This document shows positions 1 to 64,000 of a stretch of 64,000 nucleotides of DNA, one piece after another. Each line of letters opens with the position of its first letter. The first letter of the stretch is position 1. Both the position numbers and the translations under genes were made by a program. Where the stretch lies: the NCBI GenBank assembly GCA_037974665.1, contig CM075769.1, forward strand, positions 24,615,139 to 24,679,138, in the 5' to 3' direction. The notes beneath the pieces were generated by a model, which saw only the letters and a program-made list of their open reading frames with translations, did not search any database and had not been told where the DNA came from. This DNA is from Ehretia macrophylla. Lineage: Eukaryota > Streptophyta > Magnoliopsida > Boraginales > Ehretiaceae.

Positions 1-506
1 TAACTATTAGCCTCTTGATTCTCTAACCTGTTTGACATCTTGTTCACTTGATTGTTGGCTCGAATGTGACTTTCCATATTCTTATTTCCTTGTAAATTTT
101 ATAAGAGCCATATTCTGACAAATGTCACTTTTGAGATATTCTCTTGATCAGTAATCATTCATGTTATCGTAAATGAGTTTTTAAACCCTCGGGGTGTTCA
201 TAGAACTCTTTTGTGTAGTAGGAGATGATTGATAAGTAGTGGTGTCATGCTAGGACTTTGGAGTTGTGATTTCTTTCATATGCAATAAGATATTAGGTAG
301 GAGAGAATTATGAATTGAAGATTGTCTTGGAATTATGATCATCAACTTGCAGTCAACAGAGGTTGTTCTTTTGAGGTCTTTGGTTAAGTGTCATCCTAAG
401 AGATAAATGAGAACTAAGAGAAGTATTGTTATGCGTAACGATTGAGGATTTAATTGTCTATCAGTTCGAGAATTGCGCGGACGCAATTGTTTTAAGGAGG
501 GGAGAA
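1..506 (+). mobile_element. 3' interior end of an LTR retrotransposon running off the left edge
   Basis: This is the stretch just upstream of a family-A LTR. It ends in a purine run (494-506) that fits a polypurine tract. The bases before it, GAATTGCGCGGACGCAATT, match the position and wording of the pol-end sequence seen before other LTRs here (for example 16051-16093, 21551-21589 and 59780-59819). I see no gag, RT or integrase motif, so the coding part lies outside the window or is lost. Confidence 0.55.
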
Positions 507-1885
507 TGTGAAACCCCACTTTTCCTGCTTATCTCGTTTTACGTGCTTTGCCTCGTTTTGCGTGCATATGATCTGTTTATGTGCTATAGGACCTAGAAAG
601 TTATAATTTTGATGTCAATACTTCTAATACGTGCTAAATGTGCATTCATGAAATTTTCATCAAAAACGGAGTCAGAAATTTTATCGTCGATTTTCAATGA
701 ATAGTATTTTCGAAACACGTCCGCTATAATTTTGAAACTGGTCTTTTTAACCCTTCTAGACCTAGTCCACGGACTTTAATAGACCTGTGTTTGATGAAAA
801 CGGTTTTAAAATCGGCTTAAGAATTTATTAGGGTTTTTACACCGACTTTTGCGAAAATCGAGTTTTAAGCCGACTCGGGTGGAATTCTTTGAATGTAAAA
901 CTTCTTGTCACCTAAAAATAATCCACTTGAGATATCTTGGGGGTTGCATATTTATTTTTAACTTGGTGAGCACTAAAATGCAATTAAAGTCATTAAAAAC
1001 ACAAAAATACATATTAAAACTAACTTTGACTTTGCATTTTTTTAATTGACCAAGCTTTTTATTATATAATGTCATCAACACACACTCACACAACACAAAA
1101 CACACTCCAAAAACACACACAAAACCGTGGCTCCTTGGAGGAGAAAGATAAGGCATTTTCAAAGCATTTTTCTCACAGATTTTGCGTTTCAAAGCCGAAT
1201 TGAGTGATTCAAAGCTTGAAATTGATTGTTTGGCATCCATTCTACACATTTCTTGCATCAAAACACATCAAAGGTGAGAGAAAAATTCTAGATCTCAAAA
1301 TGTCATTTTTTGTGTTTTTGCGTATAAATGAAGATTGAACCGTTAGAATTGAAATTTGATGATAGATTATTGCTCCTTGCATGCTAGGGATCATTATATA
1401 CTAATACTACGAGTTTCTGTCGGATATAGCATAATTTTTATTTTCCGGGTATTTAATTTTGATTAAAATGTTCAAAGTTGATTTAATTGAGTTGTGTTGA
1501 TCGAAATCGATTGCCGTCGATTTCTAAATACTTGATAATTACGTGTTAGCGCTGTTGTAATGCCGAATTTTCGATTACATTGTTTGTGTGGAAATCCGGA
1601 AAATCCAGCCATGACGTCATAGAGTTTTAGGGTTATCGGGCATGTTTTGGAGGTGTTATGGTGGATTTCCGAGAGGGCTAATGTAGTAGGTTGAATGGGT
1701 GAGTGATAGGAACTGATTTGGCAATGTTTGGATTAGTAGATTGTAAGTTATGAATTTTAGAAGTTAGGTTGTCATTCTTTAATTTCTTGAACGATGCCTT
1801 AGATGGTTGGGTAGTGTTCGAGTGATGAATGGTGAGTTGTTGTTGAGTAATTTAGAGTTTAATTATGAATATTATGCATGTCTGG

Positions 1886-2442
1886 TTAGATGGCCTACTT
1901 TGTCATCTAATTACGTTGTTTGATGTTTAATTTAATATTGATGTTATATTGATGTTATTGATTGATTATTATTGAATGCGGGAATCGGGCACTCTTGTTG
2001 CTGATCTCCCAATTGATTGATCGATTTATGCTTGCATGATGATTGATGAATATGGAGCCTTGGTATGTGTGTGCCACCTCTCGGGCAGCGTCGGGCTGTC
2101 GGGTTGAAACCGGCATGACTGCCATAGGCTACCCCCAGCTCGCATGACGGAGATGTCATGGAGGGAAGGGGATAGTGAGGTACCTCGAGTGCGTGAGTAA
2201 TGGGGAGTTATAAGAAGAACGGTTGAGATCGTGATGGCATTTGGAGCTACACCAAATAGAGTATCCTTACTGAATGGTCATATAGTTATGTGATGATAGC
2301 TTTATTTATGTTATTATTGTTGTTGTGTGTTTACTTGCTCAAAGGACTAAATCCAAGGAGCGTAGTGAATACTGTCGAGATCTATCAGATCCTCACTGGG
2401 CTTATGTATATAAGCTCACTCTCTATTAATGCATGCTTACAG
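1886..2442 (+). other. Conserved LTR hairpin module, copy A1
   Basis: HP1 is at 1886-1910: TTAGATGGC, loop CTACTTT, GTCATCTAA (nine pairs, one G.U). HP3 is at 2397-2418: TGGGCTTA, loop TGTATA, TAAGCTCA (eight pairs, one G.U). HP3 ends 24 nt before an acceptor-like ACAG|G at 2442. The GC-rich block with CGGGCAGCGTCGGGCTGTC lies between them. The same order recurs in the other LTRs. Pairing is seen directly; an RNA role is inference. Confidence 0.6.
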
Positions 2443-2543
2443 GTGTTGCAGAGCCGGATTACGGGTATGTGCCTCCTGAAGAGGAGAATGTGGAAAATGT
2501 GCTTTACGTGGACGAGTCATATGTTCCCGAGTCTTATCCATGA
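2443..2543 (+). CDS. Short LTR-encoded peptide frame (family A, copy A1)
   Basis: Directly after the acceptor-like site one frame reads GVAEPDYGYVPPEEENVENV and then a VDESYVPESYP end before TGA. The same frame and stop recur in LTR families B and F with mostly third-position changes. No start codon is placed here. It could be a second exon or the tail of a longer LTR frame. No known domain is recognised. Confidence 0.35.
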
Positions 2544-2974
2544 TTATATGTTGTTTAATGTCATGTATATTAGTTTAATAGACTTTTATATGCTTTGTGG
2601 TTCTTATTGTAATAGATGTTGGAAGATGATGATCCAAATGGTGTTAACTTAGTGGCTTTCTTTTGTCTATGGTTAAGTTGTAAATATGTCTCAACTTATT
2701 TTTGAAATGTATGATAAGGTCGAGGTATTGTATGTTATGTTGGAACGAAGGCGCATAACTATGAATGAGTTGATGAAAGAATATTTAATGTATGAAATAG
2801 TTGCGTTGTATGTTGTTGATTTAATTGTGGAGTTGGTTGGTGATTTGTGGAGTTTGATGTATGTTGTTTTTAAGGGTTGGTTTAGAGCCCTGATGTTCAT
2901 GTTACTGTCGTTATGCTGCCGAAATTCCGTTGCGTCCTGACTGATTGTAAGAGGGGTCGAGTTGGGGCGTGACA

Positions 2975-3183
2975 GTTAGTCTGAAACGTAGGAACGATCT
3001 GAACCCGAAAAAGAAGGAAATGATGTAATGCTTACTTGACTTGAGTGAATTTAAAAATGAAGGTAAAAGACTCATATAAAGAAGCTGCTGGACAAGCAGA
3101 ACAAGGACTGTTAGCTCGGTTGAAGGGCAAATATGACTTTCTTTTTTTCTTTTACTTGCCTGCCACCTTATCCTTTGGTTGCG
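2975..3183. other. Unassigned spacer between LTR A1 and element B
   Basis: About 209 bp with no recognisable coding motif. The first bases do not form a TGGTATC primer site. The last five bases (TTGCG, 3179-3183) would be the left target duplication of element B, but no matching right copy is visible. Confidence 0.4.
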
Positions 3184-3448
3184 TGTGAGACCCTGAAATT
3201 TGCCTGATTTGCAATTACGTGTTTTATCTATTTAAATGCTATTAAAATTAATATGTATGTATTTATATGTGATATTAAGTGATCTTAGATTAATTGTGCA
3301 TTTAAAAGACATTTGCAAAATAAATAACATGACTTTTCATATTCTTTTGAAAAATTGAGCATTATACATTAGTTGTATGTAAATGTATGCTTATATATAT
3401 TGTTGTCCCCAAAATATAGTCTACTAAATATATACTATAAGTTAGATT

Positions 3449-3468
3449 ATATATATATATATATATAT
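3449..3468. repeat. (AT)n microsatellite
   Basis: About ten AT units inside the 5' LTR of element B. The run is shorter in the 3' LTR copy, as expected for a slippage-prone tract. Confidence 0.8.
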
Positions 3469-4382
3469 GCATTGTAGGCAAAAACAACTAAAAACAACTA
3501 AGTTGACAACTTTGACCAAGATTTATTTTGTTGACTTGGCTTATATATATGCATAATACATACACAATTCACAAAACAAAGCACAAAACACCATCTTTTC
3601 TCACCTAGTTGGCTGTGTTTCAAGGAGGAAGAATAAATATTTTTTCAAGGTTTTCAAAGCAAAATTTCATATAAAAACTTCATTTCAAAGCCAAATCACT
3701 TCATTCAAAGCTTGCTTTTACTTGTTGGGCACCTATTATACCTAGTCCTAGCATTGCTTTGGATCAAAGGTGAGGAAAAATATCATTTTTTTTAAAAGTT
3801 TGTGTAAAATTTTTGTTGAAGCATATTTAATTGTTGTTTTGTTAAATTGCCTTAATATTATTGCTAGATAGGTGCTATAGACCAACTTAGTGTAATTATA
3901 GCCATTTTAAACGGTAGCAACATGTATTTTTATTTTCCATGTATTAAATTGATAATTTGGCTTATATTTTGAATAATTGTAGTTGTAGTTGTTGTTTTTG
4001 GATTGTAGTTACTTCTATAGACTTGATAATTATTGTGTAGTAATGTTGAAATGCCAAATTTTCAATTTGAATGCCATGCTAGAAGTCAAAAATTTCAGCC
4101 CTTGGTGGATTGTCATTTTGGACTTGTTGGGCTTGTTTTGGATGGCTTTTGGTTGGATTCCGAGAGGGTTTATATAGTTGCTAGAGTGGTTAGGTGGTAG
4201 GAGAAGGTTCGGGGGTTGTTTGATTACTAGATTGTAAGTTATGTTGTTTAGAAGTTTGAGTAGTTTTTCTTTGAAATGGCTAAGTGTTGTCTTTAAGTAT
4301 TTGGTGTTGTTTGTGTGGTTGATACTTAGGTTGGTGTTGAGTAGGCTTGGGTTTGAATGTATGTTGAAGTGTGTGTTGAGTT

Positions 4383-4903
4383 TGGATGACCTACTTTGTC
4401 ATCTAACTTGGGTGTCTTAGTTGTTTGAGTGTTGTTGAATTGGTTGTTGATTGTTGAAGTGCTGGGAGACAACTTTCTTTGTTGTTCTCTCGGAATATTA
4501 AGTGTTAAGTATTAACTATTGTGAGTCATGATAGTGTATGTCACCTCTCGGGCGGTATTGGGCTTGCTGGGTTGCATTGGCACAACTATCATGTGCTATC
4601 CTCTATCTTGTATGGTCAGAGAATGATCATGGAGTGTAGGTCTAGATTGAGGTAATTCCAGAATGTATCAGTGGACGATATAAGAAGTAGGTTGAGATCG
4701 TGATGGCGTATGGAGCTACATCAACTAGTGTATCATTTCCTTATTGCTTGGTTATTTGTGTTGCTTTAATTGTGTTGTTGTTGATGCTTATAATGTTCAT
4801 TGTTCCTCGGGTGTTTTCCAAATGAAAGTGTTTCCAAAACTTCCTATTGAACCCTCGCTGGGCTTTGTTATATATAAGCTCACCCTCTTTGCTGACCTTT
4901 CAG
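4383..4903 (+). other. Conserved LTR hairpin module, element B 5' LTR
   Basis: HP1: TGGATGAC, loop CTACTTT, GTCATCTA. A second hairpin near 4461-4490 pairs GAGACAAC with GTTGT.CTC around TTTCTTT. A closing stem CATGATAG/CTATCATG surrounds CGGGCGGTATTGGGCTTG. HP3 pairs TGGGCTT with AAGCTCA and ends 21 nt before TTTCAG|G. GCTGAC ahead of the acceptor fits a plant branch site. Confidence 0.6.
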
Positions 4904-4971
4904 GTGTAATTGAGCAGAACCGTGGGTACGTTCCTCAAGAAGCTGAGAATGAGCCTTTTGTTGATGAGTCC
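4904..4971 (+). CDS. Short LTR-encoded peptide frame (family B, 5' LTR; split by insertion)
   Basis: The frame reads GVIEQNRGYVPQEAENEPF then VDES and is cut by the solo LTR K insertion. The family-B copy at 15503-15593 carries the uninterrupted equivalent. It is homologous to the A and F peptide frames. Confidence 0.3.
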
Positions 4972-6197
4972 TGTGACGACCAGACCAAACATATAGGCAT
5001 TTTAATAAATTATATATAATTGTTTGCATTCATTTTTACTTTCAATTTTTTTGATTTGTTCATCATTATTATTTTATTCTTTTATCTATTAGAGACTATC
5101 ATATAAATATTAACTTTTTATTGATTTACTTTCATTATTTGTACGCAATGCTGAAACCGAGAATATTATTATTTTTATTTATATTTATTTATATTTATTT
5201 AAATTGTATTTAATTGTTTAAGGGTAATAATTGATCATTAATATTCACTATTTGCATTCAATTAGTTAAATTTAATGACTTTTAAGGACAATCACCTAAT
5301 TATTATATTTATTTAGAATCATTTTTACGTACCCTTAAATTAGTTGTCTTACAGTTTGTGTGTGAAACCTAGACCCAAAATAATTACTTTATTATTATCG
5401 TCCCTTAAATTTATTTAAATTGTAATTAATTAACTTACGAGATATAATTAATCATTTTTTTATTAATTGTATTTATTTAATTATTTTTATTAGCTGGACT
5501 TATCCGGGACATTTACATTAGTATTTTATTTACTTAAATTTTTTTCATCTACCTTTAAACTAATTTACTTTATCGTTCGAATAGGGAATCCGGGCCTGGA
5601 ACTGAACGAACTATTTAACTATTTTAAATATTTCATTTATTTGATTCGCGCATAAATGAATTTCATAGAATACTTAATTCAATTATTCTTATCATTATGT
5701 TTAACTTATGTTAGATTATTAACCTAAGGTTGCATATTAACCACACACTTAACTCAACTAAGTTAACTGAACAATTCCTAGCCACATAGCTTAAACAAAT
5801 ATCTCACCCACTCAACTCACACACCACACACGGTATTATACACACACACACAACATAAACTCTTCAAACTCATACATCCACCCGTTGGACCAAAAGGAAA
5901 AAAAAATAGATCAGTAGCTGTAGCAGCTAACAGGAAAGAAATGAGGTGAGGGGATTTCACTCTTTATATTCTTGTTTGTAAATTTGTTTGTTAATGGTTG
6001 GTGATCTTGTAAATATTGCTAAATAAAACTTCATAGGCATGCATATTAGTTATGTTGAGTAAAGAATAAAAAATTATGACTATGTAATGCTAACTAAGCT
6101 TTAGTTTGTATATGAATCAGCTTCTTGCTCAAAGTTGGAACTAATGTATATTGAATGTACATTATGCATGCTATGTAAAAGTCAAAGTGTTTTACTA

Positions 6198-6201
<4 letters not shown>

Positions 6202-6237
<36 letters not shown>
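6202..6237. repeat. (AT)n microsatellite
   Basis: About eighteen AT units in the intron-like part of solo LTR K. The ORF reading across it (YIYIYI) is an artefact of the repeat. Confidence 0.9.
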
Positions 6238-6242
<5 letters not shown>

Positions 6243-6664
6243 AATGCATACAATATTGTTCATGAGATGATTATTGAATCTTGGTGGTGTGTGTGCGTGA
6301 GTTGCCTTATGGTCTACCCAGCGTTGGCAGTCCTATTCCCGGCGTTGGTGCTGCTCTTTTCCAGCAGTAAGTTGTTCGGCAGCTTGCTGTCGGAACTTTC
6401 TTACCCTTCCTTGCCCCTGTAATTGTATAAATAAATATTTTTTTTATTTTGGGTATACTTTGGTAAGTTGATTGTGGAATTAATTATTATTATTATTTTT
6501 TTACCTAAAGTTTGGTGGATAGCTGAGTAATATTTAAGTAAAAGATTTAATTAGAGTTTGTTATGGAGCTAAATTGTGGGGTGATCTAGTATAGCTTATT
6601 TGGAAATAACTAGAATGAAGAAATTATTTATAGTAGTTATTGAAGAGTTTTTAATTATGTTAGT

Positions 6665-6714
6665 TGATATTTAATAAATAATAATACATTGATATTTAAT
6701 AAATAATAATACAT
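6665..6714. repeat. 25-bp unit repeated twice in tandem
   Basis: Two identical copies of an A/T-rich 25-bp unit beginning TGATATTTAATAAATAAT lie head to tail. The likely origin is replication slippage. Confidence 0.85.
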
Positions 6715-7570
6715 GTTATGAGATAGTTAAACTGAACTGAAGGTTGGATTATAATTGGGGGTTGACTTTGAACTTGTGAAGTCTTAATGAACTTGGGAGT
6801 ACTTGTTTATAGTTAAGTTAAATAAGAGTATAATTAATTTGTTTAGCCAGAATATTATCAACTAGTCATTCATGAAACTTGTTGGATTAAATTGATTTAC
6901 TAAGGCTTGAGAGGAGATATGAATAGGAATTAAAAAAAAAATGTAACCCATACTAAGTTGGTGGAGTTGAAATAGTAAGTGGGAATTGAAGGATTAAAGG
7001 TTAGTACATTAATGGTTACTACATCTTATTAGGTTCTATTTTATAACCAGTGGTGTTACTTGTTCAGATCAGATGCCTAGCCTAAATGAATGACCCTGGA
7101 ACGATTGTAGAAATGAATGCTTTGGTACATACATAAATATGACTACATAATTCTAGTTTGAATGTGATATCTAATTTTGGAGTAATGGTGATATTATTTA
7201 CATGTTCTCGAATTAGAGTATAATGTGAGCTTAAACTAAGTGGTCAGCTATGTTGTGTTGTTTTAACAAGTGTATTGCTTATATGTAGTGTCAAGCTAGT
7301 TGTTTTTACCAGTGAATTAAGATTGGCTAAGTGTTATACTTATGTGAAAGCTAGGGTTTACGTATTCAAACTAATTCAAGGGAGATTGAAGTGAACCTTA
7401 ACTAATCTCTTGCATACTTAGCCTAATCCAAGGTGAGGGAGTCTTCTTCTCTTATGTGCATCTTAACTTGATTTATTGTTTCTAAATTGAATTATTTAGT
7501 AATTGATAAAGTTTATTTGTATTATTTTACTTGCTATCTTGTGTCTTTTCGTGTTATCTGTGATTAACTG

Positions 7571-8086
7571 CGAGGACGACCTACTTTGTCATTCCTCTTA
7601 TGTGATATTTGATATACTTGGATTTCGTGATCTTGTCTCGGGATTGCACAACCTTTTCGGACATGGTAAAGTCGAGAAACACGGGTGGCATCGGGCTTGC
7701 CGTGCTCTTTTGACTACCATGGTGCCTATTCCATTTCTCTCGCTGAGTATACTCCACGACCCCAGAGGCGTGGTTCACATGCTGGGCATATGAACCTACC
7801 TCAAGAGAAAGGGTTGTAGGATCGGGGTACATCCGAAGTACCCCATATTTGGAGGAATAAGGGTTTGCCGGCGCTTGCTTGAAGATCTTGGCTCGTGGCT
7901 CGTGATGGAAGACAAGTGGAACCGTATCCTTTTTATACGTGGTTAAATATTTGTCTAATTAACTTGTTTATTTGTGTTATTAATGTTTTTATCTTGTTGC
8001 ATCTTATGAAAACACACCCTGGTTTACTGCATCACCTCTCTCGCTGAGCAACTGTGTTACTCACTCCTCTTTTCAACATGTCCCAG
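7571..8086 (+). other. Conserved LTR hairpin module, solo LTR K
   Basis: HP1 pairs GAGGA.GAC with GTC..TCCTC around CTACTTT (7572-7597). The closing stem CATGGTA (7662-7668)/TACCATG (7715-7721) encloses GGCATCGGGCTTGCCG. HP4 is a perfect GGGGTAC/GTACCCC stem with loop ATCCGAA (7824-7844). HP3 TGAGCAA/TTACTCA (8045-8063, one mismatch) ends 23 nt before CCCAG|G. Confidence 0.6.
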
Positions 8087-8997
8087 GATCAGCTGGAGAT
8101 TGGATTTCCTCCTGTGTGGCCTGCCTGCTCTATCAGTATGTAGAACAAGGAAGAATGTGTATATTATATGCTTGTATACTAATTGAGACCTTATGGTCAT
8201 GTTTGTATTTGTGTTATCTTAAGGAATGTAATATTAAAGTGTTAGTCTTAGGTGATAGTTAGGTGTTAGTGGTTTGTAATAACTCCTTTTGTTTTATTTT
8301 ATTATCTAATTGACTTGCATGCTTGTAAGGATGAAATGGAGTAAGGTTGTGGATTATGGTCTTGTGGTTGTATGTTGATGTTTGCAGGTTTCTAGATAGT
8401 CCCATATATAGGGGAAACTCCGTCCGTTTTTCCCTAAATTTTGTGTCCGGGGTTTGGAATGGGGTTGAGAATAGCATGATTAATAGGAGTCCCAGTTCCG
8501 TGAAGGATCGAGGCGTTACAAGTCCAATGTGCCAGAGTCTTATCCATGAGTCTATGCTGGAGTGTCTCATGTGTTGTCTTGAATTTTGTAACATGTTGTA
8601 TTGTATTAAGCTTCAAAGTTTGTAATGTATACCGTACTATAAAGTTAGTGGATTGTATAATACTAGTTTAGTAGTCTTTTTTTTGGGAATATGAATAGGT
8701 TGCTAGATTTGTTTATTATCTATTTTGCATATGTAAAGTATAGCTTGATGTATGTTGATGAGACAAAGGCTTTATGTTTGTTGTTTAAATGTTGTTTGAT
8801 TGATTTATGAAGTTGTTAGATGTATTGTTTGTTGCTGAAGTTGTTATTGGAGTTGTGGTTGGTTGTGGGTTGGTTGTGGAGTATTTGTAGAGAACCGGTT
8901 TAGGGTTTTGTTGTCCATATTACAGACGTTATAATGCCGAAATTCCTCCGCGTCCTGATTGATCATAAGTGGGGTCGTATTGGGTCGTGACATTTTA

Positions 8998-9009
8998 TGG
9001 TATCAGAGC
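8998..9009 (+). promoter_or_regulatory. Primer-binding site of element B
   Basis: TGGTATCAGAGC lies five bases after the 5' LTR. It is the standard plant initiator-methionine tRNA complement. Confidence 0.85.
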
Positions 9010-9244
9010 GCATGTTTAGCTATAAGCCGGGTTATCCTCGGTATGTGGGTAGTGGTCTTTGTATGAAAGCATGTACTAAGTAAAAAAATGAAATATATGA
9101 TTATGTGTTTATGTGATTAACTTACTTACTTGATTAACTTCTATGTGATCTACATGCCATACATGAATCTTGTTCCATATATATTATTAACTGCTTATAT
9201 CATGTCTATGTGTTATAACATATGGCTAACTCTTTGATAGTAAG
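9010..9244 (+). other. Untranslated leader of element B
   Basis: A/T-rich leader between primer site and gag. It holds loose GTGATTA-like repeats also seen in the F and A leaders. A packaging or dimerisation role would be a guess. Confidence 0.5.
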
Positions 9245-12200
9245 ATGGCTGGTCGACCGAGTACTCGTAATAGGCCTCAGGGAGGAAGTAGTGATTAGGG
9301 GAATCAAGAACCGGGCCGAGATCAGAGGATGGATAGGATAATTGTGGCAATGGACTGTATGACTGAGGTTCTTGTTGGGCAGACAGATTTTGGTGGGTCA
9401 AGATGAACAAGTTCAGAATGTGTAGGCTCAGGTGCGAAATGTTGAAGGTAATATTAACCATGGGCATAATGCAGGAGGTGGTTACCACGGGTATAATTTG
9501 CTGAGGGAATTTTTAGGGTATGGTCTACCGAAGTTTTTCGGAGAGCCTAATGATGAAAAGGTTGAGGATTGGTTGACTAGGATAGGAAAGATCTATGATG
9601 CCCTTGACTATCCGGATGAGAGGAAGGTATCATTTGCTGTGTTTCTTCTAGAAAGGGAGGTAGAGCAATGGTGGCGTACTGTGAGGACGAGATGGGAGAC
9701 TCAAAAGGACTCCTTACACTTGGGATAACTTTCTTAGGGAATTTCGAGCCAACTTTATCCCGAGAATTGCACGGGAATGTCGGGAAGAGGAATTCACTTC
9801 TTCTGTTCAAGGTAACTCTACTGTGGCTCAATATGAGGCCAATTTCACTAGGCTGTCCCGGTATGCACTAGAGTTTGTGCAGGACCAGGAAAGGAGGACT
9901 TGGAGGTTTATACGGGGGTTGAGGCCAGAGCTTCAGGATTCGATGGCCTTGTTAGAGTTTGATGAGTATCCTGCAGCTTCCAAATTGGAGAAGAGGAAGT
10001 TGGATCAGGCTAGTTCTAGTCAGGCAAACAAGAGGCCGTTTTAGCCGCAGTGTCAGTAGACTTTTTACAGACCACTAGGGCAGCAGAGTTCTTATAGACC
10101 ACAGGGACAACATAATACTTATAGACCCCAGAGTCAACAGGGATCTTATCAGTGTCAGGCATAGTAGAGGCCGACACAGTCTCAGGGTCAGTATAGGCAT
10201 ATGTTGTGAGGCCTCAACAGACTGGTACAACTGCTTATTCAGCTTCTGCTTCTTCAGGAGATAGTGTTAGTACCCTAGCTCTGCAATGCATTTTCTGTAA
10301 ATGTAAGGGCCATTTGGAGGCCGACTGTCGGATGAAGGCAATGATGTGTTTGGGTTGTGGCAGCAACCAACACAGGGTGAGAGATTGCCCCAAGTGGCAG
10401 AGATTTGAAGGCCAACTAGCGGCCCAAGGTTATCAAGGTAGACCTGCGGGCAGTGCACCCCAGCAGCAGTGAGTACAGGCTCGGGCCTATGCAGTTGACA
10501 TGGAGGAGTTGCCAAAGGCAGCAGCGGTAGTGGAATGTAACTTTCTTATTCTCAATCAGCTTGTTAAAGTATTTCGGTGCTACACATTCTTTTATTACAC
10601 CTACTTGTGTGCAATGTATAAATGTGCAACCTGAGAAGTTACCTTATGTGGTTGAGATTAATACACCTTTGGGAAATAAATTTGTGACGGGCTTAGTGTG
10701 TAAGGGCTGTAAGTTACGTGTTAAGGGCCAAGACTTTTCTTCTAACCTTATCTTATTTCATATCCAAGAGTATGATGTTATCTTGGGTATGGATTGGCTT
10801 GCCAAGTATGATGCACAGTTAAACTATAGAACAAAGGTGGTGGAGTTTCGGTTACCAGAACATCCAATGGTCGAGGTAGCGAGAAACCGAGATGTTACGA
10901 AGAGTTTTATCATCTCATCAGTTAAAGCTATAAAACTGGTGGAAAAGGGATGTTTGGGTTATCTAGCTTATCTGATAAACAAGCCATCTTATAAGCTAAA
11001 GCTGGAGGAAGTTTGAATAATTCGGGAATATCCCAATGTATTTCCCGATGAGTTGCCAAGACTGCTGCTAGAGAGAGATATTGAGTTTGTGATTAATTTG
11101 CTTCCTGGTACTCAACCAATTCTAAATCAGCATACCGGATGGCACCAGCTGAACTTAAAGAGCTAAAAACTCAGTTGCAAGAGTTATTGGAGAAAGGTTT
11201 TATTCAGCAGAGCTCTTCACCGTGGGGAGCACCAGTTTTGTTTGTAAAGAAGAAGGATGGTACTTTGAGATTATGTATTGATTATTGGGGTTTGAATCAG
11301 GTGACCATTAAGAACAGGTATCATTTTCCATTGATTGACAAGTTGTTTGATCAACTGCAGGGAGCCAAAGTCTACTCTAAATTTGACTTGAGGCAAGGGT
11401 GTTATCAGCTTCGAATCCATAAGGAGAATGTTCCAAAGTTTGCTTTCAGAACTTGGTATGGGCATTACGAATTTGTAGTTATGCCCTTTGGACTAATTAA
11501 TGCATCAACAGAATTCATGGATCTTATACACAGAGTCTTTCAGCCGTACTTGGACCAGTTTGTAGTAATCTCCATTGATGATATCTTAGTATATTCTAAG
11601 ACTGAATCGGAGCACAAGTAACATTTGTCCTACAAAAACTTCAGGAGCATCAGTTGTTTGCAAAGTTTAGTAAGTGTAAATTTTGGCTGCAACATATATA
11701 TTTTCTGGGCCACGTGATTACTCAGAATGGTATCTCAGTAGATCCTACTAAGATTGAAGTGGTAATGTCTTGGAAAAGGCCAGAGAATGTTACGGAGGTT
11801 CACAGCTTCCTTGGTTTAGCGGGTTACTACCACAAGTTCATGAAGGACTTATCTAAGATCGCAAGGCCACTTTTTAAGCTAACTTAGAAAAGAACAAGCT
11901 TTGCGTGGGATCATAAGTATGAGAATGGGTTTTAGGAGTTGAAAAAGAGGTTAACTACTGCTCCGGTACTTGTATTGCCAGAAGAAAGTGGTGTCACTAT
12001 CTATGGGCCAGTAAGTTTGAAATTTTCACTGATCATAAAAGTCTGAAATACTTGTTCTCACAAAAGGAGTTGAATATGGGGCAGAGGAAATGGATGGAGC
12101 TTCTAGGAGATTATAATTTTTCTATCAATTATCTGCCTGGGAAGGCAAATGTTGTAGCGGATACTCTTAGCCAGAAGGTTAGCATTGTGAGTTTGGTAGT

Positions 12201-13745
12201 TAAAGAGTAGGAGATGCTTGAGGAAACTAGTTATTGGAAACTGGAGTTGACTCGAGATGGAGTTATGTGTGCACATTTGCAAATTCAACCTTTATTGCTG
12301 TCTCAGATTAGAGAAGCTCAACAACTTGATGTGAAGCTTCAGAAAATCAAGGATTAGATCACGGATGATCAATCGGACTTCAAATTACATGAAGATGGTA
12401 TTCTACAGTTTTGGAATAGAGTGTGTGTTCTTGATGAACCGGGTTTAAGGAAAAGAATTTTAGAGGAGGCTCACAATTCAAAGTACACCATTCATCCCAG
12501 TGGAAACATGATGTACCGGGATTTGAAACAATATTATTAATGGAACAACATGAAGATGGAGGTTGCCAAATTTATGTCCAGATGTTTGACTTGTTAGTAG
12601 GTGAAATCAGAGCATCAACGACCCGCAGGGTTACTTCAGCCGTTGGCAATACCAAAGTGGAAGTGAGAACATGTTATGATGGACTTCGTCACTAATTTAC
12701 CTAGGTTATCGAGAGATTGTGATGCGGTTTGGGTTGTCGTGGACCATTTGACTAAGACAACTCATTTTATACCGATGAGGAAGGGAGATGAACTTGTAAA
12801 GTTAGCGGATCTTTATTTGGATTAGATTGTTAAAATTCACAGGATTCCAACCAGTATTGTATCTAATAGGGATCTTCGGTTTACTTCTCAATTTTAGGAG
12901 CGTCTTCATGAAACTTTGGGTACAACGTTGAATTTCAGCATAACGTATCTTCTTCAGATCGACGGTCAGTCGGAGAGAACTATTCAGATTCTGGAAGATA
13001 TGCTCAGGGCTTATGTCTTGGACTTCGGGAAGAACTGGGAGAAACATCTACCACTAGCCAAGTTTGCCTATAACAATAGTTATCAAGTGCCTATTGGGAC
13101 GGCACCTTATGCAACTTTTTACGGGCGTAAATACCGATCACCTTTGTACTGGGATGAAGTAGGAGAGATGGAGGTTATTGATCCAACTATGATGCAGAAC
13201 TTCTAGAGAAGATTGAAAATGTTCTGTTAATCAGGCAGAGAATGCTGACAACACAGAGTAGATATAAGAATTATACTAATAAATGATGTCAGGATTTGGA
13301 GTTTTCAGTTGAAGATCGAGTCTTCTTGAAACTATCTCCTTGTAAGGGTTTTGCTCGTCATGGTAAAGGAAATAAATTGAGTCCAAAGTTTGCAGGGCCA
13401 TTTGAGATTATTTGCCGAGTGGGCAAGTTGGCGTATCGGTTAGATTTATCGCAAAATTTCTCTAATGTTCATGATGTTTTCCATGTGTCTACATTGAGGA
13501 AGTATTATCCAGATCCTTCTCATATTCTGGAACCAGAGCCGTTACAGCTTCGTGAGAATCTTACTTATGATGAACGACCAATTCGTATTCTAGATCAGAT
13601 GGATCGAGAGTTGAGATCGAAGAAGATTTCTATATTTAAAGTGTTGTGGAATCATCACAGTATAAAGGAAGCTACTTAGGAAAGAAGGAATCATATACAA
13701 CGACAATACCCAGATTTGTTCTGAGCAGCAAGTAAGAATTTCGAG
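9245..13745 (+). pseudogene. Gag-pol remnant of element B (broken)
   Basis: Parts in order: gag beginning MAGRPS with the conserved EWW-type capsid region (about 9430-9900), two CCHC knuckles (about 10284-10395), protease around GATHSF (about 10575), RT with LRLCIDY and IDDILVYS (about 11260-11600), RNase H (about 12000-12180), integrase with the zinc-binding HHCC region and core (about 12460-13210), and chromodomain (about 13560-13730). Order and motifs place it with chromodomain Ty3/gypsy. It is a fossil with roughly twenty breaks and cannot make a working polyprotein. Confidence 0.85.
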
Positions 13746-13759
13746 GGCGAAATTTCTTT

Positions 13760-13772
13760 AAGGGGAAGAAAA
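13760..13772 (+). promoter_or_regulatory. Polypurine tract of element B
   Basis: A purine run directly before the 3' LTR, in the position expected for plus-strand priming. Confidence 0.7.
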
Positions 13773-14961
13773 TATGAGACCCTGAAATTTGTCTTATTTG
13801 CAATTACGTGTTTTATTTGTTTAAATGCTATTAGAATTAATATGTATGTTTTTATATGTGATATTAAGTGATCTTAGATTAATTTTGCATTTAAAAGACA
13901 TTTGCAAAACAAATAACATGACTTTTCCATCTTCTTTTGCAAAATTGAGCATTATACCTTAGTGGTATGTAAATGTATGTTTATATATATTGTTGTCCCC
14001 AAATTATAGTCTATTAAATATATACTATAAGTTAGATTATTTATATATATGCATTGTAGGCAAAAATAACTAAAAACAACTAAGTTGACAACTTTGACCA
14101 AGATTTATTTTGTTGACTTTGCTTATATATATGCATAATACATACACTATTCACAAAACACCATCATTTCTCACCTAGTTGGCTGTGGGTTTCAAGGAGG
14201 AAGAAGTAATATTTTTCAAGGTTTTCAAAGTAAAATTTCACATGAAAACTTCATTTCAAAGCCAAATCACTTCATTCAAAGCTTGTTTTTTCTTGTTGGG
14301 CACCTAGCATTGCTTTGGATCAAAGGTGAGGGAAAAACTAGATCATTTTTTTAAAGTTCGTGTCAAATTTTTGTTGATGCATATTTAGTTGTTGTTTTGT
14401 TAAATTGCCTTAATATTATTGCTAGATAGGTACTATAGACCAACTTAATGTAATTATAGCTATTTTAAACGGTAGCAACATCTCTTTTTTATTTTCCATG
14501 TATTAAATTGATAATTTGTCTTATATTTTGCATAATTGTAGTTGTAGTTGTTGTTTTCAGGTTGTAGTTGCTGTTTTCAGGTTGTAGTTGCTTCTATAGA
14601 CTTGTTAATTATTGTGTAGTAATGTTTTAATGCCAAATTTTCAATTTGAATGCCATGCTAGAAGTCAAAAATTTCCGCCCTTGGTGCATGGCCATTTTGG
14701 ACTTGTTGGGCTTGTTCTGGATGGCTTTTGGTTGGTTTCTGATGAGGTTTATGTAGTTGCTTGAATGGTTAGGTGGTAGGAGAAGGTTCGGGGGTTGTTT
14801 GATTGCTAGATTATAAGTTATGTTGTTTAGAAGTTTGGGTAGTCTTTATTTGAAATGGCTAAGTGTTGTCTTTATGAGTTTGGTGTTGTTTGTGTGGTTG
14901 ATACTTGGGTTGGTGTTGAGTAGGCTCGGGTTTGAATGTATGTTGAAGTGTGTGTTGAGTT

Positions 14962-15502
14962 TGGATGACCTACTTTGTCATCTTACTTGGGTGTCTTAGT
15001 TGTTTAACTAATGTTTAGTTGTTTGAGTGTTGTTGAATTGGTTGTTGATTGTTGAAGTGCCGGAAGACAACCTTCTTTGTTGTTCTCTTGGAATATTAAG
15101 TGTTAAGTGTTAACTGTTGTGAGTCATGATAGTGTGTGTCACTTCTTGGGCGGTATCGAGCTTACCGGGTTGCATTGGCACAACTATCATATGCTATCCC
15201 CTATCTCGTGTGGTCGGAGAATGATCATAGAATCTGGGTCTAGATTGAAGTACTTCCAGAATGTATTATTGGGCGATATAAGAAGTTTGTTGAGATCGTG
15301 ATGACGTATGGAGCTACATCAACTAGTGTATCCTTTCCTTATTGCTTGGTTACTTGTGTTGCTTTAATTGTATTGTTGTTGATGTTTGTAATGTTCATTG
15401 CTCTTAGGGTGTTTTCCAAATGAAAGTGTTTCCAAAACTTCCTATTGAACCCTTGCTAAGCTTTGTTATATATAAGCTCACCCTCTTTGCTGACCTTTCA
15501 AG
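14962..15502 (+). other. Conserved LTR hairpin module, element B 3' LTR (partly decayed)
   Basis: HP1 is intact (TGGATGAC, loop CTACTTT, GTCATCTT). A second hairpin near 15063-15092 has arms GACAAC and GTTGTT. The closing stem is nearly perfect. The pre-acceptor hairpin has lost pairing, as expected in an old copy. Confidence 0.5.
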
Positions 15503-15593
15503 TGTAACTAAGCAGGATCCTGGGTATATTCCTCAGAAAGCTAAGAATGAGCCTTTTGTTGATGAGTCCAATGTGCCAGAGTCTTATCCATGA
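15503..15593 (+). CDS. Short LTR-encoded peptide frame (family B, 3' LTR)
   Basis: The frame reads PGYIPQKAKNEPFVDESNV and then PESYP before TGA. It is the uninterrupted counterpart of the frame split at 4971. Compared with families A and F it keeps the GY.P, VDES and PES.P positions. Confidence 0.3.
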
Positions 15594-16009
15594 GTCTATG
15601 CTGGAGTGTCTCATGTGTTGTCTTGAATTTTGTAACATGTTGTATAATATTAAGCTTCAGAGTTTGTAGTGTATAACATACTATAAAATTAGTAGATTGT
15701 ATAATGCTAGTTTAGTAGTCTTTCTTTTGGAATATGAATAGGTTGCTAGATTAGCTTATCATCTATTTTGCATATGTATAGTGTAGCTTGATGTATGTTG
15801 TTGAGACGGAGGCATTATGTTTGTTGTTTAAATGTTGGTTGATTGGTTTATGAAGTTGTTGGATGTGTTGTTTGTTGTTGGAGTTGTGGTTGGTTGTGGA
15901 GTGTTTGTAGAGAACCGGTTTAGGGTTCCGTTGTCCATATTACAGACATTATAATGCCGAAATTCTGCAGCGTCCTGACTGATAATAAGTAGAGTCATGT
16001 TGGGTCGTG

Positions 16010-16093
16010 TTCAAACTAGAGCTTATGCCGTGGATCTGCAAGCTCATGATGAAGGTAAGAATTGCGAACACAATTGTTTTCAGGGGCGGAGAA
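16010..16093 (+). other. 84-bp interior between two LTRs, with gag-like scrap and polypurine tract
   Basis: It begins with sequence matching the gag segment RAYAVDL found in the A, B and F elements, followed by the pol-end type AAGAATTGCGAACACAATT and a purine tract (16081-16093). It is the leftover interior of a rearranged element. Confidence 0.6.
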
Positions 16094-18295
16094 TGTGAGA
16101 CCCCAAAGTTGACTTATTTGCAATTACATGTTCTCACCTGTTTAAATGATATTAGAATTAATATATATGTGCTACTAAATGATCTTAGATTAATGTGCAT
16201 TTAAAAGACATTTGAAAAACAAATAACATGACTTTTCACCTTCTTTTGCAAAATTATGCATTGTACTTTGATTGTATGTAATTGTATGCTTATATATAAT
16301 TGTTGTCCCCAAAAATACTTTACTAAATATATAGTATATGTTAGATTATTTATATATGACTATTTTAATGCAAAAATCAACTAAAAACACTAAAATTGCC
16401 AACTTTGACCAAGACTTCTTGCTTTGACTTTGTATTTAACTTAATATATACACCAAAATCAGCCAAAACACCACAAATACATACTCAAAAACATGAGCCT
16501 TGAAGGAAGAAAGAAAAATAGTATTTTTCAAGGGTTTTCAATATTTTTTGAAGAAAAAAACTCAATTCAAGGCCAAATCCTTCCATTCAAAGCTTGCTTT
16601 TGATTGTTGGGCTTGCATTCTACCTATTTCTAGCCTTAGTTTGCATCAAATTTGAGGGAAAAACTAGATCATTTTTTAAAGTTTATGTCAAATTTTTATT
16701 GTTGCATATATAGTTGTTAGTTTGTTAAATTGACTTAAGATGTTGTTAGTTAGGTGTTGTAAACCAATTTAGTGTAATTATAGCCATTTTAAACAGTAGG
16801 AAGATGTATTTTTATTTTTCATGTATTATATTGGTAATTTGGTTAATATTTTGAATAATTGTAGTTGTAGTAGTTGTTTTCAAGTTGTTGTTGCTTCTAT
16901 AGGCTTGTTAATTATTGTGTAGTAATGTTATAATGCCAAATTTCAATTGAATGTCATGGTAGAAGTCAAAAATTTCAGCCCATAGTGCATTGCCATTTTG
17001 GACTTGTTGGGATTGTTTTAGATGGCTTTTGGTTGGTTTTTAAGGGGGTTTATGTAGTTGCTTGAGTGGTTAGGTGGTAGGAGAAGTTTCGGGGGTTGTT
17101 TGATTGATAGATTGCAAGTTATATTATTTAGAAGTTTGGGTTGTCTTTCTTTGATTTAGCTAAGTGTTGTCTTTAAGTGTTTGGTGTTGTTGGTGTCGTT
17201 GATACTTGGGTTGGAGTTAAGTAGGCCCAAGTTTGAATGTGTGTTGAAGTGTTTGTTGAGTTTGGATGGCCTACTTTGTCATCTAACTTGGGTGTCTTAG
17301 TTGTTTAACTAATGTTGAGTTGTTGATTGTTGAAGTGATGTTTAATTGATTGTTGAATGTTGAAGTACTGGGAAACAACCTACTTTGTTGTCCTCTCGAA
17401 ATGTTAAGTGTAAAGTGTTATCTGTTGTGAGTCGTGATAATGTTGTGTCACCTCAGGCAGTATTGGACTTGCCGGGTTGCATTGGCACTATCATGTGTTA
17501 TCCCCTATCCTACATGATCAGAGGATGTTCATGGGGTATGGGTCTAGGTTTGTGTATTTCCGGAATGCATTTGGTACATGGGTAGGGTTCGTGATTGGTG
17601 CACGGGGAGAACGATTTCAACAGAACGAGTGTATCATATCCTTATTTGATTGGTTACTTTTATTGTTATATTTGTATTGTTGTTGATGCTTGTTGTGTTT
17701 TCAATGTTCCTAGGGTGTTTTCCAAATGAAAGTGTTTTCAAAATCTCCTATTGAACCCTCACTGAGCGTTGTTATATATAAGCTCACCCTCTTAGCTGTC
17801 CTTTCAGGTGTTCCAGATTTAGGGTACGTTTAATATGTGCTGTCAGATAATGTGGACAAGCCCGAGGCTTGAATGCTTGCTTGGATGCTTTATATGTTGT
17901 CCTTGAATTTTATAATGTGTTGTATTGTATAAAGTTTCAAAGTTTGTAATGTATAACTTAACTTAAGGATAATAGGTTGTATAATGCTAGTTTAGTCTTT
18001 CTTTTGGAATATGAGTAGGTTGCTAGACTAGTTTAATATCTATTTTGCATATGTAAAGTATGGTTTATGTATGTTGTTGAGATGGAGTCATTGTATCTTG
18101 TTGTTTAGATGTTGGTTGGTTGGTTTATGAAAGTTGTTGAAGTTGTTGTTGGAGTTGTTGTTGGAGTTGTGGTTGTTTGAGAAGTGTTTGTAGAGAACCT
18201 GTTTAAGGTTCTGTTGTCCATATTACATATGTTATAATGCCAAAATTCCACCGCATCTTAACTGATCATAAGTGGGGTCCTGTTGGGGCATGACA
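16094..18295 (+). mobile_element. LTR C (diverged relative of family B)
   Basis: 2,202 bp from TGTGAGACCCC to GGGCATGACA. It aligns with LTR B throughout but with clearly more differences than the two B LTRs show. Leader, hairpin module and LTR end are recognisable. No primer-binding site follows. Confidence 0.75.
17273..17807 (+). other. Conserved LTR hairpin module, LTR C
   Basis: HP1 TGGATGGC, loop CTACTTT, GTCATCTA (17273-17295), with a G.U where family B has A.U. A second CTACTTT loop lies near 17375-17400 with ACAAC/GTTGT arms. HP3 TGAGC/GCTCA (17763-17786) lies 21 nt before TTTCAG|G at 17807. Confidence 0.5.
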
Positions 18296-19564
18296 TGAGG
18301 CATTAGTTTATGGGATGATAACCAAGTAGTGTTAAGTTGAGGAGAATTGAAGTATTTTAAGAGTTCAAACGGTTTTTCCACTATATGTTTATTATTGTTC
18401 CTTGAGGTTGATTCATAATTAAAGAGTTAACTTGAAGATGAATAAAGGTCTTGGGAATTTAAAGTGATCAGTTGAATTAGATGATTCAAATCGTTAATTT
18501 CATTCTTACTATGGTGATGACTATCATGTTTGAGGTATGTAGTACATATTCTAAAACCTGAGTTTACGGTAGGTGAACTTGACATCTTTATCCTCATTTG
18601 GTATTAGCTTCATTGCCCGTTATCGAAATATTTATTCCTTCTATGATTGTTGCTTTGCTTATTCGACTGATCCTTTTGACATTCACTATTCCCTTTTCAT
18701 TCCTTTGCTTCTTCTTGAGAACAATTTGGACCTTCTTGATATCTCATTTGTCTTTGTCTTCAAGTTTAGTTTAGACTATTGGAAGAGAGGATTCTGTACT
18801 CATTGTCATTGTTTATATTCTTCGATGTCTGCTTTAATTTCATATGTTGGACTTGTTCATTCATTGCTAAGACATTCTTTCCTTTTTCCAATTGTTATTT
18901 CTTTTACTGGCATTGGTTCTATGTGGTGATTGTTAATGGCCCCACGAACGTATTGTTCATATTCATTCAACCATCTTTTATACAAGTGAATTGGACTTCC
19001 TTAGTATATCATTCTTCCTGTGCTAATTTTACCAATTCTTTGCACTCGTTGAATGATCTCTTTTGAGAATCTATCATTCAAATTTGTGGATTTTTCCATC
19101 ATGTTTATTGTTTCTACTCCATGACATTTATACTTGCCTTTCATATCATTTATTTCGAGATCTTCCATTTGTTCCATATCTCGAGTTATTGACTTCTATG
19201 ATAATTATTGACACCCTGTCACTAACCTATCAAACTCCCTAAACTCACTTAGCTTCTTGGATAAATGATTATTGGGTTTACTCGGTCCTCTCTATCTTTG
19301 TTCACAAGAATCTTTCGTGAGCCATAAGATTTTACATTCTTCAGTAGACTACTTGCCTTTTATAGGTTCCGAACCCTGGGATGAAATTGGTTATGATCAT
19401 AATGTGTATATATGTTTGAACTTGGTGTCTTGAGCCGGAGTTATAAAATGTGATTCTTTGAGAGTTTTGTAAATGGATGTTGGATTTAGCTTGTTCGCGT
19501 GAATGACAAAGAAGAACTAGAATAAAGGAATTGTGAGGACGCAATTCTGTTAATGTGGGAAGGA
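18296..19564 (+). other. Non-coding interior remnant before LTR G
   Basis: About 1.27 kb, T-rich, with no gag, RT or integrase motif. The hydrophobic Phe/Leu/Ser-rich frames in 18573-19066 look like chance products of T-rich repeats. The end, GTGAGGACGCAATT plus a purine run, matches pol-end/polypurine sequence before other LTRs, so this is probably the 3' interior of the element that LTR G closes. Confidence 0.5.
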
Positions 19565-21490
19565 TGTAAGGCTCCGCACGAAACCCTATATGTATTTATA
19601 CCATTTAATGCGTGTCTATAATGTTTAGTGAGAAAATACATCGTTTTACGTGCAAGAGGATTTTAAGAGACTAAGACTTATATGAGTTTTCAATTTTGAC
19701 ATAATTAAAGTACTTATATTATTAGTCATTTAGGATTTTAGGTATGATTGCCGATTAAACCTCTTAAGACTTGTCAATTAAGTACTGACTGAGTAGTAAT
19801 CAAACAAAATAAAATAGTAGAAATATGTAGGTAGTGGCCGGCTAGATGCAAAGTGAGAAGGAAGAGAAATAAAAGAAAAAGAAAGAAAAAAAATCAAGAC
19901 ATTTAGACATTAGAAGCTTTTACATGCAATTGTCTCGTTTAGCGTGCACTTGCGTACATTAATGTTAATTTGGGTGTTTTAGGTATCGTACAAAATAATT
20001 AAATATTACCAATTAGAAATTAAGTAACTAGATTAGTAAATAGACAACTAGAATTGGAAACTAGAAGATAAGCAATTAGTTGGAGGGCATGTTGGTCATT
20101 TGGTATTTATAAGAAATATCCTACCTACCTTTGTCTTCAAAAAACTAAACAAAAACACAAACAACATACACAAACACTTAAAATCGGATGAAGCACACAA
20201 ATATACACACACACGGCTGAAAGGAAAGTAAAGAAAAAGAAGAAGAGGAAGGAAGGAGAAATAGGAAGAGAAAAGAGAAGAGAAAGGAGGAAAGACTAGG
20301 AAACTTGCTTGTTCTTGCTCCATCTTGCTAAACCACCACTTGTTCTTCCATCCAAACATCATGAAGGTGGGGAGTATTTCAAAGATTAAAGCATAATATT
20401 GCATGATAATTTTATGAATATGCTTGAATGTTCTTATGATAGCTGTTCTGCGCACCAACTATTTTGAGGCTATTTGGATAGGCAAATGTTGATGAAATTG
20501 TTTGATTTTGGAGTGTATTACACTAGACTTATAGTGGAACAAAGTTTGTGTTGGGAGTTTGTTGAGATTGAGTCGTCATGAAGCTCATTTTAACTCATTT
20601 ACGTGAGGCTACAGTAATAAGTTATGAACAAACCCCATGGTAGAAGTTTCGGTTTTTCCTGGGCGGCATCGGGCTTGTCAGGATGGTCTGGGCTACCATG
20701 GTTTTGGGTTGCCTTCGGAGTACCTTCTTGTTTGGCGGGTTTGGGAAAGATATCGATAGAAGATTAGAGACTAGCTATCTCCAGCAAATGCTCATGCAAC
20801 TGTATCCTTTTACTATATGGTTCCTATTCTCGCTTGGTCTCTAGAGGTCCTCAGAGAGTTGAGTTGTTGCTTGTTATTATATTTAATTCCATTTCTTGTT
20901 ACAAGATCATATTTGCATGGCAGTTGATTGCTTGTTATCATGTTAATATGTTTATACTTGTCCTTATTGATGTTCAATACCATGTAATTTCTATTCATAG
21001 GTTGTATTCATGTGTACATGGCATATTTTCTTCAAATGTTTTCGAAATACAAAATAATTGCAAAAATTCACGTTCCCTTTACTCCTCGCTGAGCTAGGTG
21101 TAGCTCATCCTTTTTTTATCATCACAGGTTGTTCGAGTTATAAGCAGAAGGTTGACTTTTACAAGTGGATTATGCATTTGATGGTTGTATGTGAAGGAAT
21201 ATGTTTGTGACATTAGTCTTTAGTGATGAAGTTTGCATAATATGTATTATTTAAATTGATATAATAGTTAGATGTTGTATTTAGGACATTTTGGATTCAA
21301 TAGACTTAATGTAATTGCAATTTTGTATATTTAGGATTTAGTATTTGGGAAGTAATTATTCAATAGTCTTGATGTATTGAATTGTGGTTAATAGCGCTCG
21401 AACTTTTGTAATTGTGACTTAGCTAACTTAGGATGAATGATCTTCTTAAGCCCGTGGCATCACGATCCCAAGAATTCTTTTGGATATTAC
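19565..21490 (+). mobile_element. LTR G
   Basis: About 1,926 bp from TGTAAGGCTCC to just before TGGTATCAGAG. It shares the common layout: TATTTATAAG (about 20104), CA- and GA-rich leader (20150-20300), donor-like AAG|GTGGGG (about 20367), GC motif GGGCGGCATCGGGCTTGTC, hairpins and acceptor CACAG|G at 21127. A purine tract precedes it and a primer site follows, so it sits between two interiors. The right end is approximate. Confidence 0.7.
20635..21127 (+). other. Conserved LTR hairpin module, LTR G
   Basis: The closing stem is a perfect nine-pair CCATGGTAG (20635-20643)/CTACCATGG (20693-20701) around GGGCGGCATCGGGCTTGTC. HP3 is a perfect TGAGCTA/TAGCTCA with loop GGTG (21090-21107), ending 20 nt before CACAG|G. 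No CTACTTT hairpin was found. Confidence 0.6.
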
Positions 21491-21589
21491 TGTGGTATCA
21501 GAGACTGTACTAGTGATTAAAAGATGGGGTCGTGACTTCCAAAATCATGTAAGAATTGCAAGGACGCAATTAGTTTAAAGGGGAGAGAA
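21491..21589 (+). other. 99-bp interior: primer-binding site next to polypurine tract
   Basis: TGGTATCAGAGA (21493-21504) is a primer-binding site. The pol-end type AAGAATTGCAAGGACGCAATT and a purine tract (21577-21589) follow within 100 bp. No coding room remains between them. Confidence 0.65.
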
Positions 21590-24479
21590 TGTGACACCCG
21601 AGCTCGGAAATAATTTTATTTTATTTAATTTGATACATATTTTCCTTAACTGACTTATTTCTTGAGTACGTTCATCGATAATTTTATGCATAGCATTTCA
21701 GGAGCGTAGAATTATTGTGAAAAGTATATCGCATGAATAGTAAAATGTGTAGACTTTAATTGGGCCAATAGAAGACTAGATTATGCGTTGGGCCTATTTG
21801 AACTACAACTAACTAATTAATTAAAAGCCCAACCCAAGCCCATATTAGCCAATTAGCATTTATAATAGCAAAAATTGAACAAAAATCAAAGAAAAAAAAA
21901 AGAGTAGGATCGGGTGAGAGAGGGAGAGAGAGAAAGGGAAGGGAAAAATTAAGGCTTTGTATTGGAGAAGAAAAGATAGCTATTAGAGGAAGATTGAAGT
22001 GGTTTTGTGCATCTCCAAAGCTAATTCCTTGTATTTCTACTAAGTATTGATGAAGGGATCATCCTTATTTGTATTTTTGAGTTGTTATCTTACTAGTATT
22101 ATATATGATATAATGTAGTTAGTTGATATATGAACGATACAAGCATGCAATGTTAGTTATTTAGAGTGTAGAGTAGTCTTTTGACCTTATAATGCTTGTG
22201 TATTTAATGTTGATTGTAGTTTTAGTTGTATGCTTGTAGAACTTGAGTCAGTGTTTATAGTTGTAGCTAAAGTGTTTGAATAAATGTCTAAGTAAAGTAA
22301 TTGAACTAAATGCATAGCATATCAAGTGAAATAGCTAATCAAACAAGCAAAATAGCAAAACGTGCAATCGTGCATTTGTGTGTAGGGGGCATGGCTGGCC
22401 AGCCTACCGGCGCCAGTGCTGGCTAGTCTAGTGACAGTCATAGCAGCTCCCTGTCGTGGCTGTTCCCCTCCCTCCTTGACCCCAAATTGCTATATAAGAT
22501 GCTATATTATCTGTTAAGTTATGCTCTAATGACTACTAGTTGGTATGACATAGTTTAGCTTGATTAATCTTGAGCTTTGGAAGGGTTTTAATGTGCTATT
22601 GTAATAGTCTTGATTGGGAAATGGATAGTCTAATTGCCAAAGAGTGCTATGTTACTTGTATGTAACTGATTGGAGTAGTAAAGAGTGGGTTTATTACATG
22701 ATTGCTTGAGCTATGAATTGGAACATGTTTTATTGTATATCTTGATTGCTAATGGTTATGTGCGAGGACAACCTACTTTGTTGTTCCTCATATATGTATT
22801 TATTGGATTATGTGTTAAATGCTATCGAATATCGTGTTAAGTGCTATATCGTGGTTCTCGTATCGATGGTTGAAACCAAATCGTTTAGGACTAATGTTTT
22901 GGGCCTCCCTATGCGGCATTGGGCTTGCCAGTTGTTGGTTGCTCAACCTCCGTGCCCTATTCCCTCACCTACTTGGTTTGGAGATTACTAGGGGTGTTAG
23001 GTCATAGGTATATTGGGGTACATCCAGAGTACACCCACTGGAGTTTGGGATTGCCAGCATTATAGTGTTCATGTTCGTGATTGTGAACGAGATCGTGATT
23101 GTGAAACCCCACTTTCCTGCTTATCTCGTTTTACGTGTTATACCTCGTTTTGTGTACATATGATATGTTTATGTGCTATAGGACCTAGAAAGTTATAATT
23201 TTGATGTCAATACTTCTAATACGTGCTAAATGTGCATTAATGAAATTTTCATCAAAAACGGGATCAGAAATTTTATCGTCGTCTTTTAGTGAATAGTATT
23301 TTGGACGCACGTCTGCTAAAATTTTGAAACTGGTCTTTTTAACCCTTCTAGACCTAGTCCGCGGACTTTAATAGACCTGTGTTTGATGAAAACGGTTTTA
23401 AAATCGGCTTAAGAATTTATTAGGGTTTTTTACACCGACTTTTGCGAAAATCGAGTTTTAAGCCGACTCGGGTGAAATTGTTGGATTGTAAAACTTCTTG
23501 TCACCTAAAAATAATCCACTTGAGATATCTTGGGGGTTGCATAATTATTTTGAGCCTTGGTGAGCAATAAAATGAGTTTAAAGTCAATAAAACACAAAAA
23601 TTAACTAGTTTTTATAACTTAAACTATTTTATATACTAACTATTTATGCTCACACAAGTTACACACACTCACACAACACAAAAACACCATCACAAACACA
23701 CACATTGCCGTGAGAGGAAGGAGAGAAAAAGAAAAGAGATTTCAAAGCTTTTCAATCCAATTTTTCAAAGAAAAACTTGGTTTTTGTCCATAGAACTTCG
23801 CACCGACTTGGATTCTGCTTGTTGGGCACGCACTTCACGCATTCCTAGGCTTATATCGCATCAAAGGTGAGAGAAAAATTCTAGATCTCAAAATGTCATT
23901 TTTATACTTTTGCTCATAAATGAAAATTTAACCGTTAGAATTGAAATATGATGATAGATTATTGCTCCTTGCATGCTAGGGATCATTTTGATGCAATACT
24001 ACGAATTTCTGTCGGATGTAGCATAATTTTTATTTTTCGGGTATTTAATTTTGATTAAAATGTTCAAAGTTGAATTAAATGAGTTGTGTTGATCGAAATC
24101 GATTGCCGTCGATTTTTAAATACTTGATAATTACGTGTTAGCACTGTTGTAATGCCGAATTTTCGATTACATTGTTCGTGTGAAAATCCAGAAAATCCAG
24201 CCAAGATATCCTGGGGTTTTAGGGTTATCGGGCATGATTTGGAGGTGTTATGGTGGATTTCCGAGAGGGCTAATGTAGTAGGTTGTATGGGTGAGTGATA
24301 GAAACTGATTTGGCAATGTTTGGATTAGTAGAATGTAAGTTATGAATTTTAGAAGTTTAGGTTGTCATTCTTTAATTTCTTGAACGATGCCTTTAGATGA
24401 TTGGGTTGTGTTTGAGTGTTGAATGGTGAATTGTTGATGAGTAATTTAGGGTTTAATTGTGTATATAATGCATGTCTGG

Positions 24480-25062
24480 TTAGATGGCCTACTTTGTCAT
24501 CTAACTTAGTTGTTTGTTGTTTAATTAAATATTGATGTTATATTGATTATTATTGAGTTCGGGAATCGGGCACTTTCGTTGCTGATCTCCCAGATTATTG
24601 ATTGATTATTATTGAGTTCGGGAATCGGGCACTTTCGTTGCTGATCTCCCAAATGTTTGATTGATGATTGATGATGATTATGGAGTCTTGGTATGTGTGT
24701 GCCACCTCTCGGGCAGCGTTGGGCTGTCGGGTTGATAACGGCATGACTGTCATAGGCTACCCCCAGCTCGCATGACGGAGGTGTCATGGAGGGAGGGGCT
24801 AGTGAGGTACCTCGGGTGCGTGAGTAATGGGGAGTTATAAGAAGAACGGTTGAGATCGTGATGGCGTTTGGAGCTACACCAAATAGAGTATCCTTTATTG
24901 ATTGGTTATATAGCTATGTGATGATAGTATTATTTGTGTTATTGTGTGTTTACTGACTCAAAGGATTATTCCAAGGAGTTTAGTAGACCTTATTCGAGAT
25001 CTATCGGATCCTCACTGGGCTTATGTATATAAGCTCACTCTCTATTATTGCATGCTTACAAG
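24480..25062 (+). other. Conserved LTR hairpin module, solo LTR A2
   Basis: HP1 TTAGATGGC, loop CTACTTT, GTCATCTAA (24480-24504). HP3 TGGGCTTA/TAAGCTCA (25016-25037). The acceptor region reads ACAAG at 25062 rather than TTTCAG. Confidence 0.55.
24543..24651 (+). repeat. Tandem duplication of a 59-bp hairpin unit in LTR A2
   Basis: The block holding GGGAATC ... GATCTCCC occurs once in A1, A3 and A4 but twice here, with a period of 59 bp. Each copy can fold on its own. Family F carries a similar doubled hairpin at the matching place. Confidence 0.7.
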
Positions 25063-25153
25063 TGTTGCAGAGCCGGACTACGGGTACGTGCCTCCTGAGG
25101 AGGAAAATGTGCCTTACGTGGACGAGTCATATGCTCCTGAGTCTTATCCATGA
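25063..25153 (+). CDS. Short LTR-encoded peptide frame (family A, copy A2)
   Basis: The frame reads AEPDYGYVPPEEENVPYVDE then SYAPESYP and TGA. It lacks the three-codon ENV repeat present in A1, A3 and A4 and stays in frame. It is open upstream to a Met at 24944. Function is unknown. Confidence 0.35.
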
Positions 25154-26278
25154 TTCTATGTTGTTTAATGTCTTGTACATTAGCTTAATAGACTTTTATA
25201 TGCTTTATGGTTCTTATTGTAATAGATGTTGAAAAGATGATGATCCAAATGATGTTAACTTAGTGGCTTTCTTTTGTCTATAGTTAAGTTGTTAGATGGG
25301 TCTCAACTTATTTTTGAAATGTATGATAAGGTTGAGGTATTGTATGTTATGTTGGAACGGAGGCAGATAACGAAGACTGATTATTGTATATTACGGTTAT
25401 GTTGTTTGTTGTTACGCTGTTGAGGAGTTATTGTTTGTATGGTTATAGAATTGGATGTTTAATGTTATTAATGAGGTTGGTTTAGAACCTCGGTAATCTA
25501 TTTACTGTCGTTATACTGCCGAAATTCCGTTGCGTCCTGACTGATTGTAGGTGGGGTCGAGTTGGGGCGTGACAGTGATCGTCATCAAAGTGGAGTGATA
25601 AGGGTTAATTGAATCGTATCATTTTTAAATGTGCTATCTAGCTTTATTGTCTTGAATGATTATCTTGTATTGTTATTGATTATATAGCTTGTTTATATGC
25701 ATTGCACGAAAAGCTTTCAAAAACTCCCAGGGTTAATTCTTCTCCCTCCTCACTGAGCATTGTATGTGCTTACCCTTTTCATCTACCATGTTTCAGGAGA
25801 AGTAGAGCTTGGCCCTCAAGTTGTTGTAGAAGAGGAAGAAGTTGAGGTGTTTCTGTGACTTGTTTGACTTGAGGTTGGATGCTTTGTGTAATATGTGATC
25901 GGAATGTGTTGAAGTAAATTTGTACTTGGTGTCATAAACATGTATTCTATTTTAAGGCCTAAGTAGTCTTGTATGTATTTCATATGTAAGGGCTTGTATT
26001 CTAAGGTTATGGTTAGTTAGTAGAACAACATGTAAGTTACTCTTATAACTGTTTTAGTTTCACGGTTGCCTATTTAGAATGCATGTAACTTGTCTAGTAA
26101 GGAAAGCCAAGCCTATCTTGTATCTTAAATGAGGCTCAGTATGGTATTGTTGGAATTGTTGTATGTTGTTGAGGTCTTCTATGTGTAGGTATCATTTTGT
26201 TCGCGGTACAGAGGATACTCTGTCCATTTGTCAGGTCCGGACTCAATCTCTAGGTTGGGGTTAGTTCAGGGCGTGACA

Positions 26279-26633
26279 GCACAAATTCTGGCAGGTACAT
26301 GCTGTGCAGGTACATCACCTGTAGGCCTATCTTGGGTACCTCTACTTGATGTCTGGGCACGATTCTTCTACCATTCCGGATAGTTCTTCTTCCTAAGCTG
26401 GTCGCTGCCACATCGTATACCCCTCCCAGATTTTATCCAACAATTAGACTTTCGATGGCCTTTTCGATCACAGAAGGAACATCGTGGAATGTGAATGGCA
26501 GTATTAGTCCCTGAAGGAGCTCGAGCTAAAGTAGTAGTTGGATTTCCCTACTATGGCCTCACAACAATTGGCCTGATCTAGGTACTCTCATCGATAGTCT
26601 GCCCTTGTATTCTCTGTCATTTCGGGTAGTCTT
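26279..26633 (-). pseudogene. Minus-strand gag nucleocapsid scrap
   Basis: Read on the minus strand, 26440-26481 encodes a CCHC knuckle, CSFCDRKGHRKSNC, preceded by a Thr/Ala/Pro-rich linker with IVVRP like the gag linker of the plus-strand elements. It lies between the end of LTR H and the start of LTR F1, opposite to both, so it belongs to a different broken Ty3/gypsy copy. No other domain is present. Confidence 0.7.
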
Positions 26634-27977
26634 TGTGAAACTCCATATTTCACATTTGCATAGAATTACGTGTTTTGACCTGTTTACGTGTTATATGAGT
26701 TAGAATGCGCTAATTCTGTGATTTATATTCCTATTACATGCTATGTGTTCATTCATGAAATTTTTATCAAAATCGGCATCAGAAATTTTATCTTCGGTTT
26801 TTATGAATAGTATTTTGAACACACGTCAGCTAAAATTTTTACACGGGTGTTTTAAACATCTTAAAACCTAGTCCTTGGATATTAATAGACCCGTGTTTGA
26901 TTAAAACATATTTTAAATCGGATTAGGAATTTTAAAGGTTTTTACACATTCTTTTGCAAAAATCGAGTTTTAACCAAGTCGGGTGTAAGTCTATCCATGT
27001 GAAACTTGTTGTCAACTAGAAATATGCTACCTAAAATAGTCTAAGTGTTGAATGCTTGTTGTGAGCAAAAATAGTCAAGAAAACAATTAAAAGATTAAAA
27101 ATACAATTAAAAGACTAAATAAACTAACTTTGACTTTGCATATATTTGTTGACTTAGCTATATATCATCAACATACACTAAAAAGCTCACAAAACACCCA
27201 CAAAAAACACACACAAGGCCGAGAGTACGTAGAGAGAAAAAGAGAGAAAAGTTCAAGGTTTTTTAAAGCAATTTTGTCTTAGAAAACTCATTTTTTGGCC
27301 AAAGCTTTTCAAACAGAGTTGGATTCCGCTTGTTGGGCACATATTGCACGCATTCCTCTCTTTGTTTCTGATCAAAGGTGAGAGAAAAATTCTAGATCTC
27401 AAAATATTATTTTGTGTCAATTTCATATAATTGCATTTTTATCTGATGAAATGTTAAATTGTCTTTAGACTATTGCTCAGTAGTTGCCAAGGATCATTTA
27501 TATGGGTTTATAGCTGTTTTGATCGGTAGTAGCATGTATTTCTATTTTTCGGGTATTAAAGTTGAGTTATAGATTCAATGTTGAATAATTGTTGTTGTGG
27601 TAGTTGGAATTGATTGCTTATAGCTTCTAAAAGTTTGTTAATTCCGGTGTAGTAATGTTGTAATGCCGAATTTTTGATTGGAATGTTGTAGCAAAATCCT
27701 GAAAAATCCAGCGAAGAGCATTGCCAAAATTAGGGTTGTTGGGCTTGTTTTGGATGGCTTTTGGTTGGTTTCTGATGGTGTAAATGTAGATGTATGTGTG
27801 GGTGAATGATAGGAAGTGGTTTGGAGGTCATCGGGTTAGTAGATTGTGAGTTATGAAGTTTAGAAGTTTGTGCAGTCTTTCTTTGAAATGTTGTCTTTAA
27901 ATGTTGGGTAGTGTTTGGATAGTTGATTCTTGGGTTGTTGTTGATTGAGATCGGGGTTGAATGTTGGTTAGATGAGT

Positions 27978-28591
27978 TGGATGACCTACTTTGTCATCTA
28001 ACTTAATTGTTTCATAATTGTATAGTTGTTGATTGTTAAATGTTGTTATTTGGGTATAGAAATATGGTTTAATTGGTTATTGATTATTGATTGTTGAATG
28101 CGAGAGTTGGGCAACCCTTGTTGTTGACTCCTCGAATTGGAATTGTTATTGTTATTATGAGTCGAGAGTCGGGCAACCCTCGTTGTTGACTTCTCGAATT
28201 GAGTCACATTGTTGTGAGCTTTGATAATGTTGTGCCACCTTGGGAGGCATCCTAGGCTGCGGGCACAATTATCATGGCTACTCCCTATCTCGCATGGGTA
28301 AAGAGGCCATGGGGTGCGGGTCTAGGTCAAGGTACCTTAGAATTGTGTCATTGGGTTTGAAGGAGTTGGCGAGCATTGAAAATGGTGTATGGAGCTTCAT
28401 CAACAAGTGTATCGTATCCTTATTGTGTGTTCACTGTTGTTATTATATATGTATAGTTGTCAGTGTTAATTGCGCGTTGTAGCCCGTGGGTGGTTTCCAA
28501 GGTGGTAAGGTATATGTGTCCAAAAGATCTATTGAATTCCTCACTGGGCTTGTTTTATATAAGCTCATTCTCATTCGTTATCTGTATTCAG
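27978..28591 (+). other. Conserved LTR hairpin module, LTR F1
   Basis: HP1 TGGATGAC, loop CTACTTT, GTCATCTA (27978-28000). Two copies of a longer hairpin at 28101-28134 and 28163-28196 pair GGCAAC with GTTGTT inside CGAG/CTCG arms. The closing stem TGATAAT (28222-28228)/ATTATCA (28268-28274) is continued inward by GTGCC/GGCAC. HP3 GGGCTT/AAGCTC (28545-28567) ends 24 nt before TTCAG|G. Confidence 0.6.
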
Positions 28592-28683
28592 GTGTTACGG
28601 AACAGGATTACGGGTACGTGCCTCAAGAAGCTGAGAATGTGCCTTATGTGGACGAGTCTTATGTGCCGGAGTCGTGTCCATGA
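28592..28683 (+). CDS. Short LTR-encoded peptide frame (family F, LTR F1)
   Basis: The frame reads VTEQDYGYVPQEAENVPYVD then ESYVPESCP and TGA. It is open upstream to a Met at 28486, giving 65 codons if unspliced. Most codon differences from family A are third-position (TAT/TAC, TCA/TCT, CCC/CCG). No known domain. Confidence 0.4.
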
Positions 28684-29084
28684 ACTTGTCTTAGTCTTTG
28701 TAGTAAGATGTATTGTATAACTTACTTAACATAAAGACTTATATAATGCTAGTTTATTAGTCTTTCTTTTGAACATGATTAGATTGCTAGACTGCTTTAT
28801 AATCTATTTTGGAAATGTATGATATAGCCTATGGATTGATGTTGGAACAGAGGCGTATAACTTATGAATGAACTGTTGTATGGTCGTTGAATATATATGG
28901 AAATGGTTGTGTTGTATGTTGTGCCAAAAGTTGTAGAATTGTTGTTGATCTTTGGAATTGGATGTATGAAGTTAAAAAGGGTTGGTTTAGAGCCCTGGTA
29001 TCTGTGATACTGTCGTTATACTGTCGAAATTTCGTTGCGTCCTGACTGATCGTAGGTGAGATCGAGTTGGGGCATGACATTTAG

Positions 29085-29096
29085 TGGTATCAGAGC
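29085..29096 (+). promoter_or_regulatory. Primer-binding site, first F interior
   Basis: TGGTATCAGAGC, five bases after LTR F1. Initiator-Met tRNA complement. Confidence 0.85.
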
Positions 29097-29361
29097 ACAT
29101 GTTAATTGTAAGCCCAGTTATTCTTGAAATGTGGGTAGTGGTCTTACCATGAAAGTATGTATGATGTGAAAGAAAGTGAAATATGTGTTAGAATGATTAA
29201 GTGATTATATGATTAAGAGACTATGTGATTATGTGATTAATTTGTTTATGTGACTAGTACTTAAATGATTTATGTGCCTTACGTGAGTTTGCTGCTTACG
29301 TGCTTTTAATTGTCTATAGCCTGTCTATGTGTTATAACCTGTGCTAACCCTTTTATAGTAG
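29097..29361 (+). other. Untranslated leader, first F interior
   Basis: Contains a run of GTGATTA / TATGTGATTA repeats (about 29200-29245). The same repeats occur at 36600-36650 and 42722-42775. Confidence 0.5.
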
Positions 29362-32300
29362 AATATCGGGTCAACCGAGAACACGAGGTAGGCCTGAGGA
29401 TGGTAACGAGGCACTGGGTAATTCGATACCAGGCTGAAATTAGGGTTATGACCGTATTACCGCAGCTATGGACATAATGTCAGAGGTCATGGCAGGGCAG
29501 GCACAGATCTTAGCAGGGCAAGCTGCCCAGGCACAAACTATACAAGACTCAGTTGCAGAATGTTCAGGGTGGTTACCAGGGGCGTAGCACGTTGAAGGAG
29601 TTTCTGGAGTATTTTCCACCGAGGTTTCAAGATGTGCCAAATGATCAGAAGGCCGAAGCATGGATTAATAAACTTGAGAAAATAATTGATCATCTTGATT
29701 ATACTGATGAGATGAAGGTTACTTTTGCGGTATACTTACTTGATGATGAGGCTGGGGAATGGTGGCGTACCGTGAGATCAGATTGGGAGACTCGGGGTAT
29801 TCCTTATGCTTGGGATACTTTTCTTTGGGCATTTCGGGCCAAGTATATTCCCTGGATTGCGCGTGAGCGCAGGGAGGTAGAGTTCACATCCTTGGTTGAG
29901 GGTGATTTTACAGTGGCCCAATATGAGGCCAATTTTACCAGGTTATCCCGGTATGCACCAGAGTTTGTATCAGATCAAGAACGTAAGACTCGGAGGTTTG
30001 TTTTGGGTCTAAGGTCTGAGATTCAGGATGCTATGGCCTTGAATCAGTATGATGTGTTTTCAGAGGCCTTTGATGCGGCTTCTAGGTTGAAGAAGAGGAA
30101 AGGGGAACAACTTAGTTCTAGTCAGGCCAGTAAGAGGCCATTTCAGCTGCAGGGTCAACAGGTTGGGTATAGACCTTCGGTACAGCAGGGTGGTTATAGG
30201 CCTTCGGTGTAGCAAGGTTCTTTTAGACTACAGGGGCAGCAGAGTTTCTTTAGGCCCCAGTTTCAGCAGGGATCTTACCCGGCAGAGTCACAGCATAGGC
30301 TGGCCCAGTCTTAGGGTTAGTATAGGCCCAGTGTTACGAGACCTTAGTAGTAGGCTGGTACAACTGCTTATTTAGTTTCAAGGTCTTCAGGAGGCAATGT
30401 CAGTGCTCTGACACCGCATTGTACTTATTGTGACCGTAAGGGCCATACGGAGGCCAACTGTCGGAAGAAGGCAATGACATGTTTGGGTTGCAGTAGCAAC
30501 CAACACAGAGCGAGGGATTGCCCTAGATATCAGGTTTTTGGGAGTCGGCCAGTGACTCAGGGTTACCAGGGTAGACCTACGAGCAGTACATCTCAGCAGC
30601 AGCGGGTTCAGGCTCGAGCCTACGCAGTGGATTTGGAGGAGATGCCTGAGGCAACAGCTGTTGTGGAAGGTAACTTTCTTATACTCAATCAACTTGTTAA
30701 AGTGTTGATTGATTCTGGTGCTACGCATTCTTTCATTACCCCTACTTGTGTGCAACGTGTTAACATGCAACCTGAAAGATTGCCTTATGTGGTTGAAGTT
30801 AGTACTTCTTTGACTGATAAATATGTGACTGGCTTAGTATGTAAAGATTGCAAAATACATGTTAAGGGTCAGGATTTTCCTTCGGACCTTATCTTATTTC
30901 CTATCCGGGGGTATGATGTTATCTTGGGTATGGATTGGCTTTCTAAGTATGATGCTAAGTTAAACTGTAGAACAAAGGTAGCACGGTTTCGATTGTCAGA
31001 ACAGCCAGTGGTTGAGGTAGCAGGGAACCGGGATGCTAAGACTAATTTTATTATCTCATCAACTAAAGCTTTTAAGCTGGTGAGTAAGAGGAGTTCAGGG
31101 TATCTAGCTTATTTGATCAACAAGCCATCTGATAAGCTGAAGCTGGAGGAAGTTCCTATAATTCGGGAATATCCCAATGTATTTCCCGAGAAGTTGCCAA
31201 GATTGCCGCCGGATAAAGATATTGAGTTTGTGATTAATCTTATTCTCAGTACTCAACCTATTTATAAATCAGCGTACCGGATGGCACCAACTGAACTTAA
31301 GGAGTTGAAAAATCAATTGCAGGAGTTATTAGAGAATGGATTCATTTAGCAGATTTCTTCACCGTTGGGAGCACCTGTCTTATTTGTGAAGAAGAAGGAT
31401 AGTACCTTGAGATTATGCATCGATTATCGTGGTTTGAATCAGGTGACCATCAAGAATAAGTATCCTTTGCCATTGATTGACGAGTTGTTTGATCAACTTC
31501 AAGGAGCCAGAGTTTACTCTAAATTTGATCGGAGGCACTCGGTATGGGCATTATGAATTTGTAGTTATGCCTTTTGGACAAACTAACACACCGGCAGCAT
31601 TCATGGATCTTATGCATCGAATCTTTCAGCCGTACTTGGACCAGTTCGGGGTAATCTTTATTGATGATATCTTGGTTTATTCTAAGACTGAATCGGAGCA
31701 CGAACAACATCTACGGCTTGTCCTACAAAAGCTACAGGAGCATCAGTTGTTTGCGAAGTTTAGCAAATGTGTATTTTGGCTACAACGGATATCTTTTCTT
31801 GGCCATGTGATTACACAGAATGGTATATCGGTAGATCCCACTAAGATTGAAGTGGTGATGTCTTTGAAATGGCTAGAGAATGTTTCAGAGGTTTGCAGCT
31901 TCCTTGGTTTGGCGGGTTATTACCGTATATTCGTGAAGGACTTTTCTAAGATTGCAGGGCCACTTTCTAAGTTAACTCAGAAACGAACCAGCTTTACTTG
32001 GGATAAGAAATGTGAGAGTGGGTTTCAGGAGTTGAAAAAGAGATTGACTACCGCTCCAATACTTGCTCTACCAGAGGGAACCGATAATGTGGTTATCTAC
32101 AGCGATACATCCAAGGAGGGCTTGGGTTGCGTACTTTTGTAGAATGGTCCGGTTATCGCCTATGCTTCTAGAAAGTTGAAACCGTATGAGGTAAACTATC
32201 CGACTCATGATCTTGAGTTGGCGGCAGTTGTATTCGCACTAAAAAAGTGGCTTCATTATATGTGGGACAGTAAGTTCGAGATTTTCACTGATCATAAAAG

Positions 32301-34028
32301 TCTGAAGCACTTGTTCTTACAGAAGGAATTGAATATGCGTCAACGGAGGTGGATGGAACTTCTCGGAGATTATAATTGTTCTATCAATTATTTTCTTGGA
32401 AGGCAAATGTTGTAGCGGATGCACTTAGCCGTAAGGCGAATATTGCTTGTTTGGCTGTTAAAAAGTGGGAGGTTCTTGAAGAAGTCAGTTATTGGAGACC
32501 AGAGTTGACTCAGATTGGGGTGATGTGTTCACATCTCCATATTCAACCTTTATTGCTATCTCAGATTAGGTAAGCTCAGCAACTTGATGTAAAACTTCAG
32601 AAGATCAAGGATCAGATCACGGATAATCAGTCTGACTTCAAATTACATGAGGATGGTATTCTTCGATTTCAGATTAGGGTGTGTGTTCCCGATGAACCGG
32701 GTTTGAGGAAAGGTATTCTGGAGAAAGCTCATAATTCTAAGTACACTATTCATCCCAGTGGAAACAAAATGTATCGAGACTTCAAACAACATTTCTGGTG
32801 GAACAACATAAAAATGGAGGTTGCTCAGTTTGTATCCAGATGTTTGACTTGTTAACCGGTGAAAGCAGAACATCAACGAACCGTAGGGTTACTTCAGCCG
32901 TTGGCAATACCAGAATGGAAGTGGGAACATATTACGATGGACTTCGTCACTAGTTTGCCAAGAACACCGAGAGGTAACGACGTGGTTTGGGTTATTGTGG
33001 ACTGTTTGACGAAGACAGCTCATTTTATTCTGATGAGAATGGGAGATGAAGTTGCAAAGTTGACAGATCTTTATTTGGATCAGATTGTTAAACTTCACAG
33101 AATTCCATCTAGTATTGTCTCTGATCGAGATCCTCGGTTTGTTTCTCGATTGTGGGAGAAACTTCAGGAGACTTTGGGTACTCAGTTAAACTTCAGTACA
33201 ACGTATCATCCACTGACCGACGGTTAGTCTGAGCGGACTATTTAGATTCTGGGGGATATACTTAGGGCTTGTGTTATGGACTTCGGGAAGAACTGGGAGA
33301 AACATCTACCACTTGTTGTGTTTGCCTATAACAATAGTTATCAAGCTACTATTGGGATGACACCTTATGCAGCTCTCTACGGCCGTAAGAGCCGATCACC
33401 TTTGTATTGGGATAAAGTATTGGAGATGAAGGCTGTTGATCCGACTATTATGCCAGAACTTCTAAAGAAGATTGAGAACGTTTAGTTGATCAGGTAGAGA
33501 ATACTGACAATGCAGAGTAGATATAAAAGTTATACTGATAAGCGCCGTCGGGATTTGGAGTTTGCAGTCGGGGACCGAGTTTTCTTGAAATTGTCTCCTC
33601 GAAAGGGGTTTGCTCGTTATGGTGAAGGTGGTAAGCTGAGTCTGAGGTTTGCAGGGCCATTTGAGATTACTGGCAGGGTTGAAAAATTGGCGAATGGGTT
33701 AGCTTTACCGGAGAATTTCTCTACTGTACATGATATTTTTCATGTATCTACTTTGAGGAAGTATTTTTCGGATCTTTCTCATATTCTTGAACCAGAGCCG
33801 TTACAACTTCATGAGAATCCGACTTATGATGAACAGCCGATTCGTATTCTAGATCATATGGAACGAGAGTTGAGATCGAAGAAGATTCTGATGGTCAAAG
33901 TATTGTGGAAGCATCACGGAATTGAGGAAGCTACTTGGGAGAGGAGAGATCAGATGCAACAGTATCCAGATCTGTTCCGTTCAGCAAGTAAGAATTTCGA
34001 GGATGAAATTTCTTTAAAGGGGGGAGAA
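29362..34028 (+). pseudogene. Gag-pol remnant, first F interior (broken)
   Basis: Parts in order: gag with the EWWRTVRSDWE capsid segment (about 29756), CCHC knuckles (from 30420), protease [10 protein letters not shown] (about 30707), RT with [11 protein letters not shown] and FIDDILVYS (about 31400-31690), RNase H with IYSD (about 32095) and FTDHKSL, integrase core from MDFVTSLP (about 32936) with VSDRDPRF, and chromodomain ending [10 protein letters not shown] (about 33960). The frame near the 3' end reads through the polypurine tract to 34058, inside the next LTR. About ten breaks, so a fossil. Confidence 0.88.
34016..34028 (+). promoter_or_regulatory. Polypurine tract, first F interior
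   Basis: Thirteen purines directly before LTR F2. Confidence 0.75.
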
Positions 34029-35377
34029 TGTAAAATCCCAGATTTTACATTTGCATAGAATTGCATGTTTTGACCTGTTTACGTGTTATGTGAGTTAGAA
34101 TGCGCTAATTCTGTGATTTATATTCCTATTACATGCTATGTGTGTATTCATGAAATTTTTATCAAAATTGGCATCAGAAATTTTATCGTCGATTTTTATT
34201 AATAGTATTTTGAACACACGTCCGCTAAAATTTTTACAAAGGTGTTTTAAACATTTTAAAACCTAGTCTTCGGATATAAATATACCCATGTTTGATTAAA
34301 ACGAATTTTAAATCGAATTAGAAATTTTAAAGGTTTTATTTGCGAAAATTGAGTTTTAACCGAGTCGAGTGTAAGTCTATGCATGTGAAACTTGTTGCCA
34401 ACTAGAAATATGTTGCCTAAAATAGTCTAAGTGTTGAATGCTTGTTGTGAGCAAAAATAGTCAAGAAAACAATTAAAAGACTAAAAATACAATTAAAAGA
34501 CTAAATAAACTAACTTTGACTTTGCATATAATTGTTTACTTAGCTATATATCATCAACACACATTAAAAAACTCACAAAATATCCACAAAAAGCACGCAC
34601 AATGCCGAGAGTTCATAGAGAGAAAAAAAGAGAAAAGTTCAAAGTTTTTCAAAGTAATTTTGTCTTAGAAAACTCATTTTTTGGCCAAAGCTTTTCAAAC
34701 CGAGTTGGATTCCGCTTGTTGGGCACCTATTGCACACATTCGTAGCTTTGTTTCGAATCAAAGGTGAGAGAAAAATTCTAGATCTCAAAATGCTATTTTG
34801 TGTCAATTTCATATAATTGCATTTTTATCCGATGAAATGTTAAATTGTCTTTAGTCTATTGCTCATAGTAGCCAAGGATCATTTATATGGGTTTATAGCT
34901 GTCTTGATCGGTAGTAGCATGTATTTCTATTTTTCGGGTATTAAAGTTGAGTTATAACTTCAATGTTGAATAATTGCTGTTGTGGTAGTTGGAATTAATT
35001 GCTTATAGCTTCTAAATGTTTGTTAATTGCGGTGTACTAATGTTGTAATGACGAAGTTTTGATTAGAATGTTTTAGCAAAATCTTGAAAAATCCAGCCAA
35101 GTGCATTGCCAAAATTAGGGTTGTTGGGCTTGTTTTGGATGGCTTTTGGTTGGTTTCTGATGGTATAAATGTAGATGTATGTGTGGGTGAATGATAGGAA
35201 GTGGTTTGGAGGTCATCGAGTTAGTAGATTGTAAGTTATAAAGTTTAGAAGTTTGTGTAGTCTTTCTTTGAAATGTTGAAATGTTGTCTTTAAATGTTGT
35301 GTAGTGTTTGGATAGTTGATTCTTAGGTTGTTGTTGATTGAGATCGGGGTTGAATGTTGGTTAAATGCATGTTGAGT

Positions 35378-35991
35378 TGGATGGCCTACTTTGTCATCTA
35401 ACTTAATTGTTTTATAATTGTAGAGTTGTTGATTGTTAAATGTTGTTATTTGGGTGTAGAAATATGGTTTAATTGGTTATTGATTATTGATTGTTGAATG
35501 CGAGAGTTGGGCAACCCTTGTTGTTGACTCCTCGAATTATAATTGTTATTATTATTATGAGTCGGGAGTTGGGCAACCCTCGTTGTTGATTTCTCGAATT
35601 GAGTTACATTGTTGTGAGCTTTGATAATGTTGTGTCACCTCGGGAGGCATCCTCAGCTGCAGGCACAGTTATCATGGCTACTCCATATCTCGCATGGGTG
35701 AAGAGGCCATGGGGTATGGGTCTAGGTCAAGGTACCTCAGGATTGTGTCATTAGGTTTAAAGGAGTTGGTGAGCATTGAAAATGGTGTATGGAGCTTCAT
35801 CAACAAGTGTATAGTATCCTTATTGTGTGTTTACCGTTGTTATTATATCTGTATAGTTATCAGTGTTAATTGCATGTTGTAGCTCGTGGGTGGTTTCCAA
35901 GATGGTAAGGTATATGTGTCCAAAAGATCTATCGAATTCCTCACTGGGCTTGTTTTATATAAGCTCACTCTCATTCGTTATCTACATTCAG
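35378..35991 (+). other. Conserved LTR hairpin module, LTR F2
   Basis: HP1 TGGATGGC, loop CTACTTT, GTCATCTA (35378-35400): G.U here where F1 has A.U. The doubled GGCAAC/GTTGTT hairpin is present. HP3 GGGCTT/AAGCTC (35945-35967) ends 24 nt before the acceptor. Confidence 0.6.
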
Positions 35992-36083
35992 GTGTTTCGG
36001 AACAGGATTATGGGTACGTGCCTCAGGAAGCTGAGAATGTACCTTATGTGGATGAGTCTTATGTGCCGAAGTCGTGTCCATGA
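35992..36083 (+). CDS. Short LTR-encoded peptide frame (family F, LTR F2)
   Basis: The frame reads VSEQDYGYVPQEAENVPYVD then ESYVPKSCP and TGA, nearly the same protein as F1. Open upstream to a Met at 35886. Confidence 0.4.
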
Positions 36084-36484
36084 GCTTGTCTTTGTCTTTG
36101 TAGTAAGATGTATTGTATAACTTATTTAAGATAAAGACTTATATAATGCTAGTTTAGTAGTCTTTCTTTTGAACACGATTAGATTGCAAGACTGGTTTAT
36201 AACCTATTTTGGAAATGTATGATATAGCTTATGGATTGATGTTGGAATGGAGGCGTATAACTTATGAATGAACTGTTGTATGGTTGTTGAATATATATGG
36301 AAATGGTTGTGTTGTATGTTGTAGCAAAAGTTGTAGAATTGTTGTTGATCTTTGGAATTGGATGTATGAGGTTAAAAAGGGTTAGTTTAGAGCCCTGGTA
36401 TCCGTGTTACTGTCGTTATACTGTCTAAATTCTATTGCGTCCTGACTGATCGTAGGTAGGATCGAGTTGGGGCGTGACATTTAG

Positions 36485-36496
36485 TGGTATCAAAGC
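36485..36496 (+). promoter_or_regulatory. Primer-binding site, second F interior
   Basis: TGGTATCAAAGC, five bases after LTR F2. A primer site directly after the shared LTR supports the tandem reading. Confidence 0.75.
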
Positions 36497-39400
36497 GCAT
36501 GTTAATTGTCAGCCGGGTTATTCTCGAAATGTGGGTAGTGGACTTACCATGGAAGTATGTATGATGTGAAAGAAAGTGAAATATATGTTGGAATTATTAA
36601 GTGATTATGTGATTAAGAGACTATGTGATTATGTGATCAATTTGTTTATGTGACTAGTACTTAAGTGATTTATGTGCCTTACGTGAGTTTGTTGCTTACG
36701 TGCTTTTAATTGTCTATAGCCTGTCTATGTGTTATAACCTGTGCTAACCCTTTTATAGTAGAATGGCGGGTCGACCGAGAACACGAGGTAGGCCTGAGGA
36801 TGGTAACGAGGCACTGGGTAATTCGGCACTAGGCCGAAATCAGGGTTATGACCGTATTGCCATAGCTATGGAAAGAATGTCAGAGGTCATGGTAGGGCAT
36901 GCACAGATCTTAGCAGGGCAAGCTGCCCAGGCACAGACTATACAGACTCAGTTACATAATGTTCAGGGTGGTTACTAGGGGCGTAGCACGTTGAAGGAGT
37001 TTCTGGGGTATTTTCCACTGAGGTTTTAGGGTGAGCCAGATGATCAGAAGGCCGAAGCATAGATTAATAAACTTGAGAAAATATTTGATCCTCTTGATTA
37101 TACTGATGAGAGGAAGGTTACTTTTGCGGTATACTTACTTGATGATGAGTCTAGGAAATGGTGGCATACCGTGAGATTAGATTGGGAGACTCTGGGTATT
37201 CCTTATGCCTGGGATAGTTTTCTTTGGGCGTTTCGGGCCAAGTATATTCCCAGGATTGCGTGTGAGCGCTGGGAGGCGGAGTTCACATCCTTGGTTTAGG
37301 GTGATTCTACAGTGGCTCAATATGAAGCCAATTTTACCAGGTTGTCCCGGTATGCACCAGAGTTTGTATCAAATCAGGAACGTAAGACTCGGAGGTTTGT
37401 TTTAGGTCTAGGGTCTGAGATTCAGGATACTATGTCCTTGAATCAGTATGATGTGTTTTCGGAGGCCTTTGATGTGGCTTCTAGGTTGGAGAAGAGGAAA
37501 GAGGAACAACGTAGTTCTAGTCAGGCCCGTAAGGGGCCATTTTAGCCACAGGGTCAACAGGTTGGGTATAGACCTTCGATACAGTAGGGTGGTTATAGGC
37601 CTTCGGTGCAGCAAGGTTCTTTTAGACCACAGGGGCAGCAGAGTTTATTTAGGCCCCAGTTTTAGCAGGGATCTTACCCGGCACAGTCACAGCATAAGCC
37701 GGCCTAGTCTCAGGGTTAGTATAGGCCCAGTGTTGCGAGACCTCAGCAGCAGGCTAGTACAGTTGCTTATTCAGTTTCTGGGTCTTCAGGAGGCAGTGTC
37801 AGTGCTCTGACACCGCATTGTACTTATTGTGATCGTAAGGGCCATACGGAGGCCAACTGTCAAAAAAAGTTAGGGACATGTTTGGGTTGTGGCCATAACC
37901 AACACAGAGCGAGAGATTGCCCTAGATATCAGGGTTTTGGGAGTCGGCCAGCGGCTCAGGGTTACCTAGGTAGACCTGCAAGCAGTGCCTCTCAGCAGCA
38001 GCAGGTTCAGGCTCGGGCCTACACAGTGGATTTGGAGGAGATTCTTGAGGCAACAGTTATTGTAGAACGTAACTTTCTTATACTCAATCAACTTGTTAAA
38101 GTGTAGATTGATTCTGGTGCTACGTATTCTTTCATTACCCCTGCTTTTGTGCAACATGTTAACATGCAACCTGAGAAATTGCCTTATGTGGTTGAAATTA
38201 GTACTTCTTTGACTGATAAATATGTGACTGGCTTAGTATGTAAAGATTGTAAAATACATGTTAAGGGTCAAGATTTCCCTTCAGACCTTATCTTATTTCC
38301 TATCCGAGGGTATGATGTTATCTTGGGTATGGATTGGCTTTCTATGTATGATGCTCAGTTAAACTGTAGAACAAAGGTAGTACGGTTTCGGTTGCCAGAA
38401 CAGCCAGTGGTTGAGGTAGCAGGGAACCGGGATACTAAGACTAATTTTATTATCTCATCAACTAAAGCTATTAAGCTGGTGAGTAAGGGTTGTTCAGGGT
38501 ATCTAGCTTATTTGATCAACAAGCCATCTGATAAGCTGAAGCTGGAGGAAGTTCCTATAATTCAGGAATATCCCAATGTATTTCCCGAGGAGTTGCCAGG
38601 ATTGCTGCCGGAGAGAGATATTGAGTTTGTGATTAATCTTATTCCCGGTACTCAACCTATTTCTAAATCAGCGTACCGGATAGTACCAGCTGAACTTAAA
38701 GAGTTGAAAACTCAGTTGTAGGAGTTATTAGAGAAGGGATTCATTCAACAGAGTTATTCTCCCTGGGGAGCACCTGTCTTATTTGTTAAAAAGAAGGATG
38801 GTACCTTGAGATTATGCATCGATTATCATGATTTGAATCAGGTGACCATCAAGAATAAGTATCTTTTTCCATTGATTGACAAATTGTTTGATCAACTTCA
38901 GGGAGCCAGAGTTTACTCTAAATTTGATTTAAGGTAGGGGTATTTTCAGCTTCGGATTCGTACGGAGGATGTTCCGAAGTCTGCTTTCAGAACTCGGTAC
39001 GGGCATTATGAATTTGTAGTTATGCCTTTTGGACTGACTAACACACCGACATCATTCATGGATCTTATGCATCGAATCTTTCAGCCGTACTTGGACCAGT
39101 TCGTGGTAATCTTTATTGATGATATCTTGGTTTATTATAAGACTGAATCGGAGCACGAGCAACATCTACAACTTGTCCTACAAAAGCTACAGGAGCATCA
39201 GTTGTTTGCGAAGTTCAGCAAATATGAATTTTGGCTACAATGGATATCTTTTCTTGGCCATGTGATTACACAGAATGGTATATCGGTAGATCCTACTAAG
39301 ATTGTAGTGGTTATATCTTGGAAATGGCCGGAGAATGTTTTGGAGGTTCGCAGCTTCTTTGTTTTGGCAGGTTATTACCGCAAATTTGTGAAGGACTTTT

Positions 39401-40242
39401 CTAAGATTGCAGGGTCACTTTCTGTGTTAACTCAGAAACGAACCAGCTTTACTTGGGATGAAAAATATGAGAGTGGGTTTTAGGAGTTGAAAAAGAGATT
39501 GACTACCACTCCAGTACTTGCTCTACCAGAGGGAACCAATAACATGGTTATCTACAGCGATGTATCCAAGGAGGACTTGGGTTGCGTACTTATGCAGAAT
39601 GGTCGGGTTATCGCCTATGCTTCTAGAAAGTTGAAACCGTATGAGGTAAACTATCTAACTCATGATCTTGAGTTGGCGGCAGTTGTATTCGCACTGAAAA
39701 AGTGGCGTCATTATCTGTGGGGCAGTAAGTTCGAGATTTTCACTGATCCTAAAAGTCTTAAGTACTTGTTCTCACAGAAGGAGTTGAATATGTGTCAACG
39801 GAGGTGGATGGAACTTCTTGGAGATTATAATTGTTCTATCAATTATCTGCCTGGGAAGGAAAATATTGTAGTAGATGCACTTAGCCGTAAGGCGAATATT
39901 ACTTGTTTGGCTGTTAAAAAGTGGGAGGTTCTTGAAGAAGTCAGTTATTGCAGACCGGACTTGACTCAGATTGGGGTGATGTGTTCACATCTCCATATTC
40001 AACCTTTATTGTTGTGTCAGATTAGGGAAGCTCAGCAACTTGATGTGAAACTTCAGAAGATCAAGGATCAGATCATGGATGATCAGTCAAACTTCAAATT
40101 ACATGAGGATGGTATTCTTCAGTTTTGAAATAGGGTGTGTGTTCCCGATGAACCGAGTTTCAGGAAATGTATTCTGGAGGAAGCTCATAATTCTAAGTAC
40201 ACCATTCATCCCGGTAGAAACAAAATGTATCGGGACTTGAAA

Positions 40243-40247
40243 CAACA
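40243..40247. repeat. Target-site duplication (left) of the whole A element
   Basis: CAACA, matched exactly at 49927-49931. Flanking sequence on both sides belongs to the same integrase zinc region of the F element. Confidence 0.95.
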
Positions 40248-40789
40248 TGTGAAACCCCACTTTCTTGCTTATCTCGTTTTACGTGCTATACCTCATTTTT
40301 CGTGCATATGATCTGTTTATGTGCTATAGGACCTAGAAAGTTATAATTTTGATGTCAATACTTCTAATACGTGCTAAATGTGCATTCATGAAATTTTCAT
40401 AAAAAACGGAGTCAGAAATTTTATCGTCGATTTTTAGTGAATAGTGTTTTCGAAACACGTCCGCTATAATTTTGAAAATGGTCTTTTTAACCCTTCTAGA
40501 CCTAGTCCACGGACTTTAATAGACCTGTGTTTGATGAAAACGGTTTTAAAATCGGCTTAAGAATTTATTAGGGTTTTTACACCGACTTTTGCGAAAATCG
40601 AGTTTTAAGCCGACTCGGGTGAAATTATTAGATTGTAAAACTTCTTGTCACCTAAAAATAACTCACTTGAGATATCTTGGGGGTTGCATAATTATTTTTA
40701 ACTTGGTGAGCAATAAAATGCAATTAAAGTCATTAAAAACACAAAAATACTAATTTAAATTAACTTTGACTTTAATTAATTATTTGACC

Positions 40790-40796
40790 TTATAAG
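40790..40796 (+). promoter_or_regulatory. Candidate TATA box in the 5' LTR
   Basis: TTATAAG about 25-30 nt before the CA-rich leader. The same place in other LTRs holds TATATAA (A1), CTTATATATATG (B) or CTATATATC (F). The identical 3' LTR copy is near 48113. Confidence 0.5.
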
Positions 40797-41647
40797 CTAA
40801 TGTCCTCAACACACACTCACACAACACAAAAACACACTCACACAACACAAAAACACCATCACACACACACACATTGCCGAGAGAAAAGAGGGAGAAAAGA
40901 GAAGAGAAAAACTCAAGCTTTCAATCCAATTTTTCAAAGAAAAACCTAGTTTTTGTCCGTGAAACTTCGCACCGACTTGGATTCTGCTTGTTGGGCACGC
41001 ATAGCACGCATTCCTAGGCTTATATCGCATCTAAGGTGAGAGAAAAATTCTAGATCTCAAAATGTCATTTTTGTGTTTTTGCGTATAAATGAAGATTGAA
41101 CCGTTAGAATTGAAATCTGATGTTAGATTATTGCTCCTTGCATGCTAGGGATCATTATATACTAATACTACGAGTTTCTGTCGGATATAGCATAATTTTT
41201 ATTTTCCGGGTATTTAATTTTGATTAAAATGTTCAAAGTTGAATTAAATGAGTTGTGTTGATCGAAATCGATTGCCGTCGATTTCTAAATACTTGATAAT
41301 TACGTATTAGCGCTGTTGTAATGCCGAATTTTCGATTACATTGTTTGTGTGAAAATCCAGAAAATCCAGCCATGACATCTTAGGGTTTTAGGGTTATCGG
41401 GCATGATTTGGAGGTGTTATGGTGGATTTCCGAGAGGGCTAATGTAGTAGGTTGAATGGGTGAGTGATAGGAACTGATTTGGCAATGTTTGGATTAGTAG
41501 ATTGTAAGTTATGAATTTTAGAAGTTTAGGTTGTCATTCTTTAATTTCTTGAACTATGCCTTAGATGGTTGGGTAGTGTTCGAGTGATGAATGGTGAGTT
41601 GTTGATGAGTAATTTAGAGTTTAATTATGTATATTATGCATGTCCGG

Positions 41648-42194
41648 TTAGATGGCCTACTTTGTCATCTAACTACGTTGTTTGTTGTTTAATTTAATAT
41701 TGATGTTATATTGATGTTATTGATTGATTATTATTGAATGCGGGAATCGGGCACTCTTGTTGCTGATCTCCCAATTGATTGATTGATTGATGATTGATTG
41801 ATGATTGATGATTATGGAGTCTTGGTATGTGTGTGCCACCTCTCGGGCAGCGTCGGGCTGTCGGGTTGATAACGGCATGACTGCCATAGGCTACCCCCAG
41901 CTCGCATGACGGAGGTGTCATGGAGGGAGGGGCTAGTGAGGTACCTCGGGTGCGTGAGTAATGGGGAGTTATAAGAAGAACGGTTGAGATCGTGATGGCG
42001 TTTGGAGCTACACCAAATAGAGTATCCTTATTGATTGGTTATATAGTTATGTGATGATAGCATTATTTATGTTGTTGTGTGTTTACTTGCTCAAAGGACT
42101 AAATCCAAGGAGCGTAGTGAATACTGTCGAGATCTATCGGATCCTCACTGGGCTTATGTATATAAGCTCACTCTCTATTATTGCATGTTTTCAG
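41648..42194 (+). other. Conserved LTR hairpin module, 5' LTR A3
   Basis: HP1 TTAGATGGC, loop CTACTTT, GTCATCTAA (41648-41672). A GGGAATC/GATCTCCC hairpin lies near 41743-41772. The GC motif CGGGCAGCGTCGGGCTGTC is at 41844-41862. HP3 TGGGCTTA, loop TGTATA, TAAGCTCA (42149-42170) ends 24 nt before TTTCAG|G. Confidence 0.65.
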
Positions 42195-42295
42195 GTGTAC
42201 TTTCACAAGATTACGGGTACGTGCCTCCTGACGAGGAGAATGTGGAAAACGTGCCTTTCGTGGATGAGTCATATGTCCCTGAGTCTTATCCATGA
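42195..42295 (+). CDS. Short LTR-encoded peptide frame (5' LTR A3)
   Basis: The frame reads LSQDYGYVPPDEENVENVPF then VDESYVPESYP and TGA. It is also open upstream to a Met at 42077, giving a 72-codon frame if unspliced. Acidic and Tyr/Pro-rich; no domain recognised. Identical in layout to the 3' LTR copy. Confidence 0.4.
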
Positions 42296-42610
42296 TTCTA
42301 TGTTGTTAACTTAGTGGTTTTCTTTTGTTTAGGATTAAGTTGTAAATGTGTCTCAACTTATTTTTGAAATGTATGATAAGGTTGAGGTATTGTATGTTAT
42401 GTTGGAACGGAGGCGTATAACGAGGATGGTTTATTGTATAATATGATTGTGTTGTATGTTGTTGTTTGAATTAAGGAGTTGCTGGATGTATGATGTTTAA
42501 TGAGGTTGGTTTGCAACCTCGGTGTCCTATTTACTGTCGTTATACTGCCGAAATTCCGTTGCGTCCTGACTGATCGTAGGTGGGGTCGAGTTGGGGCGTG
42601 ACAGTTTAAG

Positions 42611-42622
42611 TGGTATCAGAGC
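42611..42622 (+). promoter_or_regulatory. Primer-binding site of the whole A element
   Basis: TGGTATCAGAGC, seven bases after the LTR. Initiator-Met tRNA complement. Confidence 0.9.
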
Positions 42623-42872
42623 TCATGTTAGTTGTCAGCCGGGGTATTCTCGGAATGTGGGTAATGGTCTTAGCATGGAATATGTATGAAAAGAAAGAAA
42701 AGTGAAATATGTGTTAATATGATTAAGTGATAAGTGATTATATGATTAAAGTGCTTATGTGATTATGTGATCAATTTGTTTATGTGTTTTATATGAGTTT
42801 GTTATTTATGTGTTAATAGTTGTTTATAACCTGTCTACGTGCTATAACTGTGCTAACTCTTTGATTAGTAGA
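42623..42872 (+). other. Untranslated leader of the whole A element
   Basis: A/T-rich, with GTGATTA/GTGATAAG repeats at about 42722-42775. The equivalent leaders of the F interiors have the same repeats, which makes them candidates for a packaging or dimer signal. Confidence 0.5.
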
Positions 42873-45800
42873 ATGGCCGGTCGACCGAGAACCAGAGGTA
42901 GGCCTGAGATGGCTGATGAGACTCCGAGTAACGTGGCACCGGGCCGTGACGGGGGTGATGACCGATTAGGAGCAGCTATGGAGCGGATTGCAGAGTTAGT
43001 GGCTAGTCAGGCACAGTTATTAGCAGGGCAGGCTGCCCAGAATCAGGCTATGCAGGCTCAGCTTCTGAATATTCAGGGTGGTAACCACGGGCGTGGTACC
43101 CTGAAGGAGTTTTTAGGATATCACCCACCGAGATTTCAGGGGGAGCCGGATGATAGGAAGGCGGAGGCATGGATTAGCAAGTTGGAGAAGATTTATGATC
43201 CACTTGGCTATACTGATGAACAGAAAGTCTCTTTTGCCGTGTATTTGTTAGATGACGAGGCAGAGGAGTGGTGGCGCACGGTAAGGACTAGCTGGGCGGC
43301 ACATGGTATTCCTTATGTTTGGGGTACCTTTCTGATGGCTTTCCGAGCAAAGTATGTCCCGAGGATTTGCAGGGAACGGAGAGAGGCCGAGTTTCTAGCC
43401 TTGGTCCAGGGAGATGCTACAGTGGCTCAATATGAGGCCACATTTACTCGATTGTCCCGGTATGCACCGGAGTATGTGGCAGACGAGGAGCGGAGGACTC
43501 GCAGGTTTATGTTGGGGTTGCGGCCCGAGATTCAGGATGTGATGGCTCTGAATCGATATGATATTTTCAATGAGGCTTTTGAGGCAGCTTCTAGGTTAGA
43601 GAAGAGGAAAGGGGATCAGATTGTCTCCAGTCAGCCTAGTAAGAGGCCGTATCAGCCACAGGGCCAGCAGGTTATATATAGGCCACCAGCCCAGCAGGGT
43701 TCTTATAGGCCACAGGGTCAGCAGAGTTACTATCGGCCTCAGTTTCAGCAGAGGCCATATCAGGTTCAGACTCAGTATAGGCCAGCCCAGTCTCAGGGTC
43801 AGTATAGGCCTAGTGTGGTGAGACCTCAGCAGCAGGCTGTATCAGCTGCTTCATCAGCTTCTGGTTATTCTAGGGGCAGTGTTAGTGCCACATCATCGCA
43901 GTGTAATTACTGCAAGCGCCCAGGGCATGTAGAGTCCGACTGCAGGGTAAAGGCAGGGACATGTTTGGGTTGTGGTAGCATCGATCATAGGGCGAAGGAT
44001 TGCCCTAGGTATGCGAGGACTGAGGGTCGGGCAGCGACTCAGGGTTACCAGGGTAGGCCTACGGGCAGTGTACAACAGCAGCAGCGGGTTCAGGCTCGGG
44101 CTTATGCAGTTGACTTAGAGGAGATGCCTGAGGAGACTGCAGTTGTGGAAGGTAACTTCCTTATACTTGATCAACTTGTTAAAGTATTGATTGATTCTGG
44201 TGCTACGCATTCTTTCATTACTCCTGCTTGTGTGCAACGTGTTAAATTGCAACCTGAAAGATTGCCTTATGTGGTTGAAATTAGTACCTCTTTGACTGAT
44301 AAGTATGTTACTGGCTTAGTATGTAAGGATTGTATAATACATGTTAAGGGGCATAATTTTCCTTCGGACCTTATTTTATTTCCTATCCGGGGGTATGATG
44401 TTATTCTGGGTATGGATTGGCTTTCTAAGTATGATGCCCAGTTAAACTGTAGAACCAAGGTAGTACAGTTTCGTTTGCCAGATCAGCCAGTAGTTGAGGT
44501 AGCGGGTAACCGGGGTGCTAAGACGAGTTTTGTTATCTCAGCAACTAAAGCCGTTAAGTTGGTGAGTAAGGGGTGTTCGGGTTATCTAGCTTATTTGATC
44601 AACAAGCCATCTGATAAGCTACAGCTAGAGGAAGTCCCTATTATCCGGGAATATCCTAATGTATTTCCCGAGGAGTTGCCAGGGTTGCCGCCTGAGAGGG
44701 ATATAGAGTTTGTGATTAATCTTGTTCCCGGTACTCAACCTATTTCTAAATCGGCGTACCGGATGGCACCAGCTGAGTTGAAAGAGTTGAAGACTCAGTT
44801 ACAGGAGTTGTTGGAGAAAGGATTTATTCAGCAGAGTTCTTCACCTTGGGGAGCTCCTGTTTTGTTCGTGAAAAAGAAGGATGGCACCTTGAGGTTATGT
44901 ATAGATTATCGTGGGTTGAATCAGGTGACTATCAAGAATAAATATCCTTTGCCACTGATTGATGAGTTGTTTGATCAACTTCAGGGAGCCAAAGTCTACT
45001 CTAAGTTTGATTTGAGGCAGGGGTATTATCAGCTTCGGATTCGTACGGAGGATGTTCCGAAGTCTGCCTTCAGAACTCGGTATGGGCATTATGAGTTTGT
45101 TGTTATGCCCTTTGGTTTGACTAATGCACCGGCAGCATTCATGGATCTTATGCATCGAGTCTTTCAGCCGTACTTGGACCAGTTCGTGGTGATTTTTATT
45201 GATGATATCTTGGTCTATTCTAAATCTGAATTGGAGCACGAGCAACATCTACGGCTTGTATTAGAGAAGTTGCAGGAGCATCAGTTGTTTGCCAAGTTCA
45301 GCAAATGTGAATTTTGGCTGCAACGGATTTCTTTTCTTGGCCATGTTATTACACAGAGTGGTATTTCCGTAGATCCCACTAAGATTGAATCGGTGATGTC
45401 TTGGAAGCGGCCAGAGAGTGTTACTGATGTCCGTAGCTTTCTTGGCTTGGCGGGTTATTACCGTAGGTTTGTCAAGGACTTCTCAAAGATTGCGGGGCCA
45501 CTATCTAAGTTGACTCAAAAACGGACTATCTTTAATTGGGACGAGAAGTGTGAGAGTGGATTTCAGGAGTTGAAAAAGAGGTTGACTACCGCTCCAGTAC
45601 TTGCTCTACCAGAGGGGACCGATAATATGGTCATTTACAGCGATGCATCCAAGGAGGGCTTGGGATGTGTTCTTATGCAGGATGGCCGAGTTATTGCCTA
45701 TGCTTCCAGGAAGTTGAAGCCTTATGAGGTGAATTATCCGACTCATGATCTTGAGTTGGCAGCAGTTGTCTTCGCACTGAAAAAGTGGCGTCATTATCTG

Positions 45801-47669
45801 TGGGGCAGTAAGTTCGAGATTTTCACTGATCATAAGAGTCTAAAGTACTTATTCTCACAGAAGGAGTTGAATATGCGCCAGCGGAGGTGGATGGAGCTTC
45901 TTGGAGATTATAATTGTTCTATCAATTATCTGCCTGGAAAGGCAAATGTTGTGGCAGATGCTCTCAGCCGGAAGGCTAGTATTTCTTGTTTGGCTGTCAA
46001 GAAGTGGGAGGTTCTTGAGGAGTTTAGTTATTGGAGACCAGAGTTCACTCAGGTTGGGGTGATGTGTTCACATCTCCGTATTCAGCCTTTATTGTTGTCT
46101 CAGATCAGGGAAGCTCAGCAGCTTGATGTTAACCTTCAGAAGATCAAGGATCAGATTTCGGATGATCAGTCTGACTTTAAAGTGCATGAGGATGGTATTC
46201 TTCGGTTTCGGAACAGGGTTTGTGTTCCCGATGAACCGGGCTTGAGACGAGGTATTCTGGAGGAAGCTCATAATTCTAAATATACTATTCATCCCGGTGG
46301 AACCAAGATGTATCGGGATTTGAAACAGCATTACTGGTGGAACAACATGAAGAGGGAGGTTGCTCAGTTTGTGTCTAGATGTTTGACTTGTCAGAGAGTG
46401 AAAGCCGAGCATCAACGACCAGCAGGTTTGCTTCAGCCGTTGGCTATACCAGAGTGGAAATGGGAGCATATTACGATGGACTTCGTCACTGGTTTGCCTA
46501 GATCACCGAGGGGTAATGATGCAGTTTGGGTTGTCGTGGATCGTTTGACGAAGACAGCTCATTTTATTGCCATGAGGTTGGGAGATGAGGTTACAAAGCT
46601 GACGGATCTCTATCTGGATCAGATCGTTAGACTTCACGGTATTCCATCTAGTATTGTCTCTGATCGAGATCCTCGATTTACTTCTCGTTTGTGGGAGAAA
46701 CTTCAGGAGACTTTGGGTACTCAGTTGAACTTCAGTACAGCGTATCATCCACAGACCGACGGTCAATCTGAGCGGACTATTCAGATTTTGGAAGATATGC
46801 TTAGGGCTTGTGTTCTGGACTTCGGGAAGAACTGGGAGAAACATCTACCACTTGCCGAGTTTGCCTATAACAATAGTTATCAAGCTACTATTGGAATGGC
46901 ACCTTTTGCAGCTCTTTACGGTCGTAAGTGCCGTTCACCTTTATATTGGGACGAGGTAGGAGAGATGAAGACTATTGATCCGACTATTATGCCAGAACTT
47001 CTTGAGAAGATCGAGAATGTTCAGTTGATCAGGCAGAGAATGCTTACGGCGCAGAGTAGATTCAAGAGTTATGCTGATAAGCGTCGTCGAGACTTGGAGT
47101 TTGCAGTTGGAGATCGGGTTTTCTTGAGATTGTCTCCTCGAAAGGGGTTTGTTCGTTATGGTAAAGGTGGTAAGCTGAGTCCGAGATTTGTTGGGCCGTT
47201 TGAGATTACTGGCAGGGTTGGTAAGTTGGCATATCGGTTGGCTTTACCGGAGAACTTCTCTAATGTCCACGATGTATTTCACGTGTCTAATTTGCGGAAA
47301 TATAATCCGGATCCTTCTCATATTCTTGAGCCAGAGCCGTTACAGCTTCGAGAGAATTTGACTTATGACGAGCGTCCGATTCGTATTCTAGATCAGATGG
47401 ACCGAGAGTTGAGGTCGAAGAGGATTCTGATGGTTAAGGTGTTGTGGAAGCATCACGGCATTGAGGAAGCTACGTGGGAGAGACGAGATCAGATGCAGCA
47501 ACAATACCCAGATCTATTCCGTACATCAAGTAAGAATTTCGAGGACGAAATTTCTATAAGGGAGGGAGAATGTGAAACCCCACTTTCTTGCTTATCTCGT
47601 TTTACGTGCTATACCTCGTTTTTCATGCATATGATCTGTTTATGTGCTATAGGACCTAGAAAGTTATAA
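42873..47669 (+). CDS. gag-pol: Gag-pol polyprotein with C-terminal chromodomain
   Basis: One continuous frame of 1,598 codons; the start chosen is [10 protein letters not shown], which all related copies here share, although the frame is open for 21 codons upstream. Residue positions from this Met: capsid-type [11 protein letters not shown] near 130; Gln/Tyr/Pro-rich linker; CCHC knuckles from 344 ([14 protein letters not shown]) and 364 ([14 protein letters not shown]); protease Asp 441 in [20 protein letters not shown] near 775-783; RNase H Asp 924; integrase HHCC zinc region from about 1133; catalytic D1203, D1264 and E1300, the last pair 35 residues apart as usual for integrases; chromodomain about 1497-1550, ending [18 protein letters not shown]. 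Gag and pol share one frame, as is common in this clade. The stop lies inside the 3' LTR, so the last 32 residues are LTR-coded. Confidence 0.95.
47558..47570 (+). promoter_or_regulatory. Polypurine tract of the whole A element
   Basis: AAGGGAGGGAGAA directly before the 3' LTR. It lies inside the gag-pol reading frame. Confidence 0.85.
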
Positions 47670-48970
47670 TTTTGATGTCAATACTTCTAATACGTGCTAA
47701 ATGTGCATTCATGAAATTTTCATCAAAAACGGAGTCAGAAATTTTATCGTCGATTTTTAGTGAATAGTGTTTTCGAAACACGTCCGCTATAATTTTGAAA
47801 ATGGTCTTTTTAACCCTTCTAGACCTAGTCCACGGACTTTAATAGACCTGTGTTTGATGAAAACGGTTTTAAAATCGGCTTAAGAATTTATTAGGGTTTT
47901 TACACCGACTTTTGCGAAAATCGAGTTTTAAGCCGACTCGGGTGAAATTATTAGATTGTAAAACTTCTTGTCACCTAAAAATAACTCACTTGAGATATCT
48001 TGGGGGTTGCATAATTATTTTTAACTTGGTGAGCAATAAAATGCAATTAAAGTCATTAAAAACACAAAAATACTAATTTAAATTAACTTTGACTTTAATT
48101 AATTATTTGACCTTATAAGCTAATGTCCTCAACACACACTCACACAACACAAAAACACACTCACACAACACAAAAACACCATCACACACACACACATTGC
48201 CGAGAGAAAAGAGGGAGAAAAGAGAAGAGAAAAACTCAAGCTTTCAATCCAATTTTTCAAAGAAAAACCTAGTTTTTGTCTGTGAAACTTCGCACCGACT
48301 TGGATTCTGCTTGTTGGGCACGCATAGCACGCATTCCTAGGCTTATATCGCATCTAAGGTGAGAGAAAAATTCTAGATCTCAAAATGTCATTTTTGTGTT
48401 TTTGCGTATAAATGAAGATTGAACCGTTAGAATTGAAATCTGATGTTAGATTATTGCTCCTTGCATGCTAGGGATCATTATATACTAATACTACGAGTTT
48501 CTGTCGGATATAGCATAATTTTTATTTTCCGGGTATTTAATTTTGATTAAAATGTTCAAAGTTGAATTAAATGAGTTGTGTTGATCAAAATCGATTGCCG
48601 TCGATTTCTAAATACTTGATAATTACGTATTAGCGCTGTTGTAATGCCGAATTTTCGATTACATTGTTTGTGTGAAAATCCGGAAAATCCAGCCATGACA
48701 TCTTAGGGTTTTAGGGTTATCGGGCATGATTTGGAGGTGTTATGGTGGATTTCCGAGAGGGCTAATGTAGTAGGTTGAATGGGTGAGTGATAGGAACTGA
48801 TTTGGCAATGTTTGGATTAGTAGATTGTAAGTTATGAATTTTAGAAGTTTAGGTTGTCATTCTTTAATTTCTTGAACGATGCCTTAGATGGTTGGGTAGT
48901 GTTCGAGTGATGAATGGTGAGTTGTTGATGAGTAATTTAGAGTTTAATTATGTATATTATGCATGTCCGG

Positions 48971-49517
48971 TTAGATGGCCTACTTTGTCATCTAACTACG
49001 TTGTTTGTTGTTTAATTTAATATTGATGTTATATTGATGTTATTGATTGATTATTATTGAATGCGGGAATCGGGCACTCTTGTTGCTGATCTCCCAATTG
49101 ATTGATTGATTGATGATTGATTGATGATTGATGATTATGGAGTCTTGGTATGTGTGTGCCACCTCTCGGGCAGCGTCAGGCTGTCGGGTTGATAACGGCA
49201 TGACTGCCATAGGCTACCCCCAGCTCGCATGACGGAGGTGTCATGGAGGGAGGGGCTAGTGAGGTACCTCGGGTGCGTGAGTAATGGGGAGTTATAAGAA
49301 GAACGGTTGAGATCGTGATGGCGTTTGGAGCTACACCAAATAGAGTATCCTTATTGATTGGTTATATAGTTATGTGATGATAGCATTATTTATGTTGTTG
49401 TGTGTTTACTTGCTCAAAGGACTAAATCCAAGGAGCGTAGTGAATACTGTCGAGATCTATCGGATCCTCACTGGGCTTATGTATATAAGCTCACTCTCTA
49501 TTATTGCATGTTTTCAG
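48971..49517 (+). other. Conserved LTR hairpin module, 3' LTR A4
   Basis: HP1 at 48971-48995 and HP3 at 49472-49493, same arms and loops as the 5' LTR; HP3 ends 24 nt before TTTCAG|G. Confidence 0.65.
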
Positions 49518-49618
49518 GTGTACTTTCACAAGATTACGGGTACGTGCCTCCTGAAGAGGAGAATGTGGAAAACGTGCCTTTCGTGGATGAGTCATATGTC
49601 CCTGAGTCTTATCCATGA
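49518..49618 (+). CDS. Short LTR-encoded peptide frame (3' LTR A4)
   Basis: Same frame as 42195-42295 with one amino-acid difference near the middle. Open upstream to a Met at 49400. Confidence 0.4.
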
Positions 49619-49926
49619 TTCTATGTTGTTAACTTAGCGGTTTTCTTTTGTTTAGGATTAAGTTGTAAATGTGTCTCAACTTATTTTTGAAATGTATGAT
49701 AAGGTTGAGGTATTGTATGTTATGTTGGAACGGAGGCGTATAACGAGGATGGTTTATTGTATAATATGATTGTGTTGTATGTTGTTGTTTGAATTAAGGA
49801 GTTGCTGGATGTATGATGTTTAATGAGGTTGGTTTGCAACCTCGGTGTCCTATTTACTGTCGTTATACTGCCGAAATTCCGTTGCGTCCTGACTGATCGT
49901 AGGTGGGGTCGAGTTGGGGCGTGACA

Positions 49927-49931
49927 CAACA
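49927..49931. repeat. Target-site duplication (right) of the whole A element
   Basis: CAACA, identical to 40243-40247. Integrase sequence of the F element resumes directly after it. Confidence 0.95.
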
Positions 49932-51170
49932 TTTCTGGTAGAACAATATGAAATGGGAGGTTGCTTAGTTTGTATCTAGATGTTTGACTTGTCAGCGGGT
50001 AAAAGCAGAACATCAACTACCCTTAGGGTTGCTTCAGCCATTGGCAATACCAGAATGGAAGTGGAAGCATATTACGATGGACTTCGTCACTAGTTTGCCT
50101 GGAACACCGGGAGGTAATGACGCGGTTTGGGTTATTGTGGACCATTTGACGAAGACATCTTATTTTATTCCGATGAGGATGGGAGATGAAGTTGCAAAGT
50201 TGACAGATCTTTATTTGGATCAGATTGTTACTCTTCATGGAATTCCATCTTGTGTTGTCTCTAATCGAGATCCTCGGTTTACTTCTCGATTGTGGGAGAA
50301 ACTTCAGGAGACTTTGGGTACTCAGTTAAACTTTAGTACAACGTATCATCCACAGACCGACGATTAGTCTGAGCGGACTATTCAGATTCTGGAGGATATA
50401 CTTAGGGCTTGTGTTCTGGACTTCGGGAAGAACTGAGAGAAACATCTATCACTTGTTGAGTTTGCCTATAACAATAGTTATCAAGCTACTATTGGGATGA
50501 CACCTTATGCAGCTCTCTACGGCCGTAAGAGCCGATCACCTTTGTATTGGGATAAAGTATTGGAGATGAAGGCTGTTGATCCGACTATTATGCCAGAACT
50601 TCTAGAGAAGATTGAGAACATTTAGTTGATCAGGTAGAGAATACTGACAACGCAGAGTAGATATAAAAGTTATGCTGATAAGCGCCGTCGGGATTTGGAG
50701 TTTGCAGTCGGGGACCGAGTTTTCTTGAAATTGTCTCCTCGAAAGGGGTTTGCTCGTTATAGTAAAGGTGGTAAGATGAGTCCAAGGTTTTTAGGGCCAT
50801 TTGAGATTACTGGTAGGGTTAGCAAGTTGGCGTGTCGGTTAGCTTTACTGGAGAATTTCTCTAATGTACATGATGTTTTTCATGTATCTACTTTAAGGAA
50901 GTATTATCCAGATCCTTCTCATATTCTTGAACCAGAGCCGTTACAGCTTCGTGAGAATCTGACTTATAATGAGCAGCTGATTCGTATTCTAGATCAGATG
51001 GAACAGGAGTTGAGATCGAAGAAGATTCCGATGGTCAAAGTGTTATGGAAGCATCACGGAATTGAGGAAGCTACTTGGGAGATGAGAGATCAGATGCAGC
51101 AGCAGTATCCAGATCTGTTCTATTCAGCAAGTAAGAATTTCGAGGACGAAATTTCTTTAAGGGGGGAGAA

Positions 51171-51402
51171 TGTGAAACCCCAGATTTTACATTTGCATAG
51201 AATTACGTGTTTTGACCTGTTTACGTGTTATGTGAGTTAGAATGCACTAATTCTGTGATTTATATTTCTATTACATGATATGTGTTCATTCATGAAATTT
51301 TCATCAAAATCGGCATTAGAAATTTTATCGTCGGTTTTTATGAATAGTATTTTGAACACACGTCTGTTAAAATTTTTACACGGGTGTTTTAAACATCTTA
51401 AA
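51171..51402 (+). mobile_element. LTR F3, incomplete third LTR of the F tandem
   Basis: Starts TGTGAAACCCCAG directly after a polypurine tract (51159-51170) and matches the first 230 bp or so of F1, then homology ends. Confidence 0.85.
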
Positions 51403-52326
51403 AAATCACTTTAGCTTCTTTCTTCAATTATTTATCGTTTTGGCTCCAAATTGAGGATTCAATACACAACTGGGATTAGAATCAAGCTGTAAACATTATT
51501 TTCTACGGATTCAAACTTGTTTTATGGGGAAGTTTATCTTATTTTTCTCTCGTAATTTTGGCTTAATTTGTTTGAACATGACTGAATAATTCATAGCTTA
51601 GGGTAGAATTCTATGTAATAGTCTTGATTCTATGGTCTTAGACTTGGATTTATTATTTTGATGCTTAATATATTTTTATGATTTATGTTCTTCATTAATT
51701 ATTGTCTATTATCTCGTTATGCTTGTAGCTAATGTATGCTAGATACTTTTATGCTAAATCATATAAAATATATATTTGGGATTTATTACAAAAATTATAG
51801 GTTGTACCATAGTTTTTCTACACTTAATTTATTAACGTATTATCGTAGGATTTTAGGACAAATCTACACTCTGGCTAGATAAAGGACTTGGAGATAGCAT
51901 TGCACCTTTAAACTAGGTTTGACTCGTTAATTAATTAGACATAGGTGATTAATTAATCAATTAGGCTTGTAGTCTAATTCCGCATTAGAATAGGAAAATC
52001 CTAAGTTCGAGCCTAGAATTCAAGCTTTGCATAGGAATCCAATCCCTAAACATTTTCCAATTATGATCAAACCTCAATCTTAGCTCTCATATTTAGCTTT
52101 AGTTTAATTTTATTTTCATTAGCTTTAGTTGAAAATTCAAATTCACCATTTAATTTACTGCAATTCTTAAGAATTTTACACTTACTTTTCCATAGAACTT
52201 TCAAATCGCCTCCCTGTGGATTCGACCTCGCATTAAGCACACTACACTACAATCACTCGTGCACTTGCGAGTTAAAACTTGTCTTAGAATTGATCTTAAT
52301 TTATACCCTAAGATAAGCACCCATCA
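51403..52326 (+). mobile_element. LTR remnant of a different family (Tat/Athila-like guess)
   Basis: The end region has CCTCCCTGTGGATTCGACCT followed by CGTGCACTTGCGAG, wording I associate with LTR 3' ends of plant Tat/Athila-type elements. There is no coding motif and the left end is not definable. The family name is recalled, not demonstrated. Confidence 0.4.
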
Positions 52327-53342
52327 ACCACCTAGCATTAAACCAACTTAGCATGCATTTAATACATCACAAGGGAAGCCCAAAAGCCACCCAAAACATG
52401 GCTGACCAACACCGGGAACCCCACTGCCGGTACTGGAAAATCCAACCGCCAATACCCCTTATGTTTGCACTTTTTCGAATTATCAAGCTCATATGCAATG
52501 CTAGGTTCATAAAGTAACATGTATAGACTTTAAACATATGCTAGGAATCAAGTTTAAACTCAAATTTAGCCATTTAACTCAACATGCAACCCATACAATC
52601 CAACTACAACAAGCTATAGTTTATACAAGCCAATATTCAAGTAAATTGTTCTCTAAGTCCTACTTAGCAAGAATCAAGAGCATTAATAGCAATATAAAGC
52701 ATATACCTATACATATAATGAAAATGCTTCAACTTTAAATCATGAGTTTCGCAAAGCCCTTCACATTTTCCGGAAACTAAAGCCAAAATAAGGTACTAGG
52801 AAGCTAGAAGACGCTAATACAAGCTCAAAAAAGGTTGGTTTGGCCTTTGATCTTTCTTATTTGCTTCAATTTTGCACAAAATAACCTAGGTTTTACTATT
52901 CACTTTAGCTTGCTTGGGTCGGCTGAAGAAGGAGAGAAAAGAAGATGTTTTGGCTTTTGTTTTGTGTTATTTGGTTAAGTAGTGGTCAAAATATGGGTCA
53001 ATGCAAGGTCAAATGCAAATAAAAGGTCCAAATGACTAAGTTAGCCTTTTATTTTGCTTCTAATTTTAATTCTAACACTCTAGTAAATGTCTAAGGTGAT
53101 AAAAGACTAACTTAGGCATAATTTTAACTAGCATTTACAAGTTTACCCCTATGTGGTCAAAGAAGACAAAAGGTCAACAATTAGCAATTCAAACGGATTT
53201 TAAATGCACATTTAACCTACTGAACATAAGTAAATCATATAATTCCATATATTAGGTACTAAATTAAATGAACACATAATTTTTGCACATAAAAATCAAA
53301 TAAACACGTAATTTATACAAAAAGTCAAACTCGAGTCTTACA
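52327..53342 (-). mobile_element. Incomplete minus-strand LTR J
   Basis: On the minus strand it starts TGTAAGACTCGAG at 53342 and shows the usual A/T block, AC-rich leader and GA-rich tract (52920-52990). The later part with hairpin module and LTR end is not recognisable. A block near 52415-52450 with CGGGAACCCCACTGCCGGT recalls 22391-22435 in LTR H. Confidence 0.5.
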
Positions 53343-53422
53343 GCATTGACCTTCGCACCACCAAGAATAAAAATGACGTTGATCTCATCATGAGTAGCTT
53401 CAACCGTCTTCTCAGCCTGAGG
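53343..53422 (-). other. 80-bp segment between two minus-strand LTRs
   Basis: Lies between the end of LTR D' and the start of LTR J on the minus strand. One minus frame reads AEKTVEATHDEINVIFILGG, unlike gag or pol motifs I know. No primer site or clear polypurine tract. Confidence 0.4.
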
Positions 53423-55059
53423 TGTAATACCCTGATCCCTCACGAGACCGGAACCCCGATCCAAATCTCGAGGTCATAAAAACGAGAAAAAACGAACCGA
53501 GTTTTTCCTGTTTCTAGGCCTATCCACAAACCTGCACACAGAAGAAATAGCCAAAGCAACATACCAACATTCATAACATAACTTTCCAAGTACCTAAGGC
53601 TATCCGAGCCTTTCTACTATAACAAAATGTAACATACAAACATGCATTTCATTTACTATTGAAATTCTATGTCATAAATCCTCTTATCTTATCACTCTAA
53701 TCTTATTTACTTAACATTCTTATATTTTAAGTCAATCATCCCACACAAACATGCGAGCCATCTAAGCAATTAAAGAAAAACTCAAAAGTTATTACATGCC
53801 AGCTATTAACTATTAAATCTTACAAGACTTTAATACAACCCTCTGAATCAAATACATTTACATACAAAACCTCTATGATCACAAAGTAGATCACAAGCTA
53901 AGCTATTCAAATACTTTACATAAATTCACATATATCAATCAGTAAAAGGTAAAACATCCAATCATGGAGACTCTCGAGCCTTCTCCCTATCAACCTCTGA
54001 AGGCACTGAACCTGAAATGGTTAGAAAAAGAGGAATGAACAACCATTGTTGCCCAGTGAGGGAGGAAAACAGATAATCGAGGAGTTTGGAAAACTATTCA
54101 TGCAATGCAAATAAGTTAGCGAATCTAAAAACATAAAACTCTCACTCAAGACAAACAAGTTAATCAATACATTAAAAGAACTAACTTAAACTATTATAAC
54201 AAATAAACAATTAAAGACTTGTAATGAACTATAGCTAAGTAATAAGTTACATATAAACAATAGAAAATGAACAACACAATCACATACGAACCACATCATC
54301 ACAATAGAATCAACTAATAATACCAATTAAATAACTTTTAAGTAAATAATACAATCATTGGTAACTCTACAAGGATTTAGGGCCCATGTGAGAGTTACCC
54401 AAAAGGATACGATCTCAATAACTCCAAACACTCCAAAGTCTTGATCGCGATCACCAACCTCAATCCACGAACCACGAACACGATCAATGTGCAGTATAAA
54501 CCTAAAATACTCCAGTGGGTGTACTTCGGATGTACCCCAAAATCTTATGACCCAAAACCCCCTGGCGATCTCCGAACCATGCGAGAGTGGGATTAGGAAC
54601 TATGGTAGCCGAGGTATACCGGCAAGCCTGATACCGCCCGATTTCCCAGACACTACCATGCCCAAATGGTTGCGCAACCATAATACAATTCTATACGATA
54701 ATATAATATTTCAATAACAATTATAATCACACAATTAGATAAATACATAAGCTAGTAAGCACACAATGAGGACAATAAAATAGGTTGTCCTCGCACATAA
54801 GCAATTATAATCAATATAACTTTAAACATGTTCTAACCCAATAAAATAGCTCAAACACTTATTATCCACACATTAACTATCATAATACAAAGCAATAAAT
54901 CAATTAAGATGTCAAGTAAGATGAATCTCTCACCTTAAGATAGCCAAAGGATACAAGAACTAGCGTTAATCTACTCTCAAACACCTTGGACTGGCTTAAT
55001 CAATTAAACCCTAGCATGTAGTAGAACACACACTTATCACAAGAAATCTCATAGATGTA
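53423..55059 (-). mobile_element. Incomplete minus-strand LTR D' (relative of LTR D)
   Basis: On the minus strand it ends GGGATCAGGGTATTACA, close to the D end. 53590-53720 matches the region after the acceptor in D. A donor-like CTTAAG|GTGAG lies at about 54937, the hairpin module at 54012-54792 and acceptor TTTCAG|G at 54012. The start is missing where the D element begins. Confidence 0.7.
54012..54792 (-). other. Conserved LTR hairpin module, LTR D' (minus)
   Basis: Read on the minus strand: HP1 GAGGACAAC, loop CTATTTT, ATTGTCCTC (54768-54792); closing stem TGGTAG/CTACCA (54653-54658 and 54603-54608) around CGGGCGGTATCAGGCTTGCC; HP4 GGGGTAC/GTACACCC (54517-54538); HP3 TGGGCAAC, loop AATG, GTTGTTCA (54036-54055, eight pairs with two G.U), ending 23 nt before TTTCAG|G. 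TTCTAACC precedes the acceptor, a good branch-site match. Confidence 0.65.
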
Positions 55060-58000
55060 TGTGACGCCCCGCACTTAGTAGATAGTGCATAACACCTGTT
55101 TGCATATGATTATGTGCTTAATAAAGTGTTTATGTTAAGTTTATGGCATTTTAAGGAAGGTTACTATTCATTTACATTTTTTTATTGTTTTATTTCCTTG
55201 TTTTTAAATTTTTCCCATAATACTTGACATTTAGGAGGCATGAGAAAATTGAAATACTTGCATAACATGTCGGGAAGGCGAGTAGATAAAATGTTTTGTG
55301 TGTTGCAATGAATAGTAAATTTCAGCATTTTAGTTTTAGCTTTTAATTGATTTTTCTTTGCATTGAACTTAACTTAACCAAAATAAAACAAACTCACACA
55401 CACACATACACCACTAAATGGTTATAACACAAACACACACACAAAATACAAACAAAAATATACTCTTCACACATACAAGCCAAAAATCAGCCAAAGAGAG
55501 AAAGAAAAATGAAGAGCAAACCGTGGGAGGAGAAAGAGAGAAGAGAAGGAAGAAGAAGAGGAAAAAGGGTGGAATATCTCAACCTTGCATCCTAGCTTGT
55601 TTTTGGTAAGCTATTTCATGGTTTTGTGCATTTATTTAGTTAAACCTAACTTTGGCAAATTTTGAGATTTGATATAAATGCTTATTTTTATGGTTTTAAT
55701 TACTTCTAATGGTGTTTATCATGATAGTAGAACATTCTTTTGTGCTTTGCTTAGTTGTTTAGCCATTGAAATGCCTATAGGATAGTTGGAGAAGATGATG
55801 AATACTGTTGTGAATAGTAAATTTTAAAAATTAGGATTTTTCGATCTAAATTGTATTTTATCGCTTTGGTTATGTGCCATGAATGCTTAGAAGGATAAAT
55901 GTATCATTTAAATGGATTTAACATTGCTAGAACTGAGATATTTGAGTTGGAACATAAAGGGATTGTTTTGTGCAATTGGGTCGTTTGGATGATTTGAGTG
56001 TTTGTAGAACTTCATTGTGATTGGTTGATGATTATAGAGTGCCTAGTAAGCTCGTGGTATTCTCTCGTGGCTTGGTAACTAGTTAATATAGCTAGAATTG
56101 AAAAATCTTGATTGGAGCTTAAAGGGGTCGTTTGAATGAAGTGTTGACCAGGCACTTTTTGAGTGGTTATATGGTCTTAGATAGGCTAGAAAGTGATTGT
56201 GGTGCGATTATGATGTTGATTGAGTGATCGGTTAAGATAGCTGTAGTTCAAATGGGCAATGGGGCAAATAAGAGTTTTGAGCTAAACGTGGGTTAAAGTG
56301 TGATTTCGTGTGATTTAAGCGCATCATAAAGTGTCTATAAGTATGTGGTGAAGTTGGTTTACGAGTCTCGTATCTTAAATAGAGTGGGTAGCTTGAGGAA
56401 GTTGGCTAAATAAATAGTATTTTGTTGAATTAAAGGTTAATGCTTGATTTGATGCTTCTAGTGGGTGCCATAGGTGTTAAAATACTGAATTAAGGCTTGG
56501 AATTGCCAGAATATGGCTAGAACTTGGAGTGGGTTGATTGAGCATAAAAGGGCCATTTGTGTGGTTTTTGGGTCGTATGAGTGTTGTGTGTGTTTATAGA
56601 GCTTGATTGTGGTTCATAAGTGATTGTGAGGTGTCTAAAGTGCCTATAATGTGCATTCGATGGTAGATGGCTAGTTCTATAGTTATGGAGCAAAAGGGGC
56701 TAAATGAAAGAAAGTTAGTTGATTGTTGGCATTTGAATGTGGATTGATTAGTTGAGTGGTTTAATGAACTTGATTGGAATTTGGGGTTAATCGGGGAAAC
56801 AAAGATGATCGAAATGCATGGATAGATAGGTAGTTGAGTTTTATGAACATTGGTGTGCCATGTGTATTCTATTAAGATTTGGGTGTTTGATTGGAGTTCT
56901 TTGAATTCTTTGGGTGTTCCTTGAATATTAAGTGTTTGATTTTTGTGTGGGGTGTATTGATTTGAGTTAAGTGGAATATGGAGTGGTTTTGGTAAAGTAG
57001 GATATGTATAGGTGAATGCTTGAATTTGGTATGAATTGGAGCTTTGAGCTAAAGTAATGGTTGCTAGGTATATTGCTATCTTGAGGGAATATGATTAGTT
57101 AAATTCCTTTGAGTCGAGTATGTGTTAATTGCATATAGATTCCTATCGTGAGTTGGATTGCATGTATACTTTATCTTGAATTGAGTGAAAATAAATGTTC
57201 TCTTGTTTATATTGATTGTATAGCTATTATTGGTATTCTATTGCCTACTTGTAAGAATGTTAAGTGTACTTGTATTAGAATATAGATGTTTGAAGAGATT
57301 CTGGAAGTAAGGGCTATCTAGTTATGATTTATAAAATGTATAGTTGCGTGGATTGAATATGCTTTATGGTTTGTTCTAACTGCTAATGTTTATATGTCTA
57401 TCAAATTGTGAGATTAATAAAAGAATGTTAATGTGTTAGTTAAGTAGCGAATGTAATGTATGCTAATTAATGTAATGTATTTGATAGTTACGTTAGTTCA
57501 ATGGAATCAAATGGAAATGAATAAGTTAATGGAGTTATGAACTAGCTTTAGTTGAGAGTAAATGTGGAAACCACTTGTAGAATGAATGTATAACTTCTTA
57601 TGCAAATAGTTGATTGTATTATGTGGTGGTAATTGAAGGAAATAGTGCATTCAGAGAATATTTAAAGGAGTTCTTGGCTAAATTCTCACAGGTTTGGTTT
57701 TAAAAGGCAAGGGATTCTTTTTACTTCAAATCTTAATTGATTTATTGATTTGCATTATAATGAATATTGTGTGGCTAATATGTGTGATTGAGCTATTTTA
57801 TTGAATTAGAATATGTCTAAAGTTATATTGATTATAATTGGTTGTGTGCGAGGACAACCTCTTTTGTTGTTCTCATTGTCTGCTTATTGGCTTATGTACT
57901 TATCGAATTGTGTGTTTATAATTATTATTGAAATATTATATTATCATATCGAATCGTATCGTGGTTGCACAACCATTTGGGCATGGTAGTGTCGAGGAAC

Positions 58001-58967
58001 TCCGGGCGGCATTGGGCTTGTCGATGTACCTCAGCTACCACCCACTAGAGTGATTAGGGTTATGCTTGCATTGTTATGGAGTGACTGGGGTTATATGACT
58101 ACGATGGAGAATTTGGAGTGTTTGGGGATATGTGATTGTAATAGAGACTTTGAAGTGTTTGGGAATTATCGAAATCGTATCATTTCGGTATGTGTCGTAT
58201 TTAATTGCTTAATTGTTTCTTATTGTTTTGTTACTGTTTTCTTGTGATAACTGTTCCCCTCCCTCACTGAGTATACATGTATTGTATGCTCACCTCTCTT
58301 TTCTAACACTTTTCAGGTAAGACAAGTTTTGTTCTTTCGAAGTTTGTGGTTCAGGAGGCTTGGGGAGTCTTCTTGATTTCTTGTTGCTAGCTTGGATTTG
58401 GTTGTTGCTTGAGTAAATTGTAAATGGTTATGTATATTCTTTTGAGAGTATTAGTGTCTTGTGTATAGTTGTTATTGTAATATGCATAAGTGTTATTTTG
58501 AGTTAGAGGTCTTGTATGTATTGATGTTTGCTTTGGAAGATTGTAATTTAATGTTGAAGACTTGTATGATTTAGTAGTTAATAGATGGCCTGTAATAACT
58601 TTAGTGCATTTTTTAAAATGCTTAGATGGCTCGTATGCTTGTGTGGGATGATTGACTTAAAATATAAGAATGTTAAATGGATAAAATTAGAGTGGTAAGA
58701 TAAGCGGACTTATGACAAAGATTTTCAATAGTTAATGAAATGCATGCTTGTATGTTATATTTTGTTATAATAGTAAGGCTCGAATGGCCTTATAGATTTG
58801 GAAAGTTGTGAGATGAGTGTTGTGCATTGTCTTTGTGGCTTTTTAATTTGCGCACAGGAGTGAGATTAGTCCTAGAAATAGGGAAAACTCCATCTGTTTT
58901 TTCTCGTTTTTCGTGACTTCAGGTTTTGGATCGGGGCTTCGGTCTTGTGAGGGATCGAGGTGTTACA
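55060..58967 (+). mobile_element. 5' LTR of element D
   Basis: 3,908 bp from TGTGACGCCCC to GGTGTTACA. CA-rich leader (55390-55480), GA tract (55530-55570), donor-like TTG|GTAAGC at 55605/55606, acceptor TTTCAG|G at 58316 (intron-like length 2,711 nt), with TTCTAACAC before it. It is the longest LTR here; extra length lies in the intron-like part. Confidence 0.8.
57850..58316 (+). other. Conserved LTR hairpin module, LTR D
   Basis: HP1 GAGGACAAC, loop CTCTTTT, GTTGTTCTC (57850-57874). Closing stem TGGTAG (57984-57989)/CTACCA (58035-58040) around CGGGCGGCATTGGGCTTG. HP3 TGAGTATAC, loop ATGTATT, GTATGCTCA (58268-58292, nine pairs, one G.U), ending 24 nt before TTTCAG|G. Confidence 0.65.
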
Positions 58968-58969
58968 AT

Positions 58970-58981
58970 TGGTATCACAAC
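58970..58981 (+). promoter_or_regulatory. Primer-binding-site-like sequence of element D
   Basis: TGGTATCACAAC, two bases after the LTR. It shares the first eight bases with the initiator-Met type seen elsewhere here and then differs. Confidence 0.6.
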
Positions 58982-59819
58982 TTAGATAGCTCTTAGTCGG
59001 GACAGGGTCCTCAGTCTGTCAGGTAGCAACCCTCGAGTGCGTGCATGTGGAATGTGTTTTGTTTAGGCATATGCTTGCATGTGAGGCTTGTGTGACTCTG
59101 CATGAATATGTGTACTTGTGTGGCTTTGAATGAAATATGTAAACTTATGTGAATTATTGTGCAATAAATTATGACTAATTGCTATGTGCCAATATGTGAC
59201 TACGTGTACTTCTGTATGGTATATTTGTTAAGTATGTGTACTTTATATGCTTTCCATGGCATGCATACATATATTACCCCTTTCACTGGTAAGTAAACTC
59301 TCCCCTATAAAGAGAAGATCAAAGGCCTATCTGAGTTCGTGACTAGTATTCATTTTGCTTTCATATCTGGCAATGGGAATTTGACTATGGGGATTCTTAT
59401 TCGGTGCTTTCTTGGAATTCTCGGAGGTACTCTTATTGGACTTCTTATTCTTATTTGGTATTTATACTTATTGGTCTTCTCGGGAGTTCTATTTGGAAGT
59501 TCTTATTTGGCGTATTCTTCCGAATTATTATTAGTATTCCCTCGGCGCTACTAGATGGGATTTTTATATGATGCTTATATTTGAATTTCTAATTGGTATT
59601 TTCATAGGAGCTTCTATTGGGCTACCTTACTCGGAATTCCTTTTGTGAAATTTTTGTATTCCCAGTGGATTTCTTAGTGGTAATATCATGGGTATTCTTG
59701 TTGGTAATCTTGGTAGTACACTTCTTCAACGATGGTTCCGATTAGAACTATTACAACATATGTAGAGATACTTTTGAAAGAAGAATTGTGCAGGTACAAT
59801 TGTTTGAAAGAAAGGAGAG
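58982..59819 (+). other. Non-coding interior of element D
   Basis: No gag, protease, RT or integrase motif in any frame. The first part is a TGTG-rich leader. From about 59390 it holds loose repeats of TTCTTATTGGTATTCTCGG type. It ends with AAGAATTGTGCAGGTACAATT and a purine tract (59807-59819). The hydrophobic frame at 59339-59554 comes from the T-rich repeats. Confidence 0.65.
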
Positions 59820-60048
59820 TGTGACGCCCCGGACTTAGTAGATAATGCATAACGCCTATTTGCATATGATTATGGAGTGACTGGGGTGATGTGATTGTGA
59901 TAGAGAATTTGGAGTGTTTGGGGATATGTGATTGTGATGGAGACTTTGGAGTGTTTGGGGATTATCGAAATCGTATCCTTTCGGTATGTGTGGTATTTAA
60001 TTGTTTAATTGTTTCTTATTGTTTCGTTGCTATTTTCTTGTGATAATT

Positions 60049-62524
60049 GTCCCGCCTCAACCCTAGCCCCACGCTAAAAGGGTAAGTTCGGACCCGACAA
60101 ATGGACAGAATCTTCTCTGTACCGTGGACAAAACGGTTACCTGCAAACAGAAGAAAAACCACAAACCACACAAAACAACCCTCACAACAAATCCAAGCTT
60201 CAACTTCACAACTTCCCAACACTAAGGCCATTCGAGCCTTAAGTCAAGACAATATAAACACACAAGCATGCAAAAGCAAAACCGTTGAATTTTTATCTTT
60301 TAAAACCCGCTTATCTTACAATTCTAATCATATCAATTAAACTTTCTTATAAATTAAGTCCAACCAAGCAACTAACTTTCAGTAACCACACAAGCATGCA
60401 ACATTAACAAAAAAGCAAAGTTATAAGTTATTACATGCCGCTACAATTCAAACCACACATCATCAACTAACTATTACAATCCTTTGACAACATAAATATA
60501 CACAAGACCCATAGGGCTCAAAATAGATTAAATATGCACAACAACTTCACATTCTTCACATGATCAACCAAACAAGCCAACCTCAAGCAACAAGTAACAC
60601 AGCAACACAACACTCAAGGCAACTGCTCTAACTGTACCTCCTCCTCTCCCTCAACAGCTAAAAGCTGGGGATCAACCTCAGCACCTCCTGAAATATGTTA
60701 AAACGAGGAATGAGCAACCACAATTGCTCAGTAAGAGATGGGATACAATTAACCGGGGTGCTTTTGAAAATCTTTTCGTGCAATGCAACAGTTAACTACA
60801 AGTATAGTGGTTAAACAATTAAAGTATCGAATAAACAATAAGATACCACACATTTTTAAAGTATACGATCGATAACCCTTATCCCTTCAACTCTTCGTTT
60901 CACGAACCACGAACCTTGATCTCGATCTCGATATATCAGCATCCCTTTACACCAATGGGTACTCCGAATGTACCCGATCCTATGACCCACACCCTCTGGC
61001 ATACTCCATACCAGACGAGTGGGGGACTAGGGTATGGAGCTAGAGCAACCAACACTGGCAAGCCCGATGCCGTCCAGAGAGGCCCATCGTATCCGTCCTG
61101 AATGATAAGGTTGTACAACCAACAATTCGATCACACAAATAATAATGATAAAACAATATAATAATATAAACCAATAAACACGTAGTTGAGGGTCAACAAA
61201 GTAGGTTGCCCTCATACATGATTTTCAATATGTAAGCAACTCAATAAGCATTCAAATAAAATGATAAGAGAGTTTCCAAGCCAATACTAGCACTAAACAC
61301 AACTTTAGCACTTTTCCCCTTTGTCTACTTGCACAATTTAGGTTCCAATCGAAACATAAATAACACAATTCACAAGCTAACTATCCTACACTTCTAATGG
61401 CACTTTATGACACCTCTTGATGCTAGGAAAACCCATTTTTAACTATGTTAAGCACAAAACCTCCGAAGGCCCGAAGGTGCGTTTGAACTACAAGTACCCA
61501 AACTAACCCCCAATTTGGTGCCATAAAAGCACATTAAGCATTCTCACACCTAATAAACACGATCTATAACGTCCAATTGCACCTGGATTCACTTTTCATA
61601 CGAAGCCCCTTTTGAAATTAGCTATTTTTGCATTTTAAGCAAGTTCCTAGCAAACTAACTACACACGATCATCAATCTATATTTATTAACACCTATAACA
61701 TGTAATTATAGCATAGAATCAATCTCTAAGTCACATTTTAACAAAACCCTAAAATTGGCACTATTTATTGTCTCCTACAATTGAGCATTTGTAAATAGCC
61801 ATTAAAGAAGCCTTGTAACTACACAAACAAGGTCTCTATTGCATGTAGGCATCATATATCACTATATTTAAGCATCCGTTAAGCAATTAACAACAAATCT
61901 AAGAAATCATAAAACTTGACAACATATTAAAGATGCAAAATTTATGCTATAATCCCTCACCAAAGGTGTATAGATGCAAGAGAATGGCTTAGGAACTTTG
62001 GAAACCACTTGTATCTAGCTTGTAGGAGCCAAAATTTGAAGAAGCAAAATGATTTTTTTTCCTCCTTTTCTTTTTGCTAGCCGTCGGCCATATGAAAGGA
62101 CAATGGTAGAATTTTTACAATTGTTATGTATGCTTGTGTATGTATATGTAATGTTAAGTGTATATATGTTATCTATGTTTAATTATTTTGGGTCAACAAT
62201 AATATAAAACAAGCAAAATATAGCCCAAAACTCCATTAAAAACTAACTAGTCCAATAACTGTGTTAGACAATGTTTTTACTATTCACTCAAACCACAAAC
62301 CATTTTCTAAACGAGCTCTCCCAACATGCAATGCTCAAATTCTCATTTTTCTCATTCATCCAATAGATCAAATAACATAGGAAATATGCTAATTTAGAGA
62401 ACATAAACAGTTAAAAATCATGATGAATAGTAACTAATCATAAGACAAGTAAATGCACATTGAAATGCACAAACAGGTATGCAACAGTTAATTATAAACA
62501 TGATAGAGATCTCGGGCGTCATAA
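60049..62524 (-). mobile_element. Solo LTR, family L, minus strand
   Basis: About 2.48 kb. On the minus strand it starts near TGACGCCCGAG and ends GGCGGGAC. The flanks fit a TAATT duplication (60044-60048 and 62525-62529), since the host LTR reads straight across at the equivalent site near 58250. Terminal bases are slightly uncertain. The minus strand shows a leader, donor-like AAAG|GTGTA near 61966, hairpin module and acceptor TTTCAG|G (60688). Confidence 0.75.
60688..61213 (-). other. Conserved LTR hairpin module, solo LTR L (minus)
   Basis: Read on the minus strand: HP1 GAGGGCAAC, loop CTACTTT, GTTGACCCTC (61188-61213); closing stem CAACC/GGTTG (61109-61113 and 61046-61050) around GACGGCATCGGGCTTGCC; HP4 GGGTAC, loop ATTCGGA, GTACCC (60957-60975); HP3 a perfect TGAGCAA/TTGCTCA (60711-60730), ending about 22 nt before TTTCAG|G. 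Confidence 0.65.
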
Positions 62525-63169
62525 TAATTGTTCCCATTCCTCACTGAGTATACATGTATTATATGCTCACTCTTTTTTTCTAACACTTTTTAGGTAAGAC
62601 AGGTTTTGTTCATTCGGAGCTGTGGTTCAAGAGGCTTGGGGAGTCTTCTTGATTTCTTGTTGCTAGGTTAGATTTGGTTGTTGCTTGAGTAAATTGTAAA
62701 TGGTTATGTATATTCTTTTGATAGTATTAGTGTCTTGTGTATAGTTGTTATTTTAATATGCATAAGTGTTATTTTGAGTTAGAGGTCTTGTATGTATTGA
62801 TGTTAGCTTTGGAAGATTGTAATTTAATGTTGAAGACTTGTATGATTTAGTAGTTAATAGCTGGCCTGTAATAACTTTAGTGCATTTTTTTAAATGCTTA
62901 GATGGCTCGTATGCTTGTGTGGGATGATTGACTTAAAACATAAGAATGTTAAATGGATAAAATTAGAGTGGTAAGATAAGCGGACTTATGACAAAGATTT
63001 TCAATAGTTAATAAAATGCATACTTGTATGTTATATTTTGTTATAATAGTAACGCTCGGATGGCCTTATAGATTTGGAAAGTTGTGAGATGAGTGTTGTG
63101 CATTGTCTTTGTGGCTTTTTAATTTGCGCATAGGAATGAGATTAGTCCTAGAAACAGGGAAAACTCCAA

Positions 63170-64000
63170 TTGAATAGGAAGGAACCTGACATAGCATAAA
63201 ATATTAGGCCAAGGAAATTGACCAAAGAAATAAAAAAACTGGGTTAGAGTAATAAGCCAAGCCTAGTGCAAAATAGAGGCCCAAGATGCTCGGTTCAATG
63301 CGGTCCAAGCATTGCCTAACGGGTATTGACCTAGTCAACCAAATGCTAACCAACTCCCCAAAGATCATGGGCCACGATTCACTCCACAATTTAGGGGTCA
63401 ATATCCCTACTAGGGTGCAACCATATTCCACAAAATCAAAGCTCCCTCTAACGGGTATAAGACTCCTATGCCTCTATAAATATATGATTTCACTAGCCTA
63501 AAAGGATAAGTGATTCTTACTCAGTACTTGCTATTTGCTCATTTGCTTTACATAAGCAGTCTTTGGTCCTCATAATTGACTTAAGCATCAGACGAGGACC
63601 CCAAGCCCAACACTTGGTTACTTTGTTTTGTAGGTCAGAGACAAGCAAAATCGTGAAATCCAGTCCCAGTTTATCATTAGAGCCCAACCAAGTTAACTAT
63701 CTATAACAAAAAAACTACTAATATAACCATAAATGTACTATTAAAGATCTAAAAAAATATGGCTAACTGTAACCATAACCATTTAGTTTTATGCAAAATA
63801 GAAAAATTAATTTCAATAGAAACTGGTAAAGTACAAATTTGGTGCTGTACTTTTCAAGCTCTGATAGAGGTGAGTCTAGCTCGTCTGACCTGCTACCTAC
63901 AAAACAAAGGAACCAAGGAGGGCTCCCAAGTTTCCCACTCTAAAGCTCAAGTTAGTTAGGGGATTTGGATTTCTCGAGAACTGGGAGAATTGTAGAGTGT
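63170..64000 (+). other. Unassigned sequence, possibly a Tat/Ogre-like LTR piece
   Basis: A TATA-like CTCTATAAATATATG (63473-63487), then TTGACTTAAGCATCAGACGA and TTGTTTTGTAGGT resemble the promoter/U5 part of plant Tat/Ogre-type LTRs as I recall them. No terminal repeats, primer site or coding motif is visible. The short frame at 63759-63959 matches nothing I know. Confidence 0.3.

Follow-up and report, generated by a model that had tools for sequence, protein, structure and literature searches.

The window, by which we mean the whole analysed stretch of 64,000 nt, is crowded with nested LTR retrotransposons whose own features mark them as plant-type. Element K has a single long gag-pol open frame, in which Pfam (run on three pieces) identifies GAG, protease, reverse transcriptase (RT), RNase H and integrase domains. 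The order GAG-PR-RT-RH-INT is that of Ty3 elements. Membership of the Ty3/gypsy Tekay (Del) chromoviruses was assessed for K only, where a C-terminal chromodomain is hinted at by a PF00385 match (E 0.0024, 18.2 bits) that lies below the cut-off of 25.1 bits. The sequence TGGTATCAGAGC behind the 5′ LTR of K is a primer-binding site (PBS), presumably of the initiator-Met type. K sits inside the pol of an F-like element; the pol homology of the copy at 36-40 kb ends at 40248 and restarts at 49922-49926. The D LTR (55059-58968) is about 3.9 kb long, with a predicted 2.7-kb intron within it.

Thirteen LTR copies in the window contain a hairpin of the form TGRGY...GYTYA with a downstream CAG (Table 1). 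The hairpin of the 5′ LTR of K, with its CAG at 42192-42194, agrees with its earlier description, as do the arms listed for the other families; D is on the plus strand, and Dm (the earlier D′) and L are on the minus strand. The distance from the last A of the stem to the end of the CAG, claimed in the original prediction to be 20-24 nt, falls within that range in all 13 copies. The spacer measures 21 nt in nine copies, 20 nt in L, 18 nt in B and C, and 17 nt in G. CAG/G (the slash marks the putative junction) is intact in 12 of the 13, with CAA in A2. Inner mismatches are found at positions 6 and 8 in C and at position 8 in B, G and H. Three decayed homologous copies (8045-8063 on the plus strand, near 15460 and near 62545) were excluded from every count, and all three retain CTCAC at the 3′ foot. 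Acceptor and donor decay in an uncoordinated way: A2 and the B-like copy near 15460 retain the donor and have lost the CAG.

All 13 stems end on the A of a YTNAY motif, which is placed at −20 to −24; no other YTNAY is common to all copies. A branch-point motif of U2 type is expected some 18-40 nt upstream of the AG, and the motif lies at such a position in every copy. Since the A of YTNAY closes the stem, the 5′ arm TGRGC is complementary to the branch-point motif. A U12-type branch point (CTAAC or TTAAC at about −10 in D, Dm and L) was rejected, being absent from the other families.

Table 1. Features of element K and hairpin copies in the window (window coordinates)
Feature	Position	Strand	Remarks
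K LTRs	40247-42603 and 47570-49926	+	99.6% identical to each other
K TATA-like site (from 40790) and predicted exon 1	40790-41035	+	C/A-rich; last 200 nt ATG-free; ends in CATCTAAG at the predicted junction
K predicted LTR-internal intron, GTGAGA...CAG	41036-42194	+	1159 nt; T 0.37; 41 ATGs
K 5′-LTR hairpin, TGGGCTTAT(gtat)ATAAGCTCA	42149-42170	+	3′ foot CTCAC (YTNAY, branch-point-like), A at −24
K pyrimidine-rich spacer and CAG acceptor	42171-42194	+	3′ splice-site score second-best in LTR and leader
K phase-1 tail ORF, GVLSQDYGYVPPDEENVENVPFVDESYVPESYP then stop	42194-42295	+	behind acceptor
K primer-binding site, TGGTATCAGAGC	42611-42622	+	behind 5′ LTR
K 3′-LTR hairpin and acceptor	49472-49517	+	donor GT at 48359
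A1 hairpin and acceptor	2397-2442	+	donor GT at 1274
A2 hairpin, acceptor decayed to CAA	25016-25061	+	donor GT at 23867
F1 hairpin and acceptor	28545-28591	+	donor GT at 27378; tail ORF ends 28683
F2 hairpin and acceptor	35945-35991	+	donor GT at 34764; tail ORF ends 36083
B hairpin and acceptor	4859-4903	+	donor GT at 3770
C hairpin (inner pairs decayed) and acceptor	17763-17807	+	TT at equivalent donor
G hairpin (TGAGCTA with TAGCTCA) and acceptor	21090-21127	+	donor GT at 20367
H hairpin and acceptor, LTR fragment	25754-25796	+	donor unassigned; tail ORF GEVELGPQVVVEEEEVEVFL then stop
D hairpin (10 bp) and acceptor	58268-58316	+	donor GT at 55606; predicted intron 2711 nt
Dm hairpin (TGGGCAAC with GTTGTTCA) and acceptor	54012-54055	-	donor GT at 54933
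L hairpin (TGAGCAAT with GTTGCTCA) and acceptor	60688-60730	-	donor GT at 61960; tail ORF GGAEVDPQLLAVEGEEEVQLEQLP then stop
Decayed L-like hairpin	8045-8063 (8045-8086 with acceptor)	+	one mispair, position 5; CAG/G kept
Decayed B-like copy	near 15460		position 2 mispaired; acceptor CAA
Decayed D fragment	near 62545		one inner mispair; acceptor TAG

The LTRs had been described as otherwise dissimilar, which is incorrect: they form two homologous groups plus G. A, K, F, B and C are homologous at about 64-91%, and L, H, Dm and D give BLAST matches of 76-81% over some 66-104 nt at the hairpin (L-H, L-Dm and D-Dm). Only G lacks a BLAST partner in the window. The hairpin families are therefore not independent. 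Pairing was compared with a tree-aware null, in which each column evolved independently on a tree of the flanking sequence (modest supports, 0.44-0.99) with its number of changes kept (3000 simulations). For the nine window families and 8 + 8 arm bases, 67 of 72 cells are paired; the null mean is 50 and none of the 3000 simulations reached 67. Restricted to inner positions, the same null gives P = 0.0013 for 6-8 and P = 0.0003 for 6-7. The enlarged set comprises the nine window families and 17 genome loci (26 sequences, 17 distinct arm pairs). Here position 6 is paired in 16 of 17 arm pairs (T-A or A-T), position 7 in all 17 (T-A, A-T or T-G) and position 8 in 11. Positions 6-7 together are paired in 33 of 34 cases, which none of 20,000 arm shuffles equalled, the shuffle being one that ignores relatedness. 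The outer arms are nearly invariant (their five pairs vary by G-U exchange alone) and the genome loci were preselected for these pairs, so the evidence for covariation comes from positions 6-8 and from the G-U exchanges farther out. D and Dm, whose LTR segments are 79-85% identical, nevertheless carry compensated differences at positions 7 and 8 of the stem. The proposal of an RNA structure maintained by pair-preserving change thus holds in the larger set and under phylogenetic control. Single-sequence folding of nine copies supports the stem weakly: exceptional scores with the hairpin in the optimal structure come only from F (z −4.3) and D (z −3.1), the z of B is +0.45, and H and Dm favour a different fold.

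The strict hairpin pattern occurs six times in the window and in none of 100 dinucleotide shuffles. In the 1.58-Gb host genome it has 20,090 matches (10,070 forward and 10,020 reverse), and the same pattern read backwards as a control has none there. Among 100 listed genome places, which all come from the initial 15 Mb of a single contig, 19 distinct inner sequences were recognised by eye. All 19 form at least two extra pairs, none of them required by the pattern; 0 of 20,000 letter shuffles equalled this. At G000:C1:1074909-1082021, one hairpin class occurs three times at a spacing of 3,533 nt, like a tandem LTR array. Rfam at the gathering score gives no match in the window. Among viral contigs, 95 loci match the pattern, of which 61 (our own count) are one GC-rich phage-like sequence. 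A PBS-like word accompanies 2 of the 95, as judged from 15 nt of flank, GC content and PBS words, and on these features we take the matches as chance. A 200-residue piece of pol found nothing in the viral contigs. A collection of genome contigs yielded ten, bacterial judging by title alone.

The LTRs share an order of elements consisting of a TATA-like site, a C/A-rich and ATG-poor exon, a GT donor, a T-rich stretch of 0.8-2.7 kb, the hairpin, the pyrimidine-rich spacer and CAG/G. The TATA-like site is 183-262 nt upstream of the donor in 10 of 10 LTRs, a count that leaves out Dm, includes a poor site in D and carries no chance control. The last 200 nt of exon 1 hold no ATG in A1, A2, F1, B and the two K LTRs (K1 and K2), one in F2 and L, two in D and four in Dm, compared with 18-86 ATGs per LTR in the predicted intron. 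The T content rises from 0.15-0.34 in exon 1 to 0.36-0.42 in the intron in all 10 LTRs measured. Downstream of the acceptor, T content and ATG number remain intron-like; the contrast is with exon 1 only and the downstream side does not resemble a clean leader.

Donor-type sites lie upstream in the same LTR in A1, A2, B, F1, F2, K1, K2, D, L, Dm and G. They read AAG/GTGAGA in K, A, F and Dm, AAG/GTGAGG in B, AAG/GTGGGG in G, TTG/GTGAGG or TTG/GTAAGG in L and L-like loci, and TTG/GTAAGC in D. A regular expression for the commoner types has 10 matches on the two strands of the window, each at an LTR donor position; the D and Dm donors escape it. Of the 26 distinct genome loci fetched, 15 contain an upstream match (by rows, 17 of 28, since L130 and L131 duplicate L106 and L107; eight loci hold just 1.5 kb upstream), and two further matches fall elsewhere in those loci; the expression was shaped after some of them had been viewed. 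By approximate splice-site matrices, the CAG acceptor has the highest score of the stretch scanned in F1 and the second-highest in K1 and D. The predicted introns have the GT...AG ends and the donor and acceptor consensus of the U2 type, except for C (TT at the donor) and for A2 and the B-like copy (CAA at the acceptor); the donor of H is unassigned. The spliced junction of exon 1 and exon 2 of the first group, with exact bases demanded in exon 2, has no match in the genome, so no retrocopy of a spliced RNA is seen. Joined exons would be expected in the genome had spliced RNA ever been reverse-transcribed and retained; their absence is compatible with spliced RNA being strictly barred from reverse transcription and equally with a lack of splicing at this donor. 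In L117 and L118, the acceptors read CCCCCCCAGTGCAG/G, with tandem AGs after a C-rich tract, and the stems are of TTTCCCAGA or TTCCCCAGA type.

The bases behind the CAG encode a short acidic peptide in two groups, in a single frame (set by G/GN after the CAG) with third-position bias. The first-group tail (K, A, F and many genome loci) reads GVxxQDYGYVPxEx..ENVPYVDESYVPESYP and the second-group tail (L, H, L114, L115, L119, L122, L123 and L127) reads GSAEGDPQLVEVVVEEEEVQAEPLP, each followed by a stop. Most window pairs of first-group tails differ chiefly at codon position 3, and a 9-nt indel is in frame. Over seven chosen copies per group, differences at codon positions 1, 2 and 3 number 69, 102 and 217 in the first group and 94, 123 and 230 in the second (the pairs are not independent). 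A single-pair binomial excess at the third position was found in four of the five pairs tried (P = 0.002-0.02); the pair L114-L115 has none. Judging by these frames and their third-position bias, a translated exon starts directly behind the CAG in two or more groups. Five loci (L116, L117, L118, L120 and L121) stop after 3-4 codons, and the tails of D and G in the window and of L106, L110-L113 and L128 are non-acidic. The stem of these six loci is the commonest class among the 100 listed genome places or a close variant; L127, of the same class, has an acidic tail. A start codon for the tail peptide was sought in exon 1 and is absent from most first-group copies, and in K and Dm a TAA stands just before the junction in the tail frame. 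A protein search with the tail and the exon-1 frame found no protein.

Further donor-type sites lie in the coding regions. A donor-type CAA/GTAAGA at the end of pol is kept in K and in three further window pol ends, with a phase that would fit joining to the tail in K and L126; in L119 and L127, second-group loci that are otherwise decayed, a stop stands just before it. GAG/GTAGGC, in phase 1 and 25 nt past the gag ATG in K, F1 and F2 (listed by position, 29388, 36788 and 42898), is either coding or a donor. A good donor, CGG/GTACGT (GTATGT in A1), occurs 22 nt past the CAG in the first-group tail exon, at 42217 and equivalent positions; a micro-exon between the CAG and this site is possible.

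From the observed hairpin with its covariation and fixed spacing, the donor- and acceptor-type signals, the change in composition between exon 1 and intron and the coding constraint in two groups, we infer that the hairpin belongs to the 3′ splice site of a U2-type intron inside the LTR, where it would mask the branch point and preserve unspliced genomic RNA. We hold this with slightly better than even confidence; that splicing occurs, which A is the branch point and in which direction the hairpin acts are predictions from sequence. The earlier proposal that the hairpin presents or masks a 3′ splice site is the best-supported reading, and it is sharpened by the YTNAY foot, the donor 0.8-2.7 kb upstream and coding past the CAG in at least two groups; the splicing itself stays a prediction. 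Transcription would start near the TATA-like site, which precedes the hairpin by about 1.0-2.8 kb, and would give a short ATG-poor exon whose GT donor would be joined to CAG/G, with the intron wholly within the transcribed part of the LTR. The likely branch point would be the A that ends the stem on its 3′ side (YTNAY, −20 to −24), and pairing with TGRGC would conceal it from U2 snRNA. A branch point hidden in this way would make lariat formation slow and leave the RNA only partly spliced, and a stem over the branch point would be a simple brake on the first splicing step. Spliced RNA would act as mRNA. Unspliced RNA must persist because it is the sole carrier of the full LTR for reverse transcription; constant removal would delete the intron from the reverse transcript, yet the intron persists across diverged families, which implies retention of unspliced RNA. 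Against a masking effect, work in tobacco reportedly suggests that plants tolerate hairpins at 3′ splice sites.

A wider and distinctly tentative proposal is that each LTR in a large group of plant Ty3-type elements contains a splicing switch resembling those of retroviruses, in the form of a branch point masked by the hairpin. In the 5′ LTR it would shorten the leader; in the 3′ LTR the same acceptor would open a terminal coding exon, so that a spliced protein derived from gag or pol would gain the acidic tail. The genome-to-mRNA ratio would then depend at both ends on one covarying stem. The part concerning the 3′ LTR is based on the GAG/GTAGGC and CAA/GTAAGA sites, each kept in phase 1 in at least three window elements.

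Instead of the 3′ foot, the CTCAC that precedes the stem, at about −44 to −50, might be the branch point, the hairpin looping out 18-25 nt and so aiding splicing. Eleven of the 13 copies do have a second YTNAY adjoining the stem on its 5′ side (CTCAC; CTTAC in L), and the distance after looping would be normal, but B and G have CTCGC there whereas the 3′-foot motif is present in all 13, and we regard this arrangement as unlikely. It is quite improbable, in our estimate, that the hairpin in the transcribed LTR serves the genomic RNA, for instance in Gag binding, dimerisation or export, with the splice-like sequences secondary. Conserved RNA structure is common in the leaders of retroelements, splicing is predicted only and the genome search for the first-group junction gave nothing; against this role are the fixed distance to a near-invariant CAG/G, the YTNAY foot, the donor in the same LTR and the coding frame in two groups. 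A DNA palindrome or core promoter, with TATATAAG in the 3′ arm and a CA initiator about 32 nt downstream, is very improbable. TATATAAG is found at a promoter-like distance from the CA in A, B, C, F and K, but is missing from the stems of G, H, D, L and Dm; this restriction to one LTR group, together with the other TATA-like site before the donor (10 of 10 LTRs, without chance control), disfavours a core promoter, and the retained G-U pairs are RNA-like. That protein coding across the stretch produced the hairpin incidentally is hardly credible. In B, C, A2, F1, F2, K1 and K2 the frame of the tail does extend upstream without a stop for about 31-58 codons, but stops occur inside the stem or close to it in A1, D, L and H and about 23 codons upstream in G, and pairing is retained there too.

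We call the LTR hairpin with its putatively masked branch point a form of retroelement splicing control, the splicing being putative. Plant LTR elements are generally intron-free, with Ogre and EVADE as notable exceptions in the available part of a 2025 review (PMC12786077). The Ogre intron, as far as the sources at hand describe it, is internal and joins coding regions; here the candidate intron is inside the LTR, with both donor and acceptor there, and not between PROT and RT. EVADE and BARE1, of the Ty1/copia class, resemble the present elements in alternative splicing, with an early stop past the junction and genomic as well as short-GAG RNAs. They differ in class and in having the protease region spliced out, and the accessible text of the review mentions neither a hairpin nor an LTR intron for them (PMC12786077). 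Cer1 of Caenorhabditis elegans is likewise Ty3-related; some of its RNAs are spliced, and its TTTCAG-type acceptors are conserved (PMC10309623, in part). The spliced mRNA encodes a separate protein, CERV (PMC12786077), and an LTR intron or branch-point stem is not mentioned in the portions available. In HIV-1, weak branch points and acceptors retain unspliced RNA, and low 3′ splice-site efficiency is given as a key replication factor in the excerpt at hand (PMC1697824). The parallel to splicing slowed by a hairpin is an analogy: HIV-1 belongs to another element class, and in that excerpt the weakness comes from motif quality and the pyrimidine tract and not from a conserved branch-point stem. 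Repeated palindromic motifs in Sirevirus LTRs likewise show dyad symmetry conserved in plant LTRs. These have a CGG-CCG core, are located upstream of the TATA and are read as transcriptional in the available text (PMC2829016), unlike the single AT-variable stem here, which is far downstream of the TATA-like site. A direct-RNA study of sunflower reports, in the part at hand, spliced isoforms in two elements and an expressed set without Tekay elements (PMC7730604). The text of a paper on centromeric chromoviruses contains no word starting with "intron" or "hairpin" (PMC3059260), and the titles and abstract openings listed from a mainly non-subscription literature include no LTR-internal intron or branch-point hairpin of a plant Ty3 element.

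If the masking of the branch point is real, an abundant group, with about twenty thousand strict LTR copies in one genome, would set the balance between genome and mRNA by a concealed branch point, in parallel with retroviral control through weak acceptors. Regulated acceptors, with a coding exon in two groups, would then be dispersed through a plant genome, and this would partly account for the length and conservation of these long LTRs.

In several elements, a donor-like GTAAGA just before the polypurine tract is followed by an inverted repeat (AATTTCG..CGAAATT or AATTGC..GCAATT; at 47530, 33988, 13732, 51131 and 21549), which may be a splice donor or a polypurine-tract hairpin.
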